Source: Owenia fusiformis (lineage: Eukaryota; Annelida; Polychaeta; Sabellida; Oweniidae). Taken from it: a stretch of DNA of 64,000 bases. Each line of letters starts with the position of its first letter. Positions within the stretch are counted from its first letter, which is position 1. The notes below the pieces were generated by a model. That model was not told the origin of the DNA. It made no database searches and saw only the letters and a program-made list of their open reading frames with translations. Both the position numbers and the translations under genes were made by a program. Location: contig CAIIXF020000001.1 of the NCBI GenBank assembly GCA_903813345.2, positions 34,565,366-34,629,365 on the forward strand. The letters are read 5' to 3'. Below, piece by piece: positions 1 to 64,000 of the stretch.

Positions 1-808
1 CCCAAAGTTTTATTAGACAATGTGCCATGCTTAAAGTATTCACATATCAAATATGAACAAAATCGCTCCACTACTTTTCGAGTTATAGTAAAATCGTTAA
101 AATGGTGGCCATTTTTCAAAATGGCCACCTTCTACCAAAAGTGTCATTAGAAATAGACAGTTTTCGAAATGGTCGTCTTGTACCAAAAGTGTCATAGGAC
201 AGTGTGCCATGCTTATAGTATTCACATACCAAATATGAACAAAATCGCTCCACTACTTTTCGAGTTATAGTAAAATACGTTAAAATGGCGGCATTTTTCA
301 AAATTTTTTTCAAAATGGCCGCCTTCTACCAAAAGTGTCATAGGACAGAGTGCCATGCTTATAGTATTCACATACCAAATATGAACAAAATCGCTCCACT
401 ACTTTTCGAGTTATAGTAAAATACATTAAAATGGCGGCCATTTTGAAAAATGGCCGCCTTCTACCAAAAGTGTCTTTAGACAGTGTGCAATGCTTATAGT
501 ATTGACATACCAAATATGAACAAAATCGCTCCACTATTTTTTGAATTACAGCAAAAATCGTAAAATGACAAGTAAAGGCCGCCATTTTTCAAGATGGCTG
601 CCATGTGCTTCTTAAATATCTACATTTGTAGCATTATTATTGTCCTTTATAATTTTTTTACATTTAAAACATATTGCTATTACAGTTTTACATATTGCAC
701 CTAAATTACTGTAAAATCGGCAGTTATCTTCCCGACCGACCGACCGACCGACCGACCGACTGACGGAGGGCTTCACTATATCCCTACCGAACTTCGTTCG
801 TTGGGATA
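1..808 (+). repeat. Family A repeat element, 5'-incomplete copy with terminal hairpin
   Basis: This block is built from degenerate units of about 120 bp, each holding phrases such as ATATGAACAAAATCGCTCC and AAAATGGCGGCC. It ends in a CCGA tetranucleotide run (about 727-760) and a short hairpin around TATCCCTACCGAACTTCG. Bases 1 to about 720 are nearly identical to 1070-1789, so the window opens inside a recent duplication. The open frames here are repeat by-products, because the same peptide recurs in each copy. It lies beyond PHF14 exon 5 on that gene's downstream side, so it is probably inside a PHF14 intron. Class unknown: no transposase is visible. Confidence 0.8.
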
Positions 809-2008
809 ATAAACCAGAACAACGGCAACGCCAAAGCGTAGCGAATCCCATCGAACAGAAATTGCTGGCATTTTTACAAACGAAAAGCAAATATCATAAA
901 ACAACACACCAGAAAGGACACCAAAATGGTTGCTCACTAGCCAAGTTGTCATCAGAAGAAATAATATGCTTTTAAGTAGCCACCTCTAAAATATTTGAAA
1001 TATCGCACACGTACTTGTAAAATAACACACATAAAAATGGTGGCCATTTTTCAAAATGGCCGACTACTCCCCAAAGTTTTATTAGACAATGTGCCATGCT
1101 TAAAGTATTCACATATCAAATATGAACAAAATCGCTCCACTACTTTTCGAGTTATAGTAAAATCGTTAAAATGGTGGCCATTTTTCAAAATGGCCACCTT
1201 CTACCAAAAGTGTCATTAGAAATAGACAGTTTTCAAAATGGTCGTCTTGTACCAAAAGTGTCATAGGACAGTGTGCCATGCTTATAGTATTCACATACCA
1301 AATATGAACAAAATCGCTCCACTACTTTTCGAGTTAAAGTAAAATACGTTAAAATGGCGGCATTTTTCAAAAATTTTTTCAAAATGGCCGCCTTCTACCA
1401 AAAGTGTCATAGGACAGAGTGCCATGCTTATAGTATTCACATACCAAATATGAACAAAATCGCTCCACTACTTTTCGAGTTATAGTAAAATACATTAAAA
1501 TGGCGGCCATTTTGAAAAATGGCCGCCTTCTACCAAAAGTGTCTTTAGACAGTGTGCAATGCTTATAGTATTGACATACCAAATATGAACAAAATCGCTC
1601 CACTATTTTTTGAATTACAGCAAAAATCGTAAAATGACAAGTAAAGGCCGCCATTTTTCAAGATGGCTGCCATGTGCTTCTTAAATATCTACATTTGTAG
1701 CATTATTATTGTCCTTTATAATTTTTTTACATTTAAAACATATTGCTATTACAGTTTTACATATTGCACCTAAATTACTGTAAAATCGGCACTAAAATGG
1801 CCGTCATTTTGAAATGAGCGGCCATTTTGAAAATCGGCTTTCGAGCAGAACTTCTACCCCCATAGGCTATATTTGTACAAAATATGAACAAAATCGGGCC
1901 AACGGTATTTGAGTTATTGCCCGGACGGACGGACGGACGGACGGACAGACGGACGGACGGAGGCGTTCCCTATATCCCTCCGAACTTCGTTCAGAGGGAT
2001 AATAAACG
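809..2008 (+). repeat. Family A repeat element, apparently full-length copy
   Basis: This copy starts AAACCAGAACAACGGCAACG, carries about seven degenerate units of roughly 120 bp, then a GGAC run (1921-1962), and ends with a hairpin around TATCCCTCCGAACTTCGTTC. It abuts the preceding copy head to tail. Relatives with the same start are at about 9330 and 61876, and relatives with the same end are at 62798-62866. The fixed start, fixed end and variable internal unit number suggest a mobile non-autonomous element. No coding capacity is recognised. Confidence 0.75.
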
Positions 2009-2418
2009 ATTTAGGATTTCCAACCAATGTAGCTTTTACTTTTCAAAATACAGTATCTATAATATATCATGAAATGGTGAAGTTATTAAAGAATTTGCAA
2101 GTTTTATTTCTAATGTGAATGTACACAAATGTGGTGAATTTTGTCAATTTAAGTCAAGGAACTGCACTGAAAGGTCATCATCAGTAATCTCCCCAACATT
2201 AAGCAAGTGGGTGCTGCACCCACTTCAGATTTTAAAAATAAGCTTGCATTCAACTGAGAATCCATTTGCACCCACTTGAAAATGACAAAATCATGAAAAG
2301 TGAAAGATAAATTATGGAATTGAGAATTTTACACGGATGTGAGACAAAATCCTGGGGTGAACACTGCATCATACTTCAGAAGTTATCATTTTGACCTCCT
2401 AAGAAGTACTGTACCCAC
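2009..2418. other. PHF14 intron sequence, no feature
   Basis: This is unique AT-rich sequence downstream (in PHF14 direction) of exon 5. I looked on the minus strand for the remainder of the PHD finger and found no exon, so the next PHF14 exon must lie left of the window. A short inverted pair of AGTGGGTGC-type words occurs near 2205-2275. Confidence 0.5.
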
Positions 2419-5400
2419 CTGTCTTCACCTTGACATACGCAACATATGAGAACTTTAAACCTGGCAGGTGTTCCTGTTGAACCATCTACTGACAGAACAG
2501 AGGCCTGTAAAAAGAATGATCAATTGTGAGTATTTAAAAAGTATGCCTAGCCTCTTTGGTGTACACACATCGACTTATACGGCGATATGATTAATCAGTA
2601 TAATAGATTAATCATGTTTAGTGTCTACCTAGCATATACATGTACCTTGGATTCTGCCTGCAACTTTTCCCGCTTTTCTCTGCTTTTGTCTACATCTTCC
2701 ATGGACACTGCATCATCTGGTATATAGTCTTCATCATCACTATCATCACTCCCAATGTTGTCAAAGGTTATCTCCTTCTCTATGTCACTCTTCTCATCAA
2801 CGCTCTCATTGTCTAGAAAATCCATATTGAAGCTTAGAATCTTAGTAAATGACATCTTTCAATATATTACATCAGTAATTCATCATCTAGACATCAACAG
2901 AGGCAGAATAATTGCAGAATAAAATGCACATAACAAAAAATATATGCTTATTCAGCATTTTTGAGTTGGCCCAGAGTATGGACCCTCTCTATATGGAACA
3001 CCTGTAAACAAGGAACAGTTTTGTCCAGTCTATCCTTGTTCGCAGGTTTTACTGTATGTAACTAAAAACTGGCCTGCTAGTGCCTTCTTGAATATCAGGC
3101 ATGGTATCATATTTATTTATTCATTCATTTATTTAAGTGTCACCTATCTAAGATAGCCAGCCCTACCTGGGCTTATGAGACAAATTTTACATAAGTTACA
3201 TTTTTAACAATACAAATATAAAATAAAAAAATAAAATTAGTGCAGTTCAGTTCAACATTATTATTGATTTTGATTTTTAAATAAAACTTTTTTCCTTATA
3301 TAGAATATGTTTTGCAAATACTTTCCAAAGCATTTAATATATTTTTTATTTTCAAAGATATCTTTAAAGGAATTGTTTTTGATTTCTTGAAGAAAAGACT
3401 TTCTAGCTTCTGAATAATATGAACACTCATATACAAAATGGCTTTCATTTTCAATTTCATTTGAGTTACAAATTTGGCACTGTCTTTGGTTTACTGGAGT
3501 TTTCGGTTGAGTAAATCTCCCCGTTTCTATTGCTAAAGGAAGTATACCAGTTCTTAACTGAGCTATTAAAGAGCGTTCACCCCTTGTCAATGATGATGTG
3601 AGTAAATATTGTTCTATTGGACAGTCATGTTTAAAAGTTAGGTAAGTCCTCAATTTGGGTTGTGATTCAATGTCTATGCGTAATTTTTATTGTAATTTTA
3701 ACTTTAGTTCCCTCTTAACAAAGCTGATATTAACATATTGTTTCTGGTTATAATGATCATTCATCCCTAACTCATTGAAAATTGATTTTATATCTAAACA
3801 CCATCCATAAGGTTGATTATAGTCAATATTAAATATTTTTTTGGTGAGTCTATTATTTTCCATGAATGTGAATCTATTCCATAGACGCACAATATCTAGT
3901 GTTCTAGTGTCTTTCATATATGTTATATAGTGTATAAGATATCTGACACAGTCATATGACCTGGTCAAGCTGGGATTACATCGCCCCCTTCACAGTTTAA
4001 ACTACTTTCATTTGAAATTATGATTAAATTTTTGAAATACTACTCTCATTAAACATAAATAAAGCAACCAGCCCTGACATGATAAGTAATAGAATGTTAA
4101 AAATGGCAGCACCAGCCCTCTCCCTCATTTTATCCAAACTGTTCAACAAAATGTTTATTCTTCAAGCCTTTCCTCAAAAATGGAAAATTGGGCATATTTT
4201 ACCTGTCCATAAAAAGGGTGATAAATCAAATATTCAAAATTTCCGTCCAATCACACTCCTTTGTTGTATTTCAAAAATAGCTGAATGCATCATTTTCAAA
4301 CGATTATTTGACCATCTACTTTCAAATGACCTATTTTACAATCTTCAAAGTGGGTTTCTGCCAGGGCACAGCACTCAGGCTCAATTAGCATTATTGATTT
4401 TATAACAAATGAAATAGAATCTGGGGGAAATGTAAGAGGGGTTTATTTAGACATTTCAGCTGCGTTTGACACCTTACCTCATTCTTTGCTACTAAAAAAA
4501 CTTGAATCTTATGGAATTAGCCCAAGTATTCTATTACTTTTAGCATCACATCTCTTTAAAAGACAAGCAAAAGTTATCCTCGATGGTCAAGAGTCTGTTT
4601 TGAGCCATGAGGATTATACAATTGTATACAGGGTGATCAATAAATAAGGTAAAAGTATCTGGCATTTCTTCAGATTTTACCCAATACTCATAAGATTTGC
4701 ACAGAATAATGTTCAAACATTATTGAATTGAAATATTAAGTTACAGATCAAAGTGATGTGATTGGTTGAAGTTATGGTTGCCATAGCAACAGAAAGCATG
4801 AAGACCCGGGGCAACTATCAAAGAACTAAATTTTCAGTCGAAGTGCTTTTGATAATATATTTCAAATCACAATTGAAATGACATATCATATTCTTATTTT
4901 ATACTTCATAACTACTCTACCTAATGTCCTTTGTTTTTACCATGTAGTTCATGTCTTCTACTCCAGTCTTTGAACACCTTTTTAAACCCATTTTCCCATA
5001 GCCTGCTGCAAATTTTTAAGATAGCTGACTTCAAGTCTTCCCATGAGAAACTACCTCAACTCCCTCTCCAGGTCGCCATGAAGGTAAAATCATTATATAG
5101 GGGACAAGTCGGGAGAGCATAGAACATGACCTAACAGTAGGAAACCTAGTGCTTCAAAGGCTTGTACCGTAAGAATAGCATTGTGAGATGAAGCATTATC
5201 CCAGTGCAATGTGAAACATTTTACGGGCCTCTTCTCCCTCTTTGCTCTCATCAAATCTCTTCTGTATTGTTTTTCATCATTGACCTGTATCATAGACTTT
5301 CTATGATCACATCAGTTTTCATTATATATTTATCTTTTCCGTGACATCAAACACCAAATTTGCAAGAAAGTATGTAACAATGGTAGCAAAGTATTAAAAC

Positions 5401-8400
5401 AATAAATGCTGGCACCCATGTTTATTTCTTTTCAGTTTGAAAAAGAGGTACTTTTTATCAATTTTTGTTCAAATTGGACGCAATTAAATTGCCCCGGGTA
5501 CCTCTGACTCCAGTTGCCATGGTTACTGTAATATTAACCAATCAGATGACAGAATTTATATCTTTATATGTTTTAATTCAGAAATGTACAAGGTATATTC
5601 TGACCAAATTTCAGGATGTTTGGACCAATATTTACAAAATACCAGATACTTTTACCTTATTTATTGATCACCCTGTAAATGCTAGCGTTCCACAAGGCTC
5701 TATTCTTGGACCCCTACTCTTCCTGATATATATAAAAGATCTCCCCGAAACCTTATCAAGCAAATGCTATATTTATGCAGATGACACATCTCTATACCAA
5801 CCATATTCCAAATCAAACCTTATTGAAAGTAACACAATTTTACAATCTGATCTTAATTCAATTTTCCAATGGTCCCAGACATGGAAAATGAACTTCAAGG
5901 CCTCTAAAAGCAAAGAAATAATTTTCTCAAACCCAAGGAAATGTGAATATAACGTTCCTGACCTCAAAATTGGAAATGATGTTCTACCTCGAGTTGATCA
6001 TCATAAACATTAAGGTTAAGATAAACACCTGACTTTTGACCAACACATCACAGAGCTCACCAAGAGAATTGCTAAACTATTAAACCCACTTAAATCTCTA
6101 AGCAACAAATTAAATGGAAAACACCTGGAATTAATCTTAAATCTTTCATACTTCCAATTTTCGACTATTGCGATATTCTTTATGGTTGTGCAAATATAAG
6201 AAAACTAAAATCCATTAATCAATTATACTACAAATCAGGTGTACTACATGGAACATCTTCAACAAAAGTCCTTAACTGCTTAAATTGGCCAAAGCTATCT
6301 GATAAAAGACAAATGCATAGACTTTTCCTAATGTACCGAGCTTATAACAATAAACTTCCATCCTACGTTTTGAGCATTTTTAATCAATACCGTAGAAATC
6401 TTCCATCAATAACACAAGAAGTCGTGACTACCAAATTCCAATCAAAACCTCAACATTTTCGAATAGATCATGCGTATTTAAATCCATCATTGACTGGAAG
6501 TCTCTCCCAATCAAAATTAAAGAATCACCAAATCTAAATATTTTTAAATCGAATGTAAAGAAAAAATTAATGACTACTTATATCATTAATTCCTCTGAGA
6601 TCTCCTTGACAAGGAGCCAAGAAATTTCTCTAAACAAGGTGCGCTGTGATCTGATCTTCCAGTCCCACTTTTACGCTCACAATTTTACTAATGTACCATC
6701 CCCTACATGCAAATGTGGGTGTAGCAATGAAACATCCATTCATGTCATGTTCTCTTGTAACCTTAGATCACAATATCTTAAAGATTTAGAGGATGCACTC
6801 ACTCTTCTAAATTTTAATTACCCAGCATTTAAAAACCAGCAAGACAAATTATCATTGTTTTTGTATGGAGACAGAAGTCTGCCAAAAGAAGTTAATATTG
6901 AAATTTTAAGGCTCACCTCAGCTTTTATTCAAAGGTGTGCAAGCGTGTAAGTATTTCTTCCACCACCAACTGTATAATTTTGTACACAATTATTCTTTTG
7001 CTTGTTGCAAATTCATTGTCATACTTTCTTTTTAACTCTTGTTATTATTCAATTGTGGCTTATAATGCTCCATTGCAAAGCCGCAACATGTGTATGTAAT
7101 AATTCTATTTTACTATGAAATAAATCACATAAAAAAAATATAAAAAAATTACGATTAAAGGTTTTGAGATAAAATTTATCTTTTTACTGCTTCAACATAA
7201 CCACATATCAACCACACCAACCTTGTTGAGAAAGTTTGGGGATGGTTCATAATAAGTTTATACCAGACTAAAATCCCAAATTAACAATAACGAGTCAAGA
7301 TATTGCATATTTCGATAAGTTCAATATTCTTTTTTCAAATAGCCTTATCTAACTTGCCTGATCCACTTTTGTCTGTATTGTCATCAACACCATCACCATC
7401 ACTGTCTTCATCATCATCAAAGTCATCATCCACATCATCGTCATCTGAACCTGCAATGTTATCATATCTCATTTACATCTCAAGTTTTCTCTCCATAATT
7501 TATAAATATTTGCATGTATGAAATTAAACACTCAATTTTTTTGCGGTAAATTGAAAGTCCATGGTGTCTTTCAAAAACTGACTGTCTGAAATGACTGCAC
7601 TAAATGCCAGGTTCCTTCCTATGATATTATATTAATGTAATGCATTGTACTCTTTAAGTCTTACCTTGCTTTACTTGGTAATCACTGTCATCTGAACTAT
7701 CCTCCAAACCAAAGTCTAGTTGGATCATATGTTTGGATACTGGCTTCACTCTCCTTTTCCTGGGGTCTCTGTTCACTATAAAACAAGGCATTAACATGAC
7801 ATAAGTGTCACCACCTATTTGCAATTACAAAATGTAACCATTTGTTCCAGATGTAGAAAGTTAACAGTGACACTGCATATTAATGAGCAAAAATCTGGGG
7901 CTATTAAGGGGAAAATAGAACCTACAATATGTACAGTGAAGCTTGTCCATCTGGGATGAATATTATAAATGGGTCTGCCATATTTACACACATGCAAAAC
8001 ATTCATGTAAATATGCTGAACTTAATTTCATTCATTGGGAAAATTATCTCGTTTTCTTTTTTTCAGAGGTATGAATGAATAACAGAGATACATAAAGTAA
8101 TGTATAATTTTGTTCAAAAATAGCAAGCAAGTAAAATATAATGAATACGTTAAGGGCATTATAGGATGAAAATTGCTTTGGGGAAATGTGTATTTTTGAA
8201 GCCCTCTTCACTTAGTTTTTTTGTAAGCTATTCTTATAAAAAGTCTGTTTACTTAAACCGAATAATGGGTTTCTTCTACATTTAATTCCTTAGTAAGGTC
8301 CTTAATTTTTGGACATCACATTAAGTTTTACATGGGCGTAGGGCTATATTTTGAGTTGGTACGCACACTCAGGGATGCCTGATTGCGTGGCCGAAGGCCG

Positions 8401-11400
8401 CACATCGCGGGGGTCCGGGGGTATACTCCCCCGCAAATTTTTTTTCAAGGATGTAATTTGATGGAATCTAAGCGTTTTTATCAACTTTAAATGTTGATAA
8501 TGGTAAACATACAGATACGATAGGAAGCATCAATAAATTCGCAAATAAATTTATGCATTTTAACACATTTTTAATTGTTTTCAAATTCATTTGGTACGCC
8601 TGTGCGTATTTTGCGTAATAGGCGCTACGCCCATGAGTTTTGGAGGTTAGACTTCTTCAAGTACACTTTAAAAGAGGTTAAGATCAGGTATATACAACTT
8701 GTATACAGTTAAAAAGGGTTTTAAACAAAACAGTCTACCCAGAAGCAGTCAATACAATTTTTGAAATTTTAGAAAATTGTTTGAAACAAAAATGGTGGTC
8801 ATAAAAAGGAGAATAGAACGCTCTTCGATTCATTTTTTCATTTTTTTCTTTTTCTACCGTATGAATGTCATCACATTTTCAGATTGTATCATTTAGAGCA
8901 ATATATTGGGCACATTTTCTTAAATATTCAAAAGATTCTGTTCAGTGACCTTTCCTAAGCCCCTACTTTTAGCTATTTTTCAGTCACATTTTCAGAGGAC
9001 TGAAAAAGTTATTTCATCATGTTTAGGGTCATTCTCACCATGTACATTGTTATCCTGGTCATGTAAATGATATGTGGAACTAGTTAAATTGACTGGAGGT
9101 CAAAACAGAACTCTGTTCAAAAAATGAAGCATCTTTTGTCACTTCCTGTGTTGTCATTTCCTGGTAAGTACCTTAAATTTATTGAACCCCGGCTAGAAAT
9201 TTTCAATAGTTCTCGGTGTTCCAGATAGAATTACTTCTAGTCAAGAATTGGCTAGAGACTAGTGTAACATTAGTGTGCCTATAGTAAAATTTTAAATGTT
9301 TGGAACTATTTTGAATTTAAAAAATAAGCAAACCAGAACAACGGCAACGCCAAAGTGTAGCGAATCCCATCGAACAGAAATGACTGGCATTTTTACAAAC
9401 AAAATATATGACAAATATCATAAAATAACACACATAAGAAAGGCCACCATTTTCAAAATGGTTGCTCACTAGCCAAGTTGTCATCAGAAGAAGTAATATG
9501 CTTTTTTTTATAGTATTTATATAGTATTTATAGTACCTGTGAGTATCCTGAACTGCTTATCAAGAGTTCAGGAAGGCATTATTTTTGATCAACTTACCTG
9601 TTATTTTGATAATATTTTATCGCCACTACTTAGCGCTTTCAGGAAGGGGTATAGCTGCCAGTCTGTGTTACTAAAATTAGTCAAAGACTGGAAGCTTGCC
9701 CTTGATAATAACAAAGTGGTAGGTACGGTGTTAATGGACCTGTCAAAAGCGTTTGACTGTTTACCGCATGATATTTTAATAGCCAAACTCACTGCCTATG
9801 GAGTTAGCGACTCAGCTACTTCTCTCTTGAAAAGTTACCTCTCTGACAGGCCACAGAGAGTAAAAATTTCAAATTCAACTAGCTCATGGCAGACCATATT
9901 GAAAGGTATCCCTCAGGGAAGTATTCTTGGTCCCTGTCTCTTCAATATCTTTATAAATGACATATTTCTAGCCTTGAAGAACTGTAATTTATATAACTAT
10001 GCTGATGACAACACAATCTCTGTGATTGGTGAAAACAAACAATCAGTTCTTCAAGACCTGGAATCACAGTCTTCTCTTGCCATCAACTGGTTTAATCAAA
10101 ATAAAATGCTGGTAAACCCTGATAAATTTCAGGCTATGGTGTTACAACGTTCAAGGATTAACTCCAATTTCCTCCCAGATACTCTAACTTTTGGCAATGC
10201 TTCAATTCAAACAGGCAGATAGCACTACTTTTCGTGTAATGGTAAAATACTTCAAAATGGTGGCCATTTTTCAAAATGGCCGCCTTCTACCAAAAGTGTC
10301 ATTAGACAGTGTACCATGCTTAAAGTATTCACATACCAAATATGAACAAAATTAGTTATTTTGGCCACCCACACTCTTAGGTTGAGCCAAGTATTGCATG
10401 ATTTGAAGCAATTTTTACCAATTTTGCAAAGGGTTACTCAGTTACACTTGCACTTTACATAGTTCAACTTATATGAGAATACCCCTGGCCCTGTACATGT
10501 ATAAATCAATTTATCCTTCACTTGTTTTAAAGGCCCGATCTAAAGTTTAAACCACTTTGGCTTATATTGTAGTCTTACCCAATGTTATCAAAGTGTGATA
10601 TGTGAAACTTTTTTTTAAATTTCAAAAAGTGGTTTTTGATAGACTTAGGGTTAGGGACGAAAAATTTCGAACGCAATGTGTGACATATACGTAATTCGCG
10701 TGTAAAGTCCGAACGAAATGCGTACGTTTTTTTTCGGCGTTCTTTGTATATTCAGATAGTTACGTATAATGTGCAGCAAAGCTGTGGTCTTTTGTAATTA
10801 CGAGAACTAAATGAAATGCGAACATCCGAGCATCGAACAATTTACATTCCATCTTCACACATGTTCGGTAATATAACGTATCATAACTTCCAGAAATGAC
10901 AAGCCAGTAGGAACATGTTGGGGAATTTTTACAGTTCGTTTACATTTCTTGTATAACTGTACTTATTGTTGATCGGACGGAAAGATAAGCTGATGTAGTT
11001 ACATTGGAGTTTGTTTACTACCATTTGGAAGGCACATGAGGGTCCCATTCATCAGGTAACACTCATATGTCGAAGTTAACTTCTTGCCTTTTTTAACACG
11101 TAACAAGGAGTAGAGCATGAATATCAATATGAAATATGTAGATTAGAAGGCTGATGAAGGTCAGAGCCGTTCGATGGTGTACTATTTTTTTCAAGGCCTG
11201 TCTGCGTCGCTAACATGCTAAATATAAGAGTTAGCTGACGTTTGGGAGTCTGACTTACCTTCTAAAGGTTAGAACCCGAATCTTAATGAAACTATATCAC
11301 CTTTGTTGCGTCGATGATGATGCATAAACATAGCATTTGATAGAAATTAGCGTAAATGCTTTTCCGACTTTTTCATTTTTCATCAATGTTGACTTCCGGG

Positions 11401-12372
11401 AAGGCGTTGTAGTTATCACGAAATAACGCATTGACCCTTGAACTTTACTTTGTTGACGTGTCAACCAAGCATGTCTGGTGTGAAAATTAAAAGAATATTA
11501 AGCAATGTTCTACATCCGCCAAGCTAAGTGAAGTAGTCAATATTAAAAATTACCAATTTCAAGTGAAGTACGCAACGAACGAAACTGCGTGATCTACACT
11601 CCCACTATTGGTCTGAATGAAATGCTACGTAGAAATATGAGCCGTCTGCTGTATTAGTCGATTAATAGAGAAAGACCTGTTGGTGATGCTTTATAATTTA
11701 GACCAAAACATTGAAGAACAAACGAACCTGTAAATCGTGAAAACAACGAACAAATATTCGGTTTTCACATATGTTCGGTAATTTTTCGTATTGAAACTTC
11801 CGGAACTTACAAGGAAATCATTCATTTTCTCGATCCATGATTTACCTCTTGGATGTTGTGGCAAATGCTCCATGGTTGACGGAACAAAGGTGATATGGTT
11901 TCATTAAGATTCGGGTTCTAACCTTTACAAGGTAAGTCAGACTCCCAAACGTCAGCTAACTCTTATATTTAGCATGTTAGCGACGCAGACAGGCCTTGAA
12001 AAAAATAGTAGGCTAATTCATTAATATCGAAACAGTTTTTTGTGGATCTAACTGTAAGGAGCTACAACTGCAAACATACATGCTCAATGAGTACTTGACA
12101 TCATCAATTTACACGTGACTCATGTATTGTTTATCAGACAGATTTTATCAAAAACATTGTGTAGCCTATTTGACAGGTGCTGCATAATTTCAAATAAATG
12201 AAATTGATGTATCTTCTACAAAAATGAACATATAACTTTGAAACTCTGCAGACATTCAAATAAGAAAATGAAGCATAAGATAAGGTGAATGCAACACTCT
12301 AAAGCGACTCAACTTACACATAGTTTTGTAAAGAAACCCAACAGTGGCGTCATCCGCATCTTCGTCCGCCAT
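2419..12372 (-). CDS. PHF14: PHF14, PHD finger protein 14, 5' exons 1-5 (partial gene)
   Basis: Chromatin reader; the family has a PHD-zinc knuckle-extended PHD cassette and works in the nucleus. Coding exons on the minus strand are 12372-12318, 7775-7665, 7450-7358, 2812-2646 and 2504-2419, giving 170 codons plus 2 nt. Phases agree at every junction. The protein starts MADEDADD, then carries KRRVKP and DSSDDSDY, which match the KRRQVKP and DSSDDSDF of human PHF14. A long acidic stretch follows. Exon 5 reaches ICCVCQGED, the first zinc ligands of PHD1 (human ICCVCLGD). The remainder lies beyond the left edge. Intron 3 appears to use a GC donor (GCAAGT). Introns 1 and 3 are filled with LINEs, a mariner and inverted-repeat elements. 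Identification rests on these motifs plus the head-to-head position with NDUFA4, as in human. The exact acidic exon set is inferred. Confidence 0.88.
3110..3968 (-). mobile_element. LINE 3' fragment (C-terminal region of a non-LTR reverse transcriptase ORF)
   Basis: Two minus-strand reading frames (3968-3687 and 3653-3261) encode the part after the polymerase domain of a LINE ORF2. The upstream part has a typical RLWNR motif. The downstream part has SLIAQLRTGILPL, then a CQIC...ESHFVYEC zinc-knuckle-like motif. The two frames differ, so at least one frameshift separates them. The 3' end (low coordinates) finishes in a TAAA/TGAA-rich tail near 3110-3135. The polymerase half is missing, as expected for 5' truncation. 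It sits inside PHF14 intron 3 in the same orientation as the gene. The clade cannot be set from this portion. Confidence 0.8.
4027..7150 (+). mobile_element. LINE, 5'-truncated non-LTR retrotransposon, split by a mariner
   Basis: The reverse transcriptase starts in mid-domain (NKATSPDMISNRMLK), continues through KKGDKSNIQNFRPITLL and the block-A motif ISAAFDTL, is interrupted at 4629-5675, and resumes with SVPQGSILGPLLF and the catalytic IYADDTSLY (around 5770). A thumb and post-polymerase region follows to about 6540. The segment 6570-6950 carries a CKCGCSNETSIHVMFSC zinc-binding motif typical of LINE ORF2 C-termini. A short 3' UTR ends in an A-rich tail (about 7106-7150). The coding frame shifts at about 4393 and again near 6010 and 6540, so the copy is dead. 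It lies antisense in PHF14 intron 3. A Jockey/CR1-like group is likely but not proven. Confidence 0.88.
4629..5675 (-). mobile_element. Mariner element (1047 bp) inserted in the LINE
   Basis: The left end CAGGGTGATCAATAAATAAG is repeated inverted at the right end (5651-5675), with matching ends of at least 40 bp. A TA duplication flanks it (4627-4628 and 5676-5677), the signature of Tc1/mariner insertion. Removing the element and one TA restores the LINE reading frame across the site. On the minus strand at 5293-5093 a transposase piece shows HWDNASSH (second catalytic Asp) and SPDLSPI, both diagnostic of mariner. The rest of the transposase is not readable, and the element is shorter than an intact mariner of about 1.3 kb, so it is a deleted, inactive copy. 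Confidence 0.92.
7151..7357. other. PHF14 intron 3, unique remainder
   Basis: This short stretch lies between the LINE tail and the GC donor of PHF14 exon 3. No other feature is visible. Confidence 0.5.
7788..7870 (-). mobile_element. Partial copy of the TGTCACCACC small inverted-repeat family
   Basis: The words GTGTCACCACCTATTTG and CATTTGTTCCAGATG match the better copy at 63400-63520 in the same order. It lies just upstream of PHF14 exon 2, inside intron 1. Only about 80 bp can be aligned by eye. Confidence 0.5.
8336..8632. mobile_element. Small inverted-repeat element with GGGCGTAG ends
   Basis: The left end ATGGGCGTAG is inverted at the right as CTACGCCCAT. Near the left end a GC-rich block reads GGCCGAAGGCCGCAC, then a GGGGGTCCGGGGGTATAC word. 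A related block is at about 57030-57110. This type of end (GGGCGTAGCC) recurs at 35170-35407 and in the split copy at 37161/45268. It is non-coding, within PHF14 intron 1. Confidence 0.6.
8746..9174 (-). mobile_element. Partial copy of the TTAA-flanked element family
   Basis: This block aligns closely by eye with 25737-26089: ACAAAAATGG, TTAGAGCAATATATTGGGCA, TTCTGTTC[AG]GTGACC, and an end of TCACTTCCTG...GTACCTTAA. Only the right part is present. It confirms that the 24.9-26.1 kb element belongs to a multicopy family. Confidence 0.7.
9330..10360 (+). repeat. Family A repeat copy, interrupted by a LINE fragment
   Basis: The left part (9330-9515) matches 809-975 almost base for base, including AACAACGGCAACGCCAAAG. 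The right part (10222-10360) resumes with CACTACTTTTCGTGTAATGG and AAAATGGTGGCCATTTTT, internal units of the same family. The GGAC-run end is absent. A reverse transcriptase fragment fills the middle. Confidence 0.72.
9537..10222 (+). mobile_element. LINE reverse transcriptase fragment
   Basis: One uninterrupted frame of about 227 codons encodes the core of a non-LTR reverse transcriptase: block A VLMDLSKAFDCLPHD, then PQRVKI, the GIPQGSILGPCLFN block, and catalytic YNYADDNTIS. It ends in a premature stop inside the thumb region. Neither an endonuclease nor a poly(A) tail is present, so both ends are missing, unlike a normal 5'-truncated LINE insertion. It sits within a family A repeat, in PHF14 intron 1, antisense to the gene. 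This is a different family from the LINE at 4.0-7.1 kb, judging by the distinct motif wording. Confidence 0.85.
10361..10639. other. PHF14 intron 1, unique stretch
   Basis: AT-rich intronic sequence with no exon or repeat I can support. Confidence 0.4.
10640..12012. mobile_element. Inverted-repeat DNA element with about 130-bp arms
   Basis: Bases 11181-11315 return inverted at 11877-12012 with few mismatches; shared words include GTCTGCGTCGCTAACATG and GTTAGAACCCGAATCTTAAT. Inside and to the left, a second pair of direct repeats (ACATGTTCGGTAAT, about 10858 and 11768) occurs. The left flank (10655-10745) shares AAAATTTCGAACG and CCGAACGAAATGCGTAC with 24065-24110. No transposase is readable. 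It probably represents one or two nested non-autonomous elements in PHF14 intron 1. Confidence 0.6.
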
Positions 12373-12631
12373 TTTAACAAGATAATCTCAAAAGCCAAAA
12401 TTGATTTAGTTTAACATCATGTTATGAAATCAGTTCTTCTCAAATTGTAATTTTAATAAAGTAATTATAAATTGAAGACGAGCTAGTAACTATTTAGATC
12501 TAACAGGTATGGAAATGATATCAACCGTTTACATTTGAGACTAGGGATATCCGGGTACTTTCTAAAAAATTTCACTTCTAGAAATTTTATTCTCCTTTTT
12601 AAATCAAGGATACAGCCACACTAGATTCACC
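12373..12631. promoter_or_regulatory. Shared divergent promoter region of PHF14 and NDUFA4
   Basis: Only 259 bp separate the PHF14 start codon (12372, minus) and the NDUFA4 start codon (12632, plus), so both 5' UTRs and both core promoters must fit here unless upstream non-coding exons exist. The sequence is AT-rich. I see no clear TATA box placed for either gene, and no CpG-rich block. The GGCGGAC around the PHF14 start codon is the only GC-rich patch. Confidence 0.65.
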
Positions 12632-15600
12632 ATGATGCAAGGGCTGACTGCTGCGTCAATTACAAAGCATCCAGCTGTAAGTATTACTAAAATTTAAGTG
12701 TCATTATTAGGGTTTAGTTTAGTTATTTTCCATTACCTTTCCGACCGACCAAGCATTTTTATAAAATGACCTTGAACTTCACACTGGTACCTGCGCTTTA
12801 CTTCGGTCCAAAGCCTTCTCTATATTCCGGCTTTGAGGAGGAAGATTGAGCTGCCTTAGTATTATAAATATTGTAAATCATTGTGTCACACGTACAGTAA
12901 ATATGGCATAATAATATGAAATACGTAAAGGCTAGAGTACCGACAATTGTCGGTACTCTAGACTCTGATGTGGTGGCACGCTAGAGGACCGACAAATAAA
13001 TTGTCGGTACGGGAGATATGCTGTGTTAAGACGCTAGAGGACCGACAAATATTGATTTTCGAATTTTCTGGCGCATGCGCAATGCGCGGGGGGATATTTC
13101 AGATATCATACGGATATTTTGGGAACAAGAGCAAAACCCGGGGAGGGCATTAGCCCCGGTTACCCGGGGATTACCAAACCCAGTCAAAAAATGGTAACCC
13201 GAGAACAGGGAATGGTAGTAAACGTTGAAAACCCAATAAAAACATGAACAAATAAGACGTTAGAGAGCTATTAATGCAGAGTAAACGGCTATATATATTC
13301 TAAACTGACAGGATATTTCTCCTGAGCCGATCAGGCGTAGAAAGGGGCGTTTGCTACCCATTAGATAGAAGAAAATAGCTAGAATGTTTTTTATTTGATG
13401 CTTATGGTATGAGGTTCCATATCCATCCGCCAAAAGGTATGACCCCTATATAGTCCATTTAAAAACCTGTGGTATCGTTCTAATTAACCCATAGTTGGCT
13501 TCTAGGGTACCTAGTATGCCACTATTTGGTATCAAAATAAAGAGGAGTTCAACTTTCATTTGAATTACGAAAATAGCGATAGGCCAAAATAGTTCCGAAC
13601 GTGAGCATGTTTACTACGCGTTTGCCAGTCATATCAGAATTGAGGTAGTGGTAGCAAACGCGAGTTACAATAAACGGACGCTGATATCTCAAAAAGTAAC
13701 CTGACTCCCTATAATTTGATGTCGGTCAATCGAACCCCTATATGGACAGGTGCATTTTGATATATAACACTATGGGGGGTAAGCGTTTCATAGTTGGTCA
13801 CGAACGCCATATGTGCAAAGACGGTATTGTTATGAATTTTCGAATTTGGTGTTGGATTACGGTACTCATACCTTATAGCACAATTTTTTGATGGAATTTG
13901 CATTTGGCTCCCTTAGTTAATGGCCACGATTCCATCTCGCATGAGAGAGCTACCAAACGCAAAGTAAACAGTGATATATTCCAAATGAGATATTTCTCCT
14001 GTGCCATGGCGTAGTAAGGGTAGAGAGCGACGGGGGCGAAAGCACTGAAGCATCCCCTCCCATAACTGTATATATCGACCCATTAGATAGAACAAGAAAA
14101 GAGCTTTAAAATGTTTTTTAATTGAAGCTTGTACGACAATTTTGATGGAAGTTGAATCAATTTTTGTCGAAATAAATTATGGCTCACTACAAGTTAATGC
14201 CTGTACGATTCCATACTGCAAAAGAAGCACTATAACCCCCTCAAAAGAAAAAAGTAGGTCCTGCCGGGATTCGAACTCTGGATCGAGTGTGTTCGAGTCG
14301 TGCTCGCTAACCACTAGGCTACCAGTGATGAGGTTATTTCTAAGAGTAGAAGTAGTGCATTTATTTATGAAATTGTCGGCTCTCTAGCAAAAACATGTAG
14401 CAGCCACTTGCGTACCGACAATTGTCGGTTCTCTATATGGCACTACTAGGTGACGATAGAGTGCCGACAATTGTCGGTACCCAAGCAAATACCCCTGGAC
14501 AGTCTCCTGGAGCCACTCCGTATGAAATATACCTTTATGTATAGATTTGAAGAACATCAGCTCACATCCCCGTCTGAATCTATTGTTAAATTTGATTTCT
14601 TTAAAGCGAGAATAATTTCAAATTTTGTTCACGTCCAGAACCGGAAGCGATTTTTAGCTACAGCGAGAAAATTTCACCATGTGTCAAACTCCGAAATGAA
14701 ATTTTCAAATATCTAAATCAAGACAAGCAACGTTCATCCTGAATATTATTAATATTCTTAAAAATATTTATAAAATTTATTAAAAATGAGATCAAGGTGC
14801 GTGTAGGTGCGTGTAGCACCTTTTCTAGAGTACATACGAAATCAATGAAGTTACGTCTAGCTGTAAGCTAGAGACTCGAGTAACCTGCGCTAAGCCCTTC
14901 TCATCCTACAGTCTAGTGGTGGGACTCGTGTGGATTATCCTACTCGAGTAGAGGCTCTTGAACACTCGATTTATTCGCGATTTAAATGAATGATTTTTGA
15001 AAAAAGTTCAGAAAAACTTTCTTTGGAAAGTTACAAACGTTCACATCCTGTAGCAATGTTTTGAAGTGTTCTCGGTTCAACCTACCTTGAATAACTCCAA
15101 CATTCTCATCAAATTATTCAAATAGAATAACTCAATACACTTTATATGTTCTTGTTTTGCATTGAAAAGTAAAAAATTAGCAATTTACGCTAATTAGTTT
15201 GACCTACTTAAACATGTCGTCCAAGTGCGCAAGCGCTCCGGGGTCTAGTGATGGGGATGTTCCATTACAATTCAATGGGTAAATTTAGTGCATCACAAAC
15301 TTTATTTTATCCAATTAACGATGTTTTAACAAATTTTTACGAAGGCCCCCCACGAAGTGGGCGGAGCCATTCGTTCTATGGACCGACTGTCGACCATTCA
15401 CGTGACCAAAAGTCCGCCATTATTACCTTATATGGCAAATCATCAAAGCAACGATCACAACGTCATATGTTGTGTTTGTGATGAAGATATGACGTAATAT
15501 AATATAAACTATGACGTCAGTTACTTATTGCCCTATCAACTAAACAGACAAGAAAGCTAAACGGCACACATCACAGTGTTTATTATATTTTAATTTGTGA

Positions 15601-18600
15601 CGTCATTAATATGTTACCTAACCAACAGAAAACAAGCAGTTACATGTAGTTTGTTCATTGTCTTTCTCTGTGGTATTTTCATAAAAAGTGGATCAGTTTT
15701 GTCAAAATAGCATTATGGCCTTCGTATTTTTCTAGTGTCATTTTCACTTGATTTTCTTGTTGTGAAGTCATTCAATCATTTGTCCTTCATAACTAGAAAT
15801 ATAACAGTTCCAGTGCTCTCCCCAGGATTTTTTTGTAGGGAGGATTTTGTAAAAAAAAATTGCAACATTTTGGGATTTTGTTATTCTGAAAATGCAACAT
15901 TTTAATATTTTTTACTCATAAAGTGCAACATTTGCGGATCTGGGGGGGGGAGCGCCCCCCCCCCCCCCCTTGGGTGGGCCCAGAAAAAAAATTGGGCCCA
16001 AAAAGGCCTTGTTGGTTCCCAGATCCGCCCCTGTTTACGTACTGATTATGCCTGTTTATCAAATATTTATGAAAAAAGTAATCTAGGTTTACATTTTTGG
16101 TAGATCTAATAAACTTTTAAAATTTTAATTTGCCGCTTTGTCCATTCAGCAAAAAAAGCATATTTTTTGTTGAAATTCCACAGGGCCATTTTTAGTTAAT
16201 CGGGCGACCAGATTCACTTAAAAAGTACTTACACTCGATTGTGTTGTACCAGACAACTTGCCAGCGGTGTGCTTCTGACATTCTTCTGATAAAATCAAGT
16301 AAATATATCGAGATGAGGGGAAAGTTCGGTTGTTTGAAATAGCGAACAATTCATTTTCATCCATGTTAATCTGTCATTGAACCAAATAAATGTGCGTTCG
16401 ATAAAGTTCTGCATATACAAACGACATGAATTTACGATCGATCAACTAAAATAGCGAACATTCGCTTTTCTTCCATGTAAATCTGTAATTGAAACAAAGG
16501 AATATGCATTCGATAAAACACTGCATAAGTGAAAATTTAAAAACAAACAAAACTTCAATTTTTCGGTAAGATTTTGTTATTTTAAATCTTTGAGGCGGAG
16601 AAACAACGTGTAAGGTTTGTCAGTGGCGCAAGGAATAACCATGAGGCGCATTTCTTTGATTGCAATTGTTTGGAGGCGCGGCGCCTCAGTAAGTTCAACG
16701 TAGGGAGAGCACAGAGTTCATAAATTCTTGTGGAGAAAAAGAATCTTGTCCACCATTCCCGAATCCAACTTGGCCCTCTTCTTAGTTACAAGATTTGATG
16801 CTGTTGAAAACATACGCTCGCTGGCAGTGCTTGTCACCTGAACACACAGAAGTTGTCTTGCCAGTCTAAAAACATTGTGTTGACAGTTACAATCAAGCCC
16901 TGGTCTGCTATTATATTTACTGAAACTACCTTGGCCACATTCTGTGAAAGTGATGCAGTTCAGTAAGCCCGCACTAAGTTACTGGCCCCTGATTTATTGT
17001 ATCCAAAGACATCTTAATATACATTAATACTCACATTCTCTTTTTTCCAGTTGGTCCCACTTTTCGTGGCCATTGCTGGTGGAATGGGCCTTTCTTTCAC
17101 GTATTTGGGACGTCTTGCATTTAAGTGTCCTGATGTCTGGTAAGTCCATTTTATTTTGAATGATTCATAACTGATACCACTCACTGTTATAGCCTAGTAT
17201 GAGTTTTATTTGCATGTGTTTTAAATGAGACAGTGGGTGAAGTTACATTTGTGTGTATTTTAAAGTCTACCAGAAATCACTTGATTTGTCTTTTCCTTTA
17301 TGAATTTTGCTGTTTATAATTATATTGTGTTTGCATATAATTTAAACCCTTTATTGTTGAATATGGAATTGTTAGGATCAACTTTTATTTGAACCCCTTT
17401 TTGAATCTTTTCAAATTGATTAAATCCAGGGCTTGCATTAACAGCGTCCTGTACATGTTAAGGACTCAAAAATAATTTGGAGGACGCAAAAATTGAAAAT
17501 ATTTCCGTTTTTTGGACGCAAATTTTTTTTAGGTCAATACTACAATGTGTTTACAACGATACCTAACAAAAACAAATAATTATGATCTCTCACCTTTATT
17601 TGAATCGTAAATAAGGCTCAACATGTTGAATATTTACAAATAATCATGATTCTCTCGAATTTTTTCGACTTTGTTTATTTTTAGATTTGAAACCATGACA
17701 CGCCACAGTTTTTCCTATTCAGAAACAAATATTACTAGGTTATTCATGAAATAAAATGTATTCATTGGCGAATGAACGAACATGCATTTATTCAGTCCGT
17801 ACTTAACGTTTACTTCCGTTTTAAATTCGCGGCAAGAAATCATGACAAGTAAGTTAATAAAAGTAACATTGGAAAGATGTTTTACTGACCTATTGTTGTG
17901 ATGAAGCAAAGAAAATCATGTGACAAAATTAACTTCAAGGTGTTTTGGTAAAAAATGCTTTTAAAATAAAGTTATACCTCAAAACAGGCTAGAAATAAAG
18001 GACACACTGGGACTCACAAATTTTCTAACCTAATGCAAGCGCTGATTAAATCTCATCAATAGTTCATCCTCGATCAACTTGTATTACTATCAGCTACTGT
18101 TATGTATGTATGTATAAATATTGTCAGTGAATTTCTAAAATCAGTTAAAATTGCTATTTTCTGGGAAAGTTCATGGTCCTACCCAGTCCTGGCTTAAAAC
18201 AGGTTAAGATACTCTTCTTAAGATCACTCCCTAGTTTAAATGTTTGTGCTCAGTAATTCATCATTAATTACAAACTTATGATTGTTAAAGATATCGGGTC
18301 TCCTAAAAACACAATTAGACTAACCCCCTGATTTTTTCGTGTTATTTGATGTAGTACAAGTTTATTTATCAACTTAAAAATTCTGAGGCTTGAATTAATT
18401 GGTTAACAGTATCAATTCGATGATTGTTCCTAGCCATGAATTTCCACTTTCAACAGTAGAAATTCAAAATAAAATTTAAAAAGCCCGCTCAAATTTGTTC
18501 CAGTCTGATTGGCTTTTTCCTTCAGTTTCAACAGATTGTTTTGACTCAGAGAAGCCATATTTATTACTTCTAAGGGGTTGAAATATAGATAAATCCCCAA

Positions 18601-19717
18601 AAAACATTGTATATAATGTTTTCGACTTATTGCATTCAATTCTGACAGTTGGTTGTCCTGTTGATTTCCTCAGTATATTGGTGATATTGTGATTATGATT
18701 TGGTCTCAAGATATATCTAAGGTATATGATGTTTTATGAGCAGTTATATTGGGACATAACTGATTGTCCAGAATAGAAATCTTGACGACTGGATCTCTTT
18801 AATTGCTTTCAAGCTGCTTGATTTGATGATTCTTCTACCTATATGAGACACATAGTCTTTGATACTGTTTTCATACTCTGATCAAGTTAGCTTTTTCTAT
18901 TGCATATGCATCCATTACTTACCCAAGTTAGTATTACTTTATGCATGCAATAAGTTGATATTCTTTATTTCTTGTGTTTTAGCTGGAACAGAGACTCATC
19001 TTATCCTTATGAGCGATATGCCAACAAACAGTACAAAGTAAGTCGATCAGCTGACATGGAACCTGGATTTAGTATTTTACTGTATGCAAATATTGTTAAT
19101 TTATGAATTGGAATTTAATAGAGTTATCAGATGTTGCATTTAAATCATCATGAGAAATCATGGGCTTCTATTAGTTCCTTTCTATTTTAAAAACCTTAAA
19201 AAACAGGAAGATCTGATGAGTATCAGAATGTATTTAATTTTGTTGCTGAGTGTATCTAGGTGACATTTTTCCTCAAGATGCGTAAAATTTTGAGATATGC
19301 CTATATTTTTCTAATGTTTTGAAGCTTGTATCTCTATTTACTGGACTTCTACTTAGCTGCCAAATCTTGAAAACAACTAATCTGTCAAAATAAGTAGCGC
19401 CAAATTAAGTAGAATTTCAGTGTGTCATTTGGATTAATGAATAGATTTTAGTTGGCATATATGATAGAATGAATATCAGTGTTACTTCTATTTGAAATTG
19501 AATAATTTGCATTTAATATTACTGCAACTAAACTCGTAGGATAAAGTTTCCATATGTCTAGACTCTACTTTTATACTGAAAGTCATTTCAGAGCTGCCAT
19601 TTATTCTTAAATCTAAAATAACTCTCCTTTCAGTTCTACAGTGAGAAAATTGACTACAAGAACCTGAAACAACCTGCTGAGCGACCAGTCCTCCCCAAGA
19701 TGGAACCAGGATCATAA
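12632..19717 (+). CDS. NDUFA4: NDUFA4, cytochrome c oxidase-associated subunit (MLRQ)
   Basis: Small inner-membrane subunit, first assigned to complex I and now regarded as a cytochrome c oxidase subunit. Exons are 12632-12676, 17051-17139, 18983-19037 and 19634-19717. All introns are GT-AG and all phases match, giving 90 aa (human 81). The protein starts with two adjacent Met codons (MMQGLTAAS; the second, 12635, may be used). It then has KHPALVPLF, one transmembrane helix (about residues 16-38), the family words RLAFKCPDVCW and QYKFYS, and a tail ending KMEPGS. The CPDVCW...QYKFYS spacing agrees with human NPDVCW...QYKFYS. It is divergent from PHF14 with a shared promoter. Intron 1 (4.4 kb) and intron 2 (1.8 kb) hold several inverted-repeat elements. 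Confidence 0.95.
12930..14485. mobile_element. Element bounded by ACCGACAATTGTCGGT palindromes
   Basis: A perfect 30-bp palindrome occupies 12932-12961, centred on ACCGACAATTGTCGGT. Further copies of the motif occur at about 12998-13018 and 13045 (left) and at about 14376, 14413 and 14464 (right). Clustering at both ends suggests element termini with iterated palindromic sites. The interior (13050-14250) is single-copy in this window, with no coding exon recognised, apart from a tRNA-like stretch. It lies in NDUFA4 intron 1. Confidence 0.5.
14258..14328 (-). other. tRNA-like sequence (tRNA pseudogene or SINE head)
   Basis: On the minus strand an A-box-like TAGCCTAGTGG (14321-14311) is followed about 45 bp on by a B-box-like GTTCGAATCCC (14276-14266), the internal promoter layout of a tRNA. 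The acceptor stem does not pair and the T stem has mismatches, so it is not a working tRNA gene. A SINE head or tRNA pseudogene carried by the surrounding element is most likely. Confidence 0.6.
15811..16712. mobile_element. Inverted-repeat element with GTGCTCTCCC ends and a nested GC-rich element
   Basis: GTGCTCTCCCCA at 15812 returns inverted as TAGGGAGAGCAC at about 16700. An inner piece (about 15935-16033) runs between GGATCTGGGGGGGGGAGCG and CAGATCCGCCCCTG, typical ends of another small element, and contains a long C run. It is non-coding, in NDUFA4 intron 1. Confidence 0.55.
17430..18046. mobile_element. Inverted-repeat element in NDUFA4 intron 2
   Basis: GGGCTTGCATTAACAGCG at the left matches, inverted, CTAATGCAAGCGCTG at the right. 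The element fills a third of NDUFA4 intron 2. No coding potential was recognised. The ends are short, so the limits are approximate. Confidence 0.5.
18047..18982. other. NDUFA4 intron 2 remainder
   Basis: Unique AT-rich intron sequence up to the TTTTAG acceptor before exon 3. No additional exon is supported. Confidence 0.4.
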
Positions 19718-19786
19718 ACACAGCACATCTTATAGGAAATTGTATTATAGACAGAACAGTTGCCAGTTAGCCTATGCAACATTTCG

Positions 19787-19792
19787 AATAAA
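19787..19792 (+). promoter_or_regulatory. NDUFA4 polyadenylation signal, proximal candidate
   Basis: AATAAA lies 70 bp after the NDUFA4 stop codon. A second AATAAA at 20116-20121 is followed by a GT-rich stretch (TTTTGTTTGTTTG), so the gene may have two 3' UTR lengths. Confidence 0.55.
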
Positions 19793-20115
19793 AAATCCAA
19801 TTGCATTCAAATTATTTTATTTATAAGACCGTGAGTCTTGCTAGATATTGATTCCTGATGTTGATGTTATATTCAAATTGACTTGATAAACCCTTTATGT
19901 GATCTTTAATTAGTGTTGATTATGTGTATTTGTTCCAGTGTCCAAATGTCCTGTTAATAACTTGATACTCAATTCATGTACCTTGTATTTTAAAAGATCT
20001 TCAGCAACTAAATGTAAACTTTTTTGTCACAATTTAGTTAGCAAACCTGAAGCGCACAACATTTTTCTCCATTTAACTGCTTATGTGAAGTTTTGATAAA
20101 AATGACTGAAGTTTG

Positions 20116-20121
20116 AATAAA
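20116..20121 (+). promoter_or_regulatory. NDUFA4 polyadenylation signal, distal candidate
   Basis: This AATAAA is followed about 20-35 bp downstream by a GT-rich region, the better context of the two candidate signals. Confidence 0.5.
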
Positions 20122-20175
20122 TAGTGACACAGAAAAATGATGTATTTTGTTTGTTTGACCTACCAGTACATGTTA

Positions 20176-20350
20176 TGTCACCACCAAAAAGTGACATATT
20201 GTTATAGCCACAATTTTTTTGTCACCACCACAATTTGTGACATATTGTTATAGTCTCCAACTATTTTGAGGATAGTGGTTGGTGTTGGGTGGTCGATGTT
20301 CCCCCTCTGTAACGAATGGCAGGTGGTGACATTTTGCATGTTGTTGCCTT
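20176..20350 (+). mobile_element. TGTCACCACC small inverted-repeat element, copy 1
   Basis: It begins TGTCACCACC and ends GGTGGTGACA, so the ends are inverted repeats. The right end extends into TTTTGCATG. Internal words AGTCTCCAAC, GTTGGTGTT and AATGGCAGGTGGTGAC recur in copies at 50833-50960, 56447-56572 and (inverted) 63395-63525. The left end is doubled here. No coding sequence. Confidence 0.75.
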
Positions 20351-20589
20351 GAACCAACACCCATTGCAAACATTAGATCGACTCTGATGTCTCAGTCTCA
20401 CCCAGTATTAAAGCAACTAAGTGCTGCTATCTCATGAGAATTGAAAATCACCTCACACCACATAGCATGAACATTCATTTGCACTGTTCTGTTGGCAAGT
20501 ATATATGAGATGTCATTTACTATTCTAGTTCCTGAATAAAGTATTATCGTATGATCTGTAAAATGAAGCCCTCTGATTGGTCAGTTCTT

Positions 20590-20812
20590 GTGCTGTACCA
20601 ATCTGTATTGCTACTGAGATTGTCCCCGTTGATCATCTCCGTCGCAATACAGAAATATTGGTACGGAGGGGACAATCTCAGTAGCAATACAGAGGATCAC
20701 ACGATAAAAACGTTATTGAATGATTTGAGGTGCAATACAGGATATATTCTGCTCTAGAAATTCTGTATTGGAACGAGACGAAGTCGAGTGCCAATACAGA
20801 ATATCGAGAATA
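20590..20812. repeat. Hairpin repeat built on CTGTATTG words
   Basis: CTGTATTGCTACTGAGATTG (from about 20604) returns inverted at about 20667-20692 as ATCTCAGTAGCAATACAG, with GGGGACA also inverted. Further CCAATACAGAAT words follow to 20808. This could fold into an arm of roughly 25 bp or more. It is probably a small foldback element. Confidence 0.65.
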
Positions 20813-21570
20813 ATCTAATCAAAATTCTCAATTTGAATATGTTCCGGCCAAGCCCATGGAGCATATCGTAATATGGTCCTCCATGATGGTGAAGACACTG
20901 TCATATATCAGTGAACAGGATATTCCTATTTAATATTAATGGCTATCCCAAAATTCTGTACCATATTTATTGAATGTTCAATGATTGTTAAAGAGGGAAT
21001 GGCAGAAAATATGCCAGCATAATTGGAATACATGTATATGATGGCAAGTGGAATATTCACAAGTGGTCTATGTCAATAATCTGCAAAGGCTAATAAGCCC
21101 ATTTAAAGCAAATATATGGTTTAACAGTGATCGAATTTGGATAAAATATTATTTATCCCTTAACATTTAAAAATAGATGTATGGTTTCAACTTAAATTTG
21201 ATTAATAAGATACTAGTACTGAACACTGGTGATGACTGTCAGGCTACTGCGTTGACATCGCCACTGTTTACCAGTAGTGCATGCTGTCTGCTCTGCACTG
21301 GGGACCACCCTATAATATGTATATGCAACTTCTAGTAATGTACTGGAATACTCTATTATGAACACTATCTGGCTTGCTCTATCAACATAATCTCCATATT
21401 GAGGAAGTCCAATAAGTTCCAAACCACAGATATAAATCATTTCAAGAATGGATTTGATAAGCACCTCTATAAGACAGAAACTTCTTCACAACTAACCCAT
21501 GCCCCCCATGTTCAGTGAGCAATTAAACAACGCCCCCCCCCCCCTCTTTATATGGCATAAAAATAATATA
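20813..21570. other. Intergenic stretch without gene
   Basis: Unique AT-rich sequence with a C run at 21532-21543. No exon or RNA gene was seen. Confidence 0.4.
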
Positions 21571-21639
21571 TAAAAGATCTGGATCATACAGCACCATCCT
21601 TCTTTCCAGAATAATAGATATAGATAGACTTACAACCAT

Positions 21640-22228
21640 AGGCCAAGGGAAAAGTAATAGTAAGCTGTATATAGAAGAGACAGGTTCACAAGTAAGATTG
21701 AAAATTTTTCAAATTTTTTTAGTCTTGGCACTAGTTCTCCTTACTGGTATCAAATTGTATTCCCAAATCTCTCCAAAATCTTCTTCAAAGTGTTTTTCAA
21801 ACTTATGTCATTGTTTTTTTCAAATCTTTATCTAAAAACTGCATATAATACTGCATATAAAACAACAACTATGGATATCTGCAATTAAATTGCCTGGCAA
21901 GCTGAACTGATTGTCACTGGTGGAGGTCAGGGAGGTCAGCAGTGACCAATCAGATCACTTGTTTACTAATGAACTTGCCAAGCAATTGCAGGTTTTCAGA
22001 AATTCTCTCTTTTAGACAGCATTATTCACTCTATATCATCTGACCGAGTTTCAATCTTAGGTAAGAGCTACAAACTATCAATTTTCTATCAACTCCCCAT
22101 GGCTTTTTGAAAATAATACACTAAATATTGTTGAAATCTCCATCTTAACAAGTGGTCTAAGTCAGAGTTGTTCACTTGTCTCTTCTATATACGGCTTACT
22201 ATTACTTTACCCTTGGCCTATGCTTACA
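21640..22228. mobile_element. Inverted-repeat element with about 60-bp arms
   Basis: The left arm 21640-21700 contains CCAAGGGAAAAGTAATAGTA and TAGAAGAGACA. The right arm 22165-22228 contains them inverted (TGTCTCTTCTATATACGGC, TACCCTTGGCCTATG). The interior includes no recognisable coding sequence. Confidence 0.65.
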
Positions 22229-22819
22229 ACACGGAACTCTTTCATGTATGTATGAACATCCTCCGATCACAGGGCTTCAAACTGTCAAAATCCAGAATAC
22301 TTCTTTGAAGAAGGAGGTACGGATTCTGGACACCTGCTTACTGCTTAGGAGGATGATGTATGAATTACATGGATAAAAGATCGTGATTCCTTGTAGGCAA
22401 CCATAATTGATCGACCATTCAAATTTTGAAAAATTTAAGTCGGAAGAAATACCTGATCTTCTCGATATTTGCTGACTTTCCAGATATCTACAGAACTGTT
22501 GGTAGGTAGGAAATAAATCAAAAATAATTGCTAAACTATGAATGATGTATTGTATCGTGCCAAGTGAGTAAATAATTAATATAATGTAAAGTTCCCCAAT
22601 TATCGCCCACGAGGAAATATTTAGCTAAAGTGGGGGCAAAAATAAATCTCAACCCTAAAAAGTTGTCACAGTGAGCTAAATTCTGATATTCGTGTCTCAA
22701 ACTCTCCCAAGCGGTAGAAAAATAATTCCAAAATGAATCCAACACAGGATCTTGTAGCACGTTTATGATGACTGATATGGGGCTGCCTGATATGGGGCTT
22801 TATATAGAGAGAAGGATTA

Positions 22820-23810
22820 TAACGCCGACAAATTTCGAAAACTGGAAGTAAAAAAAATATATGAATTATTGGTCAGAATTTTATAATTAGGGTCTCATTT
22901 TGAAAAAAAATCTTTCTTCTCTAAGATAAATGTCACTGCCTAACATTAAGATAAATTTAAATAAAAAAGTTTCTTTACTTTCTGATACCCATGCTAACGA
23001 CCGTTAGGTGCTATACAACCAAAACTCACCTTTATAGTGATTTCTCCCCAAATCTTTCGCCAATTAACTTGTCCTTTACTCGTAGAATCATTGACCCACT
23101 AGAGATTTGTAGGGATGCTGCGCTTATGCTGTTCAGCCTGTAAAAATATGTTATTTTGCCGTTTTAAAATAGAATTATGAAAGGTCAGACGGGTCAAGTT
23201 TACTACGTCATTATTTCAAGATGGCGGCAGAGAATCGTCAAACAGTCGTATTTTTAAAATTAGTATGCTTTTACACATTTTTGAACAATAATAGTACAAT
23301 TTGAACAGCGTATACCATTGCGTATGTGTGTATTACAACTGGATCAAACCAGAGATCAATCGACGAAACATTGAGGGAGAAATCGATCGATAAGGTAAAC
23401 TATGAAAAATATGTCTGTATAGGACTTCATGGTCTTATGCTAAGGTAACAGATAATACGAAAAAATCATATTTGCAGCGTGTCTACAAGTAATATCATGA
23501 CATGTATCAGGCCCGTAGCCAGGATTTGCCAAGGGGGGGTTCACTTTTTGGAAAATTCCAGGGGGGGTTCACTTTTGACAATTTGGGTCCAAAAAGGGCC
23601 AAAATCACTTAAAAAGTGCTCAGAATGGTGAAAAACTGCATGATTTTGAAAGAATTTTTGGCCAGGGGGGGTTCGCCCGAACCATGCGAACCATGCGATG
23701 TTGCAGCTAAATAATTTTTCTTAAAAATGAGACCCTTATTGTGGAATTCTGAACAATAGTTTTTTTTATTTTTTCATTTACAGAACCCGGAAGTAGTGAA
23801 GTGTTATTCC
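22820..23810. mobile_element. Inverted-repeat element, about 1 kb, carrying a second small element
   Basis: The left end (22838-22915: AACTGGAAGT, TTGGTCAGAATT, AGGGTCTCATTTT) returns inverted at 23720-23800. A GTAGCCAGGATTTGCC-type element with repeated GGGGGGGTTCAC blocks occupies about 23512-23690 and looks inserted. No transposase is visible. Confidence 0.6.
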
Positions 23811-23815
23811 CCTTA

Positions 23816-24021
23816 CAGGCCTGTCAACTTGGGAACACCTAACATGAGTGACTTGGAAATGTTGAACACCTTCCCTCAAAATGTGGACACCTTGGTCCAA
23901 TTCTGAACACCTTGATCCAAATTTTGAACACCTTGGTTTAAATTTTATTACATCTTGCCAAATTTTGAACACCTCAAATTTTTCGCGCTCGCTACGCTCG
24001 CGTTTCATACAACCATCAACT

Positions 24022-24060
<39 letters not shown>

Positions 24061-24309
24061 GGTACGAAAAATTTCAAACGGAATGCGGTCCGAACGAAAT
24101 GCGTACATTTTTTTCTGGCGTTCGTATTTTTGCTGTGTAGACGATCTTTTTGAGAAATTTTTTCTACAGAAATATTTTTGCTTGACAATAACCAGGTAAA
24201 ATGCGTATTTGCGTGACATTTTCTGTCACGCAAAAATAACTGGCGTGACTTCAAATTCTTCAGCAAATGCGTGACAAATACGCAAATTGCGGGACAGTTG
24301 ACAGGCCTG
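23816..24309. mobile_element. Small DNA element with CAGGCCTGTCAAC ends and a 38-G run
   Basis: CAGGCCTGTCAAC at 23816 is inverted at the right end (GTTGACAGGCCTG, ending 24309). CCCTTA flanks both sides (23810-23815 and 24310-24315), a candidate 6-bp target duplication. The interior holds a tandem block of about 20-24 bp units with GAACACCTTGG (23850-23975) and an uninterrupted run of 38 G (24022-24059). The class is unassigned. Confidence 0.75.
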
Positions 24310-24464
24310 CCCTTATTACTTCTTATACTATAGGGCCTATCATAGTGCTCATCTCATATCATAGTGCTACATGTCTCTGTGGAATCCAAAGCATCATACC
24401 TGCAAATGATGGATAAATCCCTACCAAATCGAACAAATGTTTTCATGAATCGCCATGTTTGTGA

Positions 24465-24600
24465 TCCAAGGGGGATTGACTCACAGAATGCAACATCAGG
24501 TAACCTTATTTACTCGTGACAGATTTCAGAATGGCAGAACGGCATTTTGAAAGCTGACATGTGTCATGTTGCATTCTGGGAGCCAATCCACATTGCCGCA
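24465..24600. mobile_element. Short inverted-repeat element, about 130 bp
   Basis: GGATTGACTCACAGAATGCA at about 24474 returns inverted as TGCATTCTGGGAGCCAATCC ending near 24590. It is a compact foldback or miniature element. Confidence 0.65.
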
Positions 24601-24879
24601 TAATCCAGCTCCGAAATCACCTCAACATTTGAAGAGTCGGCATTAATATGTGAATTCCACTTCAAATTTTTAGTTCTTATTTGTCATTATGGACACGAAT
24701 TCCACTATATCTGGACTTACAACTGTAGGACGGAGAAAATAGAGCACTGAATACACTGAGGTAAGAATTTATTACATGTGCGACAGCATGTAGCTTTTGT
24801 AATTCTTTATGGTGAGCACTGTAAAGTGAATAATCTAGCTCCTGTTATATTTTTCAGCACGGATCCTCTTCAGATTTAA

Positions 24880-26089
24880 GGTGCCATGGAAGTTAACAGG
24901 AAATGAAGAAACAGGAAGTGACCAAAAATTTGCATTTTTAGACATTTTTTGAACAAAGATAACAGAGTTCTGGTTTGACCTCCAGTCAATTTAACTATTT
25001 CCACATATCATTTACATGACCAGGATCACAATGTGCATGGTCAGAATGACCCTAAACATGATGAAATAAACTTTTTAGCCCTTTGAAAGTGTGACTGAAA
25101 AAAGTTAAAAGTAGGAGCTGGGGAAGGTCACTGAATAGAATCTTTTGAATTTTTCAGAAAATGTGCCCAATATAATGCCCTAACCATGGGCTTTCAACTA
25201 GAAGGGTAGGCAACTTCCCATATTTCATACATAAACATTGCCATGGGTTTTCAAAATTGGAGAATGTACACATTCCAAGAAAATCTTATTTTGTACTTTT
25301 TATTGATGATTAAAATAAATAACTCAAAAATAAAAACATGATCTTCTACATACACCTTGATAATTTAATAAAAATTGGAATTCATCATAATTATGACAAT
25401 ACAGAAAGTGAACATTCTCCCACAAATTATTTTTTTATTGGAATGTGTTCTTGAATAATTACCCACAATGCAATACTCAAAGAGAACATCTTGATAACTC
25501 TTATTCTTATTGGTCTCTTTTGTTTACTTTTATATGATATTGAATATATTTTATGCTTAAATCATATTAAAAATTGATTTTTATTCAAAATAATACTAAA
25601 ACATATACATTTATCTCTAATACTTTTTGAAATATTGCCATAAAAGGGAAGCATGGCATTGCTCATTTTGAAGGTCTCATGTTATTACACAGAGTTGCAT
25701 ACCCTTCTAGTTGAAAGCCCATGCCCTAACTGATACAATCTTTGAAATTTTAGAAAATTGTCTTTAACAAAAATGGCGGTCAAAAAAAGGAAAATAGATC
25801 GCTTTTCAAATCATTTTTTTATTTTTCTATGAATGATATCAAATTTTCAAAGATTGTATCATTTAGAGCAATATATTGGGCACATTTTCTGAAAAATTCA
25901 AAAGATTCTGTTCGGTGACCTTTCCTACCTCCTACTTCTAGCTATTTTTCAGTCACACTTTCATAGGGCTGAAAAGGTTATTTCATCGTGTTTAGGGTCA
26001 TTCTAACCATGAACATGTCACAGTGTCTAAATATGCAAAAAAATTTGTCACTTCCTGTTTTGTCATTTCCTGTTAACTTCCAGAGCACC
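24880..26089. mobile_element. TTAA-flanked inverted-repeat element with a nested insertion
   Basis: The ends are GGTGCCATGGAAGTTAACAG and, inverted, GGTGCTCTGGAAGTTAACAG, with TTAA on both sides (24876-24879 and 26090-26093). Inverted similarity extends over several hundred bases. A 538-bp element is inserted at 25185-25722. A partial relative is at 8746-9174. TTAA duplication is used by piggyBac-like transposases, but the terminal bases do not match the usual CCC start, so the class is uncertain. Confidence 0.8.
25185..25722. mobile_element. hAT-like miniature element (538 bp) nested in the TTAA element
   Basis: Ends CATGGGCTTTCAACTAGAAG and the same inverted are flanked by the 8-bp duplication GCCCTAAC (25177-25184 and 25723-25730). 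An 8-bp duplication with CA-starting ends is characteristic of hAT transposons. There is no coding frame, so it is non-autonomous. Confidence 0.82.
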
Positions 26090-26229
26090 TTAATTTAATA
26101 TCTGGATGTAGAGTAAATACCAAATAAAATCAACATAATCATGATTTGTACTCTCTTTGTACTCTGCTATTAGTTTCAAAGGATAGGTATCGATATGGAG
26201 AACTCAATTCAACAATGTTTTTCTCTTAA

Positions 26230-26633
26230 GGTTCAGCTGGAAAGTAACATTTTGGTAAAAAATTGCTATACCTGCACATGTTATTTTCTGGTACAAAATT
26301 AAGTAGGAAGGAATGTGTGTATTTCCTTGCTTTTTTCAGGAAAGTATCATTACACTGTCTTCTTTTAGAATATCTGGATACAGGTCAATGATAGCTTCTG
26401 TGTTGTTTGTAAACTTTGAAAGAAAATTTGGAAAAATAGAAAGTGTGAAATATCAGAATTTCCTGGAGTTCCCATTGAACGCCTACCAGATATTCTAAAA
26501 GAAGACAATGTAATGATACTTTCCTGAAAAAAGCAAGGAAATTGACACATGGCTTCATACTTTATTTTGTACCAGAAAATAACATGTGCAGGTATAGCAA
26601 TTTTTTACCAAAATGTTACTTTCCAGCTGTACC
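26230..26633. mobile_element. TTAA-flanked palindromic element (404 bp)
   Basis: Arms of about 150 bp (26230-26375 and 26487-26633) are inverted copies; the left starts GGTTCAGCTGGAAAGTAACA and the right, inverted, GGTACAGCTGGAAAGTAACA. TTAA lies on both sides (26226-26229 and 26634-26637). The terminal wording resembles that of the 24.9-26.1 kb element, so the two may use the same transposase. Confidence 0.82.
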
Positions 26634-26945
26634 TTAAACCAATCATTGAAAACATTCTGTAAAAAACATGGTATTTTTTTATTTAATGCGAAAATTATTT
26701 AGAAATATTTTATATAACGGTTTTTGTTAACATTTTTTTTTTTTTAGTGCAATTGTTTTTGCTCCTTTCTACCAATTCTTGAGAATGAAATAAAATGTCT
26801 TTCCGAACCTTGTTGGAACAAAATAGCATATACAACATAGTTTTAGACCTCTTAATATTAAAGTTATACAAAGGAATTTTTCGCCAAGTGGAGTCAGTAA
26901 AACGATCGCATTCGGCATGTGGACTCAGTAATATAGCTGTTCTAG

Positions 26946-27940
26946 AGAATGTTACAGGTGTAGGGTGTAATGTCACATTAGAGGAAGATCAAACAAGCAG
27001 AGGGTGTCGCAGGAAGGGTGTCAAAGGAGGGGAGGGGTGTCAAATAAGAGACAGGGTTATAGGGGGGGTGTTACAGGGGTTGGTGACAGACAGGAGGGGA
27101 GAATGTCCCAGAGGGGTGTCAAACGAGAGGATAGTGTTACAGGGGCTGGTGACAAAAAGGGGAAGGATGTAACACTGTGACGAGCTTAGTCACAGTAGTG
27201 GAGGGGGTCACAGGAAAGTATCACAGGAGCGAAGGGTGTCAGTGTCACAGATGGAGGTGTCAAATAGGAAGATGGTATAACAGTGGGTTACAGAGGTTGG
27301 TGACACACTCCGCTGTGACATCTTCCTCTCATGTCACACCCCCTATTACACCATCCTCTTGTTTGACACCCCCTTCTGTGACATGTACACCCTCCCCACT
27401 TGTGACACTGTCTCCTCCTGTAACGCCCTCCACTTGTATAACATCCTCCTCTCATGTTACACCCCTTCCCCTGTGACACATTCCCTCTAAGACATCCTCC
27501 TCTCACGTGACATTCTAAGCTCGTGTAACACCCTTCACCTGTGACCCCCTTTCTTTTTGTCACCAACCCATGTTACACAGTCCTCTTGTTTGACATCCCC
27601 CCCTGTGACACCCTTCGCTTATGTGACATTTGTCACCAATCCATTTAACAACACCCTGTAACACCGTCCTCTTGTTTGACACCCCCGGTGACACTCTCCC
27701 ATCATGTGACACCCTTCCTGTGACACCCTCCACTTGTGTGACATCCTCCTCTCATGTGACACCCCTCTCCCTGTGACCCCATAGTTTTGTTTGACACCCC
27801 CTTCTGTGACACCCTTTCTTTTTTGTCACCAACCCCTGTAACACCGTCTCTTGTTTGACATCTCTCTGTGACACCCTCCCCTCCTGTGACATACTCTGTT
27901 TGTGTGACATCCTCCTCACTCTGTGACACCCTACGCCTGC
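26946..27940. repeat. Strand-switching degenerate TGACAC minisatellite
   Basis: Left of about 27305 the plus strand reads as GGGTGTCA/GGTGTTACAGGGG units. Right of about 27315 it reads as the complement (CCTGTGACACCCTCC, CACCAACCCCTGTAACACC). Longer words such as GGTTGGTGACA...GGGG recur inverted across the centre. Units are variable (about 15-45 bp). Open frames on both strands here are repeat translation only. Confidence 0.8.
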
Positions 27941-28089
27941 AACCAGTTCCCGAATGTACCGGGAAAATATTTTATTTCGTTCAGTTCATGGCGCCTCTAC
28001 CCGCAAAAGTCAGAAAGAATAGCACTGGCTTCGGGACTATTTTAGCACGGGTCAAGGGGATACATGATAAAGGAGTTAGAGGATAATGT

Positions 28090-28261
28090 ATCCCCAGGGT
28101 TTTAGGATTTGTTGAAGGGGGGGTCTTTTTTAAAAAAAATACAGGGGGGCTCACTCTTGACAACATTGTCCCAAAAATGGCAAAATCACTTGAAAAGTGC
28201 TCAGTAAGGTGAAAAACTGCATGATTTTGAAAGGATTTTGGCAAGGGGGGGTTTTGGCATG
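28090..28261 (-). repeat. GGGGGGCTCAC-type element piece abutting the minisatellite
   Basis: The segment 28140-28261 (AACATTGTCCCAAAAATGGC, AAAACTGCATGATTTTGAAA) matches, inverted, 49330-49437, which lies inside the 47.5-50 kb array. A more distant relative is at 23520-23690. At both places the same base-level junction TTTTGGCATGCTCCTAG joins it to the minisatellite. Confidence 0.75.
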
Positions 28262-28690
28262 CTCCTAGCCTGACCCCACCCCAGCGTAGTATACGTAGTA
28301 AGTGTAGTAAGTGTAGTATGCTCCTAGCCTGACCCCTACCCCAGCGTAGTATCGTAGTATACGCAGTAAGTGTAGTAAGTGTAGCATGCTCCTAGCCTGA
28401 CTCTACCCCAGCGTAGTAGCGTAGTATACTTAGTAAGTGTAGTAAGTGTAGTATGCTCCTAGCCTGACCCTACCCCAGCGTAGTAGCGTAGTATACGTAG
28501 TAAGTGTAGTAAGTGTAGTATGCTCCTAGCCTGACCCCAACCCAGCGTAGTAGCGTAGTATACATAGTAAGTGTAGTATGCTCCTAGCCTGACCCCTACC
28601 CCAGTGTAGTATCGTAGTATACGTAGTATGCGTAGTTAGTGTAGTAAGTGTTATGTGCTCCTAGGCTGACCCCACTCCAGCGTAAGCAAA
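28262..28690 (-). repeat. GTAGTA minisatellite, left arm, about 7 units
   Basis: Units of about 60-67 bp are written GTATGCTCCTAGCCTGACCC...CCAGCGTAGTA on this strand, the reverse complement of the 47.5-50 kb array. Confidence 0.85.
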
Positions 28691-29072
28691 TTACATCGGA
28701 CCCCGTACAAGCCCGTACGGAGCTCGTTGTATCAACGGACCCTGTACAACCTCGTACGGACATCGTTCCGAGTCTGGTAATTGCTTGTAATTTTTGAGCC
28801 TCGTAAGAGCTTGTGATTACAAGGCCCGTAATAGCTCGTAATTTCCGACCATCGTACTTGACCATACGGTGCCCGTAACGAGCCCCGTAATAAATCGTAA
28901 TTTTCGATCCCCTTACTTCCTTGTACGGTGCCAGTTACGAGGCCCGTAATAGCTCGTAAGTTTCGAGCCTTGTAATTGCCTGTGCGATGCCCGTAACAAA
29001 GCACGTAATGGCTCGTAATTTTCGAGCACTGTACTTGCCCGTACGGGGCTCGTAACAAGGCTCGTTATTACT
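28690..29072. repeat. Degenerate CGTACGAG tandem units, left arm
   Basis: About five units of 60-70 bp carry words such as CCCGTAACGAG, GCTCGTAATTTTCGAGC and TTGCCCGTACGG. Many are self-complementary. The mirror block is at 32575-32755. Confidence 0.7.
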
Positions 29073-30435
29073 CGTTTATTTTGATGAACACTTTTTGATC
29101 AATGAAATAAAATACAGCATACTTGAGAAATGACATTTCAATTATATCTAATTATGAATTAATATGTCTCCAATAATTTCCAATAATTTCAAAATATTCT
29201 CATGTCTGTATCAACATGATAAACAGTATAAAAGCTAGGAAACAGAATAAACAGGAGGGTTACCATTAGGAGACACCGTATTTCTCTACAAGTGAAGTAA
29301 ATGCATATAAAAACATTTGTGTGCGGTATTCACTGGGGGGTATCGTGATGCAACAACACCGTGTTGTTGCATCAAGATGGCCAGACTTCCAGTGATAGAT
29401 TTTCGTACGATGTTTTGTTTTCCCAATTTACACCCATTTCTAGGACGAGTTGCTCAATAATCATACACATGCAGTTAGCGCATGATCTATATTTTAAAAA
29501 ACTGTCATTGGTATACATGTAGCATCATCAAGAAGCGATAAATTCGTGGTTTTGATTCCTCACTATTGATGTAACAACACCACTCTGTTTCTTATCGATG
29601 ATGCAACAACACCAATGCGCTGATGCAAAAACGCCAATATAATGTATCATTGAACAACAAGAGAAACTGTTTTATGTTCTGTTTACAGTTGTAGGTCGGG
29701 ACATGAATAAAACGTGTGAGTCAGTGGTCCATGAACGAAACTTATTTTGTTTGGTTTCTTTGTCTATATCAAAGTTAAAAGGATATACAAGGCAAACTAA
29801 ATAAAGTACTGAATCCCCGGGAGGCAATCTCATTGATATTGTATCTGAAAAATAAAGATTATACATTTTCTAAATTAAATGCCCTTGATTTGCCGTATGG
29901 AAATTGTTTACAAATAACTAATATAATTTTGGAAAGACAACAGATATCAGTCATTTTGTGTTGTTAGTAATGTTAGTAACTCAATTGAAATACTCAATTC
30001 TGATTGGTTGATGAGCGGTCAACAAAATGTATTGTTAGTACCTCAACTGAAAAACTTGATTCTGATTGGTTGATTAGCGGTCAAAATTATGTACTGTTGA
30101 CCGCTACTAGGTACTGTTGACCGCTACTTCTGAAAAAAAGTTTCATGACGTCACAAAAAAACATGGGAGACGGACATTTTGTAAACGTTGATGAAAATGA
30201 CTTTACTAGGCGACAAGTATAGCAAAAATACAATTAGAAACTTAAAATTAACATTAATTCACTAACGAGTACGCCGTGATGTGCCAAATACAGAGTTAAG
30301 CTACTTGCACTGTCTCCAGATTTTCTAAAAAAAATATTGCTAACGTGGTTCGGAGAAAAGGTTGTGAAATGAAGCCATGCCGATTGATGATTGTCGTCTA
30401 TATGTGTATTATTAGTTTACTCGGACTAACAAAAC

Positions 30436-31136
30436 AATTGTAGACCTCTCCATTAGATCAACCGTCAAAATCATATACCACGACTGTAAACCTTGAAACT
30501 ACTGTTGACCTCGACCTTCGGTCTCTGTCAACAGTAGTTTTTCGGTTTACAGTCTCGGTATACAATTTTGCCGGTTGACCTCTGGGGAGGTCAACAATTG
30601 TAAACTGTTGACCACTACTAGGTACTGTTGACCGCTATTTTTGAAAAATTGTTTTTTTAATGTTGAAATTTTTTAATTTTGAAAAATTACAAGTATTCGA
30701 CGGTTTGGGGATTTTTTGCTAAAATATGATACCTTTACTTATCAAATATGTTCACGTGATATCCGATTACATATTCGTCCAATCATTATATTATTTGGAC
30801 TAACAGAACAATTGTTAACCTCTCTTTTCGGTCAACTGGCAAAAGTGTCCTCGACCTCTGGTCTTCATCAACAGTACTTTCAAGGTTTACAGTATCGGTA
30901 TACAATTTTGCCAGTTGACCTTTAGAGAGGTCTACAATTGTATATTATATCCTTCAAATTATTATATTCTTCGGACTAACAAACAATTGTTAACCTCTCT
31001 ATTCGGTCAACTGGCCAAAGTGTATACCTCAACAGTAAACCCTGAGAGTACTGTTGACCTCGACCTCCGAACTTTCAAGGATTACAGTATTGGTATACAA
31101 TTTTGCCAGTTGATCTCAAGAGAGGTCTACAATTGT
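30436..31136. repeat. Three palindromic GTCAACAGTA modules
   Basis: Modules at about 30436-30605, 30796-30947 and 30974-31136 each run from CAATTGT-ACCTCTC to GAGAGGTC-ACAATTGTA with a central CTGTTGAC...GTCAACAGTA fold. Each is close to an inverted repeat of itself. Shorter TGACCGCTACTAGGTACTGT words occur nearby (30095-30125, 30610-30640). They fill the core of the large inverted structure. Confidence 0.7.
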
Positions 31137-32755
31137 ATATTGTATATCTTTTGTTATCCCACCCAAAGTATGATGTCATATATCAAGTTGAAGAGTTGTA
31201 TACGCTGCTCAGGAGTTTACGCTATCCAGGAGTTGTACATCGTTCTCAAGAGATGTATGTTAATATTGCAGTTATACAATGCTATTATATAAAGGTTATT
31301 TACTGAGAGGGATTCAATATTGGTTTTATTCCGAGAGACAATATGATATTTCCCGAGGGCCTGGGATATCTGGGATAACTGTACCCCTATCAATTTACCT
31401 TTTCGGGCCCTTAATCTTATCACTTTTGTTTACCTTTTTACTCAGTCGGAGAGAAGGAATCCAAAGAGAGCAATAATTCTACATGTGCGTCGTGCAAGAT
31501 TTCCATTAAACGTGTAACTAAACGGCCTCTCTAATAAAGTCAATTAGACGTTTTTACACGTTGGCTCTCCAAATTGGAGGAAATAAAGAATCATATCATA
31601 TTATATCATAGATGAAGCAATCATCCCATCAACATAAGCTCACGCATGTCACAGTTAAACTGTTTTAGTTATAATTTGATAAACAGTGGTAACGTACATC
31701 TACTAGTTTATCACTGTTCCACAGATGGATGACAGATAATTTCCAATAGCTCGTTATGTTTACCGAGAACGAAAGATGTTTGTCCACCATTTTGAATGAT
31801 ACTAACTGGAGTCAGGGTCATTAAGCTATGGAACAGTGGTTTATGAAAATAGATTGGGTTGCTAAAGCTTGCCATGTTAAAGGCGATTGAACTATGTTAT
31901 AGAACAACGTCCAGTACATTATAATATTTAAAAGTATAAATTTTTGAAAATACATATAAAGGATCTTCGCCCACAGGACGTGTATTTTGAATGCCTTGAG
32001 AAGAACGCAAATATGGGAAATGGGTAACGGTGTTGCAATGGTAGCATTTAAAAATCTGTTCCTCTCGAGATCTATGGTCTTCTGAAATTATACTATTAAT
32101 TGGTGTTGCTGCATCATTGCTCAAATCTAGAGGAGTGTTGTTGCATCTTCGGTTTGGTGTTGTTGCATCAATAGTGAGGAACTAAAACCGTGAACTTATT
32201 GCTTCTTGGTGATGGTACATGTATACTAATGACAGTTTCTTTAAATATAGATCGTGCGCTAACTGCACGTGTATGGTTATTGAGCAACTCGTCCTAGAAA
32301 TGGGTTTAAATTGGGGAAACAAAATATCGTACGAAAATCTATCACCGGAAGTCTGGCCATCTTGATGCAACAACACGGTCAACAACACGGTGTTGTTGCA
32401 TCACGATACCCCCCAGTGGGTATTGGAATAAGTTGAAATGTGATGTAAATAAATGTTACTGTTATCGAATGTGTGAATAAACACAGCTATAGATGTGATC
32501 AAACATACACAGCATGTTCTGGATAGATACGTGAATCATGTACCATGAGAGCAATAAAAAAATTTTGATTGGATTTCGATAACGGGCCTTGTACGAGCTT
32601 GTACGGGCATCGAAATAACGAGCCTCGTACATGCTCGTACGGGCCTCGAAAACAAACTCCGTACGAGCCCGTACAAGGATGGTGCTCCTTTTTGCCCGTA
32701 ATGACTCGTAATTTTCGAGGCTGTACTAGCTCGTACGGGGCCCGATGTAATACAC

Positions 32756-32955
32756 TTACTACGTATACTACGCTACTACGCTGGGGTTGGGTCAAGCTAG
32801 GAGCATACTACACTTACTACACTTACTACGTATACTACGCTACTACGCTTGGGTGGAGTCAGGCTAGGAGCATACTACACTTACTACGTATACTACGCTG
32901 GGGTGGGGTCAGGCTAGGAGCATACTACACTTACTACACTTACTACGCATACACA
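32756..32955 (+). repeat. GTAGTA minisatellite, right arm, about 3 units
   Basis: TACTACACTTACTACG and GGTCAGGCTAGGAGCATAC words in the same orientation as the 47.5-50 kb array and opposite to 28262-28690. Confidence 0.85.
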
Positions 32956-35169
32956 AGACAAAATCGTGTTTAATAACTAGCAATACCAATGTTACAACCA
33001 TCTTACCCGGTCCTTAGTACTCGCAATCCTTGATTATTGATACACTTATTTGGAAGGTTATTTGAGCTTACCCGTTGGTATTGATACACTTATCTGTGTT
33101 TTTTAGGCCCGAATACTGAGGTTTATTTTTTTAATTATTGAGTCTTATTCTATTGCATTAATATGTAGTTGACTTTGTAACTACGGACGTGATATGATAG
33201 GTCTATTACATAATATGTATATATAAATATCGTGATGATTAATGAATCTAGATGAAGACTAATCATTAAAACAAACTTAGACGACATTTAATATTTAAAG
33301 TGTGCGCCTGATCCGGCTACGTATAGCACAGAGTTTATACTGGCGGATTAGACTAGTTCATTTTTTATATGTGTGTGAAAGCTTTCTCTTATTTGCGTTT
33401 TTTTCGTTTAGTACGGTTTTGTTATAATTGCCGAGGTCATATAACCGGGATAAAACAATGATTATCGTTGACTGCCCACGCACAAAACATACGTTGAGTG
33501 AACAGTGTTATTACAAACAGGCTTTAGAATACAAAGCGTAGTGTGATAATAAGCTGCACACTACCACTGCTGCATGTACATATTACTAATTTACTAGGGC
33601 TCCCAAAGAGTGGATAGGGAGGTTGTGTTTGTCACTTTTAAATTTTACATTTCAAAATTGTCATTTCACATGTCATAATTTGTTGGTTTCATTCGTTTAG
33701 CCAATCAAAACATTGTAAAACAATAAATTGTCTGTTACGTACAATCAATTTTGTTCAGTTTTGATTAGTTGTCAGAATAAAGTTACGTTCATCTGAATCC
33801 ATGTATCAAAACAAAAATCCTATTTTCACTTCAAAATACTTCAGTGAGATGAAGGCTCGGAATTGTCACATGCAATAACTTATTGTCGTATTCGTTATTT
33901 TATCTTCTCGATAGTAGCATTTAGTCGCACATTTGATGCCAGGTCACCTTGTCGCGTACCTCTTGGGGAACCCCACATTTATGTGTGTACTCACTACTCA
34001 TGGAAGTAAATTCCCCGGTGTAGCCGAGAGCCACAAACTTTTCAACAGGTTCGAAATGACCAATTTCTCTCATATATACTCTAAATATTTTATTATTTAG
34101 CACCTACAAAGTATTGCTAATAACCATATGTAATTTCAACAAGGAAACTTATCTGGCTACATATAAATTCAATATCAACACTAGCTGTTCTCTCAACACG
34201 TCCTGGCTTACCTTGTGGTGACAAACCCTGGATTTTCGCTATTTATAGTTTATCAACACCTGGACGCATGCGCATTTTATACTTTATCGGGCACTTTAAA
34301 GAAAAATGATTTGATAGATAACTTATGCATGTATAAGTCTCTTAGTAAAAAAAATTAAGGGAAGCGGGTTTCGTGATTTAACAGAGGACAACAAGGTATC
34401 AATGTTGTTGTCTACGATCCCGGGTTTACGCTATTTATTTACAGTTTGTAGATTAAAGATCCTTATTTAAAGACAACGTCGTCTTTATGAATTATTTAAG
34501 ACATCAGTAGTCACAGAAATTGATTATCCGAAGAGGATACCGAGTTCTGACCAGCAGACGAACAATTGCAGACATGGGCTTAGTTTGTTTATTTAACAGT
34601 TAGATTTGTTGACTTACTGATCCGTATTGTAATCTCTGGGAAGACGTTATTTTTATTTATTCTATACTTTGTATTTGCGTCCAATGTAATAAAGTTGATA
34701 CTTTTATGAACAAGAGTTTCATTTTAATGGCCATTTTGTATGCCTTTTATTTCCACACCATGTTTTGATTTTGCCTCGATGTTATTGTGTCATAGTGTTT
34801 TTGCTATAAAATTCAAGAAATGTCAACTTTTTAATTAAGGAATGTTGGTTACTCTCTTGTGGTAAATCAAATTGTTGATGATGTCAACGGATCATGAGAT
34901 AACACATTGTCCGGGGAAAGATATCAATATCAGTTGTATATCGGATAGAAAAATAAATATTATAGTAGATGCTAATTGTTTGCTCTGAAATAATGTGACT
35001 AATGACTATTCCAGCGAATCAGGTAGATATTTCAACGGTTTTCGCGTAATGAAAGAATTTAGTTTTCGTTTCTATTAATTTGACAAGTAGGGTCGTTGAT
35101 AAACACATATAAGTATTTATTGGAAGTACTTGTTTTAACAGTCTTTTCGCTTCTCCTTTTGTCTCTCGA
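32956..35169. other. Intergenic stretch without gene
   Basis: Unique AT-rich sequence. Frames of about 60 codons occur (for example minus strand 34103-33921), but none shows a recognised domain or exon context. No RNA gene was seen. Confidence 0.4.
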
Positions 35170-35407
35170 CAGGCATAGGCGTAGCCAGGGGGGGGGGGGG
35201 GGGTTGCAGTGCATAACCAATAAAATAGAACCAAGAAATAGAAGAAGAGATAGAAGCTTCAAGCTCAATTTTGAAGGAAGTTGCATCTTTTGGCTTGCTT
35301 TTGCCACGATCGCAACCCCCTCCCCCGACTGAAAACCGTTATTGTTTTTTGGAGATCGCCCCCCCCCCCCCCCCCCCCCCCCCGACTGAAAGTTGTCTAC
35401 GCCCCTG
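35170..35407. mobile_element. CAGGGGCGTAGCC-type miniature element, intact copy
   Basis: The left end reads CAGGCATAGGCGTAGCCAG and the right end, inverted, CAGGGGCGTAGAC. It has a 16-G run next to the left end (35188-35203) and a 25-C run near the right (35359-35383). The words CGACTGAAAACCG and CGACTGAAAG mark the right side. This copy serves as a template for recognising the split copy at 37161-37216 plus 45190-45268. Confidence 0.75.
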
Positions 35408-35784
35408 AACATGGATAATAGGGGCACTATTACGCTGCGTGCAGAGTCTAATTATAAACTACGAGAAGACGAAACTCTCATTTAAGAAGTGAAGTCGAAC
35501 AAATGCAAAGGGTAGGGTATTATAGAAGGGGATCATGTAAAAGCACGATCTATTTCAAAACGCCTTTAACTTTTGTTCTTCAACTGTTGCCCTTTGTGCA
35601 TTTCAAAAATAAAATATCTTAATCCGATTTGTTCCACCTTTCTTTTCGCTCAGTTCTGCAATATTATCGTTATGTCCATATGTTGTTTAGGATTATGTCA
35701 TTTGCGAAATAGCTGTAAGACATTATGAGAATGAAGATGGGAGTTTCCACGATAATGTTGTTCACATGATTTTATACACATACC

Positions 35785-36466
35785 TGCATAACAATCGGAG
35801 ACAGAAGTCTTAATATTGTCCAATCAAAAAATAAGAATCTAACATTTAATGATAACAAAAGGATTAATTGCTTAGTTCTCTTTGTCTTAGTCTTTGTTTT
35901 CTTAAATGCGGAAGTGTACCAACATCACCTAGATTACATAAGAGATCATCTAACAGTCTAAAATTGCTCTTAATTGCAAGTTAATGCATTCCGATCAAAA
36001 TTTGTATACCTGTAATTTGGGGGGGGGCGATGTTACATCACATAACTACAACGTTCATATAGAAATATACAATAAGCATGTCCGTATAAAAGCTAAAATT
36101 ATAAAAACTCATTTCAAAGTCATTCTGTTCATGGAAGCGTCAAGTTATGAAAAACAATGCTAAACACTCAAACAAGTCGACTTGATTACCTTTGAAAACT
36201 TCTTGAGAGGAAATGGACAAATGTATTTTTCGAACTCATTAGCACGTCTGTCTGATTGAAATACTATTTTTTAAATACAAACATAAATGATTTAATCTTG
36301 GTCAGAAGTCTGAACATTGTCCAACAAAATAATAAGAATCTAACATTTAATGATTACAAAAGGATTAATTGCTATATAGTCTTTGTTTTTCTAACGGCGG
36401 AAGTGTACCAACATCACCTTGATTACAGAAGAGATCATCTAACAGTCTAAAATTGCTTTTAATTCC
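35785..36466. repeat. Direct duplication of about 180 bp
   Basis: 35785-35990 and 36295-36466 share TAAGAATCTAACATTTAATG, AAAAGGATTAATTGCT and GAAGTGTACCAACATCACCT in the same order and orientation, spaced about 510 bp. Unique sequence with a G run (36019-36027) lies between. No gene recognised. Confidence 0.75.
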
Positions 36467-37160
36467 CGGGTTTTAATTACGTTTTATGAATAGACTTTTT
36501 TGCCTCTATTCTCATTTTTAAATCTGTTTCTGTCTGCGTATTTAACAATTGTGATAAATTATTCAGTTAGTGTCGAAATCAAAACAATTTTCTACATTTA
36601 ATTTAATAGTCCCCTCCTCTTGCACTGACTAAATATTAAAATAAGCCAGTCTGATTGCGAATTTACAAATCCTGTAAAAGTAGCTTCAAACCGCCTTTTA
36701 ATCAGAGAAAACAATAAGTTAATTCATCTGATTGCGAAAATACGAATCAATCTGATTATCTGATCTCCATGCTATTTGATTCGTGCATTATCTACAAGTC
36801 AGTCGGGCAAGGGTGAAATTATTTCATTTGAAAACAGAAATAAATATCAGAACCCCTCTAGCATAACTATTCGGAAGAAATTCATACAAAAATAAGGTAC
36901 ACAACTGATGAAGGGTCGCACGCAATGCACGCGCACCTCTCCTCCTCCTCCGTGTTTGCCCACACACGACCATATTTGACAATTTTTCTAAAAGCGTTTT
37001 CCCCGGGAATATAGGTGAAGCGGTTGCCAGAAGTCACACAGCTTGGGAGTCAGGGTATCCTGATCCATGCCTCAACGCCTGACGGGTCTGATATTTAGAC
37101 TAAGAGGGGGTGCAAAAATTATTAGGGGGCGGGGTAAACGTGAAAGTTTCCAAAATATCC
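36467..37160. other. Intergenic stretch without gene
   Basis: Unique sequence. Nothing coding or repeated in this window was seen. Confidence 0.35.
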
Positions 37161-37216
37161 AAAGGCGCAGCCAGGAGGGGGGGGTGCGATCGCAACCTCC
37201 CCCATAACAATAAAAA
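37161..37216. mobile_element. Left half of a CAGGGGCGTAGCC-type element split by the array
   Basis: GGCGCAGCCAGG, a G run and CCCATAACAATAAAA match the left part of the intact copy at 35170-35407 (GGCGTAGCCAGG, G run, GCATAACCAATAAAA). The match stops where the higher-order array begins. The right half appears 8 kb away at 45190-45268. Confidence 0.65.
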
Positions 37217-40200
37217 CTAGACTTTGGAAATTGAACGAAGTTCAATTTCAGACTCCAGATCTAGACTTTTTGGCCGAGTCATCCAGAATAAGCAGAGTCA
37301 TCCAAAATAAGCTGAGTCATCCAGAAAAAGATGGATGGATGAAAAAGGAAGGAAGGATAGGCTAGAATAGGAAGGAACGATAGGATAGGATAGGAAAGAA
37401 TGATAGAATAGAATATGAAGAAGGAATAGAATAGGAAGGATAGGAAGGAGAGGATACGAAGGAAAGGTAGATAAGAAGGATACGATAGGATCACAAAGGA
37501 AGGATGGATGCATTTTTCAATATTTTCTTCTCTACTCTTGACTTTCTATCAGGATACCATCAGATCGATTTTTCTCGAAATTTCAAAATGCCATAACTTT
37601 CGAATCGGAAGTCGGATCGAAATTTGGTTTGCAGACTCAGATTCCTGAGAAAATTCTACCCTTAATTCATAACTCATATGTTAAATTTGGAGAACTTTTT
37701 ATTTTGACCTACTTTTCGGACACCATATCTCAAAAGTGGGTAGAAATACTTTCTGACGGCAAAAGGCTAACACTATTAGCACACTTTTTCCTACCTTTAT
37801 ACAAAATTTTGAAGCAAATCATTCAAACATAGTGTCAGAATCGCAAAAATAAGGAAAAACTATGAATTTGACCTAGATTTTGACCTGGGGATTTTGGTGT
37901 CCAAATTTTGAAGTAAGGTAGCCTTCGAGGTCCCCTTCTTTCATAGGCTTTCATTATTTTAAGCTGTACTTAGTCTATATCTCGAATTTTACACTTCAAA
38001 AAAATCTTTTTTCCCATTGACATAACATGTGGCACCAAATTTAGCGATTTTTGAGCTTTCAAAATGTCATAACTTCCGAACAGGAAGTCGGATCGAAATT
38101 TGATTTGCAGATTCGGATTCCTGAGAAAATTCTATACTTAATTCATAACTCAAACGTTAAGTTTGGAGAATTTTTTATTTTGACCTACTTTTCGGGCACC
38201 ATATCTCAAAAGTGTGGCAAAATACTTTCTGACGGCAAAAGGCTTACACTATAAGCACACTCTTGGCTACATGTATACAAAATTTCTAAGAATATAATCA
38301 ATCTGTAGTGTCAGAATCGCAAAAATAAGGAAAAACTTTGAATTTGACCTAGATTTTGACCTAGGCATTTTGGTGTCCAAATTTTTATGAAAAGAAGGTT
38401 TTGAGGTCCCTTTCTTTTATGGGCTTCCATTATGTTTAGCTGTGCTTAGTCTGTATCTCGTATTTTACACTTCAAAACAAATAATTTTCCCATTGAATTA
38501 ACATGGGGCACCAAATTTAGCGATTTTTGAATTTTCAAAACGCCATAACTTCTGAACCGAAAGTCAGATCGAAATTTGGTTTTCAGATTCGGAATCCTGA
38601 GAAAATCACCTATATAATAAGACTGATATCCTGGACATTGGATTCGGAGAATTTTTTTTTGGACCTCGTTTTCGGACACTAATATCTCGAAATCGGTTTG
38701 AGATACCAAAAAACTAAATCGACCCTAGATTTTCTACTTTTTTTATGAGGAACACAATGAAAAAAACCCGGATCAAAAATATTGAAGGACGACCGAGAAA
38801 ATCGAAAAAAGTGACAAAGTACTGGATTTGACCTAGTTCTCGACCTTTGACCTAGATAAAAATTTGACCCAATTTCCCACCAACTAGATACTGAACCTAA
38901 ATGAACTGTATAATGGTCTTTACTGAATACCTTATAGTTATTGAAAAAACTCTTAAAGAAAAATAATAATAACTAGACCTGGGAAATTGAACAAGTTCAA
39001 TTTCAGACTCCAGATTCTTCTGGGGTTTTTAAAAAGACAGATGGACAGACGGATGGAAGGACGGACTGGCTGGACTTGGACTGGACCTTGACTGGATTTG
39101 AACCTTGACTGGATTGAACCTGGGCTGGTCTTGGACTGGACTTAGACTATACTTGGACCTGTACTGGCCTTGGAACTGGACTGGAATTGACCTGAACCTG
39201 GACTTTGACTGGACTGGAACCTGATTTGGACTAAGACCTGGACTTGGACCTGTAAATGGACTGGACAGGTATTTTTTCGATTTTTTCTTCACTTCTCTTG
39301 ACTTTCTATAAGGCTATCATCAGATCGATTTTTCTCGAAATGCCATAACTTTTGAACAGGAAGTCTGATCGAAATTTGATTTGCAGATTCGGATTCCTGA
39401 GAAAATTCTATCTTTAATTCATAACTCATACGTTAAATTTGGAGAACTCTTTATTTTGACCTACTTTTCGGACACACCATAACTTCCGAACCGGAAGTCG
39501 GATTGACATTTGGTTTGCAGATTCGGATTCCTGACAGAATTCTACCCTTAATTCATAACTCATATGTTCAATTTGGAAAACTTTTTATTTTGACCTACTT
39601 TTCGGACACCATATCTCAAAAGTGGGCCAAAATACTTTCTGACGGCAAAAGGCTAACACTATTAGCCCACTCTTGGCTACATATATACACAATTTCGAAG
39701 AATATAATTAAAGTGTAGTGTCAGGATCGCAAAAATAAGGATAAACTATGAATTTGACCTAGATTTTGACTTGGGGATTTTGGTGTCCAAATTTTGAAGT
39801 TAAGTAGCCTTCTTTCATAGGCTTTCATTATTTTAAGCTGTACTTAGTCTAAATCTCGTATTTTACACTTCAAAAAAATCTTTTTTCCCATTGCCATAAC
39901 ATGGGGCACCAAATTTAGCGATTTTTGAGCTTTCAAAATGTAATAACTTCCAAACCGGAAGTCGGATCGAAATTTGGTTTGCAGATTCGGATTCCTGAGG
40001 AAATTCTATACTTAATTCATAACTCAAACGTAAAATTTGGAGAATTTCTTATTTTGACCTACTTTTCGGACACCATATCTCAAAAGTGGGGCAAAATACT
40101 TTCTGACGGCAAAGGGCTATCACTATTAGCACACTCTTGGCTACATGTATACAAAATTTAGAAGAATATAATTAATCTGTAGTGTCAGAATCGCAAAAAT

Positions 40201-42791
40201 AAGGAAAAACTTTGAATTTGACCTAGATTTTGACCTAGGCATTTTGGTGTCCAAATTTTGAAGCTAGATGGCTTTTTAGGTCCCATTCTTTTAAAGGCTT
40301 TCATTACATTTAGCAGAACTCGGTCTATATTTCGTATTTTTCACTTCAAAAAAATATTTTTTCCCATTGATTTAACATCGGCATCAAATTTAGCGATTTT
40401 CGAGCTTTCAAAACGCCATAACTTTCGAACCGGAAGTTCGATTTGAATTCGGTTTTCAGATTCGGAATCCTGAGAAAATTTCCTATAAGACTAATATCAT
40501 GGACATTTGATTCAGAGAACTTTTTTTTGGACCTCGTTTTCGGACACTGATATCTCGAAATCGGTTCGAGATATCAAAAATCTAAATCGTATTGCGTTTT
40601 TCTACTTTTTTATGAGGAACACAATGAAAAAACCCGGATCAAAAATATTGAAGGACGACCGAGATAATGGGAAAAAGTGACAAAGTACTGGATTTGACCT
40701 AGATAAAAATTTGACCCCATTTCCCACCAACTAGATACTAGACCTTATTTGACCATATAATAGTCTTGAAAAGATACCTTATAGTTATTGAGAAAACGTG
40801 CACAGTAAAATAAGAATAAGAATAAGAACTAGATTTTGGAAATTGAACGAGTTCAATTTCAGACTCCAGATCTAGACTTTTTTAAGCCCAGTCATCCAGA
40901 ATAAGCCGAGTCATCCAGAATAAGCTGAGTCATCAAAAATAAGCTGAATCATCCAGAAAAAGGTTGATAGGCGGATTGAATAGGAAGAAGGAATAGGATA
41001 GAATAGGAAGGAACGATAGGATAGAATAGAAAAGAAGGATAGGAGAGAATAGGAAGAAAGGATAGGATATGGAGGATAGGAAGTAAAAAATATGAAAGAA
41101 GGATAGATAGGAAGGATAGGATAGGATCAGATAGGAAGGATAGGATCAGATAGGAAGGATAGGATAGGATCAGATAGGATAGGAATGATGGATGGATGAT
41201 GGATATCATCAGATCGATTTTTCTCGAAATTTCATAATTTCCAGACCGGAAGTCAGATCGAAATTTGGTTTGCAGATTCGAATTCCTGACAAAATTCTAC
41301 CCCTAATTCATAACTCATACGTTAAATTTGGGAACTTTTTATTTTGACCTACTTTTTGGACACGCCATTGCTTTCGAACCGGAAGTCGGATCGAAATTTG
41401 GTTTGCAGATTCGGATTCCGGACAAAATTCTACTCCTAATTCATAACTCATACATTAAATTTGGAGAACTTCTTATTTTGACCTACTTTTCGGACACCAT
41501 ATCTCAAAAGTGGGTCAAAATACTTTCTGACGGCAAAAGGCTAACACTATTAGCACACTCTTGGCTTCTTATATACACTATTTCGAAGAATATAATTAAA
41601 GTGTAGTGTCAGAATCGCAAAAATAAGAATAAACTATGAATTTGACCTAGATTTTGACCTAGGGATTTTGGTGTCCAAATTTTGAAGTTAGGTAGCCTTC
41701 GAGGTCCCCTTCTTTCATAGGCTTTCATTATTTTAAGCTGTACTTAGTCTATATCTCGTATTTTACACTTCAAAAAAATCTTTTTTCCCATTGACATAAC
41801 ATGGGGCACCAAATTTAGTGATTTTTGAGCTTTCAAAATGTCATAACTTCCGAACCGGAAGTCGGATCGAAATTTGGTGTGCAGATTCGGATTCCTGAAA
41901 AGATTCTATACTTAATTCATAACTCAAATGTTAAATTTGGAAAAAAAAAATTTTTGACCTACTTTTCGGACACCATATCTCAAAAGTGGGGCAAAATACT
42001 TTCTGACGGCAAAAGGCTAACACTATTAGCACACTCTTTGCTACATGCATACAAAATTTCGAAGAATATAATTAATCTGTAGTGTCAGAATAGCAAAAAT
42101 AAGGAAAAACTTTGAATTTGACCTAGATTTTGACCTAAGCATTTTGGTGTCCAAATTTTGAAGCTAGATGGCTTTTGAGGTCCCATTCTTTTATGGGCTT
42201 CCATTATATTTAGCTGAACTCAATCTATATTTCGTATTTTTCACTTCAAAAAAATCTTTTTTCCCATTGACTTAACATGGGCACCAAATTTAGCGATTTT
42301 TGAGCTTTCAAAACGCGATTACTTCCGAATTGGAAGTCTGATTCGAATTTGGTTTTCAGATTCGGAATCCTGAGAAAATTTTCTATAAGACTAATATCAT
42401 GGACATTTGATTCGGAGAACTTTTTTTTGAACCTCGTTTTCGGACACTGATATCTCGAAATCGGTTTGAGATATCAAAAAACAAAATCGATACTGGGTTT
42501 TCTACTTTTTTATAAGGAACACAATGAAAAAACCCCGGATCGAAAATATTAAAGGACGACCGAGAAAATCGAAAAAAGTGACAAAGTACTGGATTTGACC
42601 TAGTTCTTGACCTTTGACCTAGATAAAAATTTGACCCAATTTCTGAGGAACTAGATTCTGGACCTAAATTGACCAAATGACTGACTTTACTAAAAACCTT
42701 ATGGTTATTGAGAAAACTGGTTTAGAATAATAAGAATAAGAATAAGAAAACTGACGAAAACAATAGACTCCAGATTTTATCTGGAGTCTAA

Positions 42792-43505
42792 TAATAGGAT
42801 TTGGCTATACGCGTTTCGAGGGTAATGGCTCTACGGACGCTTTGAGGGCCTATAACGGTCGATTAAAGGACGGGTAATCGTCGGAGGTAGCTGGGGATAA
42901 TGCCTGGCTCGTGCTTTGCGGATCCGTCGAGGTCAAAAAATAGTTCTTCAAAAAATAGGCCTTCCAGACGTCCATATAGGGCTTTCGACATAGATTCGAG
43001 CAGCGTACGTATCGTTCTACATTCCGCAATCGTTAGTTGGACGAAGGGAAATGTTGTTTTAGAAATGCTCTAGTCATCGTTCTGGCCTATTTTCTTTCAA
43101 ATGTCTGTTGTTCGCAGAGATACGTATACATCGTGCATTCGTGCCGTCTAGATATACGGCAACGGTGGCCCGTACGCGAACTTCAAACGCGTATATCTCG
43201 ATAACTAATGGTCGGATTTCAGTTTGGTTCACAGTTTTTTTAAAGCTCGGAAAACTGTCTTTCCGACCAGCTAGTTTTCCTCCGATTCTGACTTCTTAAG
43301 GAGGCTCGAGAGGCCAAAATAGCGGAAATGCAGATTTCGACCTAGATTTCGACCTTTGACCCAGATAAGGATTTGACCTAATTTCCCATCAATTACGCCT
43401 AGCCCCCTAACAACGTGTATGAGTAGATTTATCCAAATATCTCACGTTAATGAGCACGTGTGTGTAGAAAGATTTTTGCTTTTGCACATACAAAAGCAAA
43501 AATCA
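42792..43505 (+). repeat. Divergent GC-richer unit within the array, with terminal hairpin
   Basis: This segment sits between units 3 and 4. It keeps only family phrases (TCGACCTAGATTTCGACC, TCGGATTTCAG, ATTTGACCTAATTTCCCA) at low similarity. It ends in a hairpin with 14-bp arms, GATTTTTGCTTTTG and its complement (about 43470-43503), directly followed by ACTAGA, the start of unit 4. Confidence 0.65.
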
Positions 43506-44929
43506 CTAGACCTGGGAAATTGAACAAGTTCAATTTCAGACTCCAGATTCTTCTGGGGTTTTTAAAAAGACAGATGGACAGACGGATGGAAGGACGGACT
43601 GGCTGGACTTGGACTGGACCTTGACTTGATTTGAACCTTGACTGGATTGAACCTGGGCTGGTCTTGGACTGGACTTAGACTATACTTGGACCTGTACTGG
43701 CCTTGGAACTGGACTGGAATTGACCTGAACCTGGACTTTGACTGGACTGGAACCTGATTTGTACTGAGACCTGGACTTGGACCTGTAAATGGACTGGACA
43801 GGTATTTTTTCGATTTTTTTCTTCACTTCTCTTGACTTTCTATAAGGCTATCATCAGATCGATTTTTATCGAAATTTCAAAATGCCATAACTTTTGAACA
43901 GGAAGTCTGATCGAAATTTGATTTGCAGATTCGGATTCGTATTTTACACTTCAAAAAAATCTTTTTTCCCATTGCCATAACATGGGGCACCAAATTTAGC
44001 GATTTTTGAGCTTTCAAAATGTCATAACTTCCCGGAAGTCGGATCGAAATTTGGTTTGCAGATTCGGATTCCTGAGGAAATTCTATACTTAATTCATAAC
44101 TCAAACGTTAAATTTGGAGAATTTCTTATTTTGACCTACTTTTCGGACACCATATCTCAAAAGTGGGGCAAAATACTTTCTGACGGCAAAGGGCTATCAC
44201 TATTAGCACACTCTTGGCTACATGTATACAAAATTTAGAAGAATATAATTAATCTGTAGTGTCAGAATCGCAAAAATAAGGAAAAACTTTGAATTTGACC
44301 TAGATTTTGACCTAGGCATTTTGGTGTCCAAATTTTGAAGCTAGATGGCTTTTTAGGTCCCATTCTTTTAAAGGCTTTCATTACATTTAGCAGAACTCGG
44401 TCTATATTTCGTATTTTTCACTTCAAAAAAATATTTTTTCCCATTGATTTAACATGGGCACCAAATTTAGCGATTTTTGAGCTTTCAAAACGCCATAACT
44501 TTCGAACCGGAAGTCCGATTTGAATTTGGTTTTCAGATTCGGAATCCTGAGAAAATTTCCTATAAGACTAATATCATGGACATTTGATTCAGAGAACTTT
44601 TTTTGGACCTCGTTTTCGGACACTGATATCTCGAAATTGGTTCGAGATATCAAAAATCTAAATCGTATTGCGTTTTTCTACTTTTTTATGAGGAACACAA
44701 TGAAAAAAACCCGGATCAAAAATATTGAAGGACGACCGAGATAATGGGAAAAAGTGACAAAGTACTGAATTTGACCTAGTTCTTGACCTTTGACCTAGAT
44801 AAAAATTTGACCCCATTTCCCACCAACTAGATACTAGACCTTATTTGACCATATAATAGTCTTGAAAAGATACCTTATAGTTATTGAGAAAACATGCACA
44901 GTAAAATAAGAATAAGAATAAGAATAAAC

Positions 44930-45147
44930 AAAAGAGGCAAAAACAATAGACTCCAGATTTCATCTGGAGTCTAATAAGAATAAGAATAAACAAAAGAGGC
45001 AAAAACAATAGACTCCAGATTTCATCTGGAGTCTAATAAACAAAAGAGGCAAAAACAATAGACTCCAGATTTCATCTGGAGTCTAATAAGAAGAAGAAGA
45101 ATACTGGCAAAAACAATAGACTCCAGATTGACATCTGGAGTCTAATA
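44930..45147 (+). repeat. Four tandem copies of the unit-end hairpin
   Basis: AGACTCCAGAT..ATCTGGAGTCT hairpins occur at about 44948, 45008, 45058 and 45117, separated by AAGAATAAG/AAACAAAAGAGGC spacers. The final unit thus has its 3' end amplified. Confidence 0.8.
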
Positions 45148-45189
45148 AAAAGCTGAGAAAGAAGAAGAAAGGAGCATTAAAATGCCACA

Positions 45190-45268
45190 ATCATACCCTC
45201 CTTGACTGAAAACCGAAATCTTTTTGGCGATTGCATCCCCCCCTGACTGAAAGCTGGCTACGCCCCTG
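45190..45268. mobile_element. Right half of the split CAGGGGCGTAGCC-type element
   Basis: GACTGAAAACCG, CCCCCCTGACTGAAAGCTGG and the terminal CTACGCCCCTG match the right part of 35170-35407. Together with 37161-37216 it would make one element of usual size. Confidence 0.65.
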
Positions 45269-47545
45269 ATATCTGTTTTTGGTCATCAATAAAACTATAT
45301 TTATATGGTGATGATTTATGGATTTTGATAACAATAGGCTTTATATATGCTTTAATGTTTTATTTATCATGATGCTTTTATGTAGGCTATTAATTACAGT
45401 TCTTTTTGCAATAAAAAACTGGTATGTTTATGCAAATTCCGATTGGACTTATATAAAGGGATATTGTTTCATTATGTGGACTTGAGAAAGTCCGACATAC
45501 TCATTGCTTTCAACCCAAAACTTAAAATAGGAAGTTATCAAGATCCCAAGAACACGATCGCTACTTAAACAATACGTTTGTAAAATCCCGGCGATCGAAA
45601 TGCAATCAAACTTTCGCAATCAGGTGCCTAATTAGTCTTTTGATCTCTAAAGTTTTACGACTGAACTTTTCAATGAACTCGTGAGAAACAAACGCAATCA
45701 TCATATAAACATTTTTCTAGTAAATCTAAAATAGAGTAAAACCCAGGGAAAAAGATCGCGTGGTTATTTGATTATTTCATAGGAATTAGGCATATTTCAA
45801 TTTTGAAATAACAAAAGTCAGTCTCGGAAGAATTTTCCAAGCATTCCCTGCTTCGATGCGTTTTTATTGCAAGGGCCGTTTAGCGCCGATATGAATTCAT
45901 TAGGGCATTAGGGTTGTGCTTTATTTGTTTTATTTATATAAATGTTATGAAATGTGTACGACACTTTAATGAATTATTTTTAGGGTTACAATGCATATTT
46001 GACTTTTCCCTCTAAACGTTTAAAATTCATCGTTATACTTTTCTTAGTTTGATTCAATAAAATTAACATTGGATCCCAGACAGTTATCAAATTCTCAGAC
46101 ATTTGATTAATATAGATATTTGTACTTCCTTTGACCAGTGGCTGGTGTGACTGAGATTCCAATCTAATCTGTTTCATTTTTATGTAAATTGAGAGGAATA
46201 AAGTTTTATTTTAAGCGTTTTAACAATCTTAACGTTTGGCGTGCAGCTCAACTTAATACACAATCAAAGGACAGAATACAGGAATAAGAAAATGCCTTTT
46301 ATTTGTTATTCAAGCTCGAGCAATATCCCCGTTATAAAACCAAAATAACTGCGGTTAGGTAGCATCTTGATTACAGTAAAGACAGGCCATCTTATTTCTA
46401 GGAATTATTTCTGCCTCTCATTCCTTAAAATAGTGAAGTTAAGGGGTACTGAAATCTTTCTTTTGATATTTAGTGCTTGAATGGAGACTTGTTTCCACTC
46501 CCCGCATTCTAGTAGAATTTAAATATTTGATCCAAAGGAGTTATTTTAAATCAAACTTGCATTCCGATTAATTAACACCGCTTCACTATTGTCTAAGACA
46601 ATTATAATGAATTCACGGGACACTATAGTCTTCCTTTTAAACTTTAGTGTACACTTGTAAATTTTAAATATTTGATTTAGGGAGGTATTTGCAATCCAAC
46701 TCTGATGATGCAAGACTAGTCAGCCAAGACTAAATTATGAACTTATTATCATTTAAACTATTGATTTTATTAAATCATAATTCCAAAGATGTCATATTTA
46801 ATCCCTTCAACACAATAATGGTATTAATTGGCATGATATGTAATCAGAGACGGTTTAAAAAGTTGTTTAGATTAATGATAGTATTAGGAAAAATCCTAAT
46901 TCAAAGTTTTTGTTCTCTCGCAATCCAGAGCAAACCACTCGCCGGGCAAGCATTCTTTAAAAACGTGAAGTTTTCACCATGTTGAGCAGTTTTGAAAATT
47001 GTCCAATTTGAATCGTCGCCTTGTATATTTTTATAACTGTCCCCCCCCTTGACACTCGAGTGTAAGAATCCTTTCCACACTGTCAATGGTTTTACAAAAT
47101 AGTTCATGTCAGGAAGGGGGAGGGGTGAGTGTGGAGAACAATCACTGACTGCGATTTGAATGATTGAACATTATACACTTATCATAAATTCGTAAAGAAT
47201 AAAATAAACATGAGTTACTTGTAATTATCAGACCGATCTTTTATGGACAATATTATATATGTATCAGACTATTTTATGGACAATATTATATAAATATATT
47301 ATATTATAGTATATTATTAAACGCTTGCTGCATGCAAACATACAACACTTTTTAATTGGAATACTTTACTTAGTTAATTAACACAGTAGTTACACACGGA
47401 TAAGACGTAACTGGTCCGAGGATAAGCTCTATCTATCTCTCAATAGAGTGAACTTTTTATTCCTGAGAATTAGTAGTTAGTCTTGGTTATTACTTATGGA
47501 TAACACATAAAGTATTCTTTCTTAGTAGTGCTTACAAAATAGTGT
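45269..47545. other. Intergenic stretch without gene
   Basis: Unique AT-rich sequence. Frames up to 82 codons exist but none shows a domain, a start context or splice sites that would support a gene. Confidence 0.4.
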
Positions 47546-50055
47546 TTCCCGTTGTGATACTACGTATACTATGCTACTACGCTGGGGTAGGGTCAGGCTA
47601 GGAGCATGCTACACTTACTACACTTACTACACTTACTACGTATACTACGCTACTACGCTGGGGTAGGGTCAGTCTAGGAGCATACTACACTTACTACACT
47701 TACTAAGTATACTACGCTGCTACTCTGGGGTAGGGGTCAGGCTAGGAGCATACTACACTTACTACGTATACTACGCTACTACGCTGGGGTGGGGTCAGGC
47801 TAGGAGCTTACTAAACTTACTAAACTTACTACACTTACTACGCATACTACGTATACTACGCTACTACGCTGGGGTAGGGGTCAGGCTAGGAGCATACTAC
47901 ACATACTACACTTACTACGTATGCTACGCTACTACGCTGGGGTAGGGGTCAGGCTAGGAGCATACTACACTTACAACACTTACTACGTATACTACGCTAC
48001 TACGCTTGGGTGGGGTAAGGCTAGGAGCATGCTACACTTACTACACTTACTACGTATACTACGCTACTATGCTGGGGTGGGGTCAGGCTAGGAGCATGCT
48101 ACACTTACTACACTTACTACACTTACTACGTATACTACGCTGGGGTGGGGTCAGGCTAGGAGCTTACTACACTTACTACGTATACTACGCTACTACGTTG
48201 GGGTAGTGTCAGGCTAGGAGGATACTACACTTACTACGTAAACTACGCTACTACGCTGGGGTGGGGTCAGGCTAGGAGCATACTACACTTACTACACTTA
48301 CTACGTATACTACGCTACTACGCTGGGGTAGGGTCAGGCTAGGAGTATACTACACTTACTACACTTACTACGCATACTACGCTACTACGCTGGGGTAGGG
48401 TCAGGCTAGGAGCATGCTACACTTACTACACTTACTACGTATACTGCGCTACTACGCTGGGGTAGGGTCAGGCTAGGAGCATACTACACTTACTATGTAT
48501 ACTACGCCACTACGCTGGGGTAGGGTCAGGCTAGGAGCATACTACACTTACTACACTTACTACATATACTACGCTACTACGCTGGGGTAGGGTCAGGCTA
48601 GGAGCATACTACACTTACTACGTATACTACGCTACTACGCTGGGGTGGGGTCAGGTTAGGAGCATGCTACACTTACTACGCATACTACGTATACTACGCT
48701 ACTACGCTGGGGTAGGGTCAGGCTAGGAGCATACTACACTTACTACACTTACTACGTATACTACGCTAGGGTAGGGGTCAGGCTAGGAGCATGCTACACT
48801 TACTACACTTACTACACTTACTACGTATACTACGCTACTACGCTGGGGTGGGGTCAGGCTAGGAGCTTAATACACTTACTACGTATACTACGCTACTACG
48901 TTGGGGTAGGGTCAGGCTAGGAGGATACTACACTTACTACGTAAACTACGCTACTACGCTGGGGTGGGGTCAGGCTAGGAGCATACTACACTTACTACAC
49001 TTACTATGTATACTACGCTACTACGCTGGGGTAGGGGTCAGGCTAGGAGCATACTACACTTACTACACTTACTACGCATACTACGTATACTACGCTACTG
49101 CGCTGGGGTAGGGGTCAGGCTAGGAGCATACTACACTTACTACACCTACTACGCATACTATGTATACTAAGCTACTACGCTGGGGTGGGGTCAGGCTAGG
49201 AGCTTACTACACTTACTACGTATACTACGCTACTACGTTGGGGTAGGGTCAGGCTAGGAGGATACTACACTTACTACACTTACTACGTAAACTACGCTAC
49301 TACGCTGGGGTGGGGTCAGGCTAGGAGCATGCCAAAACCCCCCCTTGCCAAAATCCTTTCAAAATCATGCAGTTTTTCACCTTACTGAGCACTTTTCAAG
49401 TGATTTTGCCATTTTTGGGACAATGTTGTCATGCTACACTTACTACACTTACTACGCATACTACGCTGGGGTAGGGTCAGGCTAGGAGCATACTACACTT
49501 ACTACGTATACTACGCTACTACGCTGGGGTAGGGTCAGGCTAGGAGCATACTACACTTACTACGTATACTACGCTACTACGCTGGGGTGGGGTCAGGCTA
49601 GGAGCATGCTACACTTACTACACTTACTACGCATACTACGCTACTACGCTGGGGTAGGGTCAGGCTAGGAGCATACTACACTTACTACACTTACTACGTA
49701 TACTACGCTACTACGCAGGGGTAGGGGTCAGGCTAGGAGCATGCTACACTTACTACACTTACTACATATACTACGCTACTACGCTGGGTTGGGGTCAGGC
49801 TAGGAGCATACTACACTTACTACGTATACTACGCTGGGGTAGGGGTCAGGCTGGGAGCATACTACACTTACTACGTATACTACGCTACTACGCTGGGGTA
49901 GGGGTCAGGCTAGGAGCATACTACACTTACTACACTAACTACGCATACTACGCTACTACGCTGGGGTAGGGGTCAGGCTAGGAGCATACTACACTTACTA
50001 CACATACTACGTCTACTACGCTGGTACGCTGGGGTGGTCTCAGGCTAGGATTGCA
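47546..50055 (+). repeat. GTAGTA minisatellite array, about 37 units
   Basis: Units of about 50-80 bp (commonly about 67) are built from TACTACACTTACTACG, TATACTACGCTACTACGCTG and GGGTAGGGTCAGGCTAGGAG. I count about 37 GGCTAGGAG-type landmarks. Length varies by gain or loss of ACACTTACT and TACGCATAC sub-blocks. A foreign 105-bp block interrupts at about 49330-49437. The array is the same family and orientation as 32756-32955 and opposite to 28262-28690. It ends about 400 bp before the PIGG start codon. Repeated Tyr/Thr-rich frames are repeat translation. Confidence 0.92.
49330..49437 (+). repeat. GGGGGGTT-type element piece inside the minisatellite
   Basis: CCAAAACCCCCCCTTGCC through GGGACAATGTTGTC, the reverse complement of 28140-28261. 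It joins the array at the same word (GGAGCATGCC) as the junction at 28255-28270. Confidence 0.8.
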
Positions 50056-50458
50056 CAGGCTATGTATACTACGCTGCTACACATGTTTTTTCACATAACT
50101 CGTGCAGCACATGCATGAGAATTTCCCTATAAAGCATTTGGTAATTAGCGGCCATCTTGGACATAATGAGGTCGCATGAGCTTACAAAACGCTCTTACCG
50201 ACTACTTTAGTAAGGGTTTCGAGACTATTTTAGCACAGGTCTTGGAAACCCGGGTCCTGTCAATGTTTGCCATCGACCCTTTCTCCCTTTCTGAGAGAGA
50301 ATTGGCTTGCCTGAATCAAATTGCAATCAACTGCTCATAAAATAAGTTATCATAAGACTGCAAATTAGCATATTTGAAATTTGCAATTATCAATGTTATT
50401 TAATCTATATGAATATACACTGTTGCTGAATAAGTTTTTTTTCTCGATAGGATGAAGA
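50056..50458 (+). promoter_or_regulatory. PIGG upstream region with a candidate 5' UTR splice acceptor
   Basis: The stretch between the minisatellite and the PIGG start codon. A pyrimidine-rich TTTTTTTTCTCGATAG ends at 50450, a good acceptor just before the start codon, so the coding exon may follow a non-coding first exon upstream (perhaps 50100-50300). An ATG at 50452 lies out of frame 7 bp before the main ATG. Confidence 0.45.
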
Positions 50459-53400
50459 ATGAACATCAGGATCTGGATGCTTGGTTTACTGGTGTGCAGT
50501 CAATTATTGGCAACAGGCTTATTTCTAAAGGGATATTTTCCACTGAAAAAATCTGTTGAAGGATATGCAGACATTTCAAAAACTCCACCCTTCCCTGGTA
50601 CGAGTAATACTGAACCACTGGAACCTATATTTGGTCGGTTGGTTATAATTCTTATTGATGCATTGAGATGGGATTTTGTGCTTGGAGAGGAAGGTAATAT
50701 TGGAATGCCTAACACGAGAGGGGTGATTGATAAGAGGAGCTCCATTAGTCTCTTGGCAACTGCAGATTCACCTACTGTCACTATGCCAAGAATAAAGGTA
50801 CATGTACACTGGCGACTGGCCCCCATTTTTATGTTACTACCACAAATGGTGACATACATAATATTAGTCTCCAACATTTTTGTGGTAACAGTCGGCGGTT
50901 GGTGTTCCGTATTCTGTGTCTGGAACAAATGGCAGGTGGTGACATTTTGCATGTTAATGTTATTCCGTCATTTGACTCCCATGGTAAGGTCATCTCCTCA
51001 GAAAAACAATCTCATATTTGATCAGCTTTTTACCTTATAGAGATTTACTTGAAAAAATGATCTTATTGAAGTTCATGGGAATAGTGTTGATCTGTATGTC
51101 CCTCCTTGACAAAATATGTCATAAAAAATGCTGAAATATTCTCAAGGTAAATGATCCACATACTGTCCACATTTAATGATCCTTGTTTTTAACCTTTAGG
51201 CTCTGATGACAGGTGGGGTGCCAGGATTTGTCGATGTGGTCCTGAACTTTGATTCTACTGCATTGTTGGAGGATAATTTACTTCATCAATTCATGACTAG
51301 TGAGAGAAAGATTGTATTTTATGGAGATGATACATGGATCAGGCTGTTTCCTGAACACTTTCTCCGTGAAGAAGGGACCACGTCATTCTTTGTAGCAGAC
51401 TATACAGAGGTACAGTGTAATTATAATGAGAGAATACATTTTGTTTTTCTGTTTTATTTTATCATGAATTCAATCATATTTTTTTTCAATCAACCACATA
51501 CTTTAAAGAACCTTATTCAATTATCTTGATAAACCCCACAATGGCCCACATTGATTTTGTATATGGAAGTGATGATTTCTTCTTAAACCGATATAAAGAA
51601 AGGGGGTATTCTAATCAGAAACATTATTTGGGTCTGTTTGCCATACCTGCATGGCTTTACATCACCTGTGCCACATATTTGTGATGAATTAAATGTCATC
51701 GGAGAAATACAAATTGAACCAAACATTTATTACATTTAAGGTTGATGTGAATGTGACACGTCACATTGATCAAGAGATGCTGTCTGATGATTGGGATGTT
51801 ATGATTCTTCATTACCTAGGGTTAGACCATATTGGTCACCTGGCAGGGTCTACTAGCCCCCTACTAGGACCCAAGCTAAAAGAAATGGACCATGTTGTCC
51901 AGAAAATACACAGAGCCCTCATAGAGAAAGTAAGTATGTCTCCATATCAAGTTCACTGCATAAATTTTAAAATTAGGGCCACTTTTAAATGCTGTGTACA
52001 GGCTGTCGGGCCAAAAATTATACCCGAATGAGAAGAGAATAACACTTTTTCTTTACAGAAGAAGCTTTTCATATGATAAGAAAAATTAATTTTTCAATTG
52101 TTAGCTAAAAATTCATAGGAATATGTGCATTACCTCCTGACATTTGACATGCTGTAAATTACCTTCATCATGATCAATGCAGAAATGAATGCAATAGACT
52201 AGATGCGAGTAGAAATGATCTTGATTTACGTCATTAAATATTCAAAATTCAGTCAAAGTGATGTTATATTTGAAATCTACATGTAAAAATACATCTAAAA
52301 ATATGGTTTCGAAAATTGTTTATCAACTTTGAAAATTTAATATTTTTTGAAAATGTGACTTCTAGTTCGGGTTGATTCCCCATAGACCCCATATTACAAA
52401 ATCACAAAAAGTGAAATATCTTTTCTTGTATTGGACATAAAACATTTTCTTTTACTGGACATACTTTAATTTGCATAACTATTCGATACATAAGGGCTAT
52501 ATGAAAATTGAACCACTTAAACAGATGTAATGTAAGTTAAAGGGAACTTTCCACTATACCCGCCATGCTATCTGACCCGAGCGAGTCACCTGGTGGTGAA
52601 ACTGGTAACTACCTACTCGCATTTGCGTTATTCCAAAAATGGGTAATGGTTCTAAAACAAGCTTTTCTCTAGAACTAGGAAGAGCAACAATGTACTTGAT
52701 GAAACTTTCAGATATTGATTATAAATTGTCCAATAGATGACTGAACTAAGAATAGTTCTTCATCACTCTCAGAGTTATTCCATGTATATCTCGGTATGAA
52801 TTTTTTGGAACACCCTGTAGTTAGCTAGTATTGATCTCTTCATATCTATTTTTACAAGGATCATTCAATAAGCACTGATACAAATGTACCTGAGGCAAAA
52901 CAAAATGCACATCACTCAATATGACCACCTTTTGCTCTCATAGGTGTACTATTTTCTGCAGGATAAGCATTCAGCCAAGCCCAGTCTCCTACTGCTATGC
53001 GGGGACCATGGTATGAGTGAACAAGGGAGTCATGGGGGAGCAACTCCAGCTGAGACAACAACTCCATTGATCTTTCTGTCATCACTATTCAACAATGGGA
53101 AAGGTATGTGCATTTAGCTTTGGATGACATAATCTCAAAATACATAGTATTGCTAACTTTACATAGAATAATGTACTCAGTTAATCTGAAAAACTCGAGA
53201 GATTTTTAAATAAATCGGAAAATTATTTGGAGAGATGTCTTATAATGCATTATTTAATGAATAAAGCTATGGCAACAGCTGATATATGTCATATGTAATA
53301 TTATGTTTGAATCGAATTGTTTGAATCAATATTTTCTGTTATTTGAAATTCTGCTCCACATTTAAAATTAAACAAAATTTTGACTTGAACCTTGTCCCTG

Positions 53401-56400
53401 ATTTTAAGCCACCCTTCAAAGTATAGTGTGAGCAATATATAGTATAGCTGTTTGTGATCCATATTTTATCACACCCTACATGTATATCTAGTTTTCATTT
53501 TTTGACATATGTACAGACCACTTGTACACAAAGTACACAATGACCTTGTTTTCTTTTAGGTCAAACATTTTCAAAGGAATGTGTGCGTCAAATAGATCTG
53601 GTCCCTACCCTGTCATTACTGCTAGGTGTCCCTGTCCCTCAGAACAATCTAGGCGTGGCCATCCCCCAGGCACTATCATACCATTCCCCAGGAGACAGAC
53701 TTCGGGCCATGCAACTTAATGCTGACCAAGTTTTAAGTTTACTAAAACAGAATGTGCAAGATTATCAAAGAGGTAAGACAAATAACCAATTTACCCAACA
53801 CTAAGTCAAATGCCATTGAATAGAGATTACTTTGGATATTAAATATATTGTTGTATTGTAGAGGAAGGGGTGCTATTACACAGCAGAGCCACACAGCTAC
53901 ATGCAAGATGGCTAGCTCTGTATGACACAGGCACAGTATCAAATACAACACTACACCAGCTAGCCAATACAACTATGGACATGTACCAAAGTGCAACAAA
54001 ATCTGCAAGAGATAAGATATCATCCACACTCACCACTTATGATACACATGCACTAGTAGTTGCCATATTTATTCTTTATTTGGTAAGTCAATTTATAGCA
54101 TCTTAAAAGTGACTCAATGCATACTTTTCAATGTTCTTCTGCAAAATAAAAACTCTAAAATTAGAAGGTCTGGAGTAGTATTTCAGAACTTTCATAAAAT
54201 TATAGCTCTGTACATCCCTGTTAGGAATAAATCGCTTTAATTTCAGGTGTTTCTTGTTGAAGTTGACTTTTTCTGGAGACCCCTCAGAACAAGAAGTATC
54301 AACCTGTTCTTTTTCATGGGATCCTGCATTACTTTAGCCTCCATACAAACCATATGGTGCACCAGTCATTCAGCCAGTTCTCTAATGTGCAACACAGTAC
54401 CAGCATCTATAGTGATATCCCTAGCTGTGTTAATAATCTTATCATCTTTGATTGCACTAATTGGCTCTTCCTTAATCGAGAGTATGCAGGGCATTCTACA
54501 GCGGACAGGTGCTGAGAAGTCAAAAGGGTTATGGTCAAAAGGATTAGGACCAAAAGGGATAGGGGTAATAGGAATACTGTTAGTTATAGGAAATGGGTTA
54601 CATGTATTCAGTCTATTATCCAGTAGTTTCATAGAGGAGGAGCACCAGACATGGTACTTTTTAACCACAACATTACATCTAACTATTTTAGCGTGTGTAT
54701 TAAGGACGATGCTTCCTCTGTCATCAAACTTTCTGTCACATCATGATTCAGTTTCATCAGCACCTATAATGTCATCACCTTTACCCGATTCTACCCCATT
54801 AAGATACAACCTGAGAAACCGTAATGCCAAACTACAAAAGAATACTCAAGCTAGGACCTATGATGAAATAGATGCAACTCAATGCCGTCAAACGATTGTG
54901 AATAATCGTACATACAATGCTTTAGATGACAGTTGTGAGTTGAAAGAAATTAGCTTAACAGAAAATACCACTAGGAACTGCAGGACCCCTAGTGTAAAAG
55001 TGGTATTCTGTGGATGTCTAATGACATTATGTGGCCGTGTCATGAGGGTGTGGAATCAGACAGGAGACAAGTGGAGACATCTACCTGATGTCGGAGATTG
55101 GCTTGTCAGGTATGTTGCATCTTTAAAGTAGTGCATCATAAAGTCATTTAGTAAGTTCTTATTAGAGGCATATAAATGTAACTGCAGTTTTGTCAAAAGT
55201 ACATCTTTTGATTCATGGGGACTATTTAGCCCCCGTATATCACGAGAAAGTTCCCGCTGACATTGTGAGCTATGAGCTCATGTTAGAAGCGGGCCTTGAG
55301 AGAAATGATAAAATATAGTTATAGTTGAAGAACGTCGTTGCCCTGCAATTGAAATAGAGTTGTACTGAGTTTCACTTAGTAAAGTTTTAGAGAAGATTTT
55401 ATATTTCAATTTTATCATATCTCCGCTTAAGTCCCCGCTTCTAACATGAGTTCATTGCTTGCGATGTCAGTGGGGCCTGGATAGTCCCTGTGTGATTGGA
55501 AGCTAGAGAAGGCTAGATTAAAGAATTATCTCTCTTACAAGGTGTATTTAAGTTGACAGCTTACAAAAGGTACAAGTACATAATTCTATTCTAGGCCAGA
55601 AAACCAAGGTATCCTATCATACTCTGCTATGGGAGGTTTGTGTTTGATCTGGGCCCTTAGACAGAGGTACCACTCTGCTGTTGGCAAGATGATGCTCATG
55701 GGAGGATGCTCAATGGTCTACTTGTTTAGAGCCTGTCAAGGCACTCTGTTGGCACCCTATGAGTATGATGGAGCTCCCTCAAAGTAAGTTTCAAGTCATA
55801 ACACATATTTTCACTCTCATTTATGTCATATGGAGCTATGAAATTAAGACATTTTTAGTTTCTCATAGCTGTAAAATTACACATTAAAAATGATTTGATA
55901 CATGTTTACATTTTTCATTTTTTCACATATATCAGATTGTCGAAGAAAACAAAAGAAAAGTATGTATTAACTTATGTTTTTAAGGGGGGTGAATGAGGCT
56001 AGATCTGTCTTTGTAATCATGGCAGTCCTCCTAGTGATAGGCTGGCGGCAAAGAAAACATCACTATATCTACGAGGCCTTACTCTCAGTCTGGCTGCTCC
56101 TGATGTGTCTACTGCTGAGGCCACATAATATTCCAATAGTGGCCCTAAGTTGTATCCAGGAGTCCTGTCTGCGTGCCATTTTGCCTTACATAAGTACCTC
56201 ACTTCCACTGCTGACTCTGGTTTATCATTGGATGGGCCAGGCATCTTTCTTCTATCAGGTATAAGTTCTATCATCTTATGAGTTCTGAATGCCTCTTTAA
56301 ATACCCTTGCTTAACAAGAATAAATATCATCTGTAAACACAGGGTCAAGACATCATCCACTCTGAAGAAGGTATGGACAGAGAGGATGATGGCTGGATCC

Positions 56401-57482
56401 CAGCATTTGGAGGATGAAGAATAAAGTGAAAACCCACCTCACTGGTATTAGGTCACCAGCAGAAGTGGTAACATATTGTTACAGTCTCCAGCTTTCTTGT
56501 GAATGGTGTTCGACAGTTGGCGTTTTGCATCTGTAACAAATGGCAGGTGGTGACATTTTGCATGCTAATGCCTTATCTGCTTAGCATTATTTGGCCATAT
56601 TTGAGTTATAACACTGTCAATCATATTGCTGAGTGCAAAGCCTTTTATTTTAACTTGCATGTTGTCTTCAATAAAGATACATGTATTAATATTTCTCCAC
56701 AGGGCAACTCCAACAGTATATCAACAGTAGATGTATCTGCAGGGTATGTCGGACTAGACTCCTACTCCCCCTCTGTTATTGGTGTGCTAATGGGGGTTAG
56801 CACATATGCTGGACCTCTATTCTGGATGTTGGCCCTGCTGTGTACGCAAACCAGTCTGTCTCAGGATAAATCTCAGAAGTGTACTCAAAATTATAACTCC
56901 CCACACGAGTAAGTTACTCCAAGGCATATAATTAGATTCTTATAGTTGGTCCCATAATTTTCTCTAGATTCCATATTTTTAAGACTCGAGATGATGAGGC
57001 CTTATTTATATAAAGCCAGTGGTATATCAGGATTTTGATGGCAGGTACGCGAGGCTGAAGGCCGAGCAAAACTAGGGGGTCTGGGGGCATACCCCCCGAA
57101 TTTTTTTAAATTTTAGACCTTAAATGGTGCGTTCTGAGCGATATCAAACTGTGCAATGGGGCACTTCTCAATCATTTAGGGTACGCAAATGTGTACCCTC
57201 ACGTATGCCTGGTTATGCACCTGAAAGCTGACCAAATATTTTTCAGTCTATAGATGTACTTATAAATCCTTCCTTTTTGTTTTCAGTTATCTTGTAATAG
57301 GTCTTACCTTGACAATGTGCCGAACAATGACTCTATGTGTATTCACAGTCCTAGCTACTCTCCAGAGATACCACCTGTTTGTGTGGACTGTGTTCTCACC
57401 TAAACTACTCTATGAGGCCATGTTCACATTGGTTATAGTGCTAGTGACATTGTTGTATGCCATTTGTGCCTGGGTTAGCTGA
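50459..57482 (+). CDS. PIGG: PIGG, GPI ethanolamine phosphate transferase 2
   Basis: ER-membrane enzyme that adds the side-chain ethanolamine phosphate to the second mannose of the GPI anchor precursor. Eleven coding exons: 50459-50797, 51200-51409, 51741-51929, 52962-53103, 53560-53772, 53862-54082, 54247-55109, 55595-55783, 55985-56258, 56703-56908 and 57287-57482. All are GT-AG, phases match, and the product is 1013 aa (human 983). An N-terminal signal-anchor (about 4-24) precedes a lumenal alkaline-phosphatase-like domain: LIDALR (65-70), SPTVTMPRIK with the candidate catalytic Thr (104-113), HYLGLDHIGH (207-216) and CGDHGMSEQGSHGG (259-272). From about residue 425 there are many membrane helices, with PIGG words EEEHQTWYFL, LRPHNIP, GNSNSISTVDVSAG and FSPKLLYE. 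The metal-site residues are all present. Introns 1, 3, 7, 9 and 10 carry small elements. Confidence 0.96.
50833..50960 (+). mobile_element. TGTCACCACC family, copy 2 (PIGG intron 1)
   Basis: TAGTCTCCAAC, GGTTGGTGTTC and AATGGCAGGTGGTGACATTT match copy 1 in order. The left end is decayed. It starts within 40 bp of the exon 1 donor. Confidence 0.72.
51999..52817. mobile_element. Possible mariner-type miniature element in PIGG intron 3
   Basis: The left end CAGGCTGTCGGGCCAAAAAT and right end, inverted, CAGGGTGTTCCAAAAAATTC are similar over about 20 bp and are flanked by TA (51997-51998, 52818-52819). No transposase fragment was recognised inside, so it may be a chance pairing or a decayed derivative. 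Confidence 0.45.
55219..55495. mobile_element. Inverted-repeat miniature element in PIGG intron 7
   Basis: Left words GGGGACTATTTAGCCCC, TGAGCTCATGTTAGAAGCGG and AATGATAAAATA return inverted at the right (TTTTATCATATC, CCGCTTCTAACATGAGTTCA, GGCCTGGATAGTCCC). The arms are roughly 100 bp. Confidence 0.75.
56447..56572 (+). mobile_element. TGTCACCACC family, copy 3 (PIGG intron 9)
   Basis: GGTCACCAGCAGAAGTGG at the left and AATGGCAGGTGGTGACATTT at the right, with ACAGTCTCCAGC inside, in the same order as copy 1. Confidence 0.75.
57020..57215. mobile_element. GGCCGAAGGCC-type element piece in PIGG intron 10
   Basis: GGTACGCGAGGCTGAAGGCC and GGGGGTCTGGGGGCATACC resemble 8372-8430. Partial and non-coding. 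Confidence 0.5.
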
Positions 57483-57533
57483 CATGTGTGAATTGGCATA
57501 GGAGTATTCAATGCTACAAGAATCATCAAAGTA

Positions 57534-57604
57534 CAGGCTGGGCCAAAAAATATTACCCATTTTGAATGTCCACGATTATAAGGCTAAATTTTTGGCTCAC
57601 CCTG
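57534..57604. mobile_element. 71-bp TA-flanked miniature mariner-like element
   Basis: CAGGCTGGGCCAAAAAATAT and the inverted right end CAGGGTGAGCCAAAAATTTA nearly meet in the middle, with TA on each side (57532-57533, 57605-57606). It lies 50 bp after the PIGG stop, so it may form part of the PIGG 3' UTR. Confidence 0.6.
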
Positions 57605-57663
57605 TATAAGAGGTTGACTCAGTGTTTCACACTAAATTCCACACAAATATAAAATTCATTTTT

Positions 57664-60001
57664 ATGTCCCCACCACATAGTGTGGGGCCATATTGTCGGC
57701 CTAGGCGCGTCCGTCCGTCTGTCTGTCCGTCTGTCCGTACGTCCGGGAGTTTTCTCCAAAACCGCTACAGATATCACCTTCAAATTTTCAGGGATAACTT
57801 ATGAGTGCATACAGATGTGGATGAAAAAAAATTAACTCGATACCAACTTCCTGTCGGCCATTTTGAAGTCAAATGCTAAAATCCTTGTCTGCAAACTTTA
57901 AGAAAAACGGCTTCACAGTTGCTTTTAAAACTTTAACATCTTGTTCAGCTCACTTCATTCTAGATCTGATTAGGTTTTGGACCTGTAAGCTCAGTCATGT
58001 CAGCCATTTTGAATGTTTTAAGAAAAGTTAGCGCACGATAATACTTTGTATCATATTGAATGGTGTTATTCAGTTTTCATACTTAAACTATTTAGTAGCT
58101 TTATAAATAATTTCAGGTGTACTTTGTTGTAAAGTCTTGTCTACACGTTTTCAGGTGAACCATTTGGTGGATCAATTTCAAATTTTCAGGGATGATTCTT
58201 AGTATGAAAATCTAGATCTGATTAGTTTTGGGGCATTCTGGGTAAATGTCAAGGCAGCCATTTTGGATTTTCCATCCTAAAATCTTGTTTGTAAAGTCTT
58301 GTCTACGCATTTTCAGGTGAACCGTTTGGTAGATCAATTTCAAATTTTCAGGGATGATTCTCAGTATGAAAATCTAGATCTGATTAGTTTTTGGGCATTC
58401 TGGGTAAATGTCAAGGCAGCCATTTTGGATTTTCCGTCCTCAAATCTTGTCTGTAAAGTCTTTTCTACGCATTTCCAGGTGAACCGTTTGGTAGATCAAT
58501 TTCAAATTTTCAGGGATGATTCTCAGTATGAAAATCTAGATCTCATTAGTTTTTATGCATTCTGGATAAATGTCAAGGCAGCCATTTTGGATTTTCCGTC
58601 TTAAAATCTTGCCCGTAAAGTCTTGTCTACGCGTTTTTAGGTGAACCGTTTGGTAGATCAATTTTCAAGTTTTCAGGGATGATTCTTAGTATGAAAATCT
58701 AGATCTGATTAGTTTTTGGGCATTCTGGGTAAATGTCAAGGCAGCCATTTTGGATTTTCTGTCCTAAAATCTCGTCTGTAAAGTATTGTCTACGCATTTC
58801 CAGGTGAACCGTTTGGTAGATCAATTTCAAATTTTCAGGGATGATTCTTAGTATCACAGGCTGGTATCGAAATATTTGTCCGCTGTGACGGAGCATGCTA
58901 TTTTTCATAAAAACACTAAGAATACTTCACGATTTATTTTTTAACTCATATGTTTCGTTATACCATACAAAATTACTTACTCCATGCAATGGATATATCA
59001 TTTGCGGGTAACTTTCACTTCTGTTTGAAGTCCAATTACGTTGGGAAGAAAAGCTATTGAAAATGGCGCCGGAGTATCATACTTCAAAATGTACCATTTC
59101 TTGTTTAACTTTCTAATGGCACGATATAGTGACACGATAATATTTACACATGGTTTCAGCATAACTATGAAGGTATAAATGAGATGTTGGTGTATTTGGT
59201 CTTTTTAATTCTTTTATAAAAAATAATGTTTAATTTTTTTGTCCGCTGTGACGGAGCAGTTGCAAATGTGAACTGTGAAAATGCTCCGTCACAGCGGACA
59301 AAAAATATTAATATTATTTTTTATAAAAAAATTAAAAAGACCCAATGCATTGATATCTCATTAATACATTCAGAGTTATGCTTAAAACACATGTTAATAT
59401 TATCGTGTCACTATATCATGCCATTAAAAAGTTAAAAAAGAAATGGTACATTTTAGAGTTTGATACACTGGCGCAGTTTTCAATAGATTTTACTCCTAGC
59501 GTTATTGGACTTCAAACAGAAGTGAAGGTTACACGCAAATTATATATCCATTGCATGGAGTAAGTAATTATCTTTGATATAACGAAACATATGAGTTAAA
59601 AAATAAATCGTGAAGCATTCTTAGTGTTTTTATGAAAAATAGCATGCTCCGTCACAGCGGACAAATCTTTCGATACCAGCCTGTGAGTATGAAAATCTAG
59701 ATCTGATTAGTTTTTGGGCATTCTGGGTAAATGTCAAGGCAGCCATTTTGGATTTTCGGTCCTCAAATCTTGTCTGTAAAGTCTTGTTTACATGTTTTCT
59801 GGTTAACTGTGTGACGGATCAATTTCAAATTTTCAGGGGTGCTTCTTAGTATGAAAATCTAGAACTGACTAATTTTTTGGCATTCTGGGTAAATTTTAAG
59901 GTGGCCATATTGGATTTTCCATCCTCAAATTGTGTCGTTAAAGTCTTGTCTACTCATTTTTAGGATAACCATTTGATGGGATCACCCATAGGTGGGGACA
60001 T
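57664..60001 (+). mobile_element. ATGTCCCCACC-ended element with about 160-bp tandem units
   Basis: The left end ATGTCCCCACC and right end GGTGGGGACAT are inverted. A CCGT/CTGT run (57710-57745) follows the left end, then about seven units of roughly 160 bp (from about 58130) with TTTCAGGTGAACCGTTTGG, CAAATTTTCAGGGATGATTC and AAGGCAGCCATTTTGGAT. An 831-bp palindromic element is inserted in the fifth unit. The organisation (simple run, tandem units, fixed ends) parallels family A at 1-2008, though the sequences differ. Confidence 0.75.
58855..59685. mobile_element. 831-bp near-palindromic element inserted in the tandem units
   Basis: The two halves (58855-59268 and 59275-59685) are inverted copies with modest divergence, beginning CACAGGCTGGTATCGAAA and ending in the complement. 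Each arm has GTCCGCTGTGACGGAGC at both its outer and inner end. AGTAT flanks both sides (58850-58854, 59686-59690), a 5-bp duplication of host-unit sequence. No coding frame. Confidence 0.88.
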
Positions 60002-60035
60002 TTTGTACACATTTGTGTTCTTGTATTTATATATA

Positions 60036-61028
60036 TAGGGTGTCTCAAAAAAATGTACCCAAAAGTATATCAACACCATAGACAAACCAATCAATATTTT
60101 CAGACATTTTTTGCATGGTCTTGTAGATAAAAGATGAAAGTTTTTTCCCCTATACACAGTTTTTAAATCAGTTTTGCCTTATTTATACTTTAACCCGTTA
60201 CCTTTTACACCACATATTCAATGTAACCTCATAAATTCAATGACAGTCTGCATCCTTACTACTACATTGTTCATCACATTTGATATTTCTGGTGGAATGT
60301 TTTGATTTCTGTTCGGATGCTGGTCTTAAGTTGTTCTAGGTCTCTTAGCTTGGGTTTAGCATAAAAATTGTCCTTCAAATAACCTCAGAGAAAAAAGTAT
60401 GGGCCGTCAAATATGGTGAATAGGGCGACTCTCACAATGTCGTATAGCCCCCTTATACAGAGAGGTCAGAGGTTCAAGACAATGCATTGGTTGGGATTCT
60501 AGTGTAGCTTTTGTTGTGTGTATCAATTTGAGACCACTGTGTTTTCATTTGGATATCATTTGGTCTTCAGGCTAGCCTGCCTAACCCTGGAAGGTAACTC
60601 CTGAATCATTTGCAGATAATTGACCTGAATATCTGTGTTTGTCCTGCCATCGTCATCCTCAAACCTCTTTCTCTGTGGCTATTTGAAGGTATGTTTTAAT
60701 GCTCATTCCAAGCAAAAAGACCTAGACCAACTTAAGGGCAACATCCAAAGAGAAATCCAAAACATTCAACTGGAATTATTATCAAATGTGATGAACAATG
60801 TAGCACTAAGGATACAGGCTGTCATCAAAATATGAGGTAACATCGATTATGTGGTGTAAAAGGTAAAGGGTTAAAGCATCAAAAAGACAAGACTGAAATG
60901 AAAATGGTGTATTGGGGAGAAAACTTTCATGTTTTGGCTACATGACCATGCAAAAAATGTCTGAAAATATTGATTGGTTTATCTGTACTCTTGATATACT
61001 TTTGGGTACATTTTTTTGAGACACCCTG
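60036..61028 (+). mobile_element. Decayed mariner-type element (993 bp)
   Basis: The ends (AGGGTGTCTCAAAAAAATGT) are inverted for at least 35 bp with TA on both sides (60034-60035, 61029-61030). On the plus strand 60655-60835 a transposase C-terminus reads LFLCGYLKVC, DLDQLKGNIQREIQN and VMNNVALRIQAVI, matching the mariner tail (FLWGYLK...LRxRLQA). The catalytic part is not readable, and the element is short for the family. Confidence 0.87.
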
Positions 61029-61875
61029 TATATATAATTTTTATATAATTGTTAGTGAAACAGACTTTTTGAAAACGTGAATTTTCTTCACAAAATTAAT
61101 AGCATTCAAAAATACTGAGAGTAAAGTATTTGTTCTTTTGATTAACCTCTTGACTACCCAAAGTCACACCGATTTTAGAACCTGGGATTCAAGAGGTTAA
61201 AGAAGCTGTGTAGAATTTTGCAAAACACATGTGGTGAGTTCTAAGAGTAAGAGGACCAATACAATGATTATCTGATTGAGGTTCTTGAAAGTATTTCACA
61301 TCTTTCACACATTCGCCATCTATACTGGAAGAACAAATTAAAATAAATATTTTGATTCATTTTTAAATAAAATTCTATTTATTGTTCTCTAAATTCATTA
61401 ATAGATCTATTTTTGTTAATCATTGAAAAAAACATTTTAAGTAACAAAATTATAAATACAAAGTTTCATAAATTGGGCAATATGTATATTAATATTTGAT
61501 TCACAATTCCTCAAATGTATAATTGAAAAAAGATTTGCTTGATATTGTGGCATGTCCCTGATATAAAGGTTACGAGGTCTTACTCCTGTTCATACATTAT
61601 ACTGGCCAAGCATAAAAGTCTTCTACATTTTCTATACATTGCATATTGCCCATTTGAATAATGAAGAAAAACTTGCTAACTGAAATCTTCAAAACGTAGT
61701 AACTTTCACCCAATGACCCATGCAATATAATCAATAAAATTGCTAAGAGTAGTTTTGAACCAAATTGTATAGCACTTTCATACTGGAAAAATTATATCAC
61801 AATAGATGTAAAGTTTTCCATTAAACAGTTTTAAATTGCACAAAGAGGAAAAAAAGAAAATTCATGAAAATTATC
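61029..61875. other. Intergenic stretch without gene
   Basis: AT-rich unique sequence, with TTAACCTCTTGA and its near-complement around 61143-61200 forming a small fold. Nothing coding. Confidence 0.4.
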
Positions 61876-62866
61876 TGCAAACCAGAACAATGGCCACCTT
61901 CTACCCAAAATGTCATAAGACAGTATGCAATGCTTATGAGTATTCATATATTGAATATGAACAAAATCGCTTTATTACTTTTTGAGTTATAATAAAAAAT
62001 GTAAAATTAACACACATAAAAATGGTGGCCATTTTTCAAAATAGCGGACTACTCCCCAAAGTTTTATTAGACAATGTGCCATGCTTAAAGTATTCACATA
62101 TCAGATATTAACAAAATCGCTCCACTACTTTTCAAGTTATAGTAGAAAATGTAAAAATGACAGCCATTTTTTAAAATGGCCGCCTACTATCCGAAGTGTC
62201 ATGAGACAGTGTGCAAGGCTCATGAGTGTTCACATATCAAATACTAACAAAATCGCTTCTCTACTTTTCAAGTTATAGTAAAAAAAACGTTAAAATGATC
62301 GCCATTTTTCAAAATGGCCGCCTACTACCCAAAGTGTCATTAGACAGTGTGCCATGCTTATACACGTAGTATTCACATACCAAATATGGACAAAATCGCT
62401 CCACTACTTTTCTAGTAATAGTAAAATACGTTAAAAAGTGTCTTTAGACAGTGTGCAATGCTTATAGTATTCACATGCCAAATATGAACAAAATTGCAAA
62501 AATCGTAAAATAACGAGTAAAGGCCGCCATTTTTCAAGATGGCTGCCATGTGCTTCTTTATTATCTACATTTCTAGCTTTATTAATGTCCTATATAATTT
62601 TTTTACATTTAAAACATATTGCTATTACAGTTTTACATATTGCACCTAAATTACTGTAAAATCTGCACTAAAATGGCCGCCATTTTTAAATGAGCAGCCA
62701 TTTTGAAAATTGGCTTTCGAGCAGAACTTCTATCCCCATAGGGTATATGTGTACAAAATATGAACAAAATCAGGCCAACAATATTTGAGTTATTGCCCAG
62801 ACGGACGGACAGACGGATGGAGGCGTTCCCTATATCCCTCCGAACTTCGTTCGATGGGATAAAAAT
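61876..62866 (+). repeat. Family A repeat element, third full-extent copy
   Basis: AAACCAGAACAATGGCC start, internal units with ATATGAACAAAATCGC and AAAATGGCCGCC, a GGAC run (62802-62822) and the terminal CCCTATATCCCTCCGAAC hairpin. It is more diverged from the copies at 1-2008 than those are from each other. Confidence 0.78.
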
Positions 62867-63184
62867 GTATCTCAACAGAATTATATATTTCATATTTACC
62901 AGATCATACTGTACCATTCTTCACATGTACCAACGTCAACAAAACCTTTTGAAGGTAAACATCATCAAAGACATTATGGAAAATAAAATTGATGACAAAC
63001 AACACAGTGTGTTCGCCACATGTGACCAATCTATAGAAAGGATATTTGGCATTCAAAATCTGAACTTTAAAAAGTTACTGTCCTGGACACATGTTTCAGA
63101 GGTGCATTGTTTGGCTTCCAAGCTCTACTGCAGGTGTGTAATAAATCCCATATCAAATAATATTTCTTATTCTCCTTTATTACC
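62867..63184 (-). other. Probable GET3 3' UTR and flank
   Basis: Sequence immediately downstream of the GET3 stop on the minus strand. An AATAAA lies only 4 bp after the stop (63181-63176) and may be too close to be the sole signal. A plus-strand frame of about 110 codons crosses this area but has no domain I recognise. Confidence 0.45.
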
Positions 63185-64000
63185 CTATGTTCCATTCACA
63201 GTACTTGTCTCTGGGTCATAAGGATGGATTAAAAGTTCTGAGAACTCTTTGACATGTTTTATTCCACGCACCTCATGATCTAAGAGTGGCATTTTAACTA
63301 TGTGGAAGTCCTCATAAAGATCCTCTATCTGAAAAAAACAATTTAAAAATAAATTTACAAAAAGTTAATTGAAACAAGGCAGCAACAAGGTGTTAACATG
63401 CGAAATGTCACCACCTACCATTTGTTATAGATGCCAATTACCAAACAACAACCGCCAAACACCATTCACAAAAAAGTTGGAGATGATAACAATGTCACCA
63501 CTTGTGGGGTGACATTAAATGCCATCACCTGGTCCCATCACCAGGTTGCAAATACAAATGTACATTCATATGCAGAACACCAATCACAACAAGGTACATT
63601 ATATAATTTGTAATTTTGAAAAGGAGCCAGAGCATAACATTTTACCAAGAAATAGCAAGATTTTCGCACAATTTAGGGGTATATCAGTGACTGTTGGTAA
63701 TTGTATATCATTGGATGAGACATGAAGTTTAGGGATTTCTTGAAAAAAGAAAACATTGCTCTCCAGACTTTAGCTTGAATTACAATCCACCTACCTGATC
63801 AAGATATTTGGATTGGATTCTATGTCTCGAAGCACACAATCCACACGGTTTCTCTCCCTTTTTCTTAAACAATAACTGGTTGACTATAACATTGTGAGTG
63901 TCTATACCAGTCTTTGTTAGTTCTTGTACTAGGCGTTCAGTCTCATAAAGGGAGAGAAACTCAGCTATGCAAACACACACAAATGTTGTCTGGTCCTGAA
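63185..64000 (-). CDS. GET3: GET3 (ASNA1), tail-anchored protein targeting ATPase, last two exons
   Basis: Cytosolic homodimeric ATPase that delivers tail-anchored proteins to the ER membrane. Minus-strand exons are 64000-63795 (continuing past the edge, or starting at a TTCAG acceptor right at the edge) and 63328-63185, joined in phase 0 by a GT-AG intron. The first carries [28 protein letters not shown] and the zinc/dimer CxxC motif CGLC followed by [13 protein letters not shown]. The second carries [16 protein letters not shown] and HEVRG, then a 20-residue tail ending in TAG. These match human ASNA1 ([35 protein letters not shown]) closely. The nucleotide-binding P-loop lies beyond the window. 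Convergent with PIGG. The intron holds a small element. Confidence 0.95.
63395..63525 (-). mobile_element. TGTCACCACC family, copy 4 (GET3 last intron)
   Basis: ATGTCACCACCTACCATTTG, then ACCAAACAACAACCGCC, AAAGTTGGAGA and CACTTGTGGGGTGACATT: the inverse of copies 1-3, with both inverted ends preserved. It lies between the last two GET3 exons. Confidence 0.78.

Follow-up and report, generated by a model that had tools for sequence, protein, structure and literature searches.

The layered, inverted 4.7-kb structure at positions 28262–32955 is very probably a nest of DNA transposons and not one unit. The window, that is, the whole 64,000-nucleotide stretch of Owenia fusiformis DNA analyzed here, lies on contig C1 (62.2 Mb) of an assembly of 498 Mb in 525 contigs, which was searched as the genome; every element copy compared comes from this single assembly. 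In the order of events, a TA-flanked element of ~1 kb (the CG element) came first, and a 3.1-kb non-autonomous element with CA..TG ends then entered its spacer, duplicating GGTATT. On either side of the CG element lie inverted pieces of a GTAGTA satellite, which elsewhere forms the arms of a large layered TIR element. We read all three layers as cut-and-paste transposons because they have inverted ends and flanking duplications of fixed length, and the mirror order follows from each layer being itself an inverted-repeat structure.

Sequence comparison within the window revealed the mirrored layers at both ends of the structure. The satellite arms (28362–28511 and 32748–32897) are 93% complementary over 150 nt, the inner arms (29358–29582 and 32155–32379) are 92% complementary over 225 nt, and blocks rich in CGTACGAG occupy 28686–29065 and about 32571–32751. 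The mirror order reported in a preliminary description of this DNA was therefore borne out, as was its account of a core with palindromic modules and no known transposase; the window copy of the inner element contains no open frame longer than 157 aa. The satellite arrays that it placed at the two edges are present with corrected limits (28259–28684 on the plus strand and 32748–32955 on the minus strand), and a third, longer GTAGTA array at about 47557–50080 on the minus strand, together with a terminal repeat at 50081–50199, was absent from it. A 15-bp motif, TGATGCAACAACACC, occurs 12 times in the window with up to three mismatches, compared with 2.16 expected, a count reached by none of 100 shuffles; 10 of the 12 occurrences fall within the structure, between 29346 and 32403. 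The features of the structure are as follows.

28259–28684, plus strand: GTAGTA satellite, left array
28686–29330, plus strand: CG element, left part (CGTACGAG-type blocks and spacer), outermost CACAG absent
29325–29330, plus strand: left GGTATT target duplication
29331–32418, plus strand: inner non-coding TIR element of 3,088 bp, opening with CACTGGGGGG and closing with CCCCCCAGTG
29331–29635, plus strand: inner-element left arm, in which the 15-bp motif occurs five times
30434–31143, plus strand: related palindromic modules in the core (30434–30601, 30868–31057 and neighbors)
32102–32418, minus strand: inner-element right arm, in which the 15-bp motif occurs five times
32419–32424, plus strand: right GGTATT target duplication
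32425–32751, plus strand: CG element, right part, outermost TTGCCTGTG absent
32748–32955, minus strand: GTAGTA satellite, short inverted array, sharing 4 ambiguous bases with the CG end

The inner element, with ends CACTGGGG...CCCCAGTG of the CA..TG type, belongs to an abundant family. Genome searches with its arm and its core (40 of 730 and 40 of 2,864 candidates scored, respectively) found the two co-occurring at many places, and an end pattern 30 bases long, two of them degenerate, gave 244 forward and 269 reverse matches (513 in all), the reversed-pattern control giving none. Examination of 31 loci, some of them overlapping (L009–L038 and L059), yielded 23 two-ended copies. Target duplications of 5 bp (12 copies) or 6 bp (7 copies) flank 19 of these, the remaining four having 4 bp (one copy) or 0–2 bp (three copies); none of 506 swapped flank pairs reached 5 bp. 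The copies at L016 and L017 have mirrored flanks on the same contig and may represent a single event.

Across the 23 copies the TGATGCAACAACACC-type motif occurs 227 times, never more than 420 bp from an end and at near-constant positions, with ten per copy in 22 copies and seven in L026. Among 22 inner copies (the window copy left out), median identity was 98.0% between left arms, 98.8% between right arms, and 92.0% between left and right arms, the last both within and between copies. Left arms are thus closer to the left arms of other copies than to their own right arm, and homogenization of the arms within a copy was not seen. The right hairpin of the window copy (32363–32403) has about 13 extra bases missing from most other copies, and its right arm measures 340 nt, compared with mostly about 325 nt elsewhere. 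End pairs of the family lying 6–22 kb apart also occur among the matches listed. One inner copy (L059, G000:C2:22134900-22140100) has 5.2 kb between its ends, its core being interrupted by a further inverted insert about 2 kb long; it was considered as an autonomous relative and rejected, the insert being non-coding and the longest open frame 148 aa.

The CG element provides the empty sites. A search with 28690–29350 as query gave 183 candidates, of which 40 were scored and 20 fetched besides the window copy. Most copies with both ends are about 1.0 kb long with ends of the form TA|CACAGG, and TA|CACAGGCAAATTACATCGG was present at 35 of the 37 ends found. In 18 of the 20 other copies the insertion site is uninterrupted, the left and right spacer being joined directly, and the closest copies (L039, L040, and L041) have one GGTATT or a near variant at the insertion point; part of the site is missing from the other two, L055 and L053, of which L053 keeps the right half alone. 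Copies reading straight through a single GGTATT indicate that the inner element inserted into the CG element and duplicated this hexamer. Neither the inner arms nor the satellite motif was found at any of the 20 other CG loci; L041 has one 78-bp core fragment of the inner element about 1.3 kb outside the CG element. Reciprocally, no CG or satellite motif was detected at 36 other inner-element loci, some overlapping (L002–L008 and L010–L038), or at L059.

These observations bear directly on whether the 4.7 kb form one undescribed layered foldback element, the type for which the preliminary description had nominated them. Three layers in mirror order favor such a reading. However, none of the 20 other CG copies contains the inner arms, the fetched inner-element loci are devoid of CG and satellite motifs except where they overlap the window, and a GGTATT target duplication lies inside the structure, at the ends of the inner element. 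With empty CG sites and layers occurring alone, a single 4.7-kb unit is ruled out, and we regard this reading as almost certainly wrong. The preliminary description had also reasoned that single layers at other loci would point to a chance inverted duplication. Such single layers were indeed found for the inner, CG, and satellite sequences; the conclusion drawn from them does not hold for the inner and CG layers, each of which is mobile with its own inverted ends and flanking duplications.

The third layer was traced to a rare element of 10–31 kb whose arms, at five loci, are formed by the GTAGTA satellite (unit about 67 bp). A genome search with the satellite, in which common words were skipped, returned at least 196 matches from 15 candidates. 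Among the matches listed, the satellite occurs at C1:7.33/7.36 Mb, at two C3 loci, at one C4 locus, and in the window, plus a single match on C8, and the four other two-armed loci (C1, C3 twice, and C4) have a left array on the plus strand and a right array on the minus strand. A terminal domain of ~119 bp lies in inverted orientation at the outer edges of the arrays; it has eight matches genome-wide, at the four other loci and at 50081–50199 of the window, and a shorter pattern of it gave seven matches, with none for the control. Alignment distinguished end type A (L061, L064, L065, and the window) from end type B, which has two subtypes (L062/L068 and L063/L066), and the three loci that retain both ends all pair an A end with a B end. 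Both loci with two intact tips have 8-bp target duplications, AAAGTTTG at the C1 copy and CATGCCTT at the first C3 copy, which show that the element is mobile. The C1 copy measures 31,041 bp, the first C3 copy 10,078 bp, and the second C3 copy, whose B tip is cut, 13,573 bp; at the C4 locus no terminal repeat was found at the left edge read. A sequence at the inner edge is common to both C3 copies and the C4 locus, on one side only in each, and an inner domain inverted in both arms was found at none of the five loci. Interiors otherwise differ where read at their edges, and one of them holds what resembles, by eye, a reverse-transcriptase fragment.

The window copy of this element is incomplete, and its parts besides the two short arrays listed above are as follows.

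28104–28258, plus strand: SINE-like repeat fragment (a descriptive label) adjoining the left satellite
47557–50080, minus strand: main GTAGTA array, right arm, including the repeat fragment 49331–49430
50081–50199, minus strand: terminal (flanking) domain, end type A
50200–50207, plus strand: GACTACTT, where the right half of the 8-bp target duplication would be expected

The A end at 50199 is 97% identical to the A end of the C1 copy. The genome-wide terminal-domain search placed no second terminal repeat near the window copy, and GACTACTT recurs in the window only at 6572, which is not beside a terminal repeat. The window therefore keeps the A end alone, the B end having been lost. The SINE-like fragment has a relative at 23521–23673 and a shorter inverted piece at 49331–49430 in the right array, with an identical junction. 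The left end of the element was probably lost at a break here, possibly through recombination between such repeat fragments. The two short, mutually inverted satellite arrays beside the CG element would belong to the large satellite-armed element. The earlier remark that foldback elements with satellite arms are known in flies accordingly suits the satellite layer, as arms of a larger element with its A end at 50199, and not the 4.7-kb interval. Between the satellite arrays, 37200–44980 holds several direct repeats of 1–1.5 kb, 85–96% alike, with 476-bp tandem units. Immediately to the right of the A end, 50456–55131 holds a PIGO/PIGG-type gene, with a Pfam PIGO_PIGG match in the frame 54241–55131; the frame at 50456, itself without a Pfam match, resembles the start of this gene by eye, and if so read, about 260 bp separate the end of the satellite element from the gene downstream.

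How the satellite came to lie on both sides of the CG element is less settled than the nesting of the inner element. The tips of the CG element are eroded (about 6 bp missing on the left and 9 bp on the right) and inverted satellite lies on two sides, so that a simple insertion into a satellite array does not explain this layer; insertion may have occurred at the center of an inverted satellite pair. Alternatively, the pair could be a local rearrangement of the array at 47.6–50 kb, copied in inverted orientation together with the repeat fragment, a plausible account that we hold to be slightly less probable than not. It draws on the 88% match over 516 columns between 28158–28636 and inverted 48927–49431, with the same repeat-to-satellite junction, and on the right array being the best match for four of the six left units and for both units of the right piece, a comparison biased in its sampling because the right array of the window supplied 34 of the sampled units. 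Set against it, two of the six left units are closer to an A-side unit on C3, and no further flanking DNA is duplicated, the flanks having just 27 bp in common. That GTAGTA is an ordinary tandem satellite, with the terminal repeats as mere neighbors, seems very improbable: among the satellite matches listed, the single one on C8 comes without a terminal-domain match and would fit, but every one of the eight terminal-domain matches is at a satellite locus, their A/B arrangement is fixed, and at two loci the array together with the interior is enclosed by 8-bp duplications.

Transposase genes were sought by domain searches for hAT, MULE, IS1595, and RAG1, none of which placed a match in the satellite loci or inside checkable copies. 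The hAT domain gave 137 matches (150 of 182 candidates scored), none of them inside an inner-element end pair among the about 100 of 513 ends listed. MULE transposase had eight matches genome-wide and the IS1595-type DDE domain four, none in the five satellite loci, the interiors of which were read in part; RAG1-like transposase matched nowhere in the genome, as did its control. A hAT dimerization-domain fragment lies in the window at 16721–16885 on the minus strand (G000:C1:34582086-34582250). As the window copies and the DNA next to them yielded no transposase, these copies would have moved by cut-and-paste in trans, through transposases encoded elsewhere. The 15-bp motifs at the ends of the inner element, and perhaps the satellite arms too, may serve as transposase-binding arrays, by analogy with Galileo and Tetris; the repeats of Galileo are reported to contain secondary binding sites (PMC4079207, PMC3573991). 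We consider it unlikely, though worth stating, that the satellite element is a giant polar foldback of 10–31 kb with functionally different A and B ends, kilobase satellite arms acting as transposase-binding arrays, and perhaps its own transposase in the ~22-kb C1 interior, with the inner element as a distinct lineage in which staggered cuts of 5 bp and of 6 bp are both tolerated.

The satellite, inner, and CG elements are new families of known kinds, likened to these by description. The satellite element has the hallmarks of foldbacks, namely an outer inverted domain, inverted tandem-repeat arms, and a target duplication within 8–10 bp. A Mutator-superfamily origin has been suggested for most foldbacks, and the TU elements of sea urchin make 8-bp duplications and carry short tandem repeats in the outer domain of their terminal repeats; the satellite element resembles TU elements, as generally described, in its tandem-repeat arms and 8-bp duplications. 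Sea-urchin foldbacks are also cited in the report on Tetris, a foldback of Drosophila virilis with an external flanking domain, a variable tandem-repeat domain, and a middle of variable size (PMC4079207). Tetris has target duplications of 8–10 bp, a unit of about 220 bp, TIRs that include an inner domain, few complete copies, and no transposase found (PMC4079207). The satellite element matches Tetris in anatomy, a likeness of plan and not of aligned sequence: both have an outer domain, tandem repeats, a variable middle, duplications that can be 8 bp, few complete copies, and no transposase found. By contrast, its unit is ~67 bp (vs about 220 bp), it spans 10–31 kb, its A and B ends are distinguishable, and its inner-edge sequence is one-sided at three loci, whereas the TIRs of Tetris have an inner domain.

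Galileo, of the P superfamily in Drosophila, is described as having long TIRs with internal tandem repeats, 7-bp duplications, and common non-coding copies consisting of two TIRs (PMC3573991). Our elements share the long TIRs with internal tandem repeats and the frequency of non-coding two-TIR copies, but the inner element duplicates 5–6 bp and the satellite element 8 bp, unlike the 7 bp of Galileo. For the inner element, the 5- and 6-bp duplications fit hAT5 and hAT6, respectively, and the CA..TG ends agree with the CMCT group, to which Transib, EnSpm, and others belong and which has mostly CA..TG ends and 2–5-bp duplications (PMC12730594); the inner family differs in having both 5 and 6 bp within one family, and it yielded no transposase by which to place it. 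Its TA target (35 of 37 ends) and short conserved ends liken the CG element to Tc1/mariner. Non-autonomous elements of the Tc1/mariner kind have a TA target and short conserved ends. TA targets also occur in other groups, such as PHISTA and ESTA (PMC12730594).

Mirrored layered repeats need not constitute one element, as nested inverted-repeat transposons give the pattern unaided. The rare satellite-armed element follows the Tetris plan, occupies five loci in the 498-Mb genome, and is shown by its target duplications to be mobile; it offers a small, countable system for asking whether arms seed satellites or transposons capture satellites. Elsewhere in the window, reverse-transcriptase fragments (Pfam RVT_1) are present at 5441–6013 and 9497–10222. 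A near-perfect palindrome of 833 bp at 58854–59686, 88% self-complementary and beside 162-bp tandem repeats (58124–58854), is possibly another foldback-like element, and a further self-complementary stretch occupies 26226–26637 (424 columns, 81%).
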